DNA of 64,000 bases from Pseudomonas aestuarii (GTDB lineage: Bacteria; Pseudomonadota; Gammaproteobacteria; Pseudomonadales; Pseudomonadaceae), in NCBI RefSeq assembly GCF_027988105.1, contig NZ_JAQJZJ010000011.1, forward strand, positions 62,001-126,000. The letters run 5' to 3'. Shown one piece after another: positions 1 through 64,000 of the stretch (positions are counted from its first letter, which is position 1; each line of letters opens with the position of its first letter). The translations under genes and the position numbers were made by a program. The notes under the pieces were generated by a model. That model saw only the letters and a list, made by a program, of their open reading frames with translations, searched no databases and was not told where the DNA came from.

Positions 1-866
<866 letters not shown>

Positions 867-929
867 GCGGATTTCCTTGTTGTTATGCGGATGGATCAAG
901 CAACGGCATAGTGGGCCGGGGCACGCGAC

Positions 930-1400
930 TCACTGCCGGCCGATGGCCGCGAATTGCGCCTGGGTCAGTTGCGCCAGCACCTCGGCCGCCAACTCCACCT
1001 CCAGCCCGCGCCGCCCGGCACTGACGAAGATGCTCGGATACTGCTGCGCCGAGGCGTCGATAAAGGTGCGCAGACGCTTCTTCTGCCCCAGCGGGCTGAT
1101 CCCGCCGAGCAGATAGCCGGTGGCGCGTTGCGCCGCCGCGGGGTCGGCCATGTCGGCCTTCTTCACCGCGGCGGCCTGGGCCAGGGCTTTCAGGTCGAGG
1201 CTGCCGGCCACCGGTACCACTGCCACCAGCAACTCGCCTTTTTCAGTGGCCGCGAGCAGGGTCTTGAACACCCGGGCCGGCTCGAGATCGAGTTTTTCCA
1301 CCGCCTCCAGGCCATAGGACGCGGCCTTGGGATCATGGCTGTAACTGTGCACCCGGTGCGCAGCCTGGGCTTTTTTCAGCAGGTCGATGGCAGGAGTCAT
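930..1400 (-). CDS. ybaK: Cys-tRNA(Pro)/Cys-tRNA(Cys) deacylase, YbaK/EbsC family
   Basis: Trans-editing protein of 156 residues that hydrolyses misacylated Cys-tRNA(Pro). The start [11 protein letters not shown] matches the family; upstream codons in the frame are not needed. The conserved core appears as [15 protein letters not shown] and the C-terminal segment as [11 protein letters not shown], both typical of YbaK proteins, and the length is normal. The CAT of its start codon overlaps the GlpR-like operator at 1399-1416. It is divergent from glpR and directly precedes glpK on the same strand, so glycerol control could extend to it. Confidence 0.93.
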
Positions 1401-1416
1401 GTTCGAATGTGAAAAC
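1399..1416. promoter_or_regulatory. Putative GlpR operator between ybaK and glpR
   Basis: ATGTTCGAATGTGAAAAC has an exact left half (ATGTTCG) of the E. coli-type GlpR operator and a weaker right half. It covers the ybaK start codon in the ybaK/glpR intergenic region. Assignment rests on resemblance to the known operator and on the position beside glpR. Confidence 0.5.
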
Positions 1417-1497
1417 AATCTGATGAAGTCTGCGTACCTTAGCCGAAAATTTGTCGAACGACAGCCTATAATGCCGTGCACAACAAGGATCGCTCCC

Positions 1498-2256
1498 ATG
1501 ACCCTGGCACCGCGCCAACACGACATTCTCAACCTCGCCCGCGAACGCGGCTACGTCAGTATCGACGAACTGGCCCAGGCGTTTGCCGTCACCCCGCAGA
1601 CCATCCGTCGCGACATCAATCAACTGGCCGAACAGGGCCTGCTGCGACGCACCCATGGCGGCGCCGCCAGCGAAGCCTCGAGCACCCAGAACACCGCGTA
1701 CGCCATGCGCGCCGGGCAGATGCGCGAGGAAAAGCAGCGCATTGCCGAGGCCATCGCCGCGCATATCCCCGACCATGCCTCGGTGTTCATCAACATCGGC
1801 ACCACCACCGAGGCGATTGCCCGCGAGCTGCTCAAACGCAAGGGCTTGAAGATCATCACCAATAATCTGCACGTCGCCGCCCAGCTCAGTAGCCGGGCGG
1901 ACTTCGAGGTTCTGCTGGCAGGCGGCACGGTGCGCAGCGACGGCGGCGTGGTCGGCCAGTCGACGGTGGATTTCATCCAGCAGTTCAAGGTCGACTTCGC
2001 CCTGGTCGGTATCAGCGGCATCGATGAGGACGGCAGCCTGCTCGACTTCGACTACCAGGAAGTGCGGGTCTCCCAGGCCATCATCGACAACGCGCGGCAA
2101 GTCTTTCTCGCCGCCGACTCGAGCAAGTTCGGGCGCAATGCCGTGGTCCGCCTGGGCTCGATCACCCTGGTCGACCGGGTATTCACCGACGCCGCACCTT
2201 CTGCGGCGATCAGCCGCCTGCTGGCCGAGCACAAGGTGCACCTGGACCTGGTCTGA
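1498..2256 (+). CDS. glpR: Glycerol-3-phosphate regulon repressor, DeoR family
   Basis: Transcriptional repressor of 252 residues that releases DNA when sn-glycerol 3-phosphate binds. An N-terminal DeoR helix-turn-helix lies at about residues 20-55 ([19 protein letters not shown]), followed by the DeoR sugar-phosphate sensor domain with [20 protein letters not shown] and [16 protein letters not shown]. The ATG at 1498 gives the family length. It lies between ybaK (divergent) and glpD (same strand, 191 bp downstream). Predicted operators flank it on both sides. Confidence 0.95.
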
Positions 2257-2396
2257 GCAGCCCTGAAGACGCTCGCCGACTGCGGCTCGACATCTTCACA
2301 GCCCCGAGCACGGCAACCCATCCCGCAAATACTTGATGACCACTCGGCACGAAAGCGCGCTTGGGGCTGGCGTGGCTGCGGATATTCGACTAGCAT

Positions 2397-2436
2397 ATTT
2401 TCGAAACTGAACATCGAAACGTTCACTTTCGACTTT
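2397..2436. promoter_or_regulatory. Putative tandem GlpR operators upstream of glpD
   Basis: ATTTTCGAAACTGAACAT at 2397-2414 matches about 14 of 18 positions of the E. coli-type GlpR operator. A second, weaker TTCG-containing copy follows at about 2419-2436. The pair ends 12 bp before the glpD start at 2448, a suitable place for repression. Confidence 0.6.
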
Positions 2437-2447
2437 ACGGTGCTGCC

Positions 2448-3989
2448 ATGCCTACGCTCTCCAACCACACCGCCCCTCTCGCCGAAGTCTATGATCTGGT
2501 GGTCGTGGGCGGCGGCATCAATGGTGTCGGCATCGCCGCCGATGCGGCTGGTCGCGGCCTGTCGGTGTTCCTTTGCGAAAAGGACGACCTGGCCGAACAC
2601 ACCTCCTCGGCCAGCAGCAAGCTGATCCACGGCGGCCTGCGCTACCTCGAACATTACGAGTTCCGCCTGGTGCGTGAAGCCCTGGCCGAACGCGAAGTGC
2701 TGCTGGCCAAAGCACCGCATATCGTCAAGCCGCTGCGTTTCATCCTGCCGCACCGTCCGCACCTGCGCCCGGCCTGGATGATTCGCGCCGGCCTGTTCCT
2801 CTACGACCACCTGGGCAAGCGGGAAAAGCTGCCGGGCTCGCGCAGCCTGAGCTTCGGCGCGGGCAGCCCGCTGAAGGCCGAGATCACCCGCGGGTTCGAA
2901 TACTCCGACTGCTGGGTCGACGACGCCCGTCTGGTGGTACTCAACGCCATGGCCGCTCGCGAACAGGGCGCCCATGTGCACACCCGCACCCGTTGCGTGA
3001 GCGCACGGCGCAGCAAGGGCCTGTGGCATATCCACCTAGAGCGCGCCGATGGCAGCCTGCTCTCGATTCGCGCCCGCGCCCTGGTCAACGCCGCCGGCCC
3101 CTGGGTGGCACGCTTTATCCGCGAGGATCTCAAGCAGGAGTCGCCCTATGGCATTCGCCTGATTCAGGGCAGCCATATCATCGTGCCCAAGTTGTTCGAT
3201 GGCGACCGGGCCTACATCCTGCAAAACGAAGACCGCCGCATCGTCTTCGCCATCCCCTACCTCGACCGCTTCACCATGATCGGCACCACCGACCGCGAAT
3301 ACACCGGCGACCCGGCCAAGGTGGCGATCAGCGATGAGGAAACCGCTTATCTGCTGCAGGTGGTCAACGCCCACTTCAAACGGCAACTGAGCCGCGACGA
3401 CATCCTGCACAGTTTCGCCGGGGTGCGGCCACTGTGCGACGACGAGTCCGATGAGCCTTCCGCGGTCACCCGCGACTACACCCTGGCCCTGTCCGGCCAA
3501 CCGGGCGAGGCGCCGTTGCTCTCGGTGTTCGGCGGCAAGCTGACCACCTACCGCAAACTGGCGGAGTCGGCCCTGGCGCAACTGGCGCCGCACTTCCCGG
3601 CGATGAAACCGCGCTGGACCGCCACCGCCCTGCTCCCCGGCGCGGAAAACCTGGAGAGCCAAAGCGCCATGGTCGAAGCCCTGTGCGCGGCCTATGGCTG
3701 GCTGCCGACCACCCTCGCCAGGCGCTGGGCCAGTTGTTATGGCAGCCGCAGCTGGCTGTTGCTCGACGGCGTGCACCAGCAGCGCGACCTCGGCGAGCAC
3801 CTGGGGGGCGGCCTGTATGCGCGCGAAGTGGATTACCTGTGCCAGTACGAGTGGGCCATGCAACCGGCTGATATCCTCTGGCGACGAACCAAGCTGGGCT
3901 TGTTCATGACACCTTCACAGCAGGCGCGCTTGACTCGCTACCTGAGCGTGCATGCGCCGCACAGCCCGGAAGATGCCCACGCCAGCTGA
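2448..3989 (+). CDS. glpD: Aerobic glycerol-3-phosphate dehydrogenase
   Basis: FAD enzyme of 513 residues at the inner membrane that oxidises sn-glycerol 3-phosphate to dihydroxyacetone phosphate and passes electrons to quinone. The FAD-binding motif VVGGGINGVG is at residues 19-28, followed by the GlpD signatures SSKLIHGGLRYLEHYEF and GVRPLCDDE and the C-terminal domain. Length fits the family. The GlpR-like sites sit just upstream and a rho-independent terminator 33 bp after the stop, so it is probably a single-gene unit. Confidence 0.97.
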   Translation: MPTLSNHTAPLAEVYDLVVVGGGINGVGIAADAAGRGLSVFLCEKDDLAEHTSSASSKLIHGGLRYLEHYEFRLVREALAEREVLLAKAPHIVKPLRFILPHRPHLRPAWMIRAGLFLYDHLGKREKLPGSRSLSFGAGSPLKAEITRGFEYSDCWVDDARLVVLNAMAAREQGAHVHTRTRCVSARRSKGLWHIHLERADGSLLSIRARALVNAAGPWVARFIREDLKQESPYGIRLIQGSHIIVPKLFDGDRAYILQNEDRRIVFAIPYLDRFTMIGTTDREYTGDPAKVAISDEETAYLLQVVNAHFKRQLSRDDILHSFAGVRPLCDDESDEPSAVTRDYTLALSGQPGEAPLLSVFGGKLTTYRKLAESALAQLAPHFPAMKPRWTATALLPGAENLESQSAMVEALCAAYGWLPTTLARRWASCYGSRSWLLLDGVHQQRDLGEHLGGGLYAREVDYLCQYEWAMQPADILWRRTKLGLFMTPSQQARLTRYLSVHAPHSPEDAHAS

Positions 3990-4022
3990 TTTCCCGGACT
4001 TCTCAGAATTGCACTTCCCTTC

Positions 4023-4056
4023 GCCCCGCCGATCGCCCGAGACGCGGGGCTTTTTT
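4023..4056 (+). terminator. Rho-independent terminator after glpD
   Basis: A 7-bp stem (GCCCCGC / GCGGGGC) with a 14-base loop is followed by six T residues, 33 bp after the glpD stop. Confidence 0.85.
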
Positions 4057-4201
4057 CGAGGTTGATGAGTGGCGGACCGAGACGCCGGTCACTCAACTGC
4101 GCCGCGCACAGTCCGTCTTTGCCGAGATAGGCAGGCTTTGCGCTTGTCCTCTGCCCCAGGGAGCAGATGGCCGGCCCAACCGTCCCTCGCCCAGCCCCGC
4201 G

Positions 4202-5191
4202 CTACAACTGTGCCCAATGCCCATCCTGGCGATGCGCGCGCAAATACGGCAACACCGCTGCCAGCAGCGGCTCCTTGAACGCCTCCTGGAACCGATGGGC
4301 CAGGCCGGGAATCAGCTTCAGCTCGCTGCCCTGGATATGTGCGGCCACATGCACGCCGTGCATCGCCGGCAGCAGCGGGTCGGCGGTGCCATGCACCACC
4401 AGGGTCGGCACGCGCAGCCGGTTGAGCAGCTCGACGCGGCTCGGCTCGGCGAGGATCGCCAGCAACTGGCGCTCGACGCCCTCGGGATTGAAGGCGCGCT
4501 CGTAGGCGATCTCGGCCTGTTGCAGCAGCGCCCGGCGATCGTCGTTGACCAATGGGCTGCCCAGGGCGGCGAGCAGGTCGGCTTGCTGTTCCAGCGCCAC
4601 TTCGCGGCTCGGTGCCTCGCGCTTGCTGAGCAAGGCCAGCAGCGCCGGGCTGGGTGCCGGCAGGCCCTGGGCACCGGAGCTTGTCATGATCAGGGTCAGG
4701 CTCTGCACCCGCGCGGGTGCCAGGTCGGCCAGGTGCTGGGCGATCATTCCGCCCATGCTGGCGCCGAGCACATGGAAGCGACGCACGCCGAGGGCATCCA
4801 TCAGGCCGAGGGCATCGCCGGCCATGTCGCGCAGCCGGTACGGCGCCGACACCGACAGACCGACGCGGTAGCGCAGCGCCTGGTAGACGAGATTGGCCGA
4901 CGGCGGCGTCTGAACCCAGGTGCTCAGGCCGGCATCGCGGTTATCGAAGCGGATCACCCGGAAGCCTTGCTCGCACAGGCGCGCGACCACCTCGTCCGGC
5001 CAGTGGATCAACTGCCCACCGAGGCCCATGACCATCAGTAACGCCGGATCGCTGGCGCGGCCGATGCTTTGATAGGCCAGGCGCACCTCGCCCAGCTCGA
5101 CCTTCAGGGTCGGCACCTGCAGATTGCAGCGCTCGCTGGCAAGCACAGGCAAACCGCAAAGCAGCACGGCAAGAACAATTAATACACGCAT
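4202..5191 (-). CDS. Secreted alpha/beta-fold hydrolase
   Basis: Hydrolase of 329 residues with unknown substrate. The start MRVLIVLAVLL gives a clear signal peptide (about residues 1-19), so export to the periplasm is likely; an upstream in-frame ATG would bury it. The catalytic triad is visible: Ser145 in LGASMGG, Asp271 in HGTADPLLP and His299 in GLAHRF. The oxyanion segment MGLGGQLIHWP and RFDNRDAGLS are common in Pseudomonas alpha/beta hydrolases annotated as esterases or as 3-oxoadipate enol-lactonase-like. It stands alone, co-directional with metE. The fold is certain; the substrate is not. Confidence 0.85.
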   Translation of the reverse strand: MRVLIVLAVLLCGLPVLASERCNLQVPTLKVELGEVRLAYQSIGRASDPALLMVMGLGGQLIHWPDEVVARLCEQGFRVIRFDNRDAGLSTWVQTPPSANLVYQALRYRVGLSVSAPYRLRDMAGDALGLMDALGVRRFHVLGASMGGMIAQHLADLAPARVQSLTLIMTSSGAQGLPAPSPALLALLSKREAPSREVALEQQADLLAALGSPLVNDDRRALLQQAEIAYERAFNPEGVERQLLAILAEPSRVELLNRLRVPTLVVHGTADPLLPAMHGVHVAAHIQGSELKLIPGLAHRFQEAFKEPLLAAVLPYLRAHRQDGHWAQL

Positions 5192-5327
5192 GCAAACACC
5201 AGAACGCAGAACCCCATTGAGACGCGAGTTTGCTGACATTCAGGCGAGCGCGCTGCCACACAAGCATGACAATTTGATGAATCCTGCCCGGCGGTGCCGC
5301 GCCGAGTGATGCGGAAACGCTCAGCAG

Positions 5328-5356
5328 CTCTCCCCGCCCCTTCTGCGCGGGGAGAG
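5328..5356 (-). terminator. Hairpin downstream of metE
   Basis: Perfect 10-bp inverted repeat CTCTCCCCGC / GCGGGGAGAG with a 9-base loop, located just past the metE stop (5365). No strong T-tract follows on the minus strand, so it may be a 3'-end stabiliser instead of a strict terminator. Confidence 0.5.
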
Positions 5357-5364
5357 TGGCAGCC

Positions 5365-7671
5365 TCAGGCCAGCTCGCCACGCAGTTGGCGCGCCGCGGC
5401 GACCATATTCACCAGCGCCGCTTCGGTTTCCGCCCAGCCACGGGTTTTCAGGCCGCAGTCCGGGTTGACCCACAGGCGTTCGGCGGGGATGCGCTGCACC
5501 GCCTTGCGCAGCAGCTTGACCATCTCGCCGGTGTCCGGCACCCGCGGCGAGTGGATGTCGTAGACCCCCGGGCCGATGTCGTTGGGGTAATCGAAGGCCT
5601 CGAAAGCCTGCAGCAACTGCATGTCCGAGCGCGAGGTTTCGATGGTGATCACATCGGCGTCCATCGCCGCGATGGACTCGATCACGTCGTTGAACTCGCT
5701 GTAGCACATGTGGGTGTGGATCTGGGTTGCGTCGCGCACCCCCGAGGCGCACAGGCGGAAGGCCTCGGTCGCCCAGTCCAGGTAGTCCTGCCATTGCGCC
5801 CGGCGTAGCGGCAGGCCCTCGCGGAACGCCGCCTCGTCGATCTGAATGATCTTGATCCCGGCGGCTTCCAGGTCCTGCACCTCGTCGCGGAGCGCCAGCG
5901 CCAATTGCCGCGCCTGCTGCTTGCGGCTGACATCCTCACGCGGGAACGACCACATCAGCATGGTCACCGGGCCGGTGAGCATGCCCTTCATCACCTTGCT
6001 GGTGAGGCCCTGAGCGTAGCGGATCCACTCCACCGTCATCGCTTGCGGGCGACTCAGGTCGCCATAGATCAGCGCCGGTTTGACGCAACGCGAGCCGTAG
6101 CTCTGCACCCAGCCGAAGCGGCTGAAGGCGTAGCCGTCGAGCTGCTCGGCGAAGTACTCGACCATGTCGTTGCGTTCGGCCTCGCCGTGCACCAGCACGT
6201 CCAGGCCGAGGTTTTCCTGCACGTCGACGGCATGGCGGATTTCGCTGTGCATGGCCTCGGTGTAGTCGGCCGCCGACAGCTTGCCCTGCTTGAATGCCTG
6301 GCGCGCCAGACGGATCGCCGGCGTCTGCGGAAAGGAGCCGATGGTGGTGGTCGGCAGTGCCGGCAGCTGCAGGCGTGCGCGCTGCTGCTCGATGCGCGCG
6401 GCGAAGGGTGCAGCACGCTGGCTGTCGGCCGCCGTGATGGCGGCCAGGCGCGCCTGCACCGCCGGCTTGTGGATACGCGGCGACTGCGCACGGCTGGCCT
6501 GCACCGCCTCGCTCTGCGCCAACGCAGCCTGCACCTGGGCGTTGTGCGGGTCATTCAGGGCAGTCGTCAGCAGGGCGACTTCCTCGCACTTCTGCACGGC
6601 AAAGGCCAGCCAGCTTTTCAGCTCGTCGTCCAGCTGGTCCTCACGGTTCAGGTTCATCGGACTGTGCAACAGCGAGCAGCTTGGCGCCACCCACAGGCGC
6701 TCGCCCAGACGTTCCTGGGCCTGCTGGAGGATGGCCAGGGTCTGTTGCAGATCGTTGCGCCAGACGTTGCGGCCGTTGACCACGCCCAGCGACAGCACCT
6801 TGTAGGCCGGCAGGCGATCGAGAATGCTCGGAAACTGCTCGGGGGCGCGCACCAGGTCGATATGCAGGCCATCCACCGGCAGGCTGGCGGCCAGGCCGAG
6901 GTTGTCTTCCAGGCCGGCAAAATAGGTGGCGATCAGCTTCTTGCCCGGCTCGCGCTGCAGCAGGTTATAGGCCCGTTCGAAGGCGTTCTTCCAGTCTTGC
7001 GGCAGGTCCAGCACCAGGATCGGTTCGTCGATCTGCACCCACTCCACGCCCTGGGCCGCCAGGCGCTGGAGGATTTCACCGTAGACCGGCAGCAGACGCT
7101 CGAGCAGGTCCAGACGATCGAAGCTATCGGTCTCAGCAGCAGCGCCTTTGACCTTGCCCAGCCACAGGTAGGTCAGCGGGCCGATCAGCACCGGCTTGAC
7201 GCTGTGCCCCAGCGCGTGGGCTTCGTCGACTTCCTCGAACAGCTGTTCCCAGCTCAGCTGGAACTGCTGGTCGGCACTGAATTCGGGGACCAGGTAGTGG
7301 TAGTTGGTGTCGAACCACTTGGTAAGCTCCTGGGCATGGGCGCCGCCACCGCAGCAACCCTGGCCGGCCCCACGCGCCATGGCGAACAGGGTTTCCAGAC
7401 TCGGCGTACCACTGTGCGGGCGAAAGCGCTCGGGGACCACGCCGAAGGTCAGCGAGTGGGTCAATACCTGGTCGTACCAGGCAAAATCGCCGACCGGCAG
7501 CAACTCGATCCCGGCGTCTTTCTGTAGCTGCCAATGGTCGGCGCGCAGCTGGCGACCGACCGCACGCAGGCCGGCTTCGTCCAGCGCGCCCTGCCAGTGG
7601 GCCTCCAGGGCTTTTTTCAGTTCACGGTCGCCGCCGATACGCGGAAAACCCAGGGAATGGGACAGGGCCAT
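5365..7671 (-). CDS. metE: Cobalamin-independent methionine synthase
   Basis: Transfers a methyl group from 5-methyltetrahydropteroyl-triglutamate to homocysteine, the last step of methionine synthesis; cytoplasmic. It has 768 residues from [14 protein letters not shown]; the upstream in-frame codons extend into the promoter region. Zinc ligands are visible in the C-terminal barrel: His and Cys in [11 protein letters not shown], Glu in [10 protein letters not shown], and Cys in [12 protein letters not shown]. It is divergent from metR with a MetR-like palindrome between them. The 139-bp gap is too short for a cobalamin riboswitch, and none was seen. Confidence 0.97.
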
Positions 7672-7723
7672 GACAAAACTCTCCATACAAATGATGCTGA
7701 GTATTGTCGGCAGCCCGTCATCG

Positions 7724-7736
7724 TGAGGCAAACTCA
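7724..7736. promoter_or_regulatory. MetR-like operator in metE/metR intergenic region
   Basis: TGAGGCAAACTCA is a TGAG-N5-CTCA inverted repeat, one base per arm away from the enterobacterial MetR site TGAA-N5-TTCA. It lies 53 bp upstream of metE. A half-site TGAACTGTA follows at 7749. Confidence 0.6.
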
Positions 7737-7810
7737 ACATATTCGTATTGAACTGTAGTTTTACTCATGTAGGATGCCGTCATCCAGCCGACTCTCCCAG
7801 CGAGGCCGCC

Positions 7811-8728
7811 ATGCTCGAATTGCGCCACCTGAAAACCCTGCACGCCCTGCGCGAAAGCGAAAGCCTGGTCGACGCCGCCGAACGCCTGCACCTGACCCAG
7901 TCGGCGCTGTCGCACCAGTTCAAGGAGCTGGAGGAGCGCCTGGGCATGCCGCTGTTCGTGCGCAAGACCAAGCCGGTGCGCTTCACCAGCGCCGGCCTGC
8001 GTCTGCTGCAATTGACCGATGCGGTGTTGCCGCTGCTGCGCGGCGCCGAACGCGACCTGGCGCGCCTGGCCGGCGGCACGGCGGGCCGGCTGCATATGGC
8101 CATCGAATGCCACAGCTGCTTCCAGTGGCTGATGCCGACCATCGACCAGTTCCGCGACGCCTGGCCGGAGGTGGAGCTGGACCTGGCCTCGGGCTTCTCC
8201 TTCGCCCCGCTGCCGGCCCTGGCCCGTGGCGACCTCGACCTGGTGGTGACCAGCGACCCGCTGGAACTGGCCGGGATCACCTATGTGCCGCTGTTCACCT
8301 ACGAGGCCATGCTCGCGGTGGCCAACCAGCATCCACTGGCCGGCAAGTCGTGTATCCAACCCGAAGACCTGGCCACCGAGACCCTGATTACCTACCCGGT
8401 GGAGCGCGATCGCCTGGACATCTTCACCCGCTTCCTCGAACCGGCCGACGTCGAACCCGCCCAGGTGCGCACCTCGGAACTGACGGTGATGATGATGCAA
8501 CTGGTCGCCAGCGGCCGCGGCGTCTGCGGCCTGCCCAACTGGGCGCTGCACGAATACAGCTCGCGCGGTTACGTCACGGCCAAGCGCCTGGGCGAAAAAG
8601 GCCTGTTCGCCACCCTGTATGCCGGCATCCGCACCGACATGCTCGATTCGCCCTTTATGCGCGACTTCCTGCTCACCGCCAAGGACACCTCCTTCGCCAA
8701 CCTCGAAGGGGTCAGCGTGGCGCGCTGA
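7811..8728 (+). CDS. metR: LysR-type activator of methionine synthesis
   Basis: Regulator of 305 residues. N-terminal winged helix-turn-helix (residues about 1-60, MLELRHLKTLHAL ... HLTQSALSHQFKELEERLG) and a C-terminal co-inducer domain, which in MetR senses homocysteine. The start at 7811 fits the family; in-frame upstream codons run through the operator. It is divergent from metE, the classic arrangement, and by family knowledge activates metE and represses itself. Confidence 0.94.
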   Translation: MLELRHLKTLHALRESESLVDAAERLHLTQSALSHQFKELEERLGMPLFVRKTKPVRFTSAGLRLLQLTDAVLPLLRGAERDLARLAGGTAGRLHMAIECHSCFQWLMPTIDQFRDAWPEVELDLASGFSFAPLPALARGDLDLVVTSDPLELAGITYVPLFTYEAMLAVANQHPLAGKSCIQPEDLATETLITYPVERDRLDIFTRFLEPADVEPAQVRTSELTVMMMQLVASGRGVCGLPNWALHEYSSRGYVTAKRLGEKGLFATLYAGIRTDMLDSPFMRDFLLTAKDTSFANLEGVSVAR

Positions 8729-9253
8729 GGTACGCCGACTGTCGCGCAGCGAGCCCGGCAGCCGCAAACCGGCAAGATGCGCCGCGCGGGCCACTGGTTG
8801 CAGCCGCGCCAGCACCTCGCCTCGCCTGTACTCCGTTCGCCCGACCGCCCTTGTGTGCCCGGCGCCCCCAGGGTTTGCCATCCCGCGCGCATGACCTGGA
8901 TCAATAGCACCTGATCACCCCCTGAGCTTTAATCACAACAGCAGCGCGAACAGGCGCTGACTGCACCAGCACGTTCCAGGCACTCACTCGCCTGGGCGTG
9001 AAAATCCAGCCGATTGACCCTCGCCGGCCATTCCAGTTGAAGCCGGGAATGCGAGGTCGGCACCGCCGGCCTGTCCGGCCAGCTGATCGCACTGGAGGAC
9101 CCGGGCAAGACCGCAGGCAATGGTGCTGCGCAACGTGCAAGCGATCGACGTGAACGCCGGCTCGCTGGCGGTGTTCGCTGACGCTATGCCGCTCAACCGA
9201 GCCGCCTTGAGCAGCATCCGCGAGACTTATTGAAACCGAGCCGGAGTACCCCG
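8729..9253 (+). other. Gene-poor stretch with a broken reading-frame remnant
   Basis: No intact gene is visible. From about 8946 to 9232 protein-like frames can be read only with frame changes: FQALTRLGVKIQPIDPRRPF, then CEVGTAGLSGQLIALEDPG, then MVLRNVQAIDVNAGSLAVF ending at a stop just before the Met-rich gene. This looks like a decayed gene of unknown family. The first 200 bases after metR show nothing recognisable. Confidence 0.35.
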
Positions 9254-9709
9254 ATGAATACTTGTAGCTACAAGACCCTGACCGCCCTCGCCCTGACCAG
9301 CGCATTGCTGACCAGCCCGGCCTTTGCCAAGGATGCAGACCACTCCGAGATGCTGGCACACACTGAGCAAAGCATGCCCATGGACCAAGGCATGGGCATG
9401 GGCATGGGCATGGGACAAGGCATGGGCATGATGGGCGGCATGGGCATATCCGACATGGAGGAAATGATGGAGCAGATGCACGCCGCCAAGACCCCGCAGG
9501 AACGTCAGAAGATTCGTAACGAACACCGCGAGGCCATGCAGTCGCAGATGGGCATAATGCAAAAACGCCTGCAGCAGAGCCAGTGCCCCATGGCCAAGGA
9601 TGAGGCCAGCCAGCAGCAGTGCATGAAGGACATGCAGGAGAACATGCAGCACATGCTGGAGATAATGCAGCAGATGCTGAAAAGCCAGTCCGTGCCAGAC
9701 GAGCAATAA
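9254..9709 (+). CDS. Met-rich periplasmic protein, probable copper/silver binder
   Basis: A 151-residue protein with a signal peptide (residues 1-24, ending SPAFA-KD), so periplasmic. Mature residues about 40-65 form a Met/Gly repeat of GMGM units, followed by a helical, Met- and Gln-rich region (MEEMMEQMHAA, KDMQENMQHMLEIMQQML) with a Cys pair about 20 residues apart (SQCPM, QQQCM). Methionine clusters of this kind bind Cu(I) or Ag(I) in periplasmic copper proteins. It faces the cusA end convergently, which supports a role in metal handling. The family was not recognised; the function is inferred from composition and context. Confidence 0.75.
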   Translation: MNTCSYKTLTALALTSALLTSPAFAKDADHSEMLAHTEQSMPMDQGMGMGMGMGQGMGMMGGMGISDMEEMMEQMHAAKTPQERQKIRNEHREAMQSQMGIMQKRLQQSQCPMAKDEASQQQCMKDMQENMQHMLEIMQQMLKSQSVPDEQ

Positions 9710-9773
9710 GCCTGGTGAAGCGAGCCCACTGCCAGGTTCACGCGAGCGTCGCGCGGCCTAGCCGGATAAGCGC

Positions 9774-9807
9774 GGCGCAAGCCGCGATCATCGTCGCGGC
9801 TTGCGCC
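9774..9807. terminator. Strong hairpin between convergent genes
   Basis: Perfect 14-bp inverted repeat GGCGCAAGCCGCGA / TCGCGGCTTGCGCC with a 6-base loop, between the Met-rich gene and the end of cusA. It lacks a T-tract on either strand; it may be a bidirectional terminator or a 3' stabiliser. Confidence 0.5.
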
Positions 9808-9832
9808 AAGGCTTAAGCAGGCTGGATTTGCT

Positions 9833-12800
9833 TCAGGTTATGGCTCCCAAAGGGATGGTTGCAGAAACGCCAAGACGCCGCCGACGCATCAGCCTATAGG
9901 CCGCCGGCAACACCAACAGCGACAGCAATGGCGCGCTGAGCATGCCGCCGACCATGGGCGCGGCGATGCGGCTCATCACCTCGCTGCCGGTACCGCCGCC
10001 GAGGAGGATCGGCAACAGGCCGGCGATGATCACCGCCACGGTCATGGCCTTGGGCCGCACCCGCTGCACCGCGCCTTCGCGAATCGCCTCGATCAGTGCC
10101 AGCTCGCTGCTGTCGCCGGCAGCCTCGCGTTCGGCCCAGGCGTTCTTCAGGTACAGCAGCATGATCACGCCGAACTCCGCCGCCACCCCGGCCAGGGCGA
10201 TAAAACCGACGCCGGTGGCCACCGACAGGTGATAGCCGAGCAGGTAGAGGAACCAGACCCCGCCGGTCAGGGCGAACGGCAGCGTGGCCATGATCAGCGC
10301 CGCCTCGCTGAAGCGGCCGAAGCACAGGTAGAGCAGCACGAAGATGATCAGCAGGGTGGCCGGCACCACCAGCTTGAGCCGCGCGTTGGCCCGCTGGAGA
10401 AATTCGAACTGCCCCGAATAGCTCAGGCTGATGCCTGGCTGCAGGGTGACCTGCGCATCGATCGCCGTGCGCAGATCGGCCACCACCGAGGCCAGATCGC
10501 GGCCACGCACATCGACATAGACCCAGCCCGTGGGCCGCGCATTCTCGCTCTTGAGCATCGGCGGGCCGTCGCTGACCTTTATTTGTGCCACCGTACCCAG
10601 GGTGATCTGGCTACCCTGAGGGGTATAGATCGGCAACTGCGCCAGCCCGCCCAACGAGTCGCGCCACTCGCGCGGGTAACGCACGCTGATGGGGAAGCGC
10701 GCCAAGCCTTCGATGGTCTCGCCGACATTCTCACCGCCGATGGCGCTGGAGACGATCGATTGCACATCGGCGATATTCAGGCCGTAGCGCGCGGCCGCCG
10801 CGCGGTCGATATCGACATCGATATAGCGCCCGCCAGTCAGCCGCTCGGCCAGGGCCGAACTCACCCCGGGCACGGTTTTCGCGACCTTTTCGATGGCCTG
10901 GGTGGTGGCGTCGATCTGCGCCAGATCACTGCCGGCGACCTTGACCCCGATCGGGCTCTTGATCCCGGTGGCGAGCATGTCGATGCGGTTGCGGATCGGC
11001 GGAATCCAGATATTGGTCAGCCCCGGCACCTGCACCACCCGGTCCAGTTCCTCGACCAATTTTTCCGCGGTCATGCCGGCGCGCCACTGCTCGCGCGGCT
11101 TGAACGCGATGGTGGTCTCGAACATCTCCAGCGGTGCGGGGTCGGTGGCGGTCTCGGCGCGGCCGGCCTTGCCGAACACATGGGCGACTTCCGGCACCGT
11201 CTTGATCAGCCGGTCGGTCTGCTGCAGCAGCTGCGCGGCCTTCTGCGCCGACAAGCCGGGCAGCGCCGAAGGCATGTAGAGCAGATCGCCCTCGTCCAGC
11301 GGCGGCAGGAACTCACCGCCCAGTTGCGCCAGCGGCCACAGGGTGCTGAGCGACACCAGCAGGGCAACGGCCAGGGTGGTCTTCGGCCAGGCCAATACCG
11401 CGTCCAGCGCCGGCTGGTAGATCCGGATCAACCAGCGGTTCAGCGGGTTGCGCGCCTCATCGGGAATCCGCCCGCGAATCCAGTAGCCCATCAGCACCGG
11501 CACCAGGGTCACCGACAGCCCTGCGGCAGCGGCCATGGCATAGGTCTTGGTGAAGGCCAGCGGGCCGAACAGCCGGCCCTCCTGGGCCTGCAGGGTGAAC
11601 ACTGGAATGAACGACAGGGTGATGATCAGCAGGCAGAAGAACAGCGCCGGACCGACCTCCACCGCCGCATCGGTGATCACCCGCCAATGCTGTTCGCCCT
11701 TGAGTTCCTCACCGGGATGCTTCTGGCGCCAGGCCTCGATCTTCTTGTGCGCGTTTTCGATCATCACCACCGCGGCATCGACCATGGCGCCGATGGCAAT
11801 GGCGATGCCGCCGAGCGACATGATGTTGGCGTTGATGCCCTGCTGCTGCATCACGGCGAAGGCGATCAGCACCCCGACCGGCAAGGACACGATGGCCACC
11901 AAGGAGGAACGCAGGTGCCAGAGGAAGGCCGCGCAGACCAGCGCGACGACGATGAACTCCTCCACCAGTTTCTCGCCCAGGTTGCGCACCGCACGGTCGA
12001 TCAGTTGGCTGCGGTCGTAGGTGGTGACGATCTCCACCCCGTCCGGCAGGCTGCTTTTCAGCGTCTCCAGCTTGGCCTTGACCGCGTCTATGGTGCTGCG
12101 CGCGTTCTTGCCGCTGCGCAGGATCACCACGCCGCCAACCACCTCGCCCTCGCCATCGAGTTCGGCGATGCCACGGCGCATCTCCGGCCCCAGCTGGATA
12201 TGCGCGACCTCGCCGAGGGTCACCGGCACGCCGCCGGCATCCAGACGCAACGGGATGGCGCGAAAGTCGTTGAGGCTTTGCAGATAGCCCGAGGCGCGCA
12301 CCATGAACTCGGTTTCCGCCAGCTCCAGCACCGCGCCGCCGGTTTCCTGGTTGGCCCGGCCGATGGCCGCCGTGACCTCGGCCTGGGTGATGCCCAGGCT
12401 GGCCAGCTTGATCGGGTCGAGTTGCACCTGGTACTGCTTGACCATGCCGCCGATGGTCGCCACCTCGGCGACATTGGCCAGGGTCTTCAGCTCGAACTTG
12501 AGGAACCAGTCCTGCAGCGCGCGCAGCTGCGCCAGGTCATGGGTGCCCGTGCGGTCGACCAGGGCGTACTGGTAGATCCAGCCGACCCCGGTGGCGTCCG
12601 GCCCCAGCGCCGGTTTGGCGCTGACCGGCAGGCGACTCTGGATCTGGCTGAGGTATTCCAGCACCCGCGAGCGCGCCCAATAGAGGTCGGTGTCATCCTC
12701 GAACAGCACATAGACGAAGCTGTCGCCGAAGAACGAGTAACCGCGCACGGTCTTCGCCCCCGGCACCGAGAGCATGGTGGTGGCCAGCGGATAGGTCACC

Positions 12801-12991
12801 TGGTTCTCGACGATCTGCGGCGCCTGGCCCGGATAGGGCGTGCGGATGATCACCTGCACATCGGACAGGTCCGGCAGCGCATCGATCGGCGTGTTCTGCA
12901 ACGACCAGACGCCCCAGGCGGTGGCGAACAGGGTCGCCAGCAGCACCAGGAAACGGTTGGCCACCGACCAGCGGATCAACGCGGCGATCAT
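9833..12991 (-). CDS. cusA: Cu(I)/Ag(I) efflux RND permease CusA
   Basis: Inner-membrane proton/substrate antiporter of 1052 residues, the pump of a CusCBA tripartite system that exports Cu(I)/Ag(I) from periplasm and cytosol. The heavy-metal RND signature in TM4 reads [20 protein letters not shown], the form typical of the copper/silver (HME4) group instead of CzcA. Twelve transmembrane helices and two large periplasmic loops are evident. It overlaps the cusB stop by 4 bp and ends the operon small protein-cusC-cusB-cusA. Confidence 0.95.
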
Positions 12992-14502
12992 GGCTGCGCC
13001 TCCTGATGGCCTTTGTGCGTGGTCGGTAAGTGCTCGATGCGTTCGATCTGCATGCCGTTATCATCGGCGCGTACCCCGACTCGCACCCGGTCGCCGGCCG
13101 CGAAGCCCTCCAGCAACGCCAGATCGGCGACCGGAAACAGCATGCTCATGCCCGGCATGCCAAGGGTCTTGAACGGGCCATGGGTGAGCATCACGCCATC
13201 GGTTTCGATGGCATCGATCCGCCCTTCGGCTTCATGCAGCGCCGGCTGCAGCTGTACCTCGGCCGCCGGCGCGCCCAGTTCCTCGGCCGTGATGCCGCGC
13301 AGACTGGCCTCGGAATCGAGCAGGAACTGCCCGGAGGCGACCACCTGCTGGCCTTCCTCCAGCCCCTGGAGGATCTGCGCCTTGCCCTCGGCCTCGCGAC
13401 CCAGACGGACTTCCAGCGGGCGGAAACGCCCCTCGCCCTCGGCCAGCATCACCAGGGCACGGCGGCCGCTGCGGATCACCGCCTCGCTCGGCACCCACAA
13501 CGTATCGCGTTCGGCCGGGCGGGCCAGGCGCACCTGGGCGGTCAGACCCGGACGCAGGCGGCCAGCGGGATTATCCAGCGCGACCCGCACGCGCAGGGTG
13601 CGGCTGTCCAGGTTGGCCTGGGGCAAAATCGCCTCGATGCTGCCGCCGAGCACTTCGCCGGGAAACGCCGGCAGCCGCGCCTCGACCGCCTGACCGCTGC
13701 GCAAGCCCTGAGCTTCGGCCTCGGGCACCGCGACATCGAGCCAGACGCTGCGCAAGCCATTGATGGTCGCCAGCGGCGCACCCGCCGCCAGGGTCATGCC
13801 TTCGCGCACCTCGAGTTGTTGCAGCACCCCGGCGATCGGGCTGGTCACCGTCCACAACGCCTGCACCTTGCCGTTGCGCTCGAAGCGGGCGATCAGTTCA
13901 GCCGGCATGCCGGCAAGGCGCAAGCGCTGGCGCGCCGCGGCCAGCAGCGCTGGATCGCCGGCATCGCGCAGGGCCAGGTACTCCTCCTGGGCAGCGACCC
14001 ATGCCGGCACCAGCAGATCGGCCAGCGGCGCGCCGGCCTCGAGCAGGTCGTCGGGGGCGCGGGCGTAAACCCGCTCGACGAAACCGCCGCTGCGCGCCTG
14101 GACCACGGCGATATCGCGGTTGTTGAAGGTCAGGTTGCCGACCACTTCCAGGCTGTTGGCCAATGCCCCGCGGGTCACCGGGGCCAGGCGCATGCCGAGG
14201 TTCTGGGTGATGCTCGCATCGATGCTGATGGCGGCGCTGTCGCCGCCCTCGTCGGCATAGCGCGGCACCAGTTGCATGTCCATGAAGGGCGACTTGCCCG
14301 GCTGGTCGAACTGTTGCTGCGGCACCATGGGGTCGTACCAGTAGAGCACCTTGCGCTCATCTGCGCCGCCGGGTTGCTCCGCGGCCATGGCCATCTCAGC
14401 TCCCAGGTTCACCGATTGCTGGGCGAACCAGTAGCCGCCCGCCGCGCCTATGCCCAGTACCAGGGTGGCCAACAGCGTAGTTTTTACCAGTCGAGCACTC
14501 AT
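12988..14502 (-). CDS. cusB: CusB membrane-fusion protein with fused CusF-like domain
   Basis: Periplasmic adaptor of 504 residues linking CusA to CusC. Order: membrane anchor or signal (about 7-27), a heavy-metal-binding domain at 51-82 ([14 protein letters not shown] ... [10 protein letters not shown]), the lipoyl/hairpin/beta-barrel core, and a C-terminal CusF-like domain from about 423. The metallochaperone site aligns as His441, Met449, Met452, Met454 (LGMPGMSM). E. coli CusF has Trp44 where Met449 stands, so the cation-pi residue is replaced by a thioether. Start and stop overlap cusC and cusA by 4 bp each, showing tight coupling. Confidence 0.93.
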
Positions 14503-15749
14503 TGGCTCACCTCTTCATAAGCGAAATGCAGGCGGGCGCTGGTCAGCGCACGCTGTTGGGCGAAGTCGATGTGTTGCAGACGGGTCTCGATCAGTTCGCG
14601 GCGGGCGGCGATCACGCTGGCCAGCTCATTGGCGCCAGCTCGATAACCGGCCAGGGTCAGCGCGACCTTTTCCTCGGCCAGCGGCACCAGGCTGTCCCGG
14701 CTGCGCCGCAGGGCGCGGTCGAGGCGCTGGTACTCGGCCAGGTCATCGCTCAGCTGCTGCGCATGCTCGCGCTCGGCCGCTTCACGCTCGGCTTCCAGCT
14801 GACTCAACCGGGCCTGTTTGGCGGCGATTCTGGGGTTCTGCCGCGAGCCCGGGAACAGCGGCAGATCAAAGCTGAGCTGCACACTCAGCATGTCGCCGAA
14901 CGCGTCATCACGCTTCTGATAGGCCAGTTGCCAGCTCCAGTCGGCTTGCTTGTCCGCCTCGGCCTGGCGCACCTCGGCTTGCGCTTCATCGGCCATCGGC
15001 TCGAATAGCGCCAGTTCGGGATGGCGTTGCAGAGCGTGCCGATAATGCTCGGCATCCACCGGCCAGTTCGGCAGGCGACCGGCCAGGGGTTCATCGGCGC
15101 GCGGGCCGACCCAGCGGCGCAGGGCCGCGCGTTGTTGCGCCCGACTTTGCTGCAGCTGGTCCTCCTGCTCGGCCAGCAGCGCCGCCTCCTGTTTGGGGCC
15201 AACGCTGTCGGCAGGCTGGCCGCGGCCACCGGCCAGGCGCGCGCGCACCGCTTTGACCAGCAGAGCGTTTTCGCCATAAAGGGTCTGGAACAGCGCCAGC
15301 TTCTCCTCGACGGCGCGGGCCGAAATCCAGGCCAGCGCGGTTTGCCGGCGAACCTTGAGCAGTTCAACCCGTTGCTCCAGCGTCGCGCGCTCGATGCCGG
15401 CCTCCGCCGCCGCCACCCGGGCCTGACGCTTGGCGCGATTGGGCACCTCCTGCATGACCCCGACCATCTGCATGGTCATGGGCTCACGGTCGAGGCGACC
15501 ACGGTTGTCACCCTCGATCGGCACGTTCTGCAGCCCCAGCAACAGTTTGGGGTCGGGCAACGCGCCGGCGGGTATCGCCGAACTGCGCGCCGCCTCGACT
15601 TGCGCGGCTTGCGCCGTCAGCGAGGGTGCTTCACGTTCAGCCTGGCGCAGGGCTTCGTCGAGGGTCAGGGCAGCAGCCGGCTGGCCGAGCAAGGCAGCCG
15701 CCAGTACCCCGGCCGCCAGGCGCCCAGGGTGGGGAAAACAGTTGGACAT
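14499..15749 (-). CDS. cusC: Outer-membrane efflux channel of the Cus system (TolC family)
   Basis: Trimeric outer-membrane channel subunit, 416 residues from MSNCFPHPGR, with a signal peptide ending at about PAAA-LTLDEAL. The two OEP repeats are recognisable by LTLDEALRQAEREAPSL at the start of the first half and by the long coiled helices rich in Glu/Gln/Arg. No lipobox Cys is seen, unlike E. coli CusC. An in-frame ATG 33 bp upstream is possible but leads into a poorer signal sequence. Operon with cusB and cusA. Confidence 0.9.
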   Translation of the reverse strand: MSNCFPHPGRLAAGVLAAALLGQPAAALTLDEALRQAEREAPSLTAQAAQVEAARSSAIPAGALPDPKLLLGLQNVPIEGDNRGRLDREPMTMQMVGVMQEVPNRAKRQARVAAAEAGIERATLEQRVELLKVRRQTALAWISARAVEEKLALFQTLYGENALLVKAVRARLAGGRGQPADSVGPKQEAALLAEQEDQLQQSRAQQRAALRRWVGPRADEPLAGRLPNWPVDAEHYRHALQRHPELALFEPMADEAQAEVRQAEADKQADWSWQLAYQKRDDAFGDMLSVQLSFDLPLFPGSRQNPRIAAKQARLSQLEAEREAAEREHAQQLSDDLAEYQRLDRALRRSRDSLVPLAEEKVALTLAGYRAGANELASVIAARRELIETRLQHIDFAQQRALTSARLHFAYEEVSQ

Positions 15750-15847
15750 GCACGTGATTCCTGTCGATATCCCGCACCCCATGCCGGGGCGCGCAATGGC
15801 CAGCGGGCAGCCGGGGCCGCACGCGGGGGTTCACAACGGAGCAGGAA

Positions 15848-16177
15848 TCAGGCGCGAGGGGGGCGCCAGGGGGCGGCTAGCGGCCGCGACGGAAGTACTA
15901 CCTGACCACGCAGCAGGGTATGGGAGGAGACCGGCAGCAGTTTCAGCGTCAGCCGCGAACTGTCAGCCAACGGCAGGCCGGCAGTCGGGCATTTGGCCAT
16001 ATCCGGGCACAATTGGCCGGCTGCCTGCATCGTCGCCTCGTCACAGCAGTCAGTCAGCTGTGCAGCCTTCTGGCTCATCGGGCAGGGCGCACCGACCAGC
16101 AGCGAACCCGCAAGGCTCTGCAAGGGCAGAACCAAGGCCAGGAACAACACCAGATAGAGACGACGCAAGGCATTCAT
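15848..16177 (-). CDS. Small exported Cys/Met protein, first gene of the cus operon
   Basis: A 109-residue protein with a signal peptide (about residues 1-24). The mature part has five cysteines (32, 44, 45, 57, 63) in PCPMSQ, TDCCDEATM and LCPDMAKCP, a pattern suited to soft-metal binding. A Pro/Arg tail ends it. It lies 98 bp upstream of cusC on the same strand and probably shares its promoter. The family was not recognised; a periplasmic copper-binding or copper-sensing accessory role is an inference from context and composition. The start at 16177 gives the best signal peptide. Confidence 0.7.
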   Translation of the reverse strand: MNALRRLYLVLFLALVLPLQSLAGSLLVGAPCPMSQKAAQLTDCCDEATMQAAGQLCPDMAKCPTAGLPLADSSRLTLKLLPVSSHTLLRGQVVLPSRPLAAPWRPPRA

Positions 16178-16213
16178 GCCGCGCAGTCTAGCCCCGCGCC
16201 GGGCCGCGGACAA

Positions 16214-16227
16214 TTGATAAGGATCAA
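16214..16227. promoter_or_regulatory. Consensus ANR/FNR box in the cus / peroxiredoxin divergent region
   Basis: TTGATAAGGATCAA is an exact TTGAT-N4-ATCAA palindrome, the FNR/ANR consensus. It lies 37 bp upstream of the start of the small Cys/Met gene and about 190 bp upstream of the peroxiredoxin gene, so which promoter it serves is open. Confidence 0.6.
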
Positions 16228-16418
16228 ATGGCCAGACGCTGCTGACCTGCATTGACCGGCATAAGGGGGCGTGCAAGCCAACAGGATGCGCCGCGCAACC
16301 TTACGTCCACATAAACGGGTCGATGGTTACGGCGGGCCTATACTTTTTTCTCCAGCAACCCGGTCTCGCGCGCTGCAGTGCTGGCAAGTCGGCCGCGCAA
16401 CCGCAAGAGGAACAGACC

Positions 16419-17072
16419 ATGACCATCCGCATTGGCGACGAAGCCCCCGACTTCAGCGCCGACACCACCGAAGGCCCCCTGCACTTCCATGAATGGATAG
16501 GCGACGGCTGGGCCATCCTGTTTTCCCATCCCAAGGACTTCACCCCGGTGTGCACCACTGAACTGGGCTACATGGCCAGGCTCAAACCCGAGTTCGACAA
16601 ACGCAACACCAAGATCGTCGGCCTCAGCATCGACCCGGTCAGCGACCACCGGGCCTGGGTCGGCGACATCGAGGAAACCCAGGGCCATGCGGTCAACTAC
16701 CCGATGATCGGCGACCCCGACCTCAAGGTGGCCAAGCTATACGACATGATCCACCCCAACGCCAGCGGCGGCCCGCGCACTGCGGTGGACAATGCCACGG
16801 TGCGCTCGGTATTCATCGTCGGCCCGGACAAGAAGGTCAAAGCCATGCTGGTCTACCCGATGAGCGCTGGCCGTAATTTCGACGAGGTGCTGCGCCTGCT
16901 CGATGCGCTGCAACTCAACGCCAGGCACACGGTGGCCACGCCGGTGAACTGGAAACCCGGCGACGACGTGATCATCCCCACCTCGGTGTCCGACGAAGAG
17001 GCCAGACAGAAGTACCCGCAGGGCTTCAAGACCCTCAAGCCCTACCTGCGCGTGGTGGCGCAACCCAAGTAA
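16419..17072 (+). CDS. 1-Cys peroxiredoxin, Prx6/LsfA family
   Basis: Thiol peroxidase of 217 residues that reduces H2O2 and organic hydroperoxides. The peroxidatic motif is FTPVCTTE with Cys45; no resolving Cys is placed as in 2-Cys enzymes, and the Prx6-type C-terminal extension (VNWKPGDDVIIPTSVSDEEA) is present. Pseudomonas LsfA belongs here, where it is linked to sulfur limitation and oxidative stress. The ATG at 16419 follows an AGAGGAAC ribosome site. It is divergent from the copper operon, with a consensus ANR box between them. Confidence 0.93.
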   Translation: MTIRIGDEAPDFSADTTEGPLHFHEWIGDGWAILFSHPKDFTPVCTTELGYMARLKPEFDKRNTKIVGLSIDPVSDHRAWVGDIEETQGHAVNYPMIGDPDLKVAKLYDMIHPNASGGPRTAVDNATVRSVFIVGPDKKVKAMLVYPMSAGRNFDEVLRLLDALQLNARHTVATPVNWKPGDDVIIPTSVSDEEARQKYPQGFKTLKPYLRVVAQPK

Positions 17073-17496
17073 GGGTGCCTGCCAGGCACAACACGTAGGA
17101 GCCAGTGACCGTAGGATGTGCGGGCGGCGATCCGTCGGGCCGCGCAGGATGAGCACAGCGATAACCATCGGGCGGTTTATGCCTGTACCCGCTCGAAGGT
17201 CGATGATCGGTTTAGGCGCCTTTGTCCTGCTGGCAGCAGGTCAATTTGCCGGAGCCTAACCTGCTCGGGTCGACCTAGGCCCCCACCTAGGCGGCCCCAC
17301 CCATTCTAGGGTGTTGATCCTTGAGCATCCCAGTTGGCTGTGCGACAGCGCTCCGGCGCAGCCGGCGAGCGAACGGCACCTGCAGACCTCGCAGATAAAC
17401 CCAGGCGTCGCCAAGCGCTGTTACAACTGCTCGCTTGCTCGTCGTGACCGGCAGTCATAGCATGACCGTCAGTCACAGCCAGATAAGTTGCTGCCC
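17073..17496 (+). other. Intergenic stretch with degenerate repeat and TetR operator
   Basis: No gene is seen. Bases 17112-17180 resemble a decayed Pseudomonas dispersed repeat of the type GAGCACAGCGATAACCATCG. The right end holds the twin TetR-type palindromes. Confidence 0.4.
17445..17475. promoter_or_regulatory. Twin palindromic operators upstream of the tetR-RND operon
   Basis: Two 13-bp sites, TGACCGGCAGTCA (17445-17457) and TGACCGTCAGTCA (17463-17475), each a TGAC-N5-GTCA inverted repeat, lie 18 bp apart centre to centre and end 21 bp before the regulator start. The layout fits autoregulation by the adjacent TetR protein, with two dimers on one face of the helix. Confidence 0.7.
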
Positions 17497-18153
17497 ATGC
17501 GCCTTCAAGATCGACTCTTCCTGCAGCGCGAAAGCGCCCTCCTCGACGCCGCACGCCTGCTGTTCCGCCAGCAGCCCTGGGATCGGGTGACCATCGCCGA
17601 GGTGGCCACCCAGGCCGGCATCGGCAAGGGCACGGTGTACAAGCACTTTCCCAGCAAGGAGGCGCTGTTCGCCCGCCTGACGCTGGACATGAGCCGGGCG
17701 AATCTCGACGAACTGCGTGCCCTGCATGCCGCGCAGCCGCCGCACCTGGCCATGCGCCAGGTGATCCGCCGCGCCTTCGAGCAGATGCTCGCCGACCCGA
17801 TCCTGACCCAACTGTGCCAGCACTGCGACCGCCCGGCCTTCCAGGAGCGCCTGGAGGCGCCCTACCGCGAACAGTTCCTGCAGCTGGAACGTGACTACGT
17901 TGCCTTCTTCGGCCAGCTGCTGCAGAGCACCTTTGGCGAGCCGGCCCTCTGCCCCAGCGATTGCCAGTACCTGTTGTGGGGCGTGGAGGCCTGCGTCAAC
18001 GGGGTGATGGCACGCATCGCCTCCGGCGGCTTCGCGCACTGGGCCGAGCCGATTGCCCTGGACGACTACTTCGACCGCGTCACCGATTTCATCATCGCCG
18101 GCCTGCGTGGTCAGGCCGCCAGCCTTTGTGCCCCATCCGCCAGCCACGAGTGA
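17497..18153 (+). CDS. TetR-family repressor of the adjacent RND pump
   Basis: DNA-binding regulator of 218 residues with an N-terminal TetR helix-turn-helix at about 31-52 (VTIAEVATQAGIGKGTVYKHF) and a divergent ligand-binding C-terminal half containing several Cys residues (QLCQHCDR). The ATG at 17497 is preferred over the TTG three codons upstream. It is followed after 6 bp by the membrane-fusion gene on the same strand, so repressor and pump form one operon under the twin TGAC-N5-GTCA sites. The inducer is unknown. Confidence 0.88.
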   Translation: MRLQDRLFLQRESALLDAARLLFRQQPWDRVTIAEVATQAGIGKGTVYKHFPSKEALFARLTLDMSRANLDELRALHAAQPPHLAMRQVIRRAFEQMLADPILTQLCQHCDRPAFQERLEAPYREQFLQLERDYVAFFGQLLQSTFGEPALCPSDCQYLLWGVEACVNGVMARIASGGFAHWAEPIALDDYFDRVTDFIIAGLRGQAASLCAPSASHE

Positions 18154-18159
18154 CCGCTC

Positions 18160-19242
18160 ATGTTCAGTCAAGTGTCCAAACGTCCGTGGTTGATCGCCGT
18201 CGCCATCAGCGTCTTGCTGCTGCTGTGGCTGCTCAGCGGCTCGCTGTTCAAGGCGCAGAAAGTCGCCAGCGCCGACCAACCTGCCGTGGAGCAGGGTCTG
18301 GCGAAAGTCGAGATCCAGTGGCTGAAGGCCCAGCCGATGCAGCGCCAGCATGTGGTCCAGGGCCAGGTCGAAGCCTGGCGCCGGGTCGAGTTGCGCGCGC
18401 AGATCAGCGCCAGCGTGCTGCGCCTGGACCGGGACAAGGGCCAGCCGGTCGAACAGGGCGAATTGCTCCTCAGCCTGTCGCCGGATGACCGCAGCGCCCA
18501 GGTGGCACGCAGCCAAGCCGAGGTGCACCAGCGCGAGACCGACGTCAGCTCAGCCAAACGCCTGCGCGAACGCAACCTGTTTTCCGCCAACGAGCTGCTG
18601 CGTCTGGACAGCGAGCTGGCCAAGGCCCGGGCCGAACTGGCCACCGCCCGCCTGCACCTGCGCAACACCCGGATCGAGGCACCCTTCGCCGGGGTCTATG
18701 ACGCGCGCCAGGTCGAACTGGGCGACTTCGTCCAGCCCGGTCAGAGCCTGCTGACCCTGGTGGATATCAGCCAGCTCAAGGTCAGCGCACAGATCGCCCA
18801 GCAGGAGGTGGTGCGGCTGCGTCTCGGTCAGCCGGTACGCGTGCAACTGCTCGATGGCCGCGAACTGAACGGTGAGCTGCACTTCATCGCCGCCGCCGCC
18901 GACCCCGACTCGCGCAGTTTTCGCATCGAGGTACGGGTCGACAACCCCGAGCGGCTGCGCCTGGCCGGCGCCAGCGCCACCCTGCACATCCAGACCGGCG
19001 AGGCCATGGCCCATCGTCTTTCCCCGGCATTGCTCAGTCTCGATGAGGACGGCCGCCAAGGGGTGAAGTGGGTCAATGAGCAGCAACGGGTCGAGTTCTC
19101 CCGGGTCGCGCTGATCAGCGTCGACAACCAGGGCGCCTGGGTCAGTGGCCTGCCGCCGCGGGTCGCGCTGATCACCCTCGGCCAGGGTTTTGTCGAACCC
19201 GGCCAGCAGGTGCTCACTCAACTCGCCAGCGAGGGCAGCTGA
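18160..19242 (+). CDS. RND efflux membrane-fusion protein
   Basis: Periplasmic adaptor of 360 residues (HlyD/AcrA family). An N-terminal membrane anchor (about 9-27) is followed by the lipoyl domain (GQVEAWRRVELRAQISASVL ... GELLLSL), a short alpha-hairpin, LRNTRIEAPFAGVYDARQVE and the beta-barrel. It connects the downstream permease to an outer-membrane channel that is not encoded here, so a TolC/OprM-type protein from elsewhere is presumably used. Its stop is 1 bp before the permease start. Confidence 0.9.
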   Translation: MFSQVSKRPWLIAVAISVLLLLWLLSGSLFKAQKVASADQPAVEQGLAKVEIQWLKAQPMQRQHVVQGQVEAWRRVELRAQISASVLRLDRDKGQPVEQGELLLSLSPDDRSAQVARSQAEVHQRETDVSSAKRLRERNLFSANELLRLDSELAKARAELATARLHLRNTRIEAPFAGVYDARQVELGDFVQPGQSLLTLVDISQLKVSAQIAQQEVVRLRLGQPVRVQLLDGRELNGELHFIAAAADPDSRSFRIEVRVDNPERLRLAGASATLHIQTGEAMAHRLSPALLSLDEDGRQGVKWVNEQQRVEFSRVALISVDNQGAWVSGLPPRVALITLGQGFVEPGQQVLTQLASEGS

Positions 19243-19243
19243 A

Positions 19244-22200
19244 ATGCACACCCTGATCGCCGCGGCGCTGGACCGCAGCCGCACCAGCCTGCTGCTGCTG
19301 GCCTTCCTGATCATCGGCGGCCTGGCCGCCTATGTCGCCATCCCCAAGGAAGCCAACCCGGACGTCAGCATCCCGATCATCTACGTCTCGGTGAACCTCG
19401 AAGGCATCAGCCCGGAAGACGCCGAACGCCTGCTGGTGCGTCCGCTGGAGCAGGAGTTGCGCAGTCTCGAGGCGGTCAAGGAAATGCGCTCGATAGCCAA
19501 CGAAGGCCGGGCCTCGGTGACCCTGGAGTTCGATGCCGGCTTCGACGCCAAGGCGGCCCTGGTCGATGTGCGCGAAAAAGTCGACAGCGCACGCAGCAAA
19601 TTGCCGGAAGAAGCCGATGAACCCATAGTCAACGAAGTCAACGTGGCGCTGTTTCCGGTACTGTCGATCGGCCTGTCCGGGCCGATCGCCGAAGCGCAGC
19701 TGGTGTATGTCGCCCGCCAGTTGCAGGAGAACATCGAAGGCATCGCCGAGGTGCTCTCGGTGAAGATCGGCGGCGACCGCGAAGACCTGCTGGAAATCGT
19801 CGTCGATCCGCAGGTGCTCGACAGCTACGGCATCGACTACGCCGAGCTGTTCAACCTGGTCAGCCGCAACAACCGCCTGGTCGCCGCCGGTAGCCTGGAC
19901 ACCGGTGCCGGGCGCATGAGCCTGAAAGTGCCCGGGGTCATCGAGAACCTGCAGGACGTGTTGTCCATGCCGATCAAGGTGGTCGGCGACAGTGTGGTGA
20001 CCTTTGGCGATGTCGCGACCATCCAGCGCACTTTCAAGGATCCGAGCGGTTTCGCCCGGATCAACGGTCAGCCGGCCATCGTCCTGGAAGTGGCCAAGCG
20101 CAGCGGTGCCAACATCATCGCCACCATCGAGCAGGTCAAGGCGCTGCTGGCCCAGGCCCAGCCGCTGCTGCCCGAAGGCCTGCACGTCAGCTACATCATG
20201 GATCAGTCGCAACAAGTCGAGAGCCTGCTCGGCGACCTGCTCAACAACGTGATGACCGCCATCGTCCTGGTGCTGATCCTGGTGATCGCCAGCATGGGCC
20301 TGCGCTCGGCGCTGCTGGTCGGCCTGACCATTCCCGGCGCCTTCCTGACCGGCATCCTGCTGATCTGGACACTCGGTTTCACCCTCAATATCGTCGTGCT
20401 GTTCAGTCTGATCCTGGTCGCCGGGATGCTGGTGGATGGCGCCATCGTGGTCTCCGAACTGGCCGACCGTAACCTGCACCAGGGCCAGAGCCCGCGCCAG
20501 GCCTGGGCCAATGCGGCGACGCGAATGGCCTGGCCGGTGATTGCCTCCACCGCCACCACCCTGGTGGTGTTCCTGCCGCTGTTGTTCTGGCCCGGGGTGG
20601 TCGGCCAGTTCATGAAATACCTGCCGGCCACGGTGATCGTCTGCCTGCTCGCCTCCCTGGCCATGGCCCTGGTGTTCCTGCCGGTGCTGGGCGCGGTGAC
20701 CGGCGGGCGCCCGCAACCGCTGCCGAGCACGCCCAGCCGTGGCGCCCAGGCCTACCGCAAGCTGCTCGACAAACTGCTGCACCGGCCAGGCCTGACCCTG
20801 CTCGGCATACTGGCGCTGGTGGCCCTGATCTATGTCGGCTACGGCCGTTTCAACCATGGGGTGGAGTTCTTCCCCGAGGTCGAGCCGGAAAATGCGCAGA
20901 TCTGGCTGCGCGCCCGCGGCGACCTGTCGGTGCAGGAAAAGGACGCCCTGCTGCAACAGGTGGAAAAACGCCTGCTGGGCATGAGCGAGGTCAAGGCGCT
21001 GTACGCCCGTTCCCTGGCCCAGCCGGATGGCCAGCTCGGGGTCGACGTGATCGGTACCCTGCAGTTCCAGTTCGTCGATTGGCATGAGCGGCGGCCGGCC
21101 CGGCAGATTCTCGCCGACATGCGCGAGCGCAGCGCCGACATTCCCGGCGTGGTCCTGGAGTTCCGCGAGCAGGACCAGGGCCCCAGTGGCGGCAAGCCGG
21201 TCAAGCTGCAGATCAGCGCCCTCGACCCGGCCAAGGCCGAGCGTTTTGTCGAGCAACTGCGCGCCAGCATGCTCAGCGTCGGCGGCTTCAAGGACATCGA
21301 GGACGACCGCGCCCTGCCCGGCATCGAGTGGCGGGTCAAGGTCGATCGCGAGGCCGCCGCGCGCTTCGGTGCCGACGTGCTGAGCGTCGGCAACGCCGTG
21401 CAGATGGTCAGCAATGGCCTGAAACTGGCGACCTACCGGCCGGAAGACGCCACCGACGAGGTCGACATCCGCGTGCGCCTGCCCGGCAACTGGCGCTCCC
21501 TCGACCAGCTGGGCCGCCTGACCCTGAACACGCCGAGTGGCCAGGTCGCGCTGGCAAACTTCGTCTCACTCGAACCCGCGCCCAAGGTCGGCACCCTGCA
21601 CCGGGTCGACGGCAGCCGCACCATTACCCTGCAGGCCGATCTGGCCGACGACGCACGCCTGGATGAACGCCTGCAAGCCTTGCGCGAAGCCATGGGCGAA
21701 CTGCCGGCGGACATCCAGCTGAAGTTCGCCGGCGAGGATGCCGACCAGCGCGAGGCCGCGATCTTCCTGGCCACCGCCTTCGGCGTGGCGATCTTCCTCA
21801 TGGCCCTGATCCTGGTGACCCAGTTCAACAGCCTGTACCAGGCCCTGCTGGTGCTGTCTGCCATCGTCCTGTCCACCGCCGGGGTACTGATGGGCCTGCT
21901 GGTCAACGGCCAGTCGTTCGGTATCGTCATGGTCGGCATGGGCCTGATCGCCCTCGCCGGCATCGTGGTCAACAACAACATCATCCTCATCGACACCTAT
22001 AACCAGCTGCGCCGCCAGGGTCTGGCGCCACGCGAGGCGGCGCTGGAAACCGGCAGCCTGCGCCTGCGTCCGGTGTTGCTGACCGCGGTGACCACCATTC
22101 TCGGCCTGATGCCAATGGTCCTGAGCGTCAACGTCGACCTGCTGACCCCGAGCCTGGGCGTGGGCGCGCCCTCGACCCAGTGGTGGACCCAGCTGTCCAG

Positions 22201-22387
22201 TGCGATTGCCGGCGGCCTGAGCTTCGCCACCGTGCTGACCCTGCTGCTGACCCCCTGCCTGCTGGTGCTGGGCGCGCGCTTCGAACGCCGCCCGCCGCCG
22301 CTGGAAACCTACGACGACGACCTGCTCGACCTGCCGGAACACCTGCTCGCGCCGTTGCAGGGCAAAGCCCGTGTGAGTAGCAGCTAG
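19244..22387 (+). CDS. RND multidrug efflux permease
   Basis: Inner-membrane proton antiporter of 1047 residues, starting MHTLIAAALDRSRTSLLLLA. The RND fold is clear: TM1, porter domains starting with NPDVSIPIIYVSV, TM4 segment MLVDGAIVVSELADRN and TM10 segment VVNNNIILIDTYNQL. Compared with AcrB, the Asp-Asp pair in TM4 is Asp-Gly and the TM10 Lys is replaced by Asn, so it belongs to a diverged branch with a different proton relay, not to the AcrB/MexB group proper. Operon with the TetR and MFP genes. Confidence 0.9.
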   Translation: MHTLIAAALDRSRTSLLLLAFLIIGGLAAYVAIPKEANPDVSIPIIYVSVNLEGISPEDAERLLVRPLEQELRSLEAVKEMRSIANEGRASVTLEFDAGFDAKAALVDVREKVDSARSKLPEEADEPIVNEVNVALFPVLSIGLSGPIAEAQLVYVARQLQENIEGIAEVLSVKIGGDREDLLEIVVDPQVLDSYGIDYAELFNLVSRNNRLVAAGSLDTGAGRMSLKVPGVIENLQDVLSMPIKVVGDSVVTFGDVATIQRTFKDPSGFARINGQPAIVLEVAKRSGANIIATIEQVKALLAQAQPLLPEGLHVSYIMDQSQQVESLLGDLLNNVMTAIVLVLILVIASMGLRSALLVGLTIPGAFLTGILLIWTLGFTLNIVVLFSLILVAGMLVDGAIVVSELADRNLHQGQSPRQAWANAATRMAWPVIASTATTLVVFLPLLFWPGVVGQFMKYLPATVIVCLLASLAMALVFLPVLGAVTGGRPQPLPSTPSRGAQAYRKLLDKLLHRPGLTLLGILALVALIYVGYGRFNHGVEFFPEVEPENAQIWLRARGDLSVQEKDALLQQVEKRLLGMSEVKALYARSLAQPDGQLGVDVIGTLQFQFVDWHERRPARQILADMRERSADIPGVVLEFREQDQGPSGGKPVKLQISALDPAKAERFVEQLRASMLSVGGFKDIEDDRALPGIEWRVKVDREAAARFGADVLSVGNAVQMVSNGLKLATYRPEDATDEVDIRVRLPGNWRSLDQLGRLTLNTPSGQVALANFVSLEPAPKVGTLHRVDGSRTITLQADLADDARLDERLQALREAMGELPADIQLKFAGEDADQREAAIFLATAFGVAIFLMALILVTQFNSLYQALLVLSAIVLSTAGVLMGLLVNGQSFGIVMVGMGLIALAGIVVNNNIILIDTYNQLRRQGLAPREAALETGSLRLRPVLLTAVTTILGLMPMVLSVNVDLLTPSLGVGAPSTQWWTQLSSAIAGGLSFATVLTLLLTPCLLVLGARFERRPPPLETYDDDLLDLPEHLLAPLQGKARVSSS

Positions 22388-22427
22388 AGTAACTACAGAT
22401 ACCCAGGGCACACCCACGGACTGGTGC

Positions 22428-23258
22428 CTACACCATTTGCAGCGACTGCCTGCTGGTCGGCCCTGGGTAAGCGGCATCGATCAGCGCCAGGTCGGCGCCA
22501 TTCAGTTGCAGGGACGCCGCGGCGGCGTTCAACCGCAGATGCGCGGCATCGACCGCCTTGGGGGTGGCAATCACCCCCGGCTGGCGCAACAGCCAGGCCA
22601 GCGCGACCTGCGCCGGGGTGGCGCCATGCGTCTCGGCCACCTGGCGCAACAGCGGATGGCGCAGCAGGCGCCCGGCCTGACCGAGCGGGCAGTAGGCCAT
22701 CAGTGGCATGCCCTGGCCCTGCTGCCAGGGCAGCAGGTCGAACTCGATGCCGCGCGCCTCGGGGTTGTACAACACCTGATTGGTGGCACAGCCAGCCACG
22801 CCCAGATCATGCAATTCCTGCAAATCCTCCAGGTCGAAGTTGGACACGCCCCAGCGGCCGATCTTGCCCTGTTCGCGCAGACGCTCGAAGGCCTCGACGG
22901 TTTCCGCCAGTGGATACTGACCACGCCAGTGCAACAGGTAGAGGTCGATCCGCTCGGTTCTCAGCCTTTGCAGGCTGCGCTCGCAGGCCGCCACCACACC
23001 TTGGCGGCTGGCGTTGTGCGGATATACCTTGCTGACCAGGAATACCTGCTCGCGCAAGCCGGCAAGCGCCTCGCCCACCACCCGCTCGGCGCCGCCTTCG
23101 CCGTACATCTCGGCCGTGTCGATCAGGCGCAGGCCCAGTTCGATGCCCTGGCGCAGCGCCGCCACTTCCGCGCGCCGCTGGCTGGCCACCTCGCCCATGC
23201 GCCAGGTGCCCTGGCCGATCACCGGCACCGACACACCGGCCAGTTCAAGCGTACCCAT
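22428..23258 (-). CDS. Aldo/keto reductase
   Basis: NAD(P)H-dependent carbonyl reductase of 276 residues with the AKR barrel. Catalytic residues are visible: Asp and Tyr in LIDTAEMYGEGG, Lys in FLVSKVYPHN and His in LYLLHWRG. The start MGTLELAGVSVPV is preceded by a strong GGAGGTG ribosome site. It is a single gene between the RND operon (convergent) and the penicillin-binding protein gene (divergent). Substrate unknown; it is close to the YeaE-like / 2,5-diketogluconate reductase group. Confidence 0.9.
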   Translation of the reverse strand: MGTLELAGVSVPVIGQGTWRMGEVASQRRAEVAALRQGIELGLRLIDTAEMYGEGGAERVVGEALAGLREQVFLVSKVYPHNASRQGVVAACERSLQRLRTERIDLYLLHWRGQYPLAETVEAFERLREQGKIGRWGVSNFDLEDLQELHDLGVAGCATNQVLYNPEARGIEFDLLPWQQGQGMPLMAYCPLGQAGRLLRHPLLRQVAETHGATPAQVALAWLLRQPGVIATPKAVDAAHLRLNAAAASLQLNGADLALIDAAYPGPTSRQSLQMV

Positions 23259-23606
23259 CGTTTCACCTCCTCGTTGAATCCGCTCGCCAGCGCTCATAGC
23301 GGCCGCACGTCCCTCCCGCGGCCTTGGCCCTGGCATACAACAGCATCGGCATTGACCTGCCAACCGAGGGCAGGCGGCTCACGGCGATTGCGCGGCATAA
23401 GTCACTCGGCGATTAAAAAAGATTGTCGTAGCCGTGCCAGTGCCCTTGTGGCACCGTCTCGTCCGGCGTCGCTCTGCCCGCCAACCTCGCCTGGGCATGC
23501 AGGCCCTGCTTAAATCTTTGCGACCTGGTCAAGGCCACTAGCGTCTAACCCTTCAAGCAGCGACTAAGCTGTTCGGAAGCGCTACCTGAGGTCGTACCAA
23601 GCAATT

Positions 23607-26600
23607 ATGGGCGTATTACGCAAATCCGACGCGCCAGAAAAGGCGCCTTCGAACAACACAAAACCGGCGTTCCAACTGAAGCCGGTCAAGCACACCAGCA
23701 AGCTGCGCATCGCCATCTGGCTGATGCTGACACTGCTGGTGGTGGCAGCTGCGCTGCTGGTCGTTTTCGAGATGCGTACCGCGTATTTCCAGGCCTACTA
23801 CCTCAGCCGCTACAGCGATAGCCTGAGCTACCGCGTGCAACCAGGCCCCAGCCCGGCGATCGTCTATCCGCAGGACGGCCCCTTCGATAAACGCCTGGGT
23901 TACAGCTACCTGCCGCAGATGCTGGAGCGCCTGCAACAGCGCGACTTCCAGATTACCCAACAGGCACAGTTCTCCCCACCATTGCTCGACTACACGCAGC
24001 GCGGCTTTTTTACCCCCTATCCGGAAAAAATCCAGGCCGGCCTGAGCATCAGCGACTGTCGCGGCACACCCTTCTACCAGTTCCGCCACCCGCAGCAGTT
24101 CTACCCGAGCTTCAGCGCCATCCCGCCGCTGGTGGCGGGCAGCCTGCTGTTCATCGAGAACCGTCACCTGCTCGACCGGGAACAGCCCCAGGCCAACCCG
24201 GCGGTGGATTGGCCGCGCTTCGCCATGGCGGCCATCTCTCAGGTCGGCAAGGTGCTGGATGTGCAGGATCAATCCGCAGGCGGCAGCACCCTGGCCACCC
24301 AACTGGAAAAATACCGTCACTCGCCGGACGGCCTGACCCACTCGGCCAGGGAAAAGCTGCGGCAGATGGTCTCGGCCAGCGTGCGTGCCTACCAGAACGG
24401 CCCGCAGACCCAGGAAGCACGGGAAAACATCGTGCGTGACTACCTCAACAGCGTGCCGCTGTCCGCCGCGCCCGGGCACGGTGAGGTGCACGGCCTGGCC
24501 GATGGCTTGCGCATCTGGTTCGGTGCCGACTTCGCCCAGGTCAATCGCCTGCTCGACCCCGAGCGCTCGCCCGAGGCGAGCAATGCCGAACGCGGCCTGG
24601 CCCTGCGCCAGGTGCTGGCGATGATCATTGCCCAGCGGCGACCCTCGTATTACCTGGCCCAGGGCCGCAGTGAGCTGGATCAGCTGATCGACAGCCATAT
24701 CCGCGTGCTCGCGGTTGGCGGCCTGATCGAACCGGCATTACGCGATGCGGCCCTGGCCCAACAGTTGCGCTACCGCAACTGGGTGCTGGAGCCAAACCTG
24801 CAAATGGTCGACGGCAACAAGGGCATCAGCGTGGCCCGCACGCGCCTCTCCAACCTGCTCAACATGCCGCTGTATGACCTCGACCGCCTGGACCTCGCCG
24901 CCAGCACCACCCTCAACAACGAACTGCAACAAGCGGTCAGCGTCTACCTGGAACGACTCGCCGAGCCCGCCTTTGCCGAGCAGATCGGCCTGTTCGGTGA
25001 GCGCCTGCTGTCTGCCGAAAAAACCGGCGAAGTGCGCTACAGCTTCACCCTGTTCGAACGCACCGCCAATGGCAGCCGGGTGCGCGTGCAGACCGACAAC
25101 ACCGACCAACCCTTCGACATCAACGAAGGCAGCAAGCTGGAGCTCGGTTCCACCGCCAAACTGCGGGTGATGGCCACCTACCTGGAAATCATCGCCGAAT
25201 TGCACCAGCGCCATGCTGGCCAAAGCCCCAGCGAACTGCGTGCGGTGGCAGTCGCCGACCAGGACCACCTGACCCGCTGGGCCCTCGACTACCTGCGGCA
25301 AAATCCCGCTGCCGAGTTGCCGGCCATGCTCGACGCCGCCCTGGAGCGCAAGTATTCCGCCAGCCCCTTTGAGCGCTTCTTCACCGGTGGTGGCCTGCAC
25401 ACCTTCAACAACTTCCGCCGCGAAGACAACGGACGCAACCCGACCCTGCGCGACGCGCTACGCGAGTCGATCAACCTGCCATTCATCCGCCTGATGCGCG
25501 ATCTGGTGCGCTACAGCACCTACCAGGCACCGGGCAACAGCGCCGAGTTGCTGAAGAACGACAAGAATCCGCGCCGTCAGGCCTACCTCAGCCGCTTCGC
25601 CGACCGTGAAGGCAAGACCTTCCTCCTGCGCTTCTGGCGCAAATACCAGGGCCAGCCGGCGCAGCAACGCCTCGAGACCTTCCTCAGCGGCCTGCGCCAC
25701 ACCTCGGTACGCCTGGCCGCCGTGCACCGTTACCTGATGCCGGAAGTCGACGAAACCACCTTCGCCGCCTTCCTGCGTGCCCATGTGCCCAACGAGAAAC
25801 TCAGCGACAAGCGCATCCGCGAGCTGTACCTGAACTACGGCCCCGGCGCCTACAGCCTGCCCGATCAGGGCTATATCGCCCGCGTCCACCCGTTGGAGTT
25901 GTGGCTGCTCGGCTACCTACTGGAAAAACCCGAGGCCAGCTTCAGCGACGCCGTGGTCGCCAGCCGCGACCAGCGTCAGGAAGTCTACGGCTGGCTGTTC
26001 CGCAGCCGCCACAAGAGCGCCCGCGACAGCCGTATCCGCATCATGCTGGAGGTCGAAGCCTTCCTCGACATCCACAGCCGCTGGCAGAAGCACGGCTACC
26101 CCTTCGAATACCTGGTGCCGTCGTTGGCCACCGCCATCGGCAGTTCCGGCGACCGTCCGGCGGCACTGGCGGAGCTGATGGGCATCATCCAGAACGATGG
26201 CATCCGCCAACCCACGGTGCGCATCGACAGCCTGCATTTCGCCGCCGACACGCCCTACGACACCCAGGTCGAGCGCAACGCCCTGAACGCCAAACGGGTG
26301 ATGCCCAGCGCAGTGGCCGCGGCCCTGCGCGGCGCCCTCTCGCAAGTGGTCGAAGGCGGTACCGCACGGCGTCTGCAGGGCAGCTTCAGCCTGGCAGACG
26401 GCCGTCTGCTGACCCTCGGCGGCAAGACCGGCACCGGCGACAACCGGGTCGAAACCGTCGGCCGCGGCGGACGCGTACTCAGTTCACGGGCGATGAACCG
26501 CACCGCCACCTTCGTCTTCTTCATCGGCGCGCGCCATTACGGCACCCTCACCGCCTTTGTGCCCGGGCGCGCCGCGGAGAAATTCACCTTCACCTCGGCA

Positions 26601-26714
26601 CTGCCGGTGCAGGTGCTCAAAGGCATGGCACCGATCCTCGCGCCCTATCTGGAGCCGGGTAGCTACAGCCAATGCCTCCCCCCGCTGACAGCACTGCAGG
26701 CCAGTTGGAAGTAG
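23607..26714 (+). CDS. Divergent class A penicillin-binding protein (GT51 plus transpeptidase)
   Basis: Bifunctional peptidoglycan synthase-like protein of 1035 residues. One TM helix (about 32-55) is followed by a GT51 glycosyltransferase domain with the catalytic Glu184 in FIENRHLLD (usual form EDRRF), GGSTLATQLEKY at 225-236 (usual GGSTITQQ) and YLNSVPL. The transpeptidase motifs are Ser515 in STAK, SIN at 621-623 and KTGTG at 940-944. All catalytic residues are kept, but the GT motifs are off-consensus and the protein is longer than PBP1a/1b. The 348-bp region upstream shows no gene. It is probably a non-housekeeping class A PBP. Confidence 0.85.
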   Translation: MGVLRKSDAPEKAPSNNTKPAFQLKPVKHTSKLRIAIWLMLTLLVVAAALLVVFEMRTAYFQAYYLSRYSDSLSYRVQPGPSPAIVYPQDGPFDKRLGYSYLPQMLERLQQRDFQITQQAQFSPPLLDYTQRGFFTPYPEKIQAGLSISDCRGTPFYQFRHPQQFYPSFSAIPPLVAGSLLFIENRHLLDREQPQANPAVDWPRFAMAAISQVGKVLDVQDQSAGGSTLATQLEKYRHSPDGLTHSAREKLRQMVSASVRAYQNGPQTQEARENIVRDYLNSVPLSAAPGHGEVHGLADGLRIWFGADFAQVNRLLDPERSPEASNAERGLALRQVLAMIIAQRRPSYYLAQGRSELDQLIDSHIRVLAVGGLIEPALRDAALAQQLRYRNWVLEPNLQMVDGNKGISVARTRLSNLLNMPLYDLDRLDLAASTTLNNELQQAVSVYLERLAEPAFAEQIGLFGERLLSAEKTGEVRYSFTLFERTANGSRVRVQTDNTDQPFDINEGSKLELGSTAKLRVMATYLEIIAELHQRHAGQSPSELRAVAVADQDHLTRWALDYLRQNPAAELPAMLDAALERKYSASPFERFFTGGGLHTFNNFRREDNGRNPTLRDALRESINLPFIRLMRDLVRYSTYQAPGNSAELLKNDKNPRRQAYLSRFADREGKTFLLRFWRKYQGQPAQQRLETFLSGLRHTSVRLAAVHRYLMPEVDETTFAAFLRAHVPNEKLSDKRIRELYLNYGPGAYSLPDQGYIARVHPLELWLLGYLLEKPEASFSDAVVASRDQRQEVYGWLFRSRHKSARDSRIRIMLEVEAFLDIHSRWQKHGYPFEYLVPSLATAIGSSGDRPAALAELMGIIQNDGIRQPTVRIDSLHFAADTPYDTQVERNALNAKRVMPSAVAAALRGALSQVVEGGTARRLQGSFSLADGRLLTLGGKTGTGDNRVETVGRGGRVLSSRAMNRTATFVFFIGARHYGTLTAFVPGRAAEKFTFTSALPVQVLKGMAPILAPYLEPGSYSQCLPPLTALQASWK

Positions 26715-26766
26715 GCATCAGGCGTAGACTCGATGCTTCATCTGCAAGGGCGGCAAGAGCCTGGAG

Positions 26767-26896
26767 TTGTGGGCGGGGCCGCTCCTGCGGGTACGGCGGT
26801 GGTCTTGTGGGAGGGGCTTTAACCGCGAACATTGCGATGGGCTTGCGGCCTTCGCGGCCATGGAACTGGGCGTCCCGCCGCGCCTACGGGAGGGGA
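26767..26896. repeat. Cluster of Pseudomonas REP-like repeats
   Basis: Several copies or partial copies of the pattern GTGGGnGGGGCnnT appear in both orientations (for example GTGGGCGGGGCCGCTCCTGC and TGTGGGAGGGGCTTTAACC), ending with CTACGGGAGGGG. This composition and the position between genes match extragenic palindromic elements of Pseudomonas. Confidence 0.7.
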
Positions 26897-26901
26897 ACTG
26901 T

Positions 26902-27123
26902 TCAGCCCTTCTTCTGCAGGCGGATATACAGCGCCTCGACCTTCTCCCGCGCCCAGGGGGTTTTGCGCAGGAAGGTCAGGCTGGACTTGATGCTCGGGTC
27001 GCTCTTGAAGCAGCGGATATCGATACGCGCCGCCAAGCCATCCCAGCCCAGCTTCGCCACCAGGTCGTTGAGGATGGTTTGCAGGGTGACACCATGCAGC
27101 GGGTCTTTCGGCGTTTGAGTCAT
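26902..27123 (-). CDS. VF530-family (DUF2132) DNA-binding protein
   Basis: A 73-residue protein matching the VF530 family: [21 protein letters not shown], then [17 protein letters not shown] and [14 protein letters not shown]. Members are small helical proteins described as DNA-binding, and their role is not established. The start MTQTPKDP is standard. Directly downstream lie the REP repeats. Confidence 0.9.
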
Positions 27124-27260
27124 GCGGAACCTGTGTCGACAGCGTGGCGAGGCGCACCGGCTGACAGACTTGTGGCACGCGTAGGGGGATATTCTGACCT
27201 GACTCGGCAGCCAGCTCCAGCCCAAAAGCACCGCCCCTGGCGCAGCGCCCCCTACCAACC

Positions 27261-27824
27261 TCAACGAGCGTCGATGATGAACGGCAGCTCGCGGTTGTGG
27301 GCCGGGTCGAACTGGCGGCGGGCGGTATGGTTGAGGTGACGGCCGTAGACATGAAACGACAGGCTGGTGTGCGACGTTTCATTGATCACGCTATGGATGC
27401 TGCCGCTGGGTAGCGTCAGCACCTGCCCGGCGGCAATGCACTGCTCGTCCAGGCGTTGCAGCTCGGCATAACCGGGGCGCGTGCCATCGTCCAGGCGTTG
27501 CCAGAAAATATTGCGTTCACTGCCCTCGACCCCCACCACCACCGCCCAGGTGTCGTGGTCATGGGGCGGCACGCCGCGTCCGGGCAGCCAGCTGTCGACC
27601 ACCACGAACAGCGACTGGTCGGCCTCGACGTGCAGCAGACTGGTGCCGAACCCCAGCTGCGAATCGGCCTGGTACATGTCCGCCCGCAGCCAGCCGCGTT
27701 CGGCGACGACCCGCTGGGCCAGCGGTGCGACTTGCGCCAGCAGGCTGGCCTCATCGGCGGCGCTCGCGACGAGGCGCCGCAGATCGCCGATAAACTGCTC
27801 CAGGTTGTAACTATCGTTGCTCAT
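27261..27824 (-). CDS. Cysteine/3-mercaptopropionate dioxygenase-like cupin
   Basis: Mononuclear iron cupin of 187 residues in the thiol dioxygenase family, which oxidises small thiols to sulfinates. The three-histidine iron site is visible: His88 and His90 in PPHDHDTW and His144 in GSIHSVIN; the tyrosine of the SHVYG-type motif is Tyr160 (SFHVYG). The sequence is closer to the bacterial mercaptopropionate branch than to mammalian CDO, but the substrate cannot be fixed. It lies downstream of the BCCT carrier, separated by a terminator. The catabolic cluster upstream encodes a DddP-like protein, which makes a sulfur substrate plausible. Confidence 0.8.
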
Positions 27825-27871
27825 CCACAATGCTCCAGCCCAGTCACTGCCTGGGCAGCCGTGATAAAAAA

Positions 27872-27898
27872 GGCCCGCCTCCGAGAAAGAGGCAGGCC
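27872..27898. terminator. Rho-independent terminator downstream of BCCT carrier
   Basis: GGCCCGCCTC / GAGGCAGGCC stem (one mismatch) with a 7-base loop. The run of A residues at its left (27865-27871) gives a T-tract for minus-strand transcripts, so it ends the BCCT unit just before the dioxygenase gene. Confidence 0.8.
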
Positions 27899-27922
27899 CT
27901 GGTTTCATCCCACTCGCAAGGC

Positions 27923-29557
27923 TCAGCTGGCCGAGGCGCGCGGGTCGTCAACGCTGGAGAAGTGCAGGCTGGCTGCAGGTTCGCTCAGCAGGGCCCGATG
28001 CAGGGCCATGGCCATCAGCACCAGGATCACCGCGATCGGCAAGGCGGCACAGATACTCGCGGTCTGCACGCTCTTGAGTCCGCCCGACCACAGCAGGGCC
28101 GCGGCGATGGCACCCACCATCAACCCCCAGGCCACGCGACTCCAGGCCGGCGGATGGATGTTGCCGCGGGCGGCCAGGGTGCTCACCACCAGGGTTCCGG
28201 AGTCGGCCGAGGTGACGAAGTAGGTCACGATCAGCAGCGAAGCCAGGGCGCCCAGCAGGCCACCGATGTTCAGGCCCGAGGACTGCTCGATCTTGTCGAA
28301 CAGGGTGAACAGCGAGGCGGTGGCATCGGCCTTGGTCGCGAGCAGAATGGCACCGCCCTCGAACTTGGCTTCATCACCCGTCAGGCCCTGGCTCTGCACC
28401 TGCTCCTGATGGGCGAGGCGATCGGCTTTCTCGTAGTTGAGCGCGGCGCCACCGAAGGTACCGATCCAGACGAAGCTGAACAGCACCGGAATGATCAGCG
28501 ACCCCATCACCAGCTGGCGAATGGTGCGGCCACGGGAAATCCGCGCGATGAAGGTGCCGACGAAGGGTGCCCAGGTCAGCCACCAGGCCCAGTAGAAGGC
28601 GGTCCACCAGTTCTGCCAGCCGGCGTCGTTCTGGGTGTCGCTCCATAGGCTCATGCCGATCACGCTCTGGGCGTAACCGGAGGTGCCTTCGAGAATGGTG
28701 TTGAGGATGTAGCGGGTCGGCCCGAACGCCATCACCGCAACCAGGATGACCAGCGACAACAGCATGTTCCACAGCGACAGCAGTTTGATGCCGCGGTCGA
28801 CGCCGGATACGACCGACATGATCGCCACCAGGGAAATGGCCAGGATCAGGCCCATCTTCAGGCCGATGCCCAGCTCGAAGCCGCTCAGGGTCTTGATCCC
28901 GGTCGCCAGCTGTTCGACGCCGAGGCCGAAGGAGGTGGCGATACCGAAGGCGGTGACTACCACGATCAGGATGTCGAACAGGCTACCCAGCCAGCCGTTC
29001 ATCCGCGCCTCGCCGAACAGCGGGGTCAGGGTCGAGCGGATCGACAGCGGCTTGCCCTTGCGGAAGGAGAAGTAGGCCAGGCACAGCGCCGGCAGCAGGT
29101 ACAGGGCCCAGGCATGCATGCCCCAGTGGAAGAAGGTCACGCGCATCGCCGACTCGGCCGACTCGGCACTCAGGCTGGTGACGCTGAAGGGGTTGCCGGC
29201 ATAGTGCCACATGGGTTCGGCCACCGACCAGAACAACAGGCCAATGCCCATGCCGGCACTGAACAACATGGACAACCAGGAAATCGTGCTGAACTCGGGT
29301 TTTTCGCCGTCCTTGCCGAGGGTGACATTGCCGTAACGGCTAGTCATCAGATACAACAGGTACACCAGCACGGCCGAGGCCATCGCCAAATAGAACCACT
29401 TGAAATTCTGCAGGATAGTCGTGGACAGTTCGCCGAATAGTGCCCCGGCTTGCTCACCCATCACCGCGCAAAAGCCGACGAAGGCCGCAATTATCAGGAT
29501 CGAAATCAAGGTTATTCCGGCATCGACGCCGCGAAAAACCCCGCTGGAATTACTCAT
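27923..29557 (-). CDS. BCCT-family betaine/choline-type transporter (first)
   Basis: Inner-membrane carrier of 544 residues with 12 predicted helices, of the betaine-choline-carnitine family. Signature segments: GMGIGLLFWSVAEPMWHY in TM2-3 and FYWAWWLTWAPFVGTF followed by ARISRGRTIR. Members take up quaternary ammonium or sulfonium betaines by sodium or proton symport. A 15-bp T-N11-A palindrome shared with two other promoters of this cluster lies 153 bp upstream of the start codon. It is a single-gene unit ending at the terminator before the dioxygenase gene. Confidence 0.93.
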   Translation of the reverse strand: MSNSSGVFRGVDAGITLISILIIAAFVGFCAVMGEQAGALFGELSTTILQNFKWFYLAMASAVLVYLLYLMTSRYGNVTLGKDGEKPEFSTISWLSMLFSAGMGIGLLFWSVAEPMWHYAGNPFSVTSLSAESAESAMRVTFFHWGMHAWALYLLPALCLAYFSFRKGKPLSIRSTLTPLFGEARMNGWLGSLFDILIVVVTAFGIATSFGLGVEQLATGIKTLSGFELGIGLKMGLILAISLVAIMSVVSGVDRGIKLLSLWNMLLSLVILVAVMAFGPTRYILNTILEGTSGYAQSVIGMSLWSDTQNDAGWQNWWTAFYWAWWLTWAPFVGTFIARISRGRTIRQLVMGSLIIPVLFSFVWIGTFGGAALNYEKADRLAHQEQVQSQGLTGDEAKFEGGAILLATKADATASLFTLFDKIEQSSGLNIGGLLGALASLLIVTYFVTSADSGTLVVSTLAARGNIHPPAWSRVAWGLMVGAIAAALLWSGGLKSVQTASICAALPIAVILVLMAMALHRALLSEPAASLHFSSVDDPRASAS

Positions 29558-30020
29558 AGCATGTGCTCCATTGTTATTGTCTGTATGCCTCTGCGCACGC
29601 CGGGCTCAGGGCCAACTGATGAATCTTTGCGGTTACCTCCAGGCTGTTTTATCAGCCTCGATAATTCGATAAAGCCAACTTCCGACACATGTTTTTATAT
29701 GGGCAATCAATGAGTTTTAATCATTAATAGACTCGCAACAGCGTTTGTTTCCGCCGTCACTAAACAGCACTCGGGCTTGCACACGGAAACCACCCCGACC
29801 GGGGCAACATCTATGTTTATAAGTTTGCCAAGTGCATCCGCACGCCACGCTACGACATGGCGGACGGATCATTATTTCGCGGCTGACTATAGGGTCACGG
29901 GGCAACCCAAAAGCATTCCATTCACGTCATCGGCCGATCCATTCGCGCCAGATCTGGCGCAAGTAGCTCAGCAGACGATAGAGGCAGGCGATCGCGCGGC
30001 CTTGTCGGTGAGGTTAAGGA
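29558..30020 (-). other. Promoter region of the first BCCT carrier
   Basis: A 463-bp gap between the two carrier genes. The only recognised element is the palindrome at 29710-29724. No gene is supported. Confidence 0.5.
29710..29724. promoter_or_regulatory. Conserved T-N11-A operator, copy 1 (first BCCT carrier)
   Basis: ATGAGTTTTAATCAT, an ATGA/TCAT inverted repeat of LysR form TGA-N7-TCA. It matches copies 2 and 3 at all but two variable positions. Located 153 bp upstream of the carrier start at 29557. Confidence 0.65.
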
Positions 30021-31574
30021 TCAGCCGCGCGGTTCCTGGCTCAGTGCCTTGAGCAAGCCGATCATCAGGAACAGCATCAGCACCATGAACGGCAGGCCCA
30101 TGGCCACGGCTCCGGCCTGAATGCCTTTGAGCGCCGTATCGCCGCCAATCACGAACAGGGTGATGGTCACCAGGGCAATCATCACCAGCCAGAGCACGCG
30201 CTGCACCGGGGAGGTACCCGGATCGCCGCCCGCCGCCAGGTTGTCGACCACCAGGGCACCGGAGTCCATGGAGGTGACCATGAAGATGACCAGCAGCACC
30301 ACCACCAGCACCGAGGTGACGGCCGCCAACGGCAGCATTTCGAGGAACTGGAAGATCGCCATGTTGACGTCCGTCAGACCGGCCGCCAGTGCGCCACTGC
30401 CGTCAATCACCTGGGCAATCGCGCCGCCACCGAAGGCGCTGAACCAGAAGATCGCCACGATGGTCGGCACCACCATGACCACGCCGACCATCTGCCGCAG
30501 CGTGCGGCCCCGGGAGACGCGGGCGACGAACACCCCGACCAGCGGACCCCAGGTGCACCACCAGGCCCAATAGAACACGGTCCAGCCCTGGAACCAGTCC
30601 TGATCTGGACGATCGACCCAGTTGGCCAACGGCAGGAAGAACTCGGCAAAGTCGACAGTCGTGTCCAGCACGCCCGAGAAGAAGCTCAGCACGCCAATGC
30701 CCGCGACCACCAGCAGGAACAGGCCCAGCGCCAGCAGCATGTTGATGTTGCTCAGCAGCTTGACCCCGGCATCCATGCCGCGCCACAGCGAGAATCCTGC
30801 CACGCCAGTCACCACCAGGATGAACAGCAGCTGCAGGCCGAAGGAGTTGGGAATACCCAGCACATGCGAGATCCCGGCAGTCGCCTGCATGGCGCCGAGG
30901 CCCAGGGAGGTGGCCAGGCCAAACACCGTCAGCACCACGGTAAAGGTATCCACCAGTTGCCCGGGCAGGCCCTTGTGCGCCTTGCCGATCAGCGGCTGCA
31001 GGCCGGAACTGAGGGAAAACGGCAGGCCCTTGTTATAGGCAAAGAAACCCACCACCAGGGCGCTGGTCAGGTAGATCGCCCAGGGATGCAAGCCCCAGTG
31101 GAAGATCGTTGAGCCCATGGCCGCGTGCAGCGCTTCGGGGGTCTGTTTGGCGACGTTGAGCGGGGTCTTCCACCACTCGGTGTATTGCGCCACGGGCTCC
31201 GCCACGCCCCAATACAGCAGGCCGACACCCATTCCGGCGGCGAACAGCATGGAAAACCAGGACAGGGTGCTGAACTCAGGCTGGGCGTGCTGACCGCCCA
31301 GGCGGATCTTGCCGAATGGCGACAGCGCCAGGCCGGCGCAGAATAGAACGGCCAGATTGCCCATGATCATGATGAACCAGTCACAGTTCTTCAGGATCCA
31401 GCCCTTGACCCCTTCCAGGGCCTGGCCGAAGGCCGCGGGGTCATTCAGGGCCAGTAGAACCAAGGCCAGAACAATAGAGAATGAAGCGGGGAAAATAACC
31501 CTGTGAAAGTTCAAACCCAGTAATTGGATATTGAAATTCCGGGGCACTGAAGCATCGGCGGCAATGTCTTTCAC
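30021..31574 (-). CDS. BCCT-family betaine/choline-type transporter (second)
   Basis: Carrier of 517 residues, 12 helices, with BCCT signatures GMGVGLLYWGVAEPV and FYWAWWCTWGPLVGVF followed by ARVSRGRTLRQM. It is clearly paralogous to the first carrier but not a recent duplicate. The two sit in tandem, each with its own copy of the palindromic operator, downstream of the Rieske operon. Two carriers with separate promoters suggest different affinities or related substrates. Confidence 0.93.
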   Translation of the reverse strand: MKDIAADASVPRNFNIQLLGLNFHRVIFPASFSIVLALVLLALNDPAAFGQALEGVKGWILKNCDWFIMIMGNLAVLFCAGLALSPFGKIRLGGQHAQPEFSTLSWFSMLFAAGMGVGLLYWGVAEPVAQYTEWWKTPLNVAKQTPEALHAAMGSTIFHWGLHPWAIYLTSALVVGFFAYNKGLPFSLSSGLQPLIGKAHKGLPGQLVDTFTVVLTVFGLATSLGLGAMQATAGISHVLGIPNSFGLQLLFILVVTGVAGFSLWRGMDAGVKLLSNINMLLALGLFLLVVAGIGVLSFFSGVLDTTVDFAEFFLPLANWVDRPDQDWFQGWTVFYWAWWCTWGPLVGVFVARVSRGRTLRQMVGVVMVVPTIVAIFWFSAFGGGAIAQVIDGSGALAAGLTDVNMAIFQFLEMLPLAAVTSVLVVVLLVIFMVTSMDSGALVVDNLAAGGDPGTSPVQRVLWLVMIALVTITLFVIGGDTALKGIQAGAVAMGLPFMVLMLFLMIGLLKALSQEPRG

Positions 31575-31879
31575 GCAAGGATCCTCACTGTATTATTTTT
31601 GTAGTCATGCCAATACCGAACAGCGCTTTAATGGCGTTAACCACCACTAAAAACAGCCTCATCGAATTGAACAGATGCGTGATGGTCGGGTAGCCAAGCA
31701 CTTGCCACAAATCATTTAATCTGCGCCATTAATGACTTTTGATCATCCATGCGCGCCACTCACAACAGCATTAACAGCAGGCGCTGGCGCAGCGCAGACC
31801 TGCCGCCATTAACGCCTCGTTGCAGCTGTTGTTTAACGGCCCACAGGCCCTCTTCGATCGAGTACCTGGTGCACCCCGT
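31575..31879 (-). other. Promoter region of the second BCCT carrier
   Basis: A 305-bp gap between the DddP-like gene and the second carrier. It holds the palindrome at 31732-31746. No gene is supported. Confidence 0.5.
31732..31746. promoter_or_regulatory. Conserved T-N11-A operator, copy 2 (second BCCT carrier)
   Basis: ATGACTTTTGATCAT followed by CCATGCGC. It shares extended identity with copy 3 (ATGACTTTTAATCAT then CCATCCGC). It lies 158 bp upstream of the second carrier start at 31574. Confidence 0.7.
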
Positions 31880-33127
31880 TCATAACCAGTCGTCCTGCCA
31901 GGGGTAGTGCGACAGCGCCTGGCAGCCGTCGCGGGTAATCAGCACCTGCTGTTCCAGCTTGATACCCTCGGCGCCGCCCTGCTCGCCGATATAGCTCTCG
32001 ACGCAGAGCACCATGTTTTCCTCGAACACCCCGTCGTAACCGCTGCTGGCCCAGTCGGCGCCCTTGTGCGCCAGGGCCGGGTACTCGTCGGCCAGGCCGA
32101 CGCCGTGTACCACGCAGCAATAACGGTTGTGCAGGTAGGCGGCGGGAATATCCCAGGAACGCTCGACGAACTCGCGGTGGCTCAGGCCCGGACGCAGCAG
32201 GTCCATGTTGTGCTGGATCTGCTCATGGGCCAGGCGATAGAGCTTGCGCTGCTCGGCCGTGGGTGGCACATGGCCAACCGTCCAGGCCCGGGAAATATCG
32301 GCGCAGTAGCCATAGGGGCCGATCAGGTCGGTGTCGAAGCAGAGGATCTCGCCCTCTTGCATGATCCTGTCGCTGGACTCCTGCATCCAGGGGTTGGTGC
32401 GCGGCCCGGAGGCCAGCAGACGGGTCTCGATCCATTCGCCGCCGTGGCGGATGTTCTCGTAGTGCAACCAGGCCCACAGCTGGTTTTCGCTCATGCCCGG
32501 GCGCAACTCGTCGTGCATGCGCTGGATGCCGCGCTCGCAGACGGCGATGGTCCAGCGCATCAGCTCCAGTTCCGCGGCGGATTTAATTTTGCGCGCCTCC
32601 TCCATCAGGCTGTGACCCTCGACCAGGCACAGGCCGCGCTGCTGCAGCAGCTCCAGCCCCTCGAAGTCGGCCTTGTCCACCGCCAACCGAGCCTTGCCGC
32701 CGGCATGCTGGTGCAGCACCGCGAGGATGTCATCGGCCCAGACCACGGCCTTCTCGGAGATCCGCGAACCGGCGCCGAAATAGCTCCAGTTGATCGCCGG
32801 GCGGATTTCGTCGAGCAGTTCGTTGCCCTCATGCAGGTGCTCGCAGTTGTGGAACTCGAACAGCACCACCGGCCCGCTGGCGAACACCAGGGCGTAACGG
32901 GCGAAGTTGTGCAGGGTCCACACCTGCATGTTCGAGGTGTCGGTGGCGTAGCGGATGTTCACCGGATCGTAGAGCAGGATGGCCGCGCAATCGGCGGCCA
33001 GCAGTTGCTGGCGCACCCGCTGCAGGCGATAGCCGCGCGCGTCCTGGTGGGTCTCGACGCTGACCGGGTTACGCAAGGGCTGGCCAGCGGACTCGCCGCT
33101 CGGGTACTTATTCTTGTTGTCGAACAT
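31880..33127 (-). CDS. DddP-like M24-family metalloenzyme (putative DMSP lyase)
   Basis: Protein of 415 residues with an N-terminal creatinase-like domain and a C-terminal pita-bread M24 domain. Putative metal ligands are Asp265, Asp267 (CFDTDLIG), Asp277 (CADISR), His341 (VVHGVGLADEYP), Glu377 (CVESYIG) and Glu392 (KLEQQ). The DTD pair and the spacing reproduce those I recall for Ruegeria DddP (Asp295/297/307, His371, Glu406/421) with a near-constant offset, and Asp347 falls where its catalytic Asp377 would be. DddP cleaves dimethylsulfoniopropionate to dimethyl sulfide and acrylate. No acrylate-handling genes are nearby, so another betaine substrate is possible. Last gene of the Rieske operon, 58 bp after the MFS gene. 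Confidence 0.75.
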   Translation of the reverse strand: MFDNKNKYPSGESAGQPLRNPVSVETHQDARGYRLQRVRQQLLAADCAAILLYDPVNIRYATDTSNMQVWTLHNFARYALVFASGPVVLFEFHNCEHLHEGNELLDEIRPAINWSYFGAGSRISEKAVVWADDILAVLHQHAGGKARLAVDKADFEGLELLQQRGLCLVEGHSLMEEARKIKSAAELELMRWTIAVCERGIQRMHDELRPGMSENQLWAWLHYENIRHGGEWIETRLLASGPRTNPWMQESSDRIMQEGEILCFDTDLIGPYGYCADISRAWTVGHVPPTAEQRKLYRLAHEQIQHNMDLLRPGLSHREFVERSWDIPAAYLHNRYCCVVHGVGLADEYPALAHKGADWASSGYDGVFEENMVLCVESYIGEQGGAEGIKLEQQVLITRDGCQALSHYPWQDDWL

Positions 33128-33185
33128 GGTTGGATTCCAGGCAATGGGGTCAGGCTGAAGCAAGGCTGTCAGGTCAAGCGCCCGA

Positions 33186-34472
33186 TCACTCGGGCTGTGC
33201 AGTAATCGTCGGGGCCTCGGTGGTTTGCGGCTCGACTGCGTGCGGGCTGGCCGGCTCGATCGCAGCGGCCAGGGTGGCGCTGGCCAAGCCGACCGGGGTG
33301 GCCTGGTGATGCAGCGGCGCATCCTCCTGCAGGTGCGCACCGCTGACCTTGCCCTGGCCGACCGATAGGGCCAGCAGCGCAGCACAGGCGGCGGAAAAGT
33401 AGTACAGGCTGGAGGCGCCGAAGCGCTCCATCAGCGCGCCGGCCAGCAACGGGCCGATAGCGGCGCCGACGCCGTAGGTCACCAGCAACAGCCCGGCCAG
33501 GGACACGCGCAGTTCGGCCTCGATATTGTCGTTGGCCAGGGCCACGCCCAGCGGATACAGGCAGAACTGCAGAAAGCCGATGCAGGCGCCGACCAGCAGC
33601 AGGACGCCGAAGGACGGTTGCTGAGAGAAACCCAACGGCAGGCAGGCGAGGACCAGCAGCACCGCCACGCCACGGATCAGGCTGGCCCGCGGCAAGCGAT
33701 CGGACAGCCAGCCCAGGGGCAGTTGGGCGAGCAGGCCGGCGCCGATGATCATCGCCATGAACTGACCGACCTCGGTGGTATCCAGGCCCTGGCGACTGGC
33801 ATAGATGGCCGCCAGGCCGAAGAAGGCGCTGTAGATCATCCCGGCCATCAGCACGGTGACCAGCGACTGTGGCACCCGCTGGATAAACAGCTTGATATCG
33901 ACCGGCGCCGGCTGCAGCGCGGCCGGGTGCATGCTGCGAGTCAGGGCCACCGGCACCAGGCACAGAGCAAAGGCCATGGCCACGCCAAGCAACGCGTGGA
34001 TGCCCAAATCGCCCTTCCAGCTCAGGGCCAGCTGGCCGAGCACCATGCCGACGTAGATCGCCACCATGTAGATGCCCAGCACCTTGCCACGCTGGTCGCT
34101 GCGGGCTTGGTCGTTGAGCCAGCTTTCCAGCACCATCAGCTGGCACATCATCGCCAGACCGACCAACGCGCGCAGGAATAGCCAGAACGGCAAGGCACTG
34201 CTGAATTCGTGGGCCAATACGGCCGCGGCAATCACCCCGCCACAGGCGACATAGGTGCGGATATGCCCGACCCGCTGGATCAGCACGCGCCCGACCTTGC
34301 CGCCGGCCACCATGCCCAGGGCGTTGGCGGCCATCAGCGCACCGCCCCAGAATTCGGCCACGCCGTCGGCACTCAGGCGCAGCGCCAGGTAGGTCATCAG
34401 CAGGGTCGAGCCCAGCTGCATCAACAGGCTGGCCAGGTACAGGGCGCCAAAGGTCTTAGTCAGTCCGAGCAT
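33186..34472 (-). CDS. MFS transporter
   Basis: Major facilitator protein of 428 residues with about 12 helices, starting MLGLTKTFGALYLASLLMQL, and an extra Pro/Thr/Glu-rich C-terminal tail of roughly 60 residues. The family resembles YcaD-like carriers. Motif A-like DQARSDQRGKVLG lies between early helices. Placed between the cupin and the DddP-like gene in the catabolic operon, it may export a product or import a substrate; direction and substrate are not determined. Confidence 0.85.
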   Translation of the reverse strand: MLGLTKTFGALYLASLLMQLGSTLLMTYLALRLSADGVAEFWGGALMAANALGMVAGGKVGRVLIQRVGHIRTYVACGGVIAAAVLAHEFSSALPFWLFLRALVGLAMMCQLMVLESWLNDQARSDQRGKVLGIYMVAIYVGMVLGQLALSWKGDLGIHALLGVAMAFALCLVPVALTRSMHPAALQPAPVDIKLFIQRVPQSLVTVLMAGMIYSAFFGLAAIYASRQGLDTTEVGQFMAMIIGAGLLAQLPLGWLSDRLPRASLIRGVAVLLVLACLPLGFSQQPSFGVLLLVGACIGFLQFCLYPLGVALANDNIEAELRVSLAGLLLVTYGVGAAIGPLLAGALMERFGASSLYYFSAACAALLALSVGQGKVSGAHLQEDAPLHHQATPVGLASATLAAAIEPASPHAVEPQTTEAPTITAQPE

Positions 34473-34551
34473 GCGTGGCTCCTTGGCCAGAACGAAGAAA
34501 ACCGCCGCTCCCGGCTGGGGGATGCGGCGGCAGAACGACCAGGGCGAAGGC

Positions 34552-34923
34552 TCAGGCCAGACCGTGACGCTGTTTCCAGTCGCCCGGATGGACCACGTAA
34601 CCGAACAGCGCATGGCCGCCATAGACCAGCTCGGTGCCTTCCGGTATCCACAGCAGCTGGCCCGGCTTGACCCGGTACAGCTCGCCGTTGGCCTGCAGTT
34701 CGAAACAGCCTTCGATGACGAAGATCACCTCGTCATACAGCAGGGTCCAGTGGACCTCGGCGCCCTCCCAGCGGGCAAAGCCGATACCGATATTCGGCGA
34801 CACTTCATTGCTGATGGCGCGGGCGACAAAGGCCGCGCCGGGCGGCCCGCCACGGGGGATGAACTCCAGGTCATGGTGATCGACCAGCAGCACCGGGCCT
34901 TTCCCGGAAACGACCGGAGTCAT
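34552..34923 (-). CDS. EutQ-like cupin protein
   Basis: Single-domain cupin of 123 residues. The core reads HWTLLYDEVIFVIEG and PGQLLWIPEGTELVYGG, close to EutQ-type cupins. The canonical metal-binding HxH of motif 1 is not intact (HWTLLYDE), so it could act as an acetate-kinase-like or structural cupin, or bind metal differently. DMSP-cleaving cupins (DddQ/L/W/K) are also small, but their His/Glu motif is not visible. The start codon overlaps the stop of the FAD oxidase gene by 4 bp, showing translational coupling. Confidence 0.75.
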   Translation of the reverse strand: MTPVVSGKGPVLLVDHHDLEFIPRGGPPGAAFVARAISNEVSPNIGIGFARWEGAEVHWTLLYDEVIFVIEGCFELQANGELYRVKPGQLLWIPEGTELVYGGHALFGYVVHPGDWKQRHGLA

Positions 34924-36248
34924 AGCTCGCTCCGACTGTTCCAGGCCGCCAGGCGAATGCGCGAGCGCACGCCGAGGCCGAGGAAGGGCTCCGGCGGGTT
35001 CAGCGACGGCATGCCGGTGACCGCCTGGATATCGCGCAACTGCGCCGAATCGGCACCCACCGCCAGATCGGCCAGCAGGGTGCCGGAGATGGTGCCCCAG
35101 GCCGCGCCGACGCCGTTGTCGCAGGCCGAGGCGTAGACGCCCTGCGCCAGCTCGCCGAAGAAGTTGGTGAAGTTGCGTGAGATGGCGTAGACGCCGCCCC
35201 AGGTGTGGCTGAACGGCACGTTGGCCAGCTGCGGGAAGCGCGCCAGGAAGGCCTTGCGGTGATCTTCGCGCACGCTGGCGCGCATGGCATCGCTGGTGCT
35301 CTGGCCGTATTTGGGCACGTGCTTGTAGGTGTTGCGGATCATCAGGCGACGATCCTGAGTCATGCGCACCGTGGTGCCGGCGTGGTCGGCCGGGGTCAGG
35401 CCCCAGTCCAGCTCGCCGCCATAAACGGCCAACTCGGCGTCGCTCAGCGGCCGGGTCCAGCTGGCGAAGGTCATCACCGGCAGCAGGCGGTTGCGCAGGT
35501 AGCCAAACTCCTGGGTGAAGATGCTGGTGCCGAGCAACAGCTGCGACGTGCGGATGCGGCCATTATTGCCGTGCAGGATCCAGCCGCCCTGGCCGTCGCG
35601 CTCCAGGCGCTGGATCGGCGACTCCTCGAGCAGCTCGACGTTGCCCGGCAGCGAACCACCCAGGCCAGTGACCAGCGCCGCCGGCTGCATCAGGTAGCAG
35701 CCCGGGGTGTAGATCGCCCCGCTGTAGTGCTGGCTGCCCACCACCTTGGCCAGTTCCGCGCGCTCGACCCGGCGGAAAGGCTCGCCGAGGTCGCGCATCA
35801 ACTTCTCGAAGTGATCGAGGTAGGCCAGGCCGCGCGGGCCGACCGCGCCTTGGTACTTGCCGGCATGCGACCACTGGCAATCGATGCCGTGGCGCTCGAT
35901 CAGCCCCTGCAGCTGGGCGATGGCGGCCCGATTGAGGCCGAGCAGGCGTTGCTTGTGCGCCGGGTCCGGATGCTCGAGGGCGAACTTGTGCGGCAGGTCG
36001 ATGACGAAGCCGGAGTTACGCCCCGAGGCGCCGTAGCCAACGCGCTGGGCGTCGACCAGCAGGATACGCGCCTCGGGATGATGCTCGGCCAGCCGGCGAG
36101 CGGCGGCCAGGCCGACAAAACCGGCGCCGATCACCGTGTAATCGGCGCGCTGCTCGCCCTGCAGGCGGGTGGCCGGCGCAGCGGCGGGCAGTGCGGCATA
36201 CCAGCCGCAGCTGGCATCGTCGTAGGGCAGATTGATGGTCTTTTTCAT
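34920..36248 (-). CDS. FAD-dependent amine/amino-acid oxidase (DAO family)
   Basis: Flavoprotein of 442 residues with the Rossmann motif VIGAGFVGLAAARRLAEHH at 39-57 and RVGYGASGRNSGFVIDLPHK, typical of the DAO group with gamma-glutamylputrescine oxidase and N-methyl amino acid oxidases. The C-terminal HTWGGVYAISRNF and ACDNGVG fit the same group. In this operon the likely job is oxidative N-demethylation or deamination of a secondary or tertiary amine left after Rieske oxidation. It is followed by the cupin (4-bp overlap) and preceded by the rubredoxin fusion (10 bp). Confidence 0.88.
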   Translation of the reverse strand: MKKTINLPYDDASCGWYAALPAAAPATRLQGEQRADYTVIGAGFVGLAAARRLAEHHPEARILLVDAQRVGYGASGRNSGFVIDLPHKFALEHPDPAHKQRLLGLNRAAIAQLQGLIERHGIDCQWSHAGKYQGAVGPRGLAYLDHFEKLMRDLGEPFRRVERAELAKVVGSQHYSGAIYTPGCYLMQPAALVTGLGGSLPGNVELLEESPIQRLERDGQGGWILHGNNGRIRTSQLLLGTSIFTQEFGYLRNRLLPVMTFASWTRPLSDAELAVYGGELDWGLTPADHAGTTVRMTQDRRLMIRNTYKHVPKYGQSTSDAMRASVREDHRKAFLARFPQLANVPFSHTWGGVYAISRNFTNFFGELAQGVYASACDNGVGAAWGTISGTLLADLAVGADSAQLRDIQAVTGMPSLNPPEPFLGLGVRSRIRLAAWNSRSEL

Positions 36249-36258
36249 GGTACAGCCC

Positions 36259-37668
36259 TCAGGCCACGGCCCGTTGAGCGTTCTGACAGGATTGCAGCCA
36301 ACTGTTGCGCTGCACTTGTGCTTGGCGACCGAGCAGGACGAAGCCATGCAGCGCCCCCTCGGCATCGTAGTAACCGGCGCTCAGGCCATCGGCGGTAGCC
36401 GTGCAGCGCCACTCGCCAGCGACTCCGACGGCCGGTGGCAGCAGGCACAGCGGCGCGGCCGGGGTTTTCACCGTCACCGGCATCAGCGGGTAGCTGACCG
36501 CTGTCGGCTGGCCGAGCAGGGTCTTGCTCAGGGCCTGGATGCCCTGGTTGATGGGCGCCAGGTAGGGCAGCAGCTGACCGTTGATCTCGATGCAATCACC
36601 CAGGGCGTAAATGCCAGGCTGCGAGCACTGCAACCGGGCGTCTACCTGGATACCGCGGCCCACGGCGACGCCGGCCGTCTCGGCCAGTGCCATGTTGGGA
36701 CGCAGGCCGACGGCGGACAGCACCAGGTCGGCTTCCAGTTGCTGACCATCGGCCAGACTCAGGCGATAGCCCTGGCCCAGCGGCTCGATGCGCTTGAGGG
36801 TGTTCTGCAGGTGCCAGCTGACGCCCAGCTCGCCCAGGGCCGTCTGCAACTGCTGGCCGGCCTCGCGTGGCAACAGGCGCTCCATCGGCCACTGGCCGAG
36901 GCCGATGACGCTGACCGCGCAGCCGCTGGCGGCCAGGTCATTGGCGAACTCGCAGCCGATCAGGCCGTCACCGAGGATCGCCACCCGCTGCACACCGACC
37001 AGGCGCTCGCGGAAGCTGCGGTAGTCGTGCAGGTTGTTGACGCTGATCAGCGCCTGGCTGTCGCCCTCGATCGGCAGACGAATCGGCGCCGCACCACTGG
37101 CCAGGACCAGCTGGCCATACTCCATCTCGCCGATGTTGGTGTGCAGGCGCCGCGCCTCGGCGTCGATGCGCTCGACCCGGCAATAGGGATAGACGCGAAT
37201 CTTCAGGCGCTTCTCGATCGCCAGCGCCGACTCGCCGGCCAGGGCGTCGGCACTCTTGCCCTGAGCCAGGCCGATCGACAGCGCCGGTTTGGAATAGAGG
37301 TGACCGGACTCCTGGGTCAGCACGCGGATCTCGACCTGCGGGTCGGCGCGGCGCAGGGCCTGGGCCAGGCCGTAGCCGGCATAGCCGCTGCCGATGATAA
37401 CGATCGGCTGGCGCACCTCGGCGACTGCCGGCTGTGCGGCTTTCGGCAGCGGCAGCGGCAGCGGCAGCGGCGTGCTGGCCACCGCGGCGGCGACCACCGG
37501 GCTGATGTCGAGCATCTCGAAATCTTCCTTGCCGACCTTGCACTCGGGGCACTTCCAGTCCGTCGGCACATCGTCCCAACGGGTGCCGGCGACGATGCCG
37601 TCGTCCGGCCAGCCGAGGGCCTCGTCATAGATCAAACCGCAGACCACACAGAGCCAGGTCTTGAACAT
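36259..37668 (-). CDS. Rubredoxin / rubredoxin reductase fusion
   Basis: Electron-transfer protein of 469 residues. An N-terminal rubredoxin domain has iron ligands Cys7, Cys10, Cys40 and Cys43 (CVVCG, CPECK). A Pro/Leu linker (about 66-80) leads to an NAD(P)H:FAD reductase with FAD motif GSGYAGYG (93-100), a second nucleotide motif ILGDGLIGCE and the YALGDC signature. Such pairs normally feed alkane hydroxylases; no alkB is here. The position between the aldehyde dehydrogenase (5 bp) and FAD oxidase genes and the absence of any ferredoxin-type reductase make it the likely redox partner of the Rieske oxygenase. Confidence 0.92.
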   Translation of the reverse strand: MFKTWLCVVCGLIYDEALGWPDDGIVAGTRWDDVPTDWKCPECKVGKEDFEMLDISPVVAAAVASTPLPLPLPLPKAAQPAVAEVRQPIVIIGSGYAGYGLAQALRRADPQVEIRVLTQESGHLYSKPALSIGLAQGKSADALAGESALAIEKRLKIRVYPYCRVERIDAEARRLHTNIGEMEYGQLVLASGAAPIRLPIEGDSQALISVNNLHDYRSFRERLVGVQRVAILGDGLIGCEFANDLAASGCAVSVIGLGQWPMERLLPREAGQQLQTALGELGVSWHLQNTLKRIEPLGQGYRLSLADGQQLEADLVLSAVGLRPNMALAETAGVAVGRGIQVDARLQCSQPGIYALGDCIEINGQLLPYLAPINQGIQALSKTLLGQPTAVSYPLMPVTVKTPAAPLCLLPPAVGVAGEWRCTATADGLSAGYYDAEGALHGFVLLGRQAQVQRNSWLQSCQNAQRAVA

Positions 37669-37673
37669 GTCGC

Positions 37674-39119
37674 TTACTCCCCCGCTACGCGGATCGCTAC
37701 GTTCTTGGTGCGCACATAGCTGTACAGGGCTTCCTGGCCCTTCTCGCGGCCGAAACCGGACAGGCCGACGCCGCCGAACGGCGTCTCGATACCACCGGCA
37801 TACCACTCGTTGACGAACACCTGGCCGGCCTTGAGGCGCCGGGCGCAGCGCATGGCGCGGCTGATATCCTGGGTAAATACGCCGGCGACCAGGCCGAATT
37901 CGGTGCCGTTGGCGATGGCGATGGCCTGTTCCTCGCTGTCGAAGGGGATGATCGCCAGCACCGGGCCGAAGACTTCTTCCTGGGCAATGCACATCTCGGG
38001 GCTTACATCGCGGAACACGGTCGGGCGCATGAAATGCCCGGCCCTGTCGCTGAAAGCCTCACCACCGGTGGCCGCCACCGCGCCCTCATCGATTGCGCGC
38101 CGACACAGGGTTTCGATGCTGGCCAGTTGCCCGGCACTGACCACCGGAGTCAGGTCTGGGTTGTCGTGACCGACGCCGACGCTGAGGCCTTCGGCCAGGG
38201 CGACGACGGACTCGACGATTTCTTCATAGATCTCGCGCTGCACCAGCAGGCGCGACATGGCCGAACAGACCTGGCCGGCATTGAAGAAGATGCCGCCCTT
38301 GACGCTGGCCAGCAGCTGCTGGCGGTCGGCATCGGCGAAAGCGATCGCCGCCGACTTGCCACCCAACTCCATGACGCTGGGGATAGCGTGCTCGGCGGCG
38401 TCACGCAGGATGGTCTGGCCTGTCGGTACCGAGCCGGTGAAGACGATCTGATCGACCTTGGCGCTCTGCACCAGATGGCTGCCGACCTCACGGCCACGAC
38501 CGCAGATCAGGTTGACCGCGCCATTTGGCAGGCCGGCCTTGGCGATGGCGCGAATCAGCACGCACATGCCCAGCGGCGACAGCTCCGGCGACTTGATCAC
38601 CACCGCATTGCCGGCGGCCAGGGCCGGCGCCAGCGAGCGGGCGCAGATCGACACCGGGAAGTTCCACGGCACGATCTGCGCCGACACACCCATGGGGTCG
38701 TAGAGGGTGAAATCCATGTAACCGTTGCCCAGCGGGATCGAGGTGCCCTCGATCTTGTCGGCCATGCCGGCGTAGTACTCGAAGTAGCGCGCCGCTTCGG
38801 TGAACTCATCGCGGGCATCGTTGAGGCTCTTGCCGTTTTCCTGGCACAGCACCCAGGCGCCTTCGTCGGCGACCGCACGAATCTCTGCGGCGATACGCAG
38901 CAGCCAGGTGACCCGCTGCGCCGGACGCACGCTGCTCAGCGCGCCGCTGTCGGCGCAACGCCGCGCGGCCGCCAAGGCGCGCTCGGCATCGGCGACCGTG
39001 GCCTGGGCGATGGTCGCCACAGGCTCTGCGCTGCCGGGGTTGTTGACCGTAAGGCGCGACTCGCTATCGAGCCACTCACCGTCGATGTAGTTGAGCCAGT
39101 GGGATGCAATCGGATACAT
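37674..39119 (-). CDS. NAD(P)-dependent aldehyde dehydrogenase (betaine-aldehyde type)
   Basis: Oxidoreductase of 481 residues. Catalytic Cys285 (NAGQVCSA) and general base Glu251 (ELGGKS) are present, with PWNFPVSI and FTGSVPTG of the cofactor site. Overall it resembles betaine-aldehyde and semialdehyde dehydrogenases. Start MYPIASHWLNYIDGEW at 39119, 10 bp after the Rieske stop. In the operon it would oxidise an aldehyde, or a semialdehyde, produced by the Rieske oxygenase or the FAD oxidase. Confidence 0.93.
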   Translation of the reverse strand: MYPIASHWLNYIDGEWLDSESRLTVNNPGSAEPVATIAQATVADAERALAAARRCADSGALSSVRPAQRVTWLLRIAAEIRAVADEGAWVLCQENGKSLNDARDEFTEAARYFEYYAGMADKIEGTSIPLGNGYMDFTLYDPMGVSAQIVPWNFPVSICARSLAPALAAGNAVVIKSPELSPLGMCVLIRAIAKAGLPNGAVNLICGRGREVGSHLVQSAKVDQIVFTGSVPTGQTILRDAAEHAIPSVMELGGKSAAIAFADADRQQLLASVKGGIFFNAGQVCSAMSRLLVQREIYEEIVESVVALAEGLSVGVGHDNPDLTPVVSAGQLASIETLCRRAIDEGAVAATGGEAFSDRAGHFMRPTVFRDVSPEMCIAQEEVFGPVLAIIPFDSEEQAIAIANGTEFGLVAGVFTQDISRAMRCARRLKAGQVFVNEWYAGGIETPFGGVGLSGFGREKGQEALYSYVRTKNVAIRVAGE

Positions 39120-39129
39120 GGCGGCCTCC

Positions 39130-40320
39130 TCAGGCGGACGGTACGGTGGCCAGCAGCTGACGCGCAGCCCACTGATGGAAGAAGTGGGTCGGGATATCCA
39201 TCTCGGGAGAGAAGGCGCCGCCGCCGTAGCCGGGCGAGTGACGGCCCTTCTGCATGCCTTCGACCGAGGCGATGTCCTCGGCGAAGACCACCTTCCAGGA
39301 TTCCAGGATGGCGTTGCGGCACGCGGCGTACTCATCGCCCAGGGCCTCGTCACCGACATAGAACAACCGCAGGTGCTCGATGGTGCGCCCCGGCGCGACC
39401 GGCTCCAGCTGCATGGCGAAGGCGTGGTCGGCCTGGATGCCGAGCAGCACGTTGGGGAAGAAGGCCACGTACTCGGCGTTGCGCAGGCGGTCCTGCGGCC
39501 AGCTGGGGAACTTCGGCAGGTGGGTACCGGCGACATCCGACAGGTTGTAGGCGTAGCTGCCCTGACCGGCAAAACGCTCATCAAACAGAATGTTGTAGTG
39601 GTCTTCCAGGCGCGAATAGGTGTTCAGGCTCGGGTGCACCCACGGCAGGTGATAGGCCTCGCAGTAGTTCTCCACCGCCAGCTTCCAGTTGCAGTTGATG
39701 TCCAGGGTGGTGGCATCAAACCCCGGACGGCGGCGCAGCAGGTCCATGCCATCGTCACCGAGGAACTGACTCCAGCGCGCGGTCAGCGGCGCGAGCATCT
39801 CTTCCAGGGTCTGGGCATCGCCAGACAGGTTGACGAACACCATGTCCATCCAGATGGCGCTGCGGATCGCCTTCAAGCCATGCTTTTCGCAGGCGAAGCG
39901 CTCGTCTTTGTGCACATCGATACCGCCGACGTGCGGGGTGCCCTTGAGGCCGCCGTTGAGGTCATAGGTCCAGGAGTGGTAGGGGCAGCGGATCACGCCC
40001 TGCACGGTGCCTTCTTCCTGCACCAGCTTCATGCCGCGGTGGCTGCAGACGTTGTGGAAGACCTGCACCAGGCCCTCGCGGTTGCGCATCAGCAACAGCG
40101 GCAGGCCCATGAAGTCGACCGGCTTGACCGAGCCGTTCTGGGTCAGGTCGCTGGCGAAGCCGACGCAGGCCCAGGTCTTGCCCATCACCTGATCGCGCTC
40201 CAACTCGAAATGACGTTGCTCGATGTAGAACTCGTTGCTCAGGCCGGTGGCTTGGTGAATCGGGTTGAGGACGCTTTCCAGATGATGCACAGGAATGTGT
40301 TGAGAAGTGGTCGAAGTCAT
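39130..40320 (-). CDS. Rieske non-heme iron oxygenase, GbcA/CntA-like
   Basis: Oxygenase alpha subunit of 396 residues. The Rieske [2Fe-2S] ligands are Cys92, His94 (VCSHRG), Cys112 and His115 (CPYHSW). The catalytic iron site has His224 and His229 in AYHLPWVH, preceded by Glu221, the position of the bridging residue that is Glu in carnitine monooxygenase CntA and Asp in most ring hydroxylases. That group (GbcA, CntA, stachydrine demethylase) attacks quaternary ammonium compounds. It is first in the operon, downstream of the conserved palindrome. No CntB/GbcB-type reductase is adjacent. Confidence 0.92.
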   Translation of the reverse strand: MTSTTSQHIPVHHLESVLNPIHQATGLSNEFYIEQRHFELERDQVMGKTWACVGFASDLTQNGSVKPVDFMGLPLLLMRNREGLVQVFHNVCSHRGMKLVQEEGTVQGVIRCPYHSWTYDLNGGLKGTPHVGGIDVHKDERFACEKHGLKAIRSAIWMDMVFVNLSGDAQTLEEMLAPLTARWSQFLGDDGMDLLRRRPGFDATTLDINCNWKLAVENYCEAYHLPWVHPSLNTYSRLEDHYNILFDERFAGQGSYAYNLSDVAGTHLPKFPSWPQDRLRNAEYVAFFPNVLLGIQADHAFAMQLEPVAPGRTIEHLRLFYVGDEALGDEYAACRNAILESWKVVFAEDIASVEGMQKGRHSPGYGGGAFSPEMDIPTHFFHQWAARQLLATVPSA

Positions 40321-40444
40321 TGTTGTTGTTCTCCCCTGCTGGGCATGGTGGCTAATGATCGGCAGGCTCGCTGGCCAGGCTCCGTTGGCAGCGAGTTTCG
40401 AGAATCAGGGGATTGTTCGACAAACGATTTTTACAGCTGCATTT

Positions 40445-40459
40445 ATGACTTTTAATCAT
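40445..40459. promoter_or_regulatory. Conserved T-N11-A operator, copy 3 (Rieske operon)
   Basis: ATGACTTTTAATCAT, 125 bp upstream of the Rieske start at 40320, with the same downstream extension as copy 2. Consensus of the three copies: ATGA[C/G]TTTT[A/G]ATCAT. Confidence 0.7.
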
Positions 40460-41019
40460 CCATCCGCAACTACAGGCCATGCGCCTCGTGTGAGTACCGG
40501 CAGGCTTATGGCAGCGCGCTCTTATGCATAAAGATCATCAATCCATGACAAAAAATGGCTTGCTGCAGGCACAGGGAAACGCCACTTTAGCCACCTTCAT
40601 AGCAACCACCCGGAATCAACAGCAGGCCAGCATCAGTGGCCGTTGCAGCATTCGGCGGCGCGCGGTAGATATCGCCCGGGCTTCCCGGCCCTGACGCGGG
40701 TCGAACATTGTTAAGCGGATTTATTGGGCGCTGTTGCGGATGGCGACAGGCTGGCAAGCTTCCAAGACCCATCGATCAGCGAATTCATCCTGCACCTGAG
40801 CCCTGTCACGACGCGTCGCTTGCGTCGGGCGGCTCCGCTGGGTTCCCCACGCCATCACCGGGATACCAGTCGCTAACGCAGGAACACTCCCAGCATGACC
40901 CGGGCATTGCGCCTAGGTCGCGCTGGGCGGGGCCAACTCACCTCGCGCTACCCGCGCCAAAGGCCTGCTGAGGAATAGCCGCGCATAGCCCAACGACTAG
41001 CGCCGCGACTGCTCCATGC

Positions 41020-41054
41020 AACGCTGCCGCAGGCCACAAGCCTGCGGCAGCGTT
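41020..41054 (-). terminator. Terminator of the LysR gene
   Basis: Perfect 15-bp inverted repeat AACGCTGCCGCAGGC / GCCTGCGGCAGCGTT with a 5-base loop, 17 bp after the LysR stop (41071). No long T-run follows on the minus strand. Confidence 0.65.
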
Positions 41055-41070
41055 CGTTTCGGCCCGCTGG

Positions 41071-42006
41071 TTATGCGTCGCCAGCGAGCGTGGCGTCGCC
41101 CAGCGCAGGGGGCAGCTGGTCGAGCAGCCAGGCGCGGAAGCATTTAACGCTCTGGCGCATCACCCCTCGACCAAGCGGCTCCAGCAGGCAGAATTGCGCA
41201 TCCGACTGCAACACGGTGTCGATCGGCCGCACCAGGGCGCCGGTCTGCAGGTGGTTGTCGATCAGGTTCGACCAGGCCAGCGCGATGCCCTGGCCACTGA
41301 GCGCCGACTGAATCAGCATCGAGTAACTGTTGATGTTGATCCGCCGCTTGGGCTCGATGCCTTTATAGCCCAGGCGCTGAAACCATTCGGACCAGCCGAT
41401 CCAGTCGCGCTGCGGATCTTCCAGCCACAGCCAGGTGCAGTCGGCCAACTGCTCCGGGGTGCTCAGCGTCGGGTTCTTGGCCAGATAGCCCGGGCTGCAC
41501 ACCGGGAACACTTCCTCGGCGAACAGCGGGGTTACCTGCATATCCTTCGGTGGGGTGCGGCAGTAGTACAACGCCAGGTCGCAATCCAGGCGGGAGAAGT
41601 CCTTGACCTGGTCATAGGCGATGATGCGCAGGTCGACCTCTTCGTTATCGCGCTGAAACTCGGCCACCTTGGGCAGCAGCCACAACGAGGCCATCGCCGT
41701 ACTGGTGACCACGGTCACCTGTTGCGCGCCCTGCCAGTGGCGAATTTCACCGGTGGCATGGGCCAGCTGCAGCAACGCGGTCCGCACAGTCTCATAGTAC
41801 TGGCTGCCGGTCGGGCTCAGGTTGATCGCCCTTGTGGTGCGCTCGAACAGGGTTTTGCCCAGGTAGTCCTCGAGCAGGCGCACCTGGCGGCTGATCGCGC
41901 CCTGGGTGACGTTCAGTTCGTGCGCCGCCAGGGTAAAGCTCAGGTGGCGCGCGGCCGCTTCGAACGCCACCAGGCTGTTGAGTGGAGGCAGTGGATGGAT
42001 TTTCAT
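41071..42006 (-). CDS. LysR-type regulator, GcvA-like, candidate controller of the betaine cluster
   Basis: Regulator of 311 residues: N-terminal helix-turn-helix (MKIHPLPPLNSLVAFEAAAR ... NVTQGAISRQVRLLEDYLG) and a C-terminal effector domain with the WLWLEDPQRDW segment. The GcvA-like subgroup often controls amino-acid and betaine genes. It is co-directional with and upstream of the Rieske operon, and is the only regulator gene next to it. The three T-N11-A palindromes in the cluster fit a LysR protein. The link is inferred from position. The ATG at 42006 matches the family start. Confidence 0.88.
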   Translation of the reverse strand: MKIHPLPPLNSLVAFEAAARHLSFTLAAHELNVTQGAISRQVRLLEDYLGKTLFERTTRAINLSPTGSQYYETVRTALLQLAHATGEIRHWQGAQQVTVVTSTAMASLWLLPKVAEFQRDNEEVDLRIIAYDQVKDFSRLDCDLALYYCRTPPKDMQVTPLFAEEVFPVCSPGYLAKNPTLSTPEQLADCTWLWLEDPQRDWIGWSEWFQRLGYKGIEPKRRININSYSMLIQSALSGQGIALAWSNLIDNHLQTGALVRPIDTVLQSDAQFCLLEPLGRGVMRQSVKCFRAWLLDQLPPALGDATLAGDA

Positions 42007-42225
42007 GCAGGCAAGATCACGCAGTGTTTTAGTTATGTCCCGCAGTTTAGAACCATGCTTGCAGTAAACACAGCGCGCCGACACGCAATCGTGCCGGACA
42101 GGCGTCATCAGCGCCGTGGACCGAGCGGCCGCGTGCCGCAAGCCGCAGGACCAACTTCACCGCTGCATGGCGCCGCTAGGCGTGGGCGAAGAGCAGCCAT
42201 GAAGCACTGCGGCCATCGGGTCCTC

Positions 42226-42260
42226 ACAAAGAAACGGCCCACCTCTCCGAGCATGGGCCG
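42226..42260 (-). terminator. Terminator after the GYD gene
   Basis: CGGCCCA / TGGGCCG stem with a 12-base loop; on the minus strand it is followed by TTTCTTTG. It lies 58 bp past the stop of the GYD-domain gene. Confidence 0.55.
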
Positions 42261-42317
42261 ATGCAACACCCGCGAAGCGCCTGCAGCTACGGCAAACCCT
42301 GCAGGCAGGATCAGGGG

Positions 42318-42608
42318 CTAAGGCATGTTGCCGATGATCTTGCGCATTTCCTGCTCCGAGAAGCCGCGCAGGGTCTGCGTGCGTATATTGCCGAGCGAGC
42401 CGACTTTCAACAGCAGGGCGGTGGCGGTCTCCTCGTCCCCCTCGACAATCAGCACCAGGTCGTAACTGCCGACGGTCCAATAGACCGCATGGATCGCGAT
42501 GCCCGCCTTTTCGGCCAGCGCCTTGAATGCCTGAAAACGATCCGGGGAGTCTTTGACCGCTCGAATGCCCTGATCGGTGAAGTTAACCAGCGAGATGAAG
42601 GTTGCCAT
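42318..42608 (-). CDS. GYD-domain protein
   Basis: A 96-residue ferredoxin-fold protein of the GYD family: MATFISLVNFTDQGIRAVKD, YWTVGSYDLVLIVEGDEETA and LRGFSEQEM. The family name comes from the Gly-Tyr-Asp motif, here GSYD. No molecular function is established; by shape it resembles ligand-binding RAM domains or dimeric barrel proteins. It is a single gene between the LysR gene and putP. Confidence 0.88.
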   Translation of the reverse strand: MATFISLVNFTDQGIRAVKDSPDRFQAFKALAEKAGIAIHAVYWTVGSYDLVLIVEGDEETATALLLKVGSLGNIRTQTLRGFSEQEMRKIIGNMP

Positions 42609-42978
42609 GATTACACCCCTTGTCAGGGTTGCTGAATGGCGGTCACAGAGTCGACTGCGATTACCTGGAAGAGGGCCGCCATTCCTCCACATCCGCGAGT
42701 CCGACCATCGCTTACTTGCGCCTGCTGCCGGTGCAGCACAGGACGGACCTAGGTCGCCGCCCCGCTCCACCGGTGTGTCTTGTCAGGCATAGCAGGCTCC
42801 AGCCACCCACGCATGACCGCTGATCCGCGCAGGCAAAAAAAACCGGCCCTACACAACACGGTGTGGGCCGGCAAAGCACTATCGGGTCGTCGTGGGGCCC
42901 GAGTCGGGCATCAGCATTGCAATCCTGACTCGGGTGCCCCGCCAGCAGACGACCGGCTGCAGGCGGGGATGACACTCA
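42609..42978 (-). other. Intergenic region downstream of putP
   Basis: A 370-bp gap. It contains the putP terminator at 42835-42871 and presumably the promoter of the GYD gene. No gene is supported. Confidence 0.5.
42835..42871 (-). terminator. Rho-independent terminator of putP
   Basis: CCGGCCC / GGGCCGG stem with an inner CACACCG/GTGT-type hairpin; eight A residues at the left edge give a T8 tract on the minus strand, 107 bp past the putP stop. Confidence 0.85.
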
Positions 42979-44463
42979 TCAGGCCAGCTCGCGCTCGACC
43001 TCGTCGAACTGGGCTTGCACGGCGGCTTCCGGCTCTTTGGTCAGCAGGCTGACAACGATGATGGCAAGGGTTGCCAGGATAAAGCCGGGAATGATCTCGT
43101 ACAGATCGAAGATCCCGCCGGACAGCTGCTTCCAGATCAGCACGGTCAGGCCACCGAGGATGATGCCCGCCAGAGCGCCATTGCGGTTCATGCGCTTCCA
43201 GTACAGCGACAGCAGGATGGCCGGGCCGAAGGCGGCGCCGAAGCCAGCCCAGGCGTAGGACACCAGGCCCAGCACGGTATTGTCCGGGTTCAGGGCCAGC
43301 ACCAGGGCGATGACTGCAATCAGGACCACGGCGCCACGGCCGATCCAAACCAGTTCGAAGTCGCTGGCGTGCTTCTTCAGGATCGCCTTGTAGAAGTCTT
43401 CCGCCAGGGCCGAGGAGCTGACCAGCAGTTGCGAGTCGGCGGTGGACATGATCGCGGCCAGCACGGCGGCCATCAGGATACCGGCCACTACCGGGTGGAA
43501 CAGGCTGTTGACCAGGACCATGAACACGGTTTCGGCGTCGCCCAGGTCGGTTTCCAGGTAACCCAAGGCCACCCAGCCGATGGACAAGGCAGCGACCAGG
43601 GTCAGGGCAGTCCAGCTCACCGCAATGCGACGGGCAGTCGGAATGTCCTTGTTATCGGAAATCGCCTTGAAGCGCGCGAGGATATGCGGCTGGCCAAAGT
43701 AGCCCAGGCCCCAACCGACCAGCGAGAGGATCGCGATAATGCCCAGCGGTTGGCCTTTGGCATCGTTGAAGAAGGTCAGCAGCTCGGGATTTTTCGCGGC
43801 GATCGCCAGGTGGGCGGCTTCGACACCACCCACTACGTTAAGGGCGAATATCGGCACCAATACCAGTGCGGCAGCCATCAGCAGGCCTTGCACCACGTCG
43901 GTCCAGGCCACGGCGAGGAAGCCGCCGAACAGGGTGTAGGAAACCACCGCCAGGGTGCCGACGATCACGGCGATCTGGTAGTCGAAGCCGAACACGGTTT
44001 CGAACAGCTTGCCGGAAGCCACCAGGCCAGAGCTGGTGTAGAACAGGAAGAAGGTCAGGATGATCAGCGCCGACACCACCCGCAGGGCGCGGGATTTGTC
44101 GTTGAAGCGATTTTCGAAGTAGGACGGCATGGTCACCGAGTCATTCGCCGTGTGCGAGTAAACGCGCAGGCGCTGGGCGACGAACAGCCAGTTCAGCCAG
44201 GTACCCGCCAACAGGCCACCCGCGATCCAGGTGGCTTCGAAACCAGCTGCCAGGGCATAGCCCGGCAGACCCAGCATCAGCCAGCCACTCATATCGGAAG
44301 CGCCAGCCGACAGCGCCGCGGTGGTCGGGCCGATGGAACGGCCGCCGAGGATGTAATCGGACAGGTTACTGGTCCGTTTGTAGGCCACCAGGCCCAACCA
44401 CAACATCATCACCAGGTAGACCACGAAGGTCACCCCTACAACAAAAACGTTCTGCTCGTTCAT
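42979..44463 (-). CDS. putP: Sodium/proline symporter
   Basis: SSS-family carrier of 494 residues with about 13 helices, importing proline with Na+. Signature segments: LSAGASDMSGWLMLGLPGYAL, GLGYFGQPHILARFKAI and ADSQLLVSSSALAEDFY, all typical of PutP. It lies 152 bp downstream of putA on the same strand. By family knowledge it is induced by proline together with putA; no operator was recognised. Confidence 0.96.
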   Translation of the reverse strand: MNEQNVFVVGVTFVVYLVMMLWLGLVAYKRTSNLSDYILGGRSIGPTTAALSAGASDMSGWLMLGLPGYALAAGFEATWIAGGLLAGTWLNWLFVAQRLRVYSHTANDSVTMPSYFENRFNDKSRALRVVSALIILTFFLFYTSSGLVASGKLFETVFGFDYQIAVIVGTLAVVSYTLFGGFLAVAWTDVVQGLLMAAALVLVPIFALNVVGGVEAAHLAIAAKNPELLTFFNDAKGQPLGIIAILSLVGWGLGYFGQPHILARFKAISDNKDIPTARRIAVSWTALTLVAALSIGWVALGYLETDLGDAETVFMVLVNSLFHPVVAGILMAAVLAAIMSTADSQLLVSSSALAEDFYKAILKKHASDFELVWIGRGAVVLIAVIALVLALNPDNTVLGLVSYAWAGFGAAFGPAILLSLYWKRMNRNGALAGIILGGLTVLIWKQLSGGIFDLYEIIPGFILATLAIIVVSLLTKEPEAAVQAQFDEVERELA

Positions 44464-44615
44464 CTTGTTGTTCTCTTGTTGGCACGGCTCTGGCCGTGGT
44501 TCTAGTTTTTAAGCGACTGCCGTATGCGGTCACTGCCTTGAAACCACCGACCCGGTGCACGCCTGAAATCCGGTCGGGGGCGGGACAAGCCTTGTGAGCC
44601 TGCCCCTGAAATGCC

Positions 44616-47600
44616 TCAGTCTTCGTCGCCCAACGACAGCAGCGAAGCGTTGCCGCCCACCGCGGTGGTGTTGACCGACGTGGTGCGTTCATTGACGAAG
44701 CGCAACAGGTAGCTCGGACCGCCGGCTTTTGGCCCGGTGCCCGACAGACCGCAGCCGCCGAACGGCTGCACCCCGACCACGGCGCCAATCTGGTTGCGAT
44801 TGACGTAGAGGTTGCCGACCCGCGCCAGCGCCTCGATGCGATCTGCGGTTTCCTCGTTGCGGGTGTGCACGCCGAGGGTCAGGCCATAACCTGTGCCATT
44901 GATCGCGGCGACCACCTTTTCAAGCTCGGCCGCCTGGAAACGCACGACGTGCAGGATGGGGCCGAAGTTCTCTTTCTTCAGCTCGGCGATGCCGCCGATC
45001 TCGAACGCCACCGGGGCGACGAAATGACCGTGCAAGCTGGCCGGCAGCGGGGTTTCAGCAATCAGCTTGCCCTCGCCCTTGAGCTGGGCGATATGCGCGT
45101 CCAGGCCGGCCTTGGCTTCGGCGTCGATCACCGGGCCCACGTCGCTCTCGCGCAGGTGAGTCGGCCCGACTTTCAGCTCGGCCATGGCGCCCTTGAGCAG
45201 ATCCAGCACGCGCTCGGCGATATCGGCCTGCACATAGAGCACGCGCAGGGCCGAGCAACGCTGGCCGGCGCTGGTGAAGGCCGACTGCACGGCATCCTTG
45301 ACCACCTGCTCGGGCAGCGCGGTGGAGTCGACGATCATCGCGTTCTGGCCGCCGGTCTCGGCGATCAGGGCGGCGATCGGCCCCGCCTTCTCGGCCAGCT
45401 GACGGTTGATGATCCGTGCGGTGTCGGTGGAGCCGGTGAAGCACACGCCAGCGACGCGGGCATCGCGGCAGAACACGCCGCCGAGGGTGGCGCCATCGCC
45501 CGGCAGGAAAGCGATGACATCCTTCGGCAGGCCGGCCTCGAACATCAGCTCCAGGGCACGCGCGGCGATCAGGCTGGTCTGCTCGGCCGGCTTGGCCAGC
45601 ACGCAGTTACCGGCGACCAGGGCGGCGGCGATCTGGCCGAGGTAGATGGCCAGCGGGAAGTTCCACGGGCTGACGCAGACGAAGATGCCACGGCCTTCGT
45701 GGAACAGCTCGTTGCGCTCGCCGGTCGGGCCTTTCAGCTCTTCGCGGCCCAGACGCAGACGCGCCTGCTGGGCGTAGTAACGGCAGAAATCCACCGCCTC
45801 GCGCACTTCGTCGATGCCGTCCTGCATGGACTTGCCGGCTTCCACGGTGCACAGCGCCATCAACTCGGCACGGTTGCTCTCGAGCAGATCGGCCAGACGC
45901 TCGAAGATGCTCGCGCGGCTGTCGATGGCGGTGGCATTCCAGCGCGGCCAGGCTGCGCTCAAGCCGTCCAGCGCCTGAGCCGCCTGGGCGGCGCTGGCGA
46001 ACTGGGCGGTGCCGACGACCTTGCTCAACTCATAGGGACAGTGCACGTCCTGCGCGGTGCCGGCGAGCTTCTCGCCGTTGATTACCGGTGCGGCCTGCCA
46101 TTGACGGTTGAGGTGCGGCTTATAGGCGAGCTCAAGCTCAGCGAGAGAGTGCTGGATGTTCATGTTGAGGCCTTGGGAGTTTTTCCGCGCGGCACCGAAC
46201 AGCGCGGGCGGAAGGGGGATTTTGTCATTGCCGAGGGTTTTGAACTGGCGCAGTTGCGTCACCGGATGATCGAGCAGTGACTCGATCGGCGTGCTCGGGT
46301 CAACCAGCTGGTGGACGAACGAGGAGTTCGCGCCGTTTTCCAGCAAGCGGCGGACCAGATAGGGCAACAGGTCCTTGTGCGCACCGACCGGGGCATAGAT
46401 GCGCACGGTCTTGCCATGCTTTTCCAGCACGGTGTCATAGAGCGCATCGCCCATGCCATGCAGGCGCTGGAACTCGAACTCGCGCGGCTGCGGGTGCTCG
46501 GCGGCCATCGACAGGATGCAGCTGACGGTATGCGCGTTGTGGCTGGCGAACTGCGGGTAGATCACATCGCGGGTGAACTCCGACAGCAGGAAGCGCGCAC
46601 AAGCCAGGTAGGAGGTGTCGGTGCCTTCCTTGCGGGTGAACACCGGGTAGCCGTCCAGGCCCAGGACCTGGCACTGCTTGATCTCGGTGTCCCAGTAGGC
46701 ACCCTTGACCAGGCGCAGCGGCATCTTGGCGCCGAGTTCCTTGCCCAACAGGGTCAACCACACCAGCACCGGCAGGCAACGCTTGGAGTAGGCCTGCACC
46801 ACCAGGCCGAATTCGCCCCAGCCGGCAATCGCCGGGTCGCGCATCAGCTTCTCATAGAGTTCCAGCGACAGTTCCAGGCGGTCGGCTTCCTCGGCGTCCA
46901 CCGAGATACCCACGCCCAGCTTGCGCGCCCGCACGGCCAGCTCCAGCACGTTGGCGAACAGCTCGCTGAGCACGCGCTCGCGCTGGGCCACTTCGTAACG
47001 CGGATGCAGGGCGGACAGTTTGATCGAGATGGAGGGCTTGGGGCCGGGGCCGACCTGCGGCTCGGCACCGACGGTGTCGATCGCCTTGCGATAGTCAGCC
47101 ATGTACTTCTCGGCGTCGTCGGCAGTCAGTGCCGCCTCGCCGAGCATGTCGAAGGAGTAGCTGTAGCCTTTTTCGCGTTCTCCACGACCGTTCTTCAACG
47201 CCTCGGCGATGTTGCGGCCCAGCACGAACTGCTTGCCCATCAGCTTCATCGCCTGGTTCATCGCCGCGCGGATGACCGGCTCGCCGGAGCGCTTGACCAG
47301 ACGCCCGATGACGTTCTTCGGCCGGCCATCGGCAGCGGACGGATCGACCACCTTACCGGTCATGACCAGGCCCCAGGCGGCGAAGTTGACCAGTACATTG
47401 TCGCTCTGACCGAGGTGGCGTTCCCACTCGGCGGCGCTCAGCTTGTCGCGGATCAGCGCATCCGCGGTGGCGGCGTCAGGGACGCGCAGCAGAGCCTCGG
47501 CCAGGCACATGAGCATCAGCCCTTCCTGGGTGTCGAGGCTGTACTGACGAAGCAGTGCGTCGAGGGTATCGACGGCATTGTCCCGGCTACGTACATCCTG

Positions 47601-47795
47601 AATCAGGGTACGGGCACCATGGCGGATAGCCTCGATGCCATTTTCACCGGGATCGGCGAGCTGCAAGAGCTCAGTGAGATAGGCTGCCTCGTCAACGCTG
47701 TAGTTGGCGCTGATGACAGGAAAAAAATCGGCGGCCTTGGCGGCCGAGATCCGGTTAAGGAACTCGTCCTGCAAGACGTGACTGGCTTTAAACAT
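44616..47795 (-). CDS. putA: Bifunctional proline dehydrogenase / pyrroline-5-carboxylate dehydrogenase
   Basis: Oxidises proline to glutamate in two coupled steps. It has 1059 residues from MFKASHVLQDEF; an AGAGG ribosome site sits 9 bases before this ATG, while the ATG nine bases upstream would be too close to it. The proline dehydrogenase barrel is seen with RLVKGAYWDTEIK and the P5C dehydrogenase with the catalytic Cys in SAGQRCSALR and Glu in AETGGQNAM. The N-terminal ribbon-helix-helix domain of trifunctional PutA is absent, as in the P. aeruginosa protein of about 1060 residues, so a separate regulator is needed. Confidence 0.97.
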   Translation of the reverse strand: MFKASHVLQDEFLNRISAAKAADFFPVISANYSVDEAAYLTELLQLADPGENGIEAIRHGARTLIQDVRSRDNAVDTLDALLRQYSLDTQEGLMLMCLAEALLRVPDAATADALIRDKLSAAEWERHLGQSDNVLVNFAAWGLVMTGKVVDPSAADGRPKNVIGRLVKRSGEPVIRAAMNQAMKLMGKQFVLGRNIAEALKNGRGEREKGYSYSFDMLGEAALTADDAEKYMADYRKAIDTVGAEPQVGPGPKPSISIKLSALHPRYEVAQRERVLSELFANVLELAVRARKLGVGISVDAEEADRLELSLELYEKLMRDPAIAGWGEFGLVVQAYSKRCLPVLVWLTLLGKELGAKMPLRLVKGAYWDTEIKQCQVLGLDGYPVFTRKEGTDTSYLACARFLLSEFTRDVIYPQFASHNAHTVSCILSMAAEHPQPREFEFQRLHGMGDALYDTVLEKHGKTVRIYAPVGAHKDLLPYLVRRLLENGANSSFVHQLVDPSTPIESLLDHPVTQLRQFKTLGNDKIPLPPALFGAARKNSQGLNMNIQHSLAELELAYKPHLNRQWQAAPVINGEKLAGTAQDVHCPYELSKVVGTAQFASAAQAAQALDGLSAAWPRWNATAIDSRASIFERLADLLESNRAELMALCTVEAGKSMQDGIDEVREAVDFCRYYAQQARLRLGREELKGPTGERNELFHEGRGIFVCVSPWNFPLAIYLGQIAAALVAGNCVLAKPAEQTSLIAARALELMFEAGLPKDVIAFLPGDGATLGGVFCRDARVAGVCFTGSTDTARIINRQLAEKAGPIAALIAETGGQNAMIVDSTALPEQVVKDAVQSAFTSAGQRCSALRVLYVQADIAERVLDLLKGAMAELKVGPTHLRESDVGPVIDAEAKAGLDAHIAQLKGEGKLIAETPLPASLHGHFVAPVAFEIGGIAELKKENFGPILHVVRFQAAELEKVVAAINGTGYGLTLGVHTRNEETADRIEALARVGNLYVNRNQIGAVVGVQPFGGCGLSGTGPKAGGPSYLLRFVNERTTSVNTTAVGGNASLLSLGDED

Positions 47796-48309
47796 CACGC
47801 CCATCCTCTTAAGGAAACTGTTGTTGTAGGAACCACTGTTACTGGGTTTGGCGCAAATGCACTGGTCTGACCATTGCGCTCGGCCAATCCACACGGCAAA
47901 CAGTGGATAATTGAATTTAGTTGCATAGCCATGACCGCTTCTTGCAGAAAGCTCTGAAGTTTTTGCAAAAACCTATGAGCTGGGGAACTAACGGCGAACC
48001 CAGGTTCGGGAACTGGCGCCATCCAGGCGAGACTCCGCCGGGGAGCAAGTGGCCCAGCCACATGGCCGTGCCTGCCCGCAGCACGCGGCGGGATAGGCGT
48101 GGCTCGCCAGCGACAGGGTGGATGCTGCCTAGCGCGGCAACCATGCCCATTGCCGGTCAGGGCCACCGAGGAATTGCCGGGGCAGGCCCCTGCCCCGGCG
48201 CCCCTGAGCCGAGGGTTCGCAGCGGCCGCTATGCTCTATGGCATGGAGCCATCAATGCTCTGACTACGGCGCTCGGGTTGTGTGCTACCCGGGCGGAGGG
48301 AGGACTGCC
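47796..48309. other. Divergent promoter region putA / binding-protein gene
   Basis: A 514-bp gap with the putA promoter on the left and the binding-protein promoter on the right. It contains a perfect palindrome at 48176-48199. No gene is supported. Confidence 0.5.
48176..48199. repeat. 24-bp GC-rich palindrome
   Basis: GCCGGGGCAGG and its exact complement separated by CC, giving a near-loopless 11-bp stem. It lies 111 bp upstream of the binding-protein gene and lacks a T-tract. It may be an extragenic palindrome or a leader hairpin. Confidence 0.6.
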
Positions 48310-49335
48310 ATGAAGGCTGGTGCCTTACTAAGCCTGCTGATCGCCGCCCTGCTTGGCCTACTGACGACCGTCAGCCATGCCGACTGGACAGGGCCTCTGG
48401 AGGGGCCGGTGGCGCTGCCGGACAAGCGGGTGATGTTCCTTGCCTCCGACTTTCGCAACGGCGGGGTGGTCGCGGTGTATCGCAGCGTCGAGCAGGCGGC
48501 GAGACTGATCGGTTGGCGGGTGCAGGCGCTGGATGGGCATGGCGATGCCGCCGAGTGGCGGCGTATGGCCGAGCAGGCGCTGCAGCAGGCACCGGACGGC
48601 GTGGTGCTCGGCGGCTTCGGCGTAGAAGCGCTTGGGGAACTGCCCGCGCGGTTCAAGCAGCGCAAGATACCCCTGGTCGGTTGGCACGCAGGGGATACAC
48701 CGGGGCCGAGCGAGTGGCTGTTCAGCAACGTCACCACCGACCCGCAGGTGGTCGCGGACATGGCCGCAGACCTGATCATCGGCGAGGGGGCAGTCGGCGT
48801 GGTGATCTTCACCGACAGCCAGTTCGCCATTGCCAGGGCCAAGACCAAGCGCATGGCCCAGCGCATCCGCGAGTGCCCGGACTGTCGCCTGCTGAGTATC
48901 GAGGACCTGCCGATTGCCAGGGTATCGGAGGAGATTGCCGGCCGAGTCAGGCAACTGCAGCAGCACTTTGGTTCGGCCTGGACCCACAGCCTGGCGATCA
49001 ATGATGTGTATTTCGACCATATCCATGTGCCCCTGGCGCGGCTCGGACGCCAGGATATCCGCCATGTGTCGGCCGGCGACGGTTCGGCCAGAGCGCTGGC
49101 GCGGATCCATTCCGGGCTGTCCCAGCAGATCGCCACCGTTGCCGAACCGCTCGGCGCCCATGGCTGGCAAGTGGTCGACGAATTGAACCGCGCCTTCTCC
49201 GGCGAGCCACCCAGCGGCTATGTTGCCCGGCCGCTGCTGGTCACCACCGAGGTATTGCGCGAGAGCGAGGCCGTCAGCATCGAACTGGATAGCAGTTACG
49301 AGGCCGGCTATCTGCAACTGTGGCGGCCGGACTGA
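48310..49335 (+). CDS. Orphan periplasmic sugar-type binding protein
   Basis: A 341-residue protein with a signal peptide (residues 1-24, ending VSHA-DW) and a type I periplasmic-binding fold (LacI/RbsB-like): VMFLASDFRNGGVVAVYRSV, PDGVVLGGF, and DLIIGEGAVGVVIFTDSQ. No permease or ATPase genes are near, so it is not part of a local ABC system; it may serve a sensor kinase or a distant transporter. The ATG at 48310 follows GGAGG. Ligand unknown. Confidence 0.82.
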   Translation: MKAGALLSLLIAALLGLLTTVSHADWTGPLEGPVALPDKRVMFLASDFRNGGVVAVYRSVEQAARLIGWRVQALDGHGDAAEWRRMAEQALQQAPDGVVLGGFGVEALGELPARFKQRKIPLVGWHAGDTPGPSEWLFSNVTTDPQVVADMAADLIIGEGAVGVVIFTDSQFAIARAKTKRMAQRIRECPDCRLLSIEDLPIARVSEEIAGRVRQLQQHFGSAWTHSLAINDVYFDHIHVPLARLGRQDIRHVSAGDGSARALARIHSGLSQQIATVAEPLGAHGWQVVDELNRAFSGEPPSGYVARPLLVTTEVLRESEAVSIELDSSYEAGYLQLWRPD

Positions 49336-49356
49336 TGCGCTCAGGCGATACCGCCG

Positions 49357-49563
49357 CTAGCGCCGGAACAGGTTGACCAGCAACGTCAGGACGATGCTGA
49401 CCAGCAGCATCGACGTCAGCGGAATGAATACCCGGCCGCGTGGCGATTCGAGGCGGATGTCGCCCGGCAAGCGGCCGAACCAGTGCAGCAGCCAGGGCGC
49501 GAAGTGCAGTACGGCGCCGAGCAGCAACAGTGCTGCACCAATCATCATCAACCAACGCGCCAT
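49357..49563 (-). CDS. DUF2905 membrane protein
   Basis: A 68-residue inner-membrane protein with two helices (about 4-22 and 45-65) and the family core LHWFGRLPGDIRLE followed by FIPLTSMLLVS. Function unknown. It is convergent with the binding-protein gene and precedes no obvious partner. Confidence 0.9.
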   Translation of the reverse strand: MARWLMMIGAALLLLGAVLHFAPWLLHWFGRLPGDIRLESPRGRVFIPLTSMLLVSIVLTLLVNLFRR

Positions 49564-49597
49564 GCTGCCTTCCCGCCTCCATCACCCAACTCGGCTC

Positions 49598-49876
49598 TCA
49601 GCCAAACTTCTCGTCATAGTCCGCCGGGGTCATGCCGGCGCTGGCCAGGCATTCACGCAGGTGCTTGATGTCCTGCTTGCTGCACACATTGCCGTGGTGC
49701 GGGTGGTGCAGCAAGAACTCGTGCTGGTTCAACAGCACCCGAAAGCGCGCACCGAGAATGGGCTCGATGGTTGCACCGAGGTGATGCAGCAAAGACTCGA
49801 CCTCGCGCCAATGGACGTTGCCGGGCAACGGCCCCTGGAAAATCGAGTGCAGGAGAACCTGGTATTTGTTGCTCAT
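49598..49876 (-). CDS. HicA-like small protein, no HicB partner
   Basis: A 92-residue protein with a HicA-type double-stranded-RNA-binding-like fold: an early helix WREVESLLHHLGATIE, then FLLHHPHHGNVCSKQDIKHL, which resembles the conserved PH motif and C-terminal helix of HicA toxins. The catalytic Gly-Ser-His loop of active HicA is not clear (LGARFRVLL). No HicB antitoxin gene is adjacent on either side, so it is probably a domesticated HicA-fold protein, not an active toxin. Confidence 0.65.
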   Translation of the reverse strand: MSNKYQVLLHSIFQGPLPGNVHWREVESLLHHLGATIEPILGARFRVLLNQHEFLLHHPHHGNVCSKQDIKHLRECLASAGMTPADYDEKFG

Positions 49877-50327
49877 GGCTCGACCTCAAATCGGCTGCTC
49901 GGCTATTGCTAGGATAGTCGAGTGTGCGCTTGTGCCTCATGGCCCAAGGGCCGATGGGCGCTGCAGGCGATGATCCAGGCCGGGCATTAGCGGCGCGGTC
50001 GCAGGCGGGTGAATTGGCGACCACCCTCGCCCGCCGCGACGACGCCGATCGGCAACGGGCGCAGAGCGCCGAATACCTGGCCGAACCGATCAGCGCCGCC
50101 CGGCCCCGAACTGATCAACCGCGCCGTCGCCTGCAGGTGGAACCGTTACGTAACCAGCCGACCAGGCCGATCAACACTGCCCCCCCTAATTACCGCGACA
50201 ATGAACCTTGCCAAGCGTACGGCCGAAGAGCCCGGAGGGTGGTCTTGGCGCGCCACCGCAGCTCGGACCGAGGCGGCAGAGCATGAATGACTGCAGCCGC
50301 CCCCTCCGTGGCAAGTCATCCCAGCCC
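49877..50327. other. Intergenic stretch between the HicA-like gene and umuC
   Basis: A 451-bp region. Short frames exist but none has a recognisable product, start site or conserved motif. Confidence 0.4.
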
Positions 50328-51605
50328 TTAGGTGACCCGCCATAACTGCTCGATCCGCGTCGTATAGCTTGGGCTCATCATCTCCCGCCGCATCCCCCAG
50401 TCAGGTTGCGCCGGCACCCCTGCCGGGTGCATGGTCCCCCGCCCCCAGCGCGCATTGATCGCATCCATCACGCCCATCACCCGCTCGGCAGCCTCCGGCG
50501 GTGTCGCGACGAACAGGTCGTCGGTGAACTCGCCACGCTGACGCAGATCGAGCAACAGGATCTCGGCCTTGCTGAAGGCAAAGCCGGCCCGGTAGATCAG
50601 CTCCAGCCCCTCGGCGGCGGCCTTGGTTATCAGCCGGGTATCGTCGGTCGGATAGGGCAACTCACAGATAATGCCCTTGGCGAACTTCGGCTCGTCCGGG
50701 TTGAACATGCCGGTGCGGATACTGACCCGCACCTTCTTGCACAGGGAGTGCTGCGTACGGAGCTTTTCACAGGCCCGGGCGGCGTAGGTGGCCACCGCTT
50801 CGCGGATCGGCGCCAGCTCATGCAGGCGTTTGCCGAACATCCGGCTGCAGCAGATTTCTTGCCGCGGCGGTACTTGCTCCTCAAGCGCCAGGCAAGGTGT
50901 GCCGCGCAGCTCACGGGCCGTCTTCTCCACCACCACCGAGAACTTGCTGCGCAGTGTCCAGGCGTCTGACTGGGCAAGCTCCCAGGCCGTACGAATGTTC
51001 ATGTCAGCCAGGTGGGCGGTCATCTGCCGGCCGATCCCCCAGACCTCGCTGACATCCATCGCCCTCAGCAGCTTGTCGCGCTTTGCGGGCTGGCGGATGT
51101 CCACCACCCCACCAGTCTGCCGCTGCCATTGCTTGGCCGCACGGTTGGCCAGCTTGGCCAGGGTCTTGGTCTGGGCAATGCCGACCCCTACCGGAATGCC
51201 CGTGCAGCGCAGCACCCGTGCCCGCATCTCGCGCCCCAGTGCCTCCAGGCTGCCGGGCATGCCGGTCAGGTCGGCGAACGCCTCATCGATGCTGTACACC
51301 TCCAGCACCGGAGCCATCCCCTCGAGGATGGTCATCACCCGCTGACTCATATCGCCGTAGAGCGCGTAGTTGCTGGAGAACGCCAGAATGCCGTGCTGGC
51401 GCAGCTTTTGTCTGATCTGAAAATACGGCTCGCCCATCTTGATACCCAGCACCTTGGCCTCAGCCGAGCGGGCGATCACGCAACCGTCGTTGTTCGACAG
51501 CACGACGATAGGCGTACGCAGCAGATCCGGGCGGAACACCCGCTCGCAACTGGCGTAGAACGAGTTGCAGTCGACCAGGGCAATTGCCGACTCAGCCTGG
51601 GACAT
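50328..51605 (-). CDS. umuC: DNA polymerase V catalytic subunit (Y family)
   Basis: Translesion polymerase of 425 residues. N-terminal catalytic motif [15 protein letters not shown] and the acidic pair in [10 protein letters not shown] are intact, followed by [19 protein letters not shown], the thumb and the C-terminal little-finger region. Its start overlaps the umuD end by 14 bp. Under SOS control it copies damaged DNA with UmuD'2 and RecA. Similar to plasmid RulB/RumB and chromosomal UmuC; location alone does not separate them. Confidence 0.95.
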
Positions 51606-52023
51606 GGCAGTGCACGCTGTGGGTGACCACGCCCCAGATCAGCAGCTCGTCCCCCTCGAGTACATAGCGCGGCGCGTAGGCCTTGTTCTCGGCCCGCAGC
51701 ACGAGCTGCTCGCCCTCCTTGGCCAGGCGCTTGACCAGGGCATCGCCGTTGAGCGCGGCGATGACGATCAAGCCGGGCCGCCCCTGCATCGCTCGATTGA
51801 CGATCGCCAGGTCGCCATCGAACAGCCCCGCGTCGATCATGCTGTCGCCACTGATGCGCACCAGGTACATATGCGGCGCGCGCAGGTCGAGCAGCTCGTC
51901 GAGGGATATCTCGGCTTCGATGTGATCCTGCGCTGGCGAGGGAAACCCGGCCGGGACGCGGAAGGAATAGAACGGCAGGCTCACGGAGCTGCTGCTCAGT
52001 GGCCCGAGAATCGTGCAGGACAT
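51592..52023 (-). CDS. umuD: DNA polymerase V subunit / self-cleaving SOS protein
   Basis: A 143-residue LexA-like serine/lysine autoprotease. The cleavage site is Ala25-Gly26 in VPAGFPSP, the nucleophile Ser61 (GDSMIDAG) and the base Lys98 (ALVKRL), positions that fit E. coli UmuD shifted by one. RecA filaments trigger cleavage to UmuD', which joins UmuC. A consensus LexA box is 16 bp upstream of the start and is shared with the divergent SRAP gene. Confidence 0.95.
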
Positions 52024-52039
52024 GGTGCACCTGTCATAG

Positions 52040-52059
52040 TACTGTATCCATATACAGTA
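52040..52059. promoter_or_regulatory. LexA (SOS) box shared by umuDC and the SRAP gene
   Basis: TACTGTATCCATATACAGTA is a full 20-bp match to the LexA consensus pattern taCTGT-N8-ACAGta. It lies 16 bp before umuD and 58 bp before the SRAP gene start, so it can control both directions. Confidence 0.93.
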
Positions 52060-52117
52060 CAGAACAAACCCGCCAGCCTACAATCAGAATGAACAAGGCG
52101 ATGACGAGCGGACGACC

Positions 52118-52834
52118 ATGTGCGGACGATTTGCCCAGTACCAGGGGATGGCGGATTACCTGCGCGAGCTGAACAGCGAGCAGGAGGTGATCGGCGGCTG
52201 CGACAACCTGCCGCTCGAGCGCTACAACGTGGCGCCCAATACCACCGTGCAGCTGCTGCACGCGGAAGGCGGCGGCCTGACGATTGCCGCGGTGCGGTGG
52301 GGCTGGGCACCGCACTGGGCGAAGAAGGGCAAGAAGCCGGCTCCGATCAACGCCCGGGTCGAGACGGTGGCGAGCGGCAAGTTCTTCAGGCAGATATGGC
52401 AACACCGCGCGCTGGTCGCCGCCGACGGCTGGTATGAGTGGGTGAAGGACGCGAGCGATCCACAGCACAAGCAGCCCTACTTCATTCGCCTGCGCGACGG
52501 CGGGCCGATGTTCTTCGCCGCCATCGGCCAGCTTCCCCACGCCGACAGCGAGGTCAGCGAGGACTACGGGTTCGTGATCCTCACCACCGACGCCCAGGGC
52601 GCCATACGGGATATCCATGATCGCCGCCCCGTGGTGCTACCCGCGGACTTGGCCCGCGAGTGGATAGACCCGAATACAACTGCGCAGCGGGCCGAACAGA
52701 TCGTGCGGGAACTGGGCCTGCAGTCCGAGGCGTTCGAGTGGTATCAGGTCGGCAAGGCGGTGGGTAACGTGAAAAACACCGGGCCAGCGCTGATAGCTCC
52801 GCTTGATTCAGGAAAGTCACCCGACCGGCTCTGA
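52118..52834 (+). CDS. SRAP-domain abasic-site protein (YedK/HMCES family)
   Basis: A 238-residue protein that, by family knowledge, forms a covalent thiazolidine link to abasic sites in single-stranded DNA. Catalytic residues are all present: Cys2 (MCGRF), Asn78 (INARVET), Glu107 (GWYEW) and His167 (DIHDRRPVVL). It shares the LexA box with umuDC, which points to SOS induction. A truncated, frameshifted second copy of the 3' two-thirds lies at 58003-58478 in the same orientation. Confidence 0.93.
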   Translation: MCGRFAQYQGMADYLRELNSEQEVIGGCDNLPLERYNVAPNTTVQLLHAEGGGLTIAAVRWGWAPHWAKKGKKPAPINARVETVASGKFFRQIWQHRALVAADGWYEWVKDASDPQHKQPYFIRLRDGGPMFFAAIGQLPHADSEVSEDYGFVILTTDAQGAIRDIHDRRPVVLPADLAREWIDPNTTAQRAEQIVRELGLQSEAFEWYQVGKAVGNVKNTGPALIAPLDSGKSPDRL

Positions 52835-52977
52835 CCGGCGGGAAGCGGCTGTGGATTCAACCCAAAGCCAACGTTGGCCACTGGCGGCGATCGACCCATT
52901 GCAATCATCAGCAACCGTGCCAACGAATGGTTCAATTGAGCCCACACCGGACATTGGGTTGCTGATCTCAAAGCCTC

Positions 52978-53303
52978 CGGCAACTGTGTGATCTTGAAGC
53001 CAGCGAACTGACCCGGTATCGCTCACCGTGCTGATGGAGCTGACCGGTGACCTGCTGCCGCCCTGTGTGCTCAACGTGGTTCTGGGCCTTGGCCGCGAAG
53101 CCGGTGAAGGCAAGCGCATCACCAAGATCGCCCTCACCGGGCCCGCACATCCTCAAGTGCGCCCCAAGAACATCATTCCGTCTACCGTGGCGCTGAGCGG
53201 CAAGTCGTCGAGCATCATCTTCGAGGGCCTCACGAACGCCGGGCCGTTCAGAGCCTTCGAAGACCTGCTACTGACCTTCACTTCCGGGCTTATGTCCAAA
53301 TAA
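52978..53303 (+). pseudogene. Aldehyde dehydrogenase remnant (ExaC/AldA-like)
   Basis: Internal fragment of an NAD-dependent aldehyde dehydrogenase. Readable segments in order are GNCVILKPAN, a stop and frame shift, LMELTGDLLPPCVLNVVLGL, KRITKIALTG, then after another shift NIIPSTVALSGKSSSIIFE. Family proteins read VLMELIGDLLPPGVLNVV and NIIPSTVELGGKSPNIFFED. The catalytic Cys segment and both ends are missing. It cannot encode an enzyme. Located just after the SRAP gene, at the start of the decayed island. Confidence 0.8.
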
Positions 53304-53325
53304 TCTCCATTTTATTCACGCCCAC

Positions 53326-53781
53326 TCAATCCACCTGAATAGTTTGGAGATAATAAACCAGCTCAAGAATCCTTCCCCGAACAGCCGCTTCCCCACCATA
53401 CGGGCCATACTTATCGCCTATTTCCTCTTGATAACGCCCCCCCCAGATAGGCATTTCTCTCACACCATGACCTGACACCTGAGTTCTACCATCGATGATT
53501 TGAAAAACACGATGAAACGGATACTGGCCTGCTTTGGTTTCGTACTGGCCTGTATTGTTCTTAGCTAGCACAGTCAAATCGGCAGGTTTGATTTTCAGGA
53601 ATTGTGCCATCGGCCCATTCCCTTTTGCGTCTTGACCATGACATGTTGAACAATGTAAGCGAAATTCCTCGAATCCGATTTTTACCTCTTCTGCACTGGC
53701 GATACCGCTGCCAAACACAGCTATAAAAAATACTGGATACTGGATAAAACTCAGTAACTTTTTAGCACCAATGGTTTTCAT
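53326..53781 (-). CDS. Exported c-type cytochrome
   Basis: A 151-residue protein with a signal peptide (about residues 1-30, ending GIASA-EE) and one haem site Cys44-x-x-Cys47-His48 (LHCSTCHGQDAKGNGPMAQ), with a later Met in VREMPIWGG as a possible axial ligand. Single-haem, periplasmic. Base composition is clearly more AT-rich than in neighbouring core genes, which supports recent acquisition. Partner enzyme unknown; the aldehyde dehydrogenase remnant beside it suggests a former alcohol/aldehyde oxidation locus, but that is inference. Confidence 0.88.
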   Translation of the reverse strand: MKTIGAKKLLSFIQYPVFFIAVFGSGIASAEEVKIGFEEFRLHCSTCHGQDAKGNGPMAQFLKIKPADLTVLAKNNTGQYETKAGQYPFHRVFQIIDGRTQVSGHGVREMPIWGGRYQEEIGDKYGPYGGEAAVRGRILELVYYLQTIQVD

Positions 53782-53964
53782 GATGACAGTCTCCGTACAT
53801 ACTTGAAAATGAGAACTGTGACTTCACTTTCCTACAGCCCGAAGCGCATTGGATAACAACACCTATAAAATAGTTCGTCATGGATTTTAGTCAAGTAACC
53901 TGCTGTGCCCAACAACCCGCAAATGATCCACGAACCACGTCTTTCAATAAACGGGATTGATGCT

Positions 53965-54155
53965 TACTGTGGGAATCGCTGGCGTGCAGTAGCGCTTCGG
54001 CGTTACGGGCCTGCGGCAACTATTCGAGGACAGGACGCAGCCAGGCTGGGGTTTCTAGCCGTTGGCTTTGGCGGTTTCAACGAGACTGTAGAGCTGAGCG
54101 CTGGCGGTTGCGCTTTTTGGCGTGTCGCTGAACGGCCAGTTCTTGCGGTTATGCA
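53965..54155 (-). pseudogene. IS66-family transposase remnant (C-terminal part)
   Basis: Minus-strand translation gives RKNWPFSDTPKSATASAQ followed by LYSLVETAKANG, a stop, then in a shifted frame WLRPVLE, a stop and LPQARNAEALL. These match the conserved C-terminal end of IS66 transposases (GRKNWLFSDTPKGA, YSLVETAKANG, WLRHVLERLPQA). Stops and a frame shift show decay; no inverted repeats or accessory genes were seen. Confidence 0.8.
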
Positions 54156-54209
54156 GCAGAGGTGGTGGTCGCGCGCCTGGCTGCCAAGCATTGCCGGCTT
54201 TGCATAATT

Positions 54210-54431
54210 TCAGAGGCTTTCCAGAAACTTCAGCAGAGCGTCAGTCGGACGATAGCGCATGAGCTTAGAGTAGCGCCGAGCAAATAGGGCTTCGACGTAA
54301 GGCACAGCGATGGCGCGGAGCCGCACCTCCAGCACCGGGGAATGAGCTGAGGAACGATCACCTAAGGAGCGGTGGGGGTTCGTTAGCTGCCGGTCACGAT
54401 CGACCGACACCGACCCAAAGCCGCCTGTCAC
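54210..54431 (-). other. Unrecognised 73-codon frame, possible gene fragment
   Basis: Ends with VPYVEALFARRYSKLMRYRP then TDALLKFLESL, which looks protein-like, but no family was recognised and the N-terminal half is low quality. It lies between the IS66 and MvaT remnants, so it may be another broken piece of mobile or imported DNA. Confidence 0.25.
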
Positions 54432-54682
54432 GAAAGGCGGACACCGGCCAGGAATGGACAGTCATCAGTTTTCTTGATCCCAATGCCGACCGCGGTGCAC
54501 CAGTTGATACGGCGAAGTTCACTCGCAAGCCTCGCGATGTAAAAAACTACAAAAATCCGATCACTGGCGCAGATATCGAAACCAAATGCTGCAACCATCG
54601 CCAACTTAAAGAATGAAAAACTGAGTTCGGCACCGACGTTATCGACGTCCTGACACACTCAGCAAGACCTGTTTTTATTTAA
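54431..54682 (+). pseudogene. MvaT/MvaU-family (H-NS-like) remnant with nonsense codon
   Basis: The frame reads FTRKPRDVKNYKNPITGADI then ETKCCNHRQLKE, a TGA stop at 54614, then KTEFGTDVIDVL. This matches the C-terminal DNA-binding domain of Pseudomonas MvaT/MvaU (YKNPHTGEVIETKGGNH then LKEWK). The TGA stands exactly where the conserved Trp codon (TGG) would be, and the GG pair of the core is CC. No N-terminal oligomerisation domain is visible. It is a decayed xenogeneic-silencer gene on AT-richer imported DNA. Confidence 0.78.
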
Positions 54683-55240
54683 AATTATGGCTCTGCGGGG
54701 CATTTTTTTCTTGGGGTTTAGAATGTTTGATCATGGCAGAGCGTATACCATGAAATCTCTTGGCGCTGAATATAATCACTTTATGCAGGCAGCCCACCAG
54801 GACAAGGTTCAATATGACGTAACGATTAAGCGCCAAACAGTTCCAGATGACCCTGCTAACAGCTTCGGCATTGAGACAGTGGCAGGCACTACCAACTTGC
54901 CACGACCAAGGAGGCATGAATGGCGTCACCGGGTTGATAGGAACTGCCCCATTAGAGACATGGAAGCCCTCTGACATATATTCAATCCTATACAAAACCC
55001 AGAGTCCGCAAGCCCTTATATTCTTTAGCTGACATTTGCTTATATTTTTCAAGAACAGCTGCGGGCAAAATCCACCCGAGAAGCTGATGAACACCCAAGT
55101 CATATCGATTAAAAACTCATGCTTATGTCTGCTGATGCGCTGCCTGGATCAAAGGCCAGATATGCAATTAGTGCCGGCAGCGACTTATGCGGCAATTAAT
55201 AAAGACCTTCCCAGGCGATAAATGTGCATGCGCGGCAGCC
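54683..55240. other. AT-rich gene-poor stretch of the island
   Basis: A 558-bp region of lower GC than the core. A plus-strand frame at 54687-54974 and a minus-strand frame at 54675-55103 overlap; neither has a recognisable product. No transposon ends were seen. Confidence 0.4.
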
Positions 55241-57760
55241 TCAACGTTGCCAGGCAATCAGTGCATTTTCCGCCGGCAGAAAGGCGTCTGGGCGCCAGGC
55301 GCGCACCCGGGGGGTGTAATGATCCGCAGGCCGCGTTGCCGCGACCGTGATGGAAAAGATATACCCCTGAATGGCACCGGTAATGGGCCCGACTGAGTTC
55401 ATCGGCAGGCATTCTGCCGGGTGCTCATCGCACAAGGCGCAATAGAGTTCCACCCTTACCCATTCCGCGGCGATCTCCCCCAGATAGACCGGCACGCTGA
55501 TGTGCAGTCGGTCACCGTCGTGTTTCGCATCGACTGTGCCGAAATGTATTTTGTCCCATCCAGTGGCAACCGCCTTCTGCCACGCATGAAGTGCGCGGGC
55601 GAGCTCGGCCTTATCTTTGCTGCGGAGTCGGAAAGCCTGAATCGCCGGTTGGTAATAACGATCCTGGTATTCGAGGAACATGCGATTGCTACTGAATTGC
55701 GGCCCCAGCTGCGACATGCTGGCGCGCATGCGTTGCACCCAACCACGTGGAATTCCCTGCGTGTCGCGCGTGTAGAAGGTGGGTACTACTTCTGCTTCGA
55801 GCAGGCTATACAAGCGCTCGGCGTCGGCCATATCGTCGCTGGGAGCGTCGCCGCCGATCGCCCATCCGCAGGCAGGCTGGTACGCCTCCGCCCACCAGCC
55901 GTCCAATTCGGACAGGTTCAGTCCACCGTTGACCAGTACTTTCATACCACTGGTACCGCAGGCCTCCCATGGTCGCCGCGGTGTATTGATCCAGACATCG
56001 ACGCCTTGCACCAGATGTTGGGCCAATTCGATGTCGTAATCCTCCAGGAACACGACATGCCTTCGTAGATTCGGCCGATGAACAAACTCCATCCATGCCT
56101 GGATCAGCTGCTTGCCCTGCTCGTCATTGGGGTGAGCTTTACCGGCGATGATCAACTGTACCGGATGATGCTCATCGGTTAGCAGACGCGTCAGGCGTTC
56201 CGGGTCATGCAGCAGCAGATTCGGTCGCTTATAGTCGGTAAATCGCCGCGCGAAGCCAAGCGTGAGGCAATTGGGATCAAGCACCTGCGCGGCTTCTTCA
56301 ACCTGCTGCGCTGACTCGCCCCGCTGTCCAAGGTGCCATGCCAAGCGGCTACGGGTGTAATGCACCAGGTCGCGGCGTTGCTCGGCGGCCATGGTCCACA
56401 AGGCCATATCGTCACTGTTGGATACCGTCCCCGGAAGAGACTCCACCGTGCCGAGCCAACGCTCCTTGCCACAGGTGCTGGTCCACAGGTGATCGGACCA
56501 GACCGAGTCCCAGGAAGGCACATGGACGCCGTTGGTAACATGTCCCACGGGTATCTCTTCCAGCGGCCAACGTGGATAGAGATCACTGAACAGCCGACGG
56601 CTGACCTCGCCATGCAAACGACTCACTGCATTGCACTGAGCGCACCCCCGCAATGCCAGGAAAGCCATGTTGAACGGCTCATCGTCGTCCGCCGGATCAC
56701 GCCGGCCCAGCGCAAGAAGTTCGCGCAATGAGATGTGACAGTCGTCGAGATAGTCGCGCGCATACTTGCCAATCAGCGTGGGTGAAAATGAGTCGAAACC
56801 CGCAGCCACTGGCGTATGCGTTGTGAATACATTACCTGCACGCGTTGCCCACCACGCCTCCCAGAACGATGTGTCCATCTTGTGCATAAAGCGCCGGGCG
56901 CGTTCCAGCACAAGCAGTGCGGCATGACCTTCGTTGAGGTGGCACACGTCAACGTCGAGACCAAGTGCGTCGAGTACTGCCCAGCCGCCAATGCCAAGCA
57001 CCACTTCTTGGAGCAAACGCATTTCCGAACCGCCACCGTACAACTTAGCGGTGATACCGCGGTCGCCAGCACCATTGCGCAGATCGTTACTGTCCAGCAG
57101 GTACAGGCGCGTACGTCCGACGATGGCTTGCCATACACGCACATACAAAGTGCGACCGGGAAGCTCCAGCACGATTTTCAGCCATGCGCCTTCGTTGCCG
57201 ATAGTAGGCTGAATCGGCAGGCTGGTCGGGTCATTGTAGGGATAGGCCTCGTGCTGCCTGCCTCCCGCGTCGATGTTTTGCCGAAAATAACCTTCCTGAT
57301 AGAGCAAACCCACGCCAAGTATTGGAACGCCCATGTCGCTCGCCGTCTTGAGGTAATCCCCGGCCAGCACACCGAGTCCGCCTGCGTAGAGCGGAAAGGC
57401 CTCGCTCAGACCAAACTCCATGCTGAAGTAGGCGATCCGCGCCGAATCGCTAGCCGTATGCTGCTGTGCATACCAGCATGTGTCTTCAAGATATCGTCGA
57501 TGCTCTTGGATGGCGTGCGCGAGCTTCTGCGAGAAAGTGGCATCTCGGCAGAGTTCGTCAAGACACTGCTGCGAAGCGTTCTGCAGAATCATCCATGGGT
57601 TATGGGTGCGCTCCCATAGTTCCGGGTCAATAGCTTTCCACAGGCCGTCGAGTGCATGATTCCAGGTCCAGCGCAGGTTAAGCGCGAGCTCGGTTAATGA
57701 GGAGAGTTGCTCCGGCAACTCGCGGGGCAAGAACGCATACACGTCAACACCTCGATGCAT
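55241..57760 (-). CDS. Alpha-glucan phosphorylase (DUF3417 type)
   Basis: PLP enzyme of 839 residues that releases glucose 1-phosphate from alpha-1,4-glucans. The N-terminal DUF3417 region (LALNLRWTWNHALDGLWKAI) marks the alpha-glucan family distinct from E. coli GlgP. Core motifs: YFSMEFGLSEAFPLYAGGLG, HLNEGHAALL, HVTNGVHVPSW, and the PLP region EACGTSGMKVLVNGG with the Lys. Length is normal and the frame intact. No glycogen synthase, branching or debranching gene is nearby. It is the largest intact gene in the decayed island, and its codon use is less GC-rich than the flanking core genes. Confidence 0.93.
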   Translation of the reverse strand: MHRGVDVYAFLPRELPEQLSSLTELALNLRWTWNHALDGLWKAIDPELWERTHNPWMILQNASQQCLDELCRDATFSQKLAHAIQEHRRYLEDTCWYAQQHTASDSARIAYFSMEFGLSEAFPLYAGGLGVLAGDYLKTASDMGVPILGVGLLYQEGYFRQNIDAGGRQHEAYPYNDPTSLPIQPTIGNEGAWLKIVLELPGRTLYVRVWQAIVGRTRLYLLDSNDLRNGAGDRGITAKLYGGGSEMRLLQEVVLGIGGWAVLDALGLDVDVCHLNEGHAALLVLERARRFMHKMDTSFWEAWWATRAGNVFTTHTPVAAGFDSFSPTLIGKYARDYLDDCHISLRELLALGRRDPADDDEPFNMAFLALRGCAQCNAVSRLHGEVSRRLFSDLYPRWPLEEIPVGHVTNGVHVPSWDSVWSDHLWTSTCGKERWLGTVESLPGTVSNSDDMALWTMAAEQRRDLVHYTRSRLAWHLGQRGESAQQVEEAAQVLDPNCLTLGFARRFTDYKRPNLLLHDPERLTRLLTDEHHPVQLIIAGKAHPNDEQGKQLIQAWMEFVHRPNLRRHVVFLEDYDIELAQHLVQGVDVWINTPRRPWEACGTSGMKVLVNGGLNLSELDGWWAEAYQPACGWAIGGDAPSDDMADAERLYSLLEAEVVPTFYTRDTQGIPRGWVQRMRASMSQLGPQFSSNRMFLEYQDRYYQPAIQAFRLRSKDKAELARALHAWQKAVATGWDKIHFGTVDAKHDGDRLHISVPVYLGEIAAEWVRVELYCALCDEHPAECLPMNSVGPITGAIQGYIFSITVAATRPADHYTPRVRAWRPDAFLPAENALIAWQR

Positions 57761-58002
57761 CCGGTAGTTTTGCGGACCCTAATCATTCGTGCCATGAGGC
57801 ACATGATGACCATCGCGATCCACGATCGATCTTCCCTCTTTGCTATGGGGAGCTACGGTGTGCGCAGCTCGTGCGGCTGCCATTAGTATGGTCCGGTTGG
57901 CACAGTTTTACGGTCGTCGACGCAATGGATGTGTGAAAGAGACTCTCACCATTGGCGGACGTAGCGCGCGAGTGCAACTGATCGAACAGCTGCCGCACCG
58001 AT
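57761..58002. other. Stretch between the phosphorylase gene and the SRAP copy
   Basis: A 242-bp region holding the phosphorylase promoter. A short plus frame (VKETLTIGGRSARVQLIEQL) runs into the SRAP remnant without recognisable homology; this marks the left breakpoint of the duplicated segment. Confidence 0.4.
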
Positions 58003-58478
58003 GGACGCCCGGGTCGAGACGGTGGCGAGCGGCACGCTCTTCAAGCAGATATGGCAACACCGCGCGCTGGTCGCCGCTGACGGCTGGTATGAGTGGGTGA
58101 AGGACGCGAGCGATCCACAGCACAAGCAGCCCTACTTCTATTCGCCTGCGCGACGGCGGGCCGATGCTCTTCGCCGCCATCGGCCAGCTTCCCCACGCCG
58201 ACAGCGAGGTCAGCGAGGACGACGGGCTCGTGATCCTCACCACCGACGCCCAGGGCGCCATATGGGATATCCATGATCGCCGCCCCGTGGTGCTCCCGCG
58301 AGTGGATAGACCCGCATACAACTGCGCAGCGGGCCGAACAGATCGTGCGGGAGCTGGGCCTGCAGTCCGAGGCGTTCGAGTGGTATCAGGTCGGCAAGGC
58401 GGTGGGTAACGTGAAAAACACCGGGCCAGCGCTGATTGCTCCGCTTGATTCCAGAGAGTCACCCGACCGGTCCTGAGC
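58003..58478 (+). pseudogene. Truncated, frameshifted duplicate of the SRAP gene
   Basis: Nearly identical in sequence to 52351-52836 of the intact SRAP gene. The first 77 codons, including Cys2 and the promoter, are missing. A one-base insertion occurs at the TACTTCATTCG site (here TACTTCTATTCG), and a 14-base deletion removes the region between two CCCGCG repeats (GTGCTACCCGCGGACTTGG in the intact copy). The remaining reading is spread over three frames, so no protein is made. Confidence 0.9.
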
Positions 58479-58887
58479 GGCGGAGGCGACCTTAACCGGT
58501 CAGTTGCGACCGGCCGCAAGCGGCCAAAAGCAGACCGTTCTAAGCACAGTGAGCCAGGATTGCTAGCGAAGAGGCGGGACGCCAGGCGTATCCTTGGAGC
58601 GGGTGGACGCCCGCTCCGTTGGGATGAACCATTCTGAATATCTGCCTCTGGCCGATGTCTGCCTTTCGCCACCGACCGCTTCGCCTCGGTTTCCCTTCCG
58701 CGCCCTGCAGCCCCTTTGCGGCCGGTCACAGACCGGGGCCTGGGCCCCTGGCAAAATACGCGCCTGCCAGCTAGCTGTGGCAAACGCCAAGCCTGGCTGG
58801 CCCCATGCCTCGGATCCGAGAGTGAACCCGAGGCGACTTGGAGTGTCTGTCATCGTGGGATGACACAACGGGCCATGCGCCCCTCCC

Positions 58888-58905
58888 GGGAGAAAGCTTT
58901 CTCCC
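58888..58905. repeat. 18-bp perfect palindrome
   Basis: GGGAGAAAGCTTTCTCCC is fully self-complementary with no loop. It lies about 140 bp upstream of the SH3 gene. The symmetry suits a dimeric DNA-binding protein; no regulator was identified. Confidence 0.6.
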
Positions 58906-58937
58906 CAGCACGCCACGATCTGCGAAGCAGTCGTGAC

Positions 58938-58959
58938 CCAAGCCGTCGCTACGGCTTGG
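58938..58959. repeat. Leader hairpin upstream of the SH3 gene
   Basis: CCAAGCCGT and ACGGCTTGG flank a CGCT tetraloop. No T-tract follows, so it is probably a structured leader, not a terminator. Confidence 0.5.
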
Positions 58960-59044
58960 TGGCAGGGTCTTATAGGCTATTGCCGCAGCGCTTACCACCT
59001 GGCCATCGGAGCCTTTATCTTTTCCTTTTTTATGTGAAGTCATC

Positions 59045-59731
59045 ATGTCCCTATCTCGCCATCTTTTTGCCCTTGCCTCTCGTCTTGCCCGCTTTCATGT
59101 CAGCGCGCAGCGCCGTGCCCTTGGCGCTGGCCTGCTCGGAGCCCTGCTCGCCATCTGCGGCCCCGTTCATGCGCAGGAGGCCGGCGACAATCAGCGCTGG
59201 GTCAGCGACAGTCTGAGCACCTATGTACGCAGCGGCCCGACTGACGGCTATCGCATAGTCGGCACCCTGCAATCCGGGCAGAAGGTCGAACTGATCAGCA
59301 CCCAGGGCGACTACAGCCGGGTCCGCAGCGAGGCCGGCACCACCGTATGGATTCCCAGCAGGGACCTGCAGGACAGGCCCGGCCAGGCCGAGCGCTTGCC
59401 GCAACTGGAGCAGCAAGTGGCCGAGCTCAGCGACCAGCTCAAGACCATCGACGACAGCTGGAAGCTCCGCACCCAGGGCCTGCAGGAAACCCTGGACTCG
59501 CGCAAGGCGTTGATCGAAGAACTGCAAGCGCGCCGCAAGGCCCTCGACGTCGAGCTGACCGCGAGCCAATCGCAGCTGCGCACCGCGCAGGCGCGCCTGG
59601 GCGATGAGAACAATCAGCTGTTGATGCGCTACCTGATCTACGGCGCCGCTATCGCCGGTGCCGGTCTGCTCCTCGGGCTGATCCTGCCGGCCATGACCCG
59701 CGGCCGCAAACGCAACGACCGCTGGTTCTGA
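59045..59731 (+). CDS. SH3-domain envelope protein, TIGR04211/YgiM family
   Basis: A 228-residue exported, membrane-anchored protein. A long signal peptide (to about residue 43, VHAQ-EAG) is followed by a bacterial SH3 domain at about 50-110 (DSLSTYVRSGPTDGYRIVGTL), a coiled coil rich in Glu/Gln (about 115-195), and a C-terminal TM helix (about 203-220) with a basic tail. The layout matches YgiM-type SH3 proteins of gammaproteobacteria, thought to act at the cell envelope. It is monocistronic; function not established. Confidence 0.88.
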   Translation: MSLSRHLFALASRLARFHVSAQRRALGAGLLGALLAICGPVHAQEAGDNQRWVSDSLSTYVRSGPTDGYRIVGTLQSGQKVELISTQGDYSRVRSEAGTTVWIPSRDLQDRPGQAERLPQLEQQVAELSDQLKTIDDSWKLRTQGLQETLDSRKALIEELQARRKALDVELTASQSQLRTAQARLGDENNQLLMRYLIYGAAIAGAGLLLGLILPAMTRGRKRNDRWF

Positions 59732-60118
59732 ACCGCTGCCGGGCGCTGCAGCGCCACCAGCGGCGACATCGGCAGCCAGCTCGGTCAAGGGCTGCGACAC
59801 TCAATCTGCCCCGATGGGCAGCCGCCCCTCCTGCGCAGGCGGGTGCAGCCGAACCGGCGAACTGCCCGGCTAGCGAAGCCGCCTTGTCACGTGGCAGCAC
59901 GGCAAGAGAGCCGTTGTCTTGGTGCACCGGCAAGCCACGTTGATAACTGCCGGCACGCTATGGCATCACTCTTGCTCAGTATTCATTACTGACAGCTATC
60001 ACTGACAGATCGCATCCGCAGGATTCGCTCCTGCAAGGCAAAGGCGCCTGAACCCGCTGCGGCTATTTCGCAGAGGCTTCAGGCGTTTTTTTGGCTAGCC
60101 CGTCGGAGATTCAGACAC
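59732..60118 (+). other. Intergenic region with terminator and possible small RNA
   Basis: A 387-bp region between the SH3 and MCP genes. The strong terminator at 60045-60092 is over 310 bp from the SH3 stop, and a second hairpin (CGCAGGA / TCCTGCA, about 60017-60035) lies just before it. This arrangement could mark a short independent transcript, but no convincing promoter was found. Confidence 0.35.
60045..60092 (+). terminator. Rho-independent terminator before the MCP operon
   Basis: CGCCTGAA / TTCAGGCG stem with an inner structured loop, followed by seven T residues, 27 bp before the MCP start. Confidence 0.85.
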
Positions 60119-61252
60119 ATGAAGTGGCTTACCTACCCTGCGTTCTTGCTGCTACGCGAACTGGGCCTCGTCGGCATGCTGCGCACCCTGCTGGGGATGA
60201 CCCTGGCAGGTGGCGTCAGCTCGCTGGCTGCACCGACACTGCCAACAGCACCACTGTGGACAGTCCTGGCCTACCTGGCCATTGCCAGCCTGTGGCTGCT
60301 GCAGCAGGAGATCGGCCAGTTGCAACGCTACTGTGAAGGCGCCGCCCAGCATGGCGCCCAGGAGCCAGCCAGCGCCAGTGAGTGGCGGTTGCTGCAGCCG
60401 GTCAGTCGCGGCTTCCAGCAGTGGCTGAACCGCGAGCAGCGGCAACAACAGCTGTTACAGCAGCGCCTGGATGAAATCTCCCACTCCTCACACGAGCTCG
60501 AGCAAAGCGCGGCACTGGTGACCCGCAATGCCGAAGGGCAAAGCCACTCGGCTACAGTCGCGGCGGCGGCGGTCGAGCAACTGAATGTGAGCATCGTACA
60601 GGTGGCGGCGCTGGCCGATGAGTCGCGGCAAACCAGCGTGGTGGCCAGCGAGCAGCTGGCCGATGGCATCGAACAGCTCACCAATCTGGTGCAGCAGGTG
60701 TCCGAAATGGCGCAGCAAGCCATCACCACCAACGACCTGATCCAGCGGCTGAACAGCAACTCGCGCACCATCAATGAAATGTCCGGCACCATCCGCGGGA
60801 TTGCCGCGCAAACCAACCTGCTCGCCCTGAATGCCGCCATCGAAGCGGCCCGCGCCGGCGAAAGCGGTCGTGGCTTCGCCGTAGTGGCCGATGAAGTGCG
60901 CCGCCTGGCCTTGCACAGCCAGGAATCGGCGGCCGAAATCAGCCGCAACATCGAATCGGTGCAACAGCACATCCAGGATGCCACGGTCCGGGTGTCCGAC
61001 CTGACCGACCTGGCGCATCGCAGTGCCCACAGCTCAGAGGCGGTACGCACCCTGCTCGATCAGGTGCAGCAGCGCACCCTGCAATTGACCGAGCAGGTGG
61101 ACCAGGTGGCGGTCAGTACCGAACAACAGGGCAAGGCCGTGGCGGAAATCGCCGAACTGGCCGACCGCGTCCGCCAGGGCAATGCCGACAACCTGCTGGC
61201 CGCCGATCAGGCGCGCACCATCGCCCACCATCTGGCTCATCTGACAGGATAA
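60119..61252 (+). CDS. Methyl-accepting chemotaxis protein without a ligand-binding domain
   Basis: A 377-residue MCP. Two hydrophobic segments near the N-terminus (about 10-36 and 45-62) are joined by only a few residues, so there is no periplasmic sensor domain. The cytoplasmic signalling tip is canonical ([20 protein letters not shown] ... [13 protein letters not shown]). It would control CheA or a Wsp/Pil-like kinase. Two signalling genes follow (5 bp, then 10 bp), so the sensing part may be supplied by the NIT-like neighbour. Confidence 0.9.
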
Positions 61253-61257
61253 TCAGC

Positions 61258-62112
61258 ATGAATGGATTGCCCGGACTCCCCCTCCAGCTCGCCGGCGGCG
61301 CCGCCCTGGTCCTGACCACGCTGCTGTTCTACGCCCTGCACCGCCGCCTGCAGCGACACAGGCACCAGCATAGGCAGTTGAACATTCGCCAGCTGGCCTT
61401 GTTACGCGCGCTGATCGCCGGGTTTCAGCGTCATCGCGGCCTGAGCAATGGCGTGCTCTGTGGCGATGCCAGCCTGAGCCAGGATCTTGCCGCCGCGCGC
61501 CAGGGGCTGGACCAGCATATCCGCGCGGCCCAGGAGCTCGAGAGCTCGCACCGGGACGCCTGGAACAGCCTGATCGATCACTGGTCGCGGATGCGCGAAG
61601 GGCGCAGCAGCGACCGGGCGAACAACCTGAGCCAGCATCACCTGATCATTCGCAACAGCATCTTCTTGATGGAGGATGTGGCCAGCGAAATCGATCTGAG
61701 CGAGGGCCGTGCCGAGCTGGGCTACCTACCCTGCATCTGGCGCGAGGTGGTCCAGGCCGCCGAATGGGCGGGCCAGGCCCGCGCCCTGGGTACCGGCATG
61801 GCGGCGGCCGGCCAGAGCAGTGCCGAGCAGCGCGTGCGGATGCGTTTTCTCTACCAGAAGATCGAGCTGCTGGCCGGCACGGCCTTTGCCACCCTGCAGC
61901 GCCATGCCACCGCGCACCCACAGATCAACGGGCTGCGCCTGGAGCATCGCCAACAGGTGGTGGCGGATTTTCTGCGCTGCATAAAACAGGAACTGCTCGG
62001 CCAGGAGCAACCGGTGATTGCCGCCAAGACCTACTTCCAACGCGCCACCCAGGCCATCGACGAACTGCTGGCCCTGGTCGATGCGGCGCTGGCTCAGCTC
62101 CAGCCCCGCTGA
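61258..62112 (+). CDS. Membrane-anchored NIT-like helical sensor protein
   Basis: A 284-residue protein with one N-terminal TM helix (about 8-26) followed by an all-helical region. Segments LRALIAGFQRHRGLSNGVLC and DLAAARQGLDQHI resemble the first helix of nitrate/nitrite-sensing (NIT) domains, whose core is a Q-R-x-R-G-L-S type motif. No output domain is present. It lies between the MCP and EAL genes in one operon and so probably passes a signal to one or both. The NIT assignment is by motif only; ligand unknown. Confidence 0.65.
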   Translation: MNGLPGLPLQLAGGAALVLTTLLFYALHRRLQRHRHQHRQLNIRQLALLRALIAGFQRHRGLSNGVLCGDASLSQDLAAARQGLDQHIRAAQELESSHRDAWNSLIDHWSRMREGRSSDRANNLSQHHLIIRNSIFLMEDVASEIDLSEGRAELGYLPCIWREVVQAAEWAGQARALGTGMAAAGQSSAEQRVRMRFLYQKIELLAGTAFATLQRHATAHPQINGLRLEHRQQVVADFLRCIKQELLGQEQPVIAAKTYFQRATQAIDELLALVDAALAQLQPR

Positions 62113-62122
62113 GGAACCGCAG

Positions 62123-63400
62123 ATGCTCAATACCGTCCAGCCGCTGCACTACGACCGGCCAGCACCAGTCCGCCCGCCAGCGCCCGAGCGGCTGACTGAC
62201 CCCATTATCGCCACCCGCTATCGCGGCCTGTCACTCACCAGCCATTTCCAGCCCATATTCAGCATCGCCCATGGCCGCGCGGTGGGCTACGAAGGGCTGA
62301 TTCGGGCCCAGCATGCCGATGGCACGGCCGAGCCGCCGGCCGCCCTGCTGGCGATGCCACGCAATGGCCATGAATGCCTTGAGCTGGATCGCACCTGCCG
62401 AACCCTGCATGTGCACAACTTTGCGCGCCAGGCCACGGGGCAGGCCTGGCTGTTTCTCAACCTGAACTCGCAGTACCTGGTCAGCGAACAGCCAGACATT
62501 GGTTTTACCCGCAACCTGCTGCAGGCAAGCGGTATTCCAGCGCATCGGCTGGTGATCGAAATCATAGAAAGTGAAGTCAGCGATCATGCCCAGCTGAAGC
62601 GCTTCATCAGCCATTTCCGCCAGTTGGGCTGCCTGATTGCCATCGATGACTTCGGCGCAGGGCATTCCAACTTCGACCGCATCTGGGATCTGGAACCCGA
62701 CATCGTCAAGATCGACCGCCGCCTGATCCAGGACGCCGGCAATTCGCGCCGGGTGGAGCGGATTCTCACCGGCATGGTCAGCTTGCTGCATGAGGCTGGC
62801 AGCCTGGTGGTAGTGGAAGGCGTGGAAAGCGAACACGAGGCCCTGGTGGCGATTGCGGCCAACGCCGACATGGTTCAGGGCTTCTATTTCGCCAAACCAC
62901 AGGCCCACATCAATGCGAGCCAGAATTTTGCCACTACCTTCGACAGCCTGCTGCGCGGCCAGCAGTGGAAAAGCGTCAAACGCAACGCCGACCTGCAGCA
63001 CTATGTGCGTGAAATAGAAGGCTTGTTTCGGCAGGCCGTGGCGAACTTTGCCAGCAGCCAGCAGGTTGAGCAAAGCAGTGGCGTGCTTTTCAGCGACCCG
63101 CGCACGGTGCGCTGCTATCTGCTCAATGAGGCGGGCTATCAGGTGTCGCGCAACGTCTATGCGCCGCACTACCAGCAGCAGTTGAATGCGCGCTTTGCCC
63201 CGCTGTTATGTGGCGACAACGCCAACTGGTCGCACAGGCACTACCACTACCGGGCGCTGAAGCAACCGGGGGTCATTCAGATCAGCCGGCCCTATCTGTC
63301 GGTCGCCGATTCACGCATGTGCATCACAGTCTCGCAGACGGTCAAAGTGGGCGGTACGCTCTATGTCTTCTGCTGCGACCTGGATTGGCAGGAACAATGA
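62123..63400 (+). CDS. EAL-domain cyclic-di-GMP phosphodiesterase
   Basis: A 425-residue cytoplasmic protein. The EAL domain (about 38-285) has the signature as YEGLIRA (Glu57), with Asn in FLNLNSQYL, EIIESEV, IDDFGAGHSNF, DIVKIDRRLI, VVEGVESEHE and VQGFYFAKP, so all metal and catalytic residues are kept despite EGL for EAL. A C-terminal region of about 140 residues (FRQAVANFASSQQ ... VGGTLYVFCCDLDW) looks like a Cache/PDC-like sensor. No GGDEF domain. It is the last gene of the MCP-NIT-EAL operon, ATG chosen 10 bp after the preceding stop. Confidence 0.9.
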   Translation: MLNTVQPLHYDRPAPVRPPAPERLTDPIIATRYRGLSLTSHFQPIFSIAHGRAVGYEGLIRAQHADGTAEPPAALLAMPRNGHECLELDRTCRTLHVHNFARQATGQAWLFLNLNSQYLVSEQPDIGFTRNLLQASGIPAHRLVIEIIESEVSDHAQLKRFISHFRQLGCLIAIDDFGAGHSNFDRIWDLEPDIVKIDRRLIQDAGNSRRVERILTGMVSLLHEAGSLVVVEGVESEHEALVAIAANADMVQGFYFAKPQAHINASQNFATTFDSLLRGQQWKSVKRNADLQHYVREIEGLFRQAVANFASSQQVEQSSGVLFSDPRTVRCYLLNEAGYQVSRNVYAPHYQQQLNARFAPLLCGDNANWSHRHYHYRALKQPGVIQISRPYLSVADSRMCITVSQTVKVGGTLYVFCCDLDWQEQ

Positions 63401-63514
63401 CCCGGCTCGCCCCACAGGCGATGCGAGCCGGATCATCCGCGTTCGATTGAGAACCTGAGCGAATCGGTCATCACCTGACAAGCCCGCATTGACCTGCAAT
63501 CCTCGCTCGTTTCC

Positions 63515-64000
63515 TCACCGCAACGCCGGCTGCCCTTGCCGCGGTTCGGCGGGAACATAGAACAGCAGGCGATCGGTTTCTTTCTTGACCACGGCGTAAC
63601 ACTCGCAACTCAGTTGCTCGAGTTTGCACCGATCCAGCACGTGGATATGCCCGCGGCTGTATTCGATCACGCCAAGTTTCTGCAACTTGCCGGCGGCCTC
63701 GGTAACCCCTTCGCGGCGCACGCCAAGCATGTTGGCGATCAGTTCCTGGGTCATGACCAACTGGTTGCCTGACAGGCGATCCAGCGATAACAGCAGCCAA
63801 CGGCACAGTTGCTGATCAATCGAATGGTGGCGGTTGCACACGGCCGTCTGCGCCATTTGCGTCAGCAGCGCCTGGGTATAGCGCAACATGAGGTGCAACA
63901 TCTCGCTATGGCGGTTGACCTCATCCTTGAACTGCTTGCCGAGCAAGCGGAAGGCATAGCCGGCGCTCTGCACGATTGCCCTGCTCGGGGTGCTTTCGCC
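63515..64000 (-). CDS. Crp/Fnr-family regulator, 5' end cut by window edge
   Basis: The C-terminal 161 residues of a Crp/Fnr-type regulator are visible; the frame stays open to the right edge, so the start is outside. The dimerisation helix (HLMLRYTQALLTQMAQTAVC) and the winged helix-turn-helix (MTQELIANMLGVRREGVTEA) are clear. Cys residues near the C-terminus (LSCECYAV) do not form an FNR cluster motif. Convergent with the EAL gene. The regulated genes are unknown. Confidence 0.9.
   Translation of the reverse strand, partial: GESTPSRAIVQSAGYAFRLLGKQFKDEVNRHSEMLHLMLRYTQALLTQMAQTAVCNRHHSIDQQLCRWLLLSLDRLSGNQLVMTQELIANMLGVRREGVTEAAGKLQKLGVIEYSRGHIHVLDRCKLEQLSCECYAVVKKETDRLLFYVPAEPRQGQPALR

Follow-up and report, generated by a model that had tools for sequence, protein, structure and literature searches.

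Seven intact open reading frames lie on the minus strand at positions 31880–40320 of the window, the 64,000-nucleotide stretch of Pseudomonas aestuarii DNA analysed here, with intergenic distances of 10, 5, 10, −4, 79 and 58 bp. The original prediction of seven one-strand genes with gaps of −4 to 79 bp was borne out with identical figures, and the domain identities that it gave to all seven agree with their Pfam matches. In the direction of transcription, the genes encode a Rieske oxygenase of group Va type (RO; 39130..40320; 396 aa; PF00355 and PF00848), an aldehyde dehydrogenase (ALDH; 37674..39119; 481 aa; PF00171), a rubredoxin fused to an NADH:rubredoxin-reductase-like domain (36259..37668; 469 aa; PF00301, PF07992 and PF18113), a DAO-type FAD amine/amino acid oxidase (DAO; 34920..36248; 442 aa; PF01266), a small EutQ-like cupin overlapping DAO by 4 bp (34552..34923; 123 aa; PF06249, 54.8 bits), and two accessory proteins, an MFS carrier (33186..34472; 428 aa; PF07690) and a DddP-like M24 metalloenzyme (31880..33127; 415 aa; PF00557). 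A LysR-type regulator resembling GcvA/BetR (41071..42006, ATG at 42006) precedes them, and two BCCT carriers (both PF02028) follow, BCCT1 (30021..31574; stretches AGMGVG and WTVFYWAWW) and BCCT2 (27923..29557; stretches AGMGIG and WTAFYWAWW), all on the same strand. Directly 3' of BCCT2, a consensus scan matched a terminator-like pattern of a 13-pair stem-loop and T run (27870..27900, minus strand). PutP (42979–44463) and PutA (44616–47894) lie directly upstream of the locus.

The proposal that the seven genes form a unit did not survive comparison with other genomes. A gene-neighbourhood search for the seven-gene set recovered orthologous clusters across genera, but what is conserved is five genes (RO, ALDH, the rubredoxin-reductase fusion, DAO and cupin) together with the LysR gene and BCCT carriers, while MFS and M24 vary. 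The complete five-gene set is found in 35 of 80 related loci, in identical order in 35/35. It occurs in 35 of the 43 loci whose RO has at least 60% identity, where DAO is near RO in 37 and cupin in 35, and in none of the 37 with an RO below 60%. In 33/35 five-gene loci a LysR gene lies within 8.5 kb, and MFS (at least 50% identity) is present in 15/35. M24 was rejected as a core member, as it lies within 12 kb of RO in 10/35 and not within that distance in the other 25 (some on short contigs); its position around RO varies between loci, and it adjoins RO in SAR11 loci. Several more distant RO loci have a DAO-GCV_T or SoxB/SoxA-like gene nearby, and in loci L090 and L092–L095 RO has no partner genes of the operon's kind. 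Hosts of the five-gene unit include Pseudomonas, Acinetobacter, Halomonas, Aeromonadaceae, Colwellia, Thauera and Cupriavidus, and the unit is partly plasmid-borne, with one such plasmid typed as conjugative. Since orthologous clusters are present in so many genera, the grouping of these genes is not due to chance. A quick tree built on RO has a clade (support 85, unstarred) containing 38 five-gene rows of 41. Placing the five-gene label on this tree takes 5 changes, where shuffled labels average 28.3; as starred branches force at least 5 label changes, the five-gene loci do not form one strict clade.

The palindrome ATGAYTWWWRRTCATNAA, allowing up to one mismatch, has three occurrences in the whole 5.16-Mb genome, all at this locus: before the operon (ATGATTAAAAGTCATAAA, 40442..40459, minus strand, no mismatch, ~120 bp ahead of the RO start), before BCCT1 (ATGATCAAAAGTCATTAA, 31729..31746, minus strand, ~155 bp upstream) and before BCCT2 (ATGAGTTTTAATCATTAA, 29710..29727, plus strand, ~153 bp upstream, one mismatch, weakly conserved). 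The BCCT genes had been described as separate units; they do follow separately, but an operator-like site is common to the operon and both of them. Counting a 15-bp core with up to one mismatch within 400 bp upstream of a gene, the palindrome precedes RO in 33/34 and BCCT1 in 16/17 Pseudomonas genes read, from partly overlapping strains and with a motif itself derived from ten of these loci, compared with 9/1553 random 400-bp stretches of the window. The exact core has 2 matches in the window, a number reached by 1 of 100 shuffles. By the same count the BCCT2 site is kept in only 2/7 close BCCT2 genes, and in 5/7 at two mismatches, where the background is 233/1553 random stretches. Among non-Pseudomonas five-gene loci, only 5/18 have the site before RO or BCCT. 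The LysR protein, which scores 279.5 bits against NCBIfam GcvA (cut-off 288) and 242.2 bits against the choline sulfate regulator (cut-off 324.8), probably regulates both the operon and the BCCT genes, and we infer that it would bind at these sites.

Among PDB chains, the RO profile scores highest on CntA (157 bits); 3vca, which we take to be Stc2, scores 118 bits. By likeness to CntA, the RO would hold its Rieske cluster with C92/H94 and C112/H115, and the remaining aligned positions are Y219, the putative bridging E221, H224, H229 and D349. Group Va includes CntA, choline monooxygenase and OxyBAC, and group Vb includes GbcA and Stc2. In the available part of PMC7948474, an aromatic residue at CntA position 203 is the mark separating group Va from group Vb, whose N-demethylating enzymes have Asn there. 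Tyr or Phe occupies this position in 112/113 RO homologues, and the bridging Glu before an iron-binding His (E205 in CntA) is also present in 112/113, the motif not being found in locus L147. The RO does not have the group Vb Asn, which is present in the controls, the genome's own GbcA and a GbcA relative in locus L027. A Cys-x-x-Cys pair is a feature of some group V enzymes, as far as the accessible text of PMC10952381 goes, and its positions hold A, S or R, and L, in 112/112 RO homologues; both GbcA controls have it. The RO carries a group Va quaternary-amine signature, from which activity on a quaternary amine is predicted. It scores 131.2 bits against the GbcA model NF058607 and does not reach the cut-off of 670, which another gene of this genome (C20) passes at 800.8 bits. 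Given that gene and the RO residues, glycine betaine is an unlikely substrate and was put aside.

The partner enzymes likewise resemble known families at a distance. ALDH does not reach the cut-off of the betaine-aldehyde dehydrogenase (BADH) model TIGR01804 (408.7 bits against 668.6), and in 65/66 ALDH rows near RO, Arg replaces the Trp of solved BADH 5gtk, a residue that is presumably part of the substrate cage. Oxidation of choline to betaine aldehyde was put aside, as ALDH does not have this Trp. The nearest PDB chain, the unassigned dehydrogenase 4ywe, likewise has Arg. ALDH is probably a semialdehyde dehydrogenase; as evidence, this one alignment column is weak. The rubredoxin-reductase fusion (333.7 bits to NorW, cut-off 392) probably supplies electrons to RO. 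For DAO, no PDB relative was found by sequence at 1e-5, and the best NCBIfam match, L-pipecolate oxidase AmaA (NF050086), lies at 125.1 bits, short of its cut-off of 600; an AlphaFold2 model (mean pLDDT 76.1) structurally matches glycine oxidase best, then sarcosine oxidase, dimethylglycine dehydrogenase and proline dehydrogenase. The cupin scores 55.8 bits against EutQ 2pyt. The structure model of HYP563 has a mean pLDDT of 56.5.

Taken together, we give about an even chance to a LysR-controlled regulon that takes up a carboxylated quaternary amine and breaks it down by oxidation. BCCT1, and probably also BCCT2, would import the betaine, and electrons would flow from NADH through the rubredoxin-reductase fusion to RO, which may oxidise the carbon adjoining the quaternary nitrogen, as CntA does on carnitine, so that the C–N bond opens to give an aldehyde. 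ALDH would convert the semialdehyde to an acid, and DAO would oxidise the remaining N-methylated amino acid by oxidative demethylation, a step in which the cupin may help. The best fit is a cyclic betaine, for example proline betaine (stachydrine), because such a compound would use every enzyme; ring opening by RO would give N,N-dimethylglutamate semialdehyde, and N,N-dimethylglutamate would then pass through N-methylglutamate to glutamate. We propose a proline-type cyclic betaine as the substrate only tentatively. Slightly more tentative still is the suggestion of a third quaternary-amine Rieske subgroup, rubredoxin-fed, with the aromatic residue kept and the Cys pair lost, that would turn proline betaine, or a relative of it, into an N,N-dimethylamino acid semialdehyde by opening the ring, rather than remove methyl groups stepwise, and so yield glutamate. 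The regulon scheme is favoured by the conservation of the five genes, the palindromes, the group Va marks, the Arg of ALDH, the CAR-like layout, the fold matches of DAO and the DAO-GCV_T and SoxB/SoxA-like genes near distant RO; against it stand the missing Cys-x-x-Cys of RO, the group Vb membership of Stc2, the Arg of 4ywe, the loci in which RO has no DAO or cupin, the weak BCCT2 site, the exact-core count that 1 of 100 shuffles reached, the scarcity of PutA near five-gene loci and its lack of a site, and the few non-Pseudomonas sites. Of the earlier idea that the set imports and oxidises a methylated betaine, the function gains from the site common to the operon and BCCT1 (less surely BCCT2) and from the RO signature, while the seven genes as its unit do not stand.

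Other substrates would engage the same genes differently. RO could cleave an acyclic betaine, such as gamma-butyrobetaine, carnitine or beta-alanine betaine, to trimethylamine and a semialdehyde for ALDH, leaving DAO and cupin to serve some other linked amine. The group Va signature is consistent with this, as is the layout, which equals that of the carnitine CAR module, ordered LysR, BCCT, oxygenase, semialdehyde dehydrogenase and reductase in the available part of PMC6514802. Loci L136 and L146, with RO, ALDH and reductase alone, without DAO and cupin, and L152, with RO and ALDH, also point to it, and in SAR11 locus L166 the neighbourhood of RO includes a relative of carnitine dehydrogenase (349.7 bits, cut-off 414). 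The frequency of DAO (37/43) and cupin (35/43) near RO of at least 60% identity argues against an acyclic substrate, which we consider unlikely; to our knowledge, DAO-type enzymes do not oxidise trimethylamine. Somewhat less likely again is that the operon represents all or part of the homarine pathway described by Ferrer-Gonzalez et al. 2026 (Nat Microbiol 11:1531); PMC13390433, in the portion available, cites this conserved pathway together with a link to N-methylglutamate dehydrogenase. Homarine contains a quaternary nitrogen, and glutamate could be produced from it through RO, ALDH and DAO. The hom operon, homABCDER, reportedly comprises five enzymes and a regulator, a gene number equal to that found here, and is said to occur in Rhodobacterales, SAR11 and SAR116, hosts that would not fit the distribution of the five-gene unit; identity with it was put aside on this ground. 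DAO relatives occur in 41 of 337 genomes of one class (probably Alphaproteobacteria), yet none of the 20 loci read from these 41 has the five-gene set (a cupin, at 35%, adjoins DAO in L206, and L199 carries two weak Rieske genes), and the RO loci read from SAR11 and other Alphaproteobacteria do not have it either.

Proline betaine might instead be used by the classical route, in which RO would remove one N-methyl group like Stc2, DAO would remove or oxidise the next, and proline would pass to PutA. PutP and PutA directly upstream would suit this, as would L-pipecolate oxidase as the top NCBIfam match of DAO (125 of 600 bits). Stc2-type N-demethylation of stachydrine is unlikely, however, because RO has Tyr or Phe and not the Asn assigned to group Vb in the part of PMC7948474 available; ALDH would have no place, and PutA is near only 3/35 five-gene loci and has no palindrome, so that its adjacency was put aside as evidence for proline. 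We hold this route to be very doubtful. The M24 protein had been called DddP-like, and its closest PDB match is DddP (4b28, 337 bits), with motifs FDTD, DISR, HGVGLADE, CVES and IKLE aligned, within which the metal and catalytic residues are assigned on our assumption; DMSP lyase activity is at most predicted. At 420.6 bits it is not DddP by the curated cut-off of 600 (NF043017). Use of DMSP, with M24 as lyase and the oxidative genes serving its products or a second osmolyte, is highly improbable given this score and the 25/35 five-gene loci without M24 within 12 kb (some on short contigs).

Two further loci were considered for related betaines. In L148, an enolase gene directly before RO and ALDH is a weak candidate for a proline betaine enzyme: on the model for cis-3-hydroxyproline dehydratase it scores 327 of 500 bits, and on its nearest PDB chain, 2ps2 (unnamed), 502.5 bits, against only ~169 bits on chains that we take to be hydroxyproline betaine epimerase. 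L215 (M24, methyltransferase-like, DAO, DapA-like and ALDH genes) was rejected as a locus for hydroxyproline betaine use, its DapA-like protein falling under its cut-off.

The combination had been judged unlike known clusters, and among the matches listed, no open-licence paper describes the gene set, by title and start of abstract. Among the closest known systems is the CAR module, or CntA–CntB, of Acinetobacter and Psychrobacter plasmid pP32BP2, which shares LysR, BCCT, a group Va Rieske oxygenase, an aldehyde dehydrogenase and a reductase. The operon here differs in having a rubredoxin-reductase fusion where CAR has a CntB-type reductase, in adding DAO and cupin, in having no malate dehydrogenase, and in an RO without the Cys-x-x-Cys pair of CntA. 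GbcA of the GbcA/GbcB glycine betaine monooxygenase is also a Rieske oxygenase (RO scoring 131 bits to its model, under the cut-off of 670), but Asn and CxxC belong to GbcA and not to RO; the same two features set apart the stachydrine demethylase Stc2, whose partner genes reportedly differ too. DddP and M24 belong to the same part of the M24 family, with aligned motifs, but M24 falls under the curated cut-off and keeps other gene company. The hom operon is said to consist likewise, possibly, of five enzymes and a regulator.

Marine waters and the surroundings of roots contain large pools of nitrogen and carbon as betaines, and many of the genes for their use are unnamed. The oxygenase signature, the change in ALDH and the common operator-like sites lead to a short list of testable substrates and reactions, and the five-gene unit provides a marker set for surveys. 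By the proposed route, the cluster resembles a dedicated kit that would take up a methylated nutrient, proline betaine for example, and turn it by oxidation into an ordinary amino acid.

All seven genes that the original prediction placed at 31880-40320 are intact on the minus strand with exactly the predicted gaps, and their domain identities are upheld by Pfam and NCBIfam. None of their best matches reaches a curated NCBIfam cut-off: the Rieske oxygenase (RO) matches the glycine betaine oxygenase GbcA at 131 bits (cut-off 670), the aldehyde dehydrogenase (ALDH) betaine-aldehyde dehydrogenase (BADH; 409, cut-off 669), the reductase half of the rubredoxin-reductase fusion (RdR) NorW (334, cut-off 392), the FAD amine oxidase (DAO) pipecolate oxidase (125, cut-off 600), the cupin (CUP) EutQ (52, cut-off 193), the MFS carrier PRK03633 (139, cut-off 361) and the M24 protein DddP (421, cut-off 600). 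A LysR-type gene (41071-42006), PutP and PutA lie upstream of the operon, and two BCCT carrier genes (BCCT1 and BCCT2) lie downstream. Elsewhere in the window, positions 52001-58000 have a G+C content of 55–58% against 64% overall and contain an 839-aa frame (55241-57760).

RO matches were found in 16 of 199 genus genomes (threshold 1e-70) and in 22 of 398 phylum genomes. An RO alignment (A1) was also searched against genome contigs (genome_contigs), and in the best 80 of the 588 stretches confirmed we looked for ALDH, RdR, DAO and CUP all within 8 kb of RO and on its strand. Among these 80 loci, 35 carry all five genes, always in the order RO-ALDH-RdR-DAO-CUP (35/35). Where RO is at least 60% identical, the five genes occur in 35 of 43 loci; the eight lacking the full set (L109, L118, L124, L134, L135, L137, L138 and L146) include L109, in which M24 is inserted and the cupin falls just past the 8-kb limit, and three short contigs (L118, L137 and L138). 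Within the same best 80, none of the 37 loci with RO at 44–60% identity has the five genes; 8 of them have ALDH and 10 have M24. The 35 five-gene loci are accompanied by LysR in 33 cases, BCCT in 32, MFS in 15, M24 in 10 and PutA in 3, so the proposed seven-gene set stands for its five ordered genes and not for MFS and M24. Hosts among the matches listed include Pseudomonas, Thauera, Cupriavidus, Zobellella, Oceanimonas, Pseudoalteromonas, Acinetobacter, Halomonas, Colwellia and Marinobacterium. A quick tree places 38 five-gene rows together with three others in a single group of 41 (support 85, under the tool's mark of 95), with L139 outside it.

In a plasmid collection, 83 records had RO matches at 1e-60 (5 at 60% identity or more, 78 below). 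The five genes are carried by pMPC6-328K of Pseudomonas sp. MPC6, which is typed as conjugative, by a mobilizable plasmid of Cupriavidus pauculus and by a non-mobilizable one of Oceanisphaera. An Acinetobacter baumannii record labelled plasmid (L219), with LysR, BCCT and the five genes, measures 3.97 Mb and is likely a chromosome instead. A second module, comprising a 573-aa protein with no Pfam match, DUF3726, LysR, ALDH, M19 dipeptidase, BCCT and RidA, directly adjoins the RO cluster on pMPC6-328K (L217, 532-8667); in the genome of P. aestuarii it stands apart from the RO operon (L223, C12:38000-57900, at 3792-11906). Some of its parts also occur close to RO in L091, L141, L150, Phaeobacter inhibens (L218) and four SAR11 loci, and the 573-aa protein occurs in 13 of 199 genus genomes, including 6 of the 16 with RO.

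Aligned RO upstream regions from 10 Pseudomonas loci share a conserved palindrome and a ATCGTTTGTC block. Allowing one mismatch, ATGAYNNNNNRTCATNAA occurs at three places in the window (5 overlapping reads), one ahead of the operon and one ahead of each BCCT gene; shuffled controls averaged 0.34, and 0/100 had as many. The exact 15-bp core occurs at two places, a count reached by 1/100 shuffles. Across the whole genome, ATGAYTWWWRRTCATNAA with one mismatch gave nothing beyond the three places, and a reversed control pattern gave zero. When one mismatch is allowed in the 18-letter pattern, 17 of 18 named Pseudomonas loci (L097-L114, all but L113) have a site no more than 450 bp from RO, as do 13 of 15 further genus loci (all but L019 and L084); the two sets share some strains. 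In a second scan, the 15-bp core with at most one mismatch was found within 400 bp of 33/34 RO genes (those at least 75% identical), 16/17 BCCT1 and 2/7 close BCCT2 genes (the window and L020), the remaining five BCCT2 genes having the core with two mismatches; of 1553 random 400-bp stretches elsewhere in the window, 9 matched with one mismatch and 233 with two. Set against 9/1553, these counts firmly tie RO and BCCT1 through a common predicted site, and BCCT2 only in part. Outside Pseudomonas, the site precedes RO or BCCT in 5 of 18 five-gene loci. The LysR protein is the putative binder of the palindrome.

The M24 gene is outside the core of the unit. Its link with RO is beyond chance: of the 9 genus genomes that have a close M24 (at least 79%), 8 also have RO (Fisher 2e-9, without correction for kinship). 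It follows MFS in the window, precedes it in L021, L024 and L110, sits between ALDH and RdR in L109 and upstream of LysR in L118 and L120, and directly follows RO in several SAR11 loci. In one genome (G138; L020, 8451-13305) MFS, M24 and BCCT2 are retained beside PutA-PutP without the RO unit, and M24 may therefore have an independent role or be a remnant. A second M24 (67%) in L027 (G060, 7803-18908) adjoins a GbcA-like oxygenase, a GbcB-like reductase and what we take to be a formaldehyde dehydrogenase; a BCCT gene there appears interrupted by other open frames. In SAR11 (Pelagibacteraceae) loci L166-L168, L171 and L175, an RO relative is followed by M24, with neighbours variously resembling homocysteine methyltransferase, DAO-GCV_T, carnitine dehydrogenase and, presumably, BKACE, an arrangement suggestive of a quaternary amine island. 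A 678-aa OYE-type enzyme, presumably a relative of N-methylproline or dimethylglycine demethylases, adjoins M24 in L028 (8254-11720) and lies near the RO unit in Halomonas (L126, 4122-6155; L128, 4425-6461).

Group V oxygenases are split by the residue at position 203 of the carnitine oxygenase CntA, with Va enzymes (aromatic) acting on carnitine, choline and benzalkonium and Vb enzymes (Asn) demethylating glycine betaine and stachydrine (PMC7948474). The RO family has Tyr or Phe at this position and the bridging Glu in 112 of 113 loci, strains partly overlapping (the motif was not found in the L147 RO), and a Cys pair in 0/112 homologues. The organism's own GbcA (800.8 bits) and the GbcA-like gene of L027 (446.5 bits, cut-off 670) read ENNRECYHC, so the Va/Vb contrast is internal. 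Judged by these Va marks, RO should attack a carbon outside the N-methyl group to give an aldehyde, consistent with ALDH being the next gene. Arg is found in 65 of 66 ALDH rows near RO, the exception being a second ALDH in L150, at a position held by Trp in BADH structure 5gtk and, we assume, by Arg in succinic semialdehyde dehydrogenase as well.

The carnitine module, as outlined in PMC6514802, consists of LysR, BCCT, a Rieske oxygenase, a semialdehyde dehydrogenase and a reductase, whereas the five-gene unit adds a glycine/sarcosine/dimethylglycine-type amine oxidase and a cupin. Several distant RO loci have another type of N-methyl oxidase nearby: DAO-GCV_T in two loci of family f55 (L089 and L091; probably Rhodobacteraceae, with RO loci examined in 7 of 16 RO-bearing genomes), in P. 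inhibens L218 and in SAR11 loci, and SoxB/SoxA-like genes in L141, L149, L150, L151 and L162; neither type of N-methyl oxidase is near RO in L090 and L092-L095. In the class of genome G312, 20 of 41 DAO loci were examined, and none of these 20 carries the five genes. An amine oxidase is needed if opening of the C-N bond leaves the methylated nitrogen attached to the chain, as would happen with a ring. The homarine pathway reported in 2026 may overlap with the unit. We infer a cyclic betaine as the candidate substrate, for example proline betaine, which would finish as glutamate.
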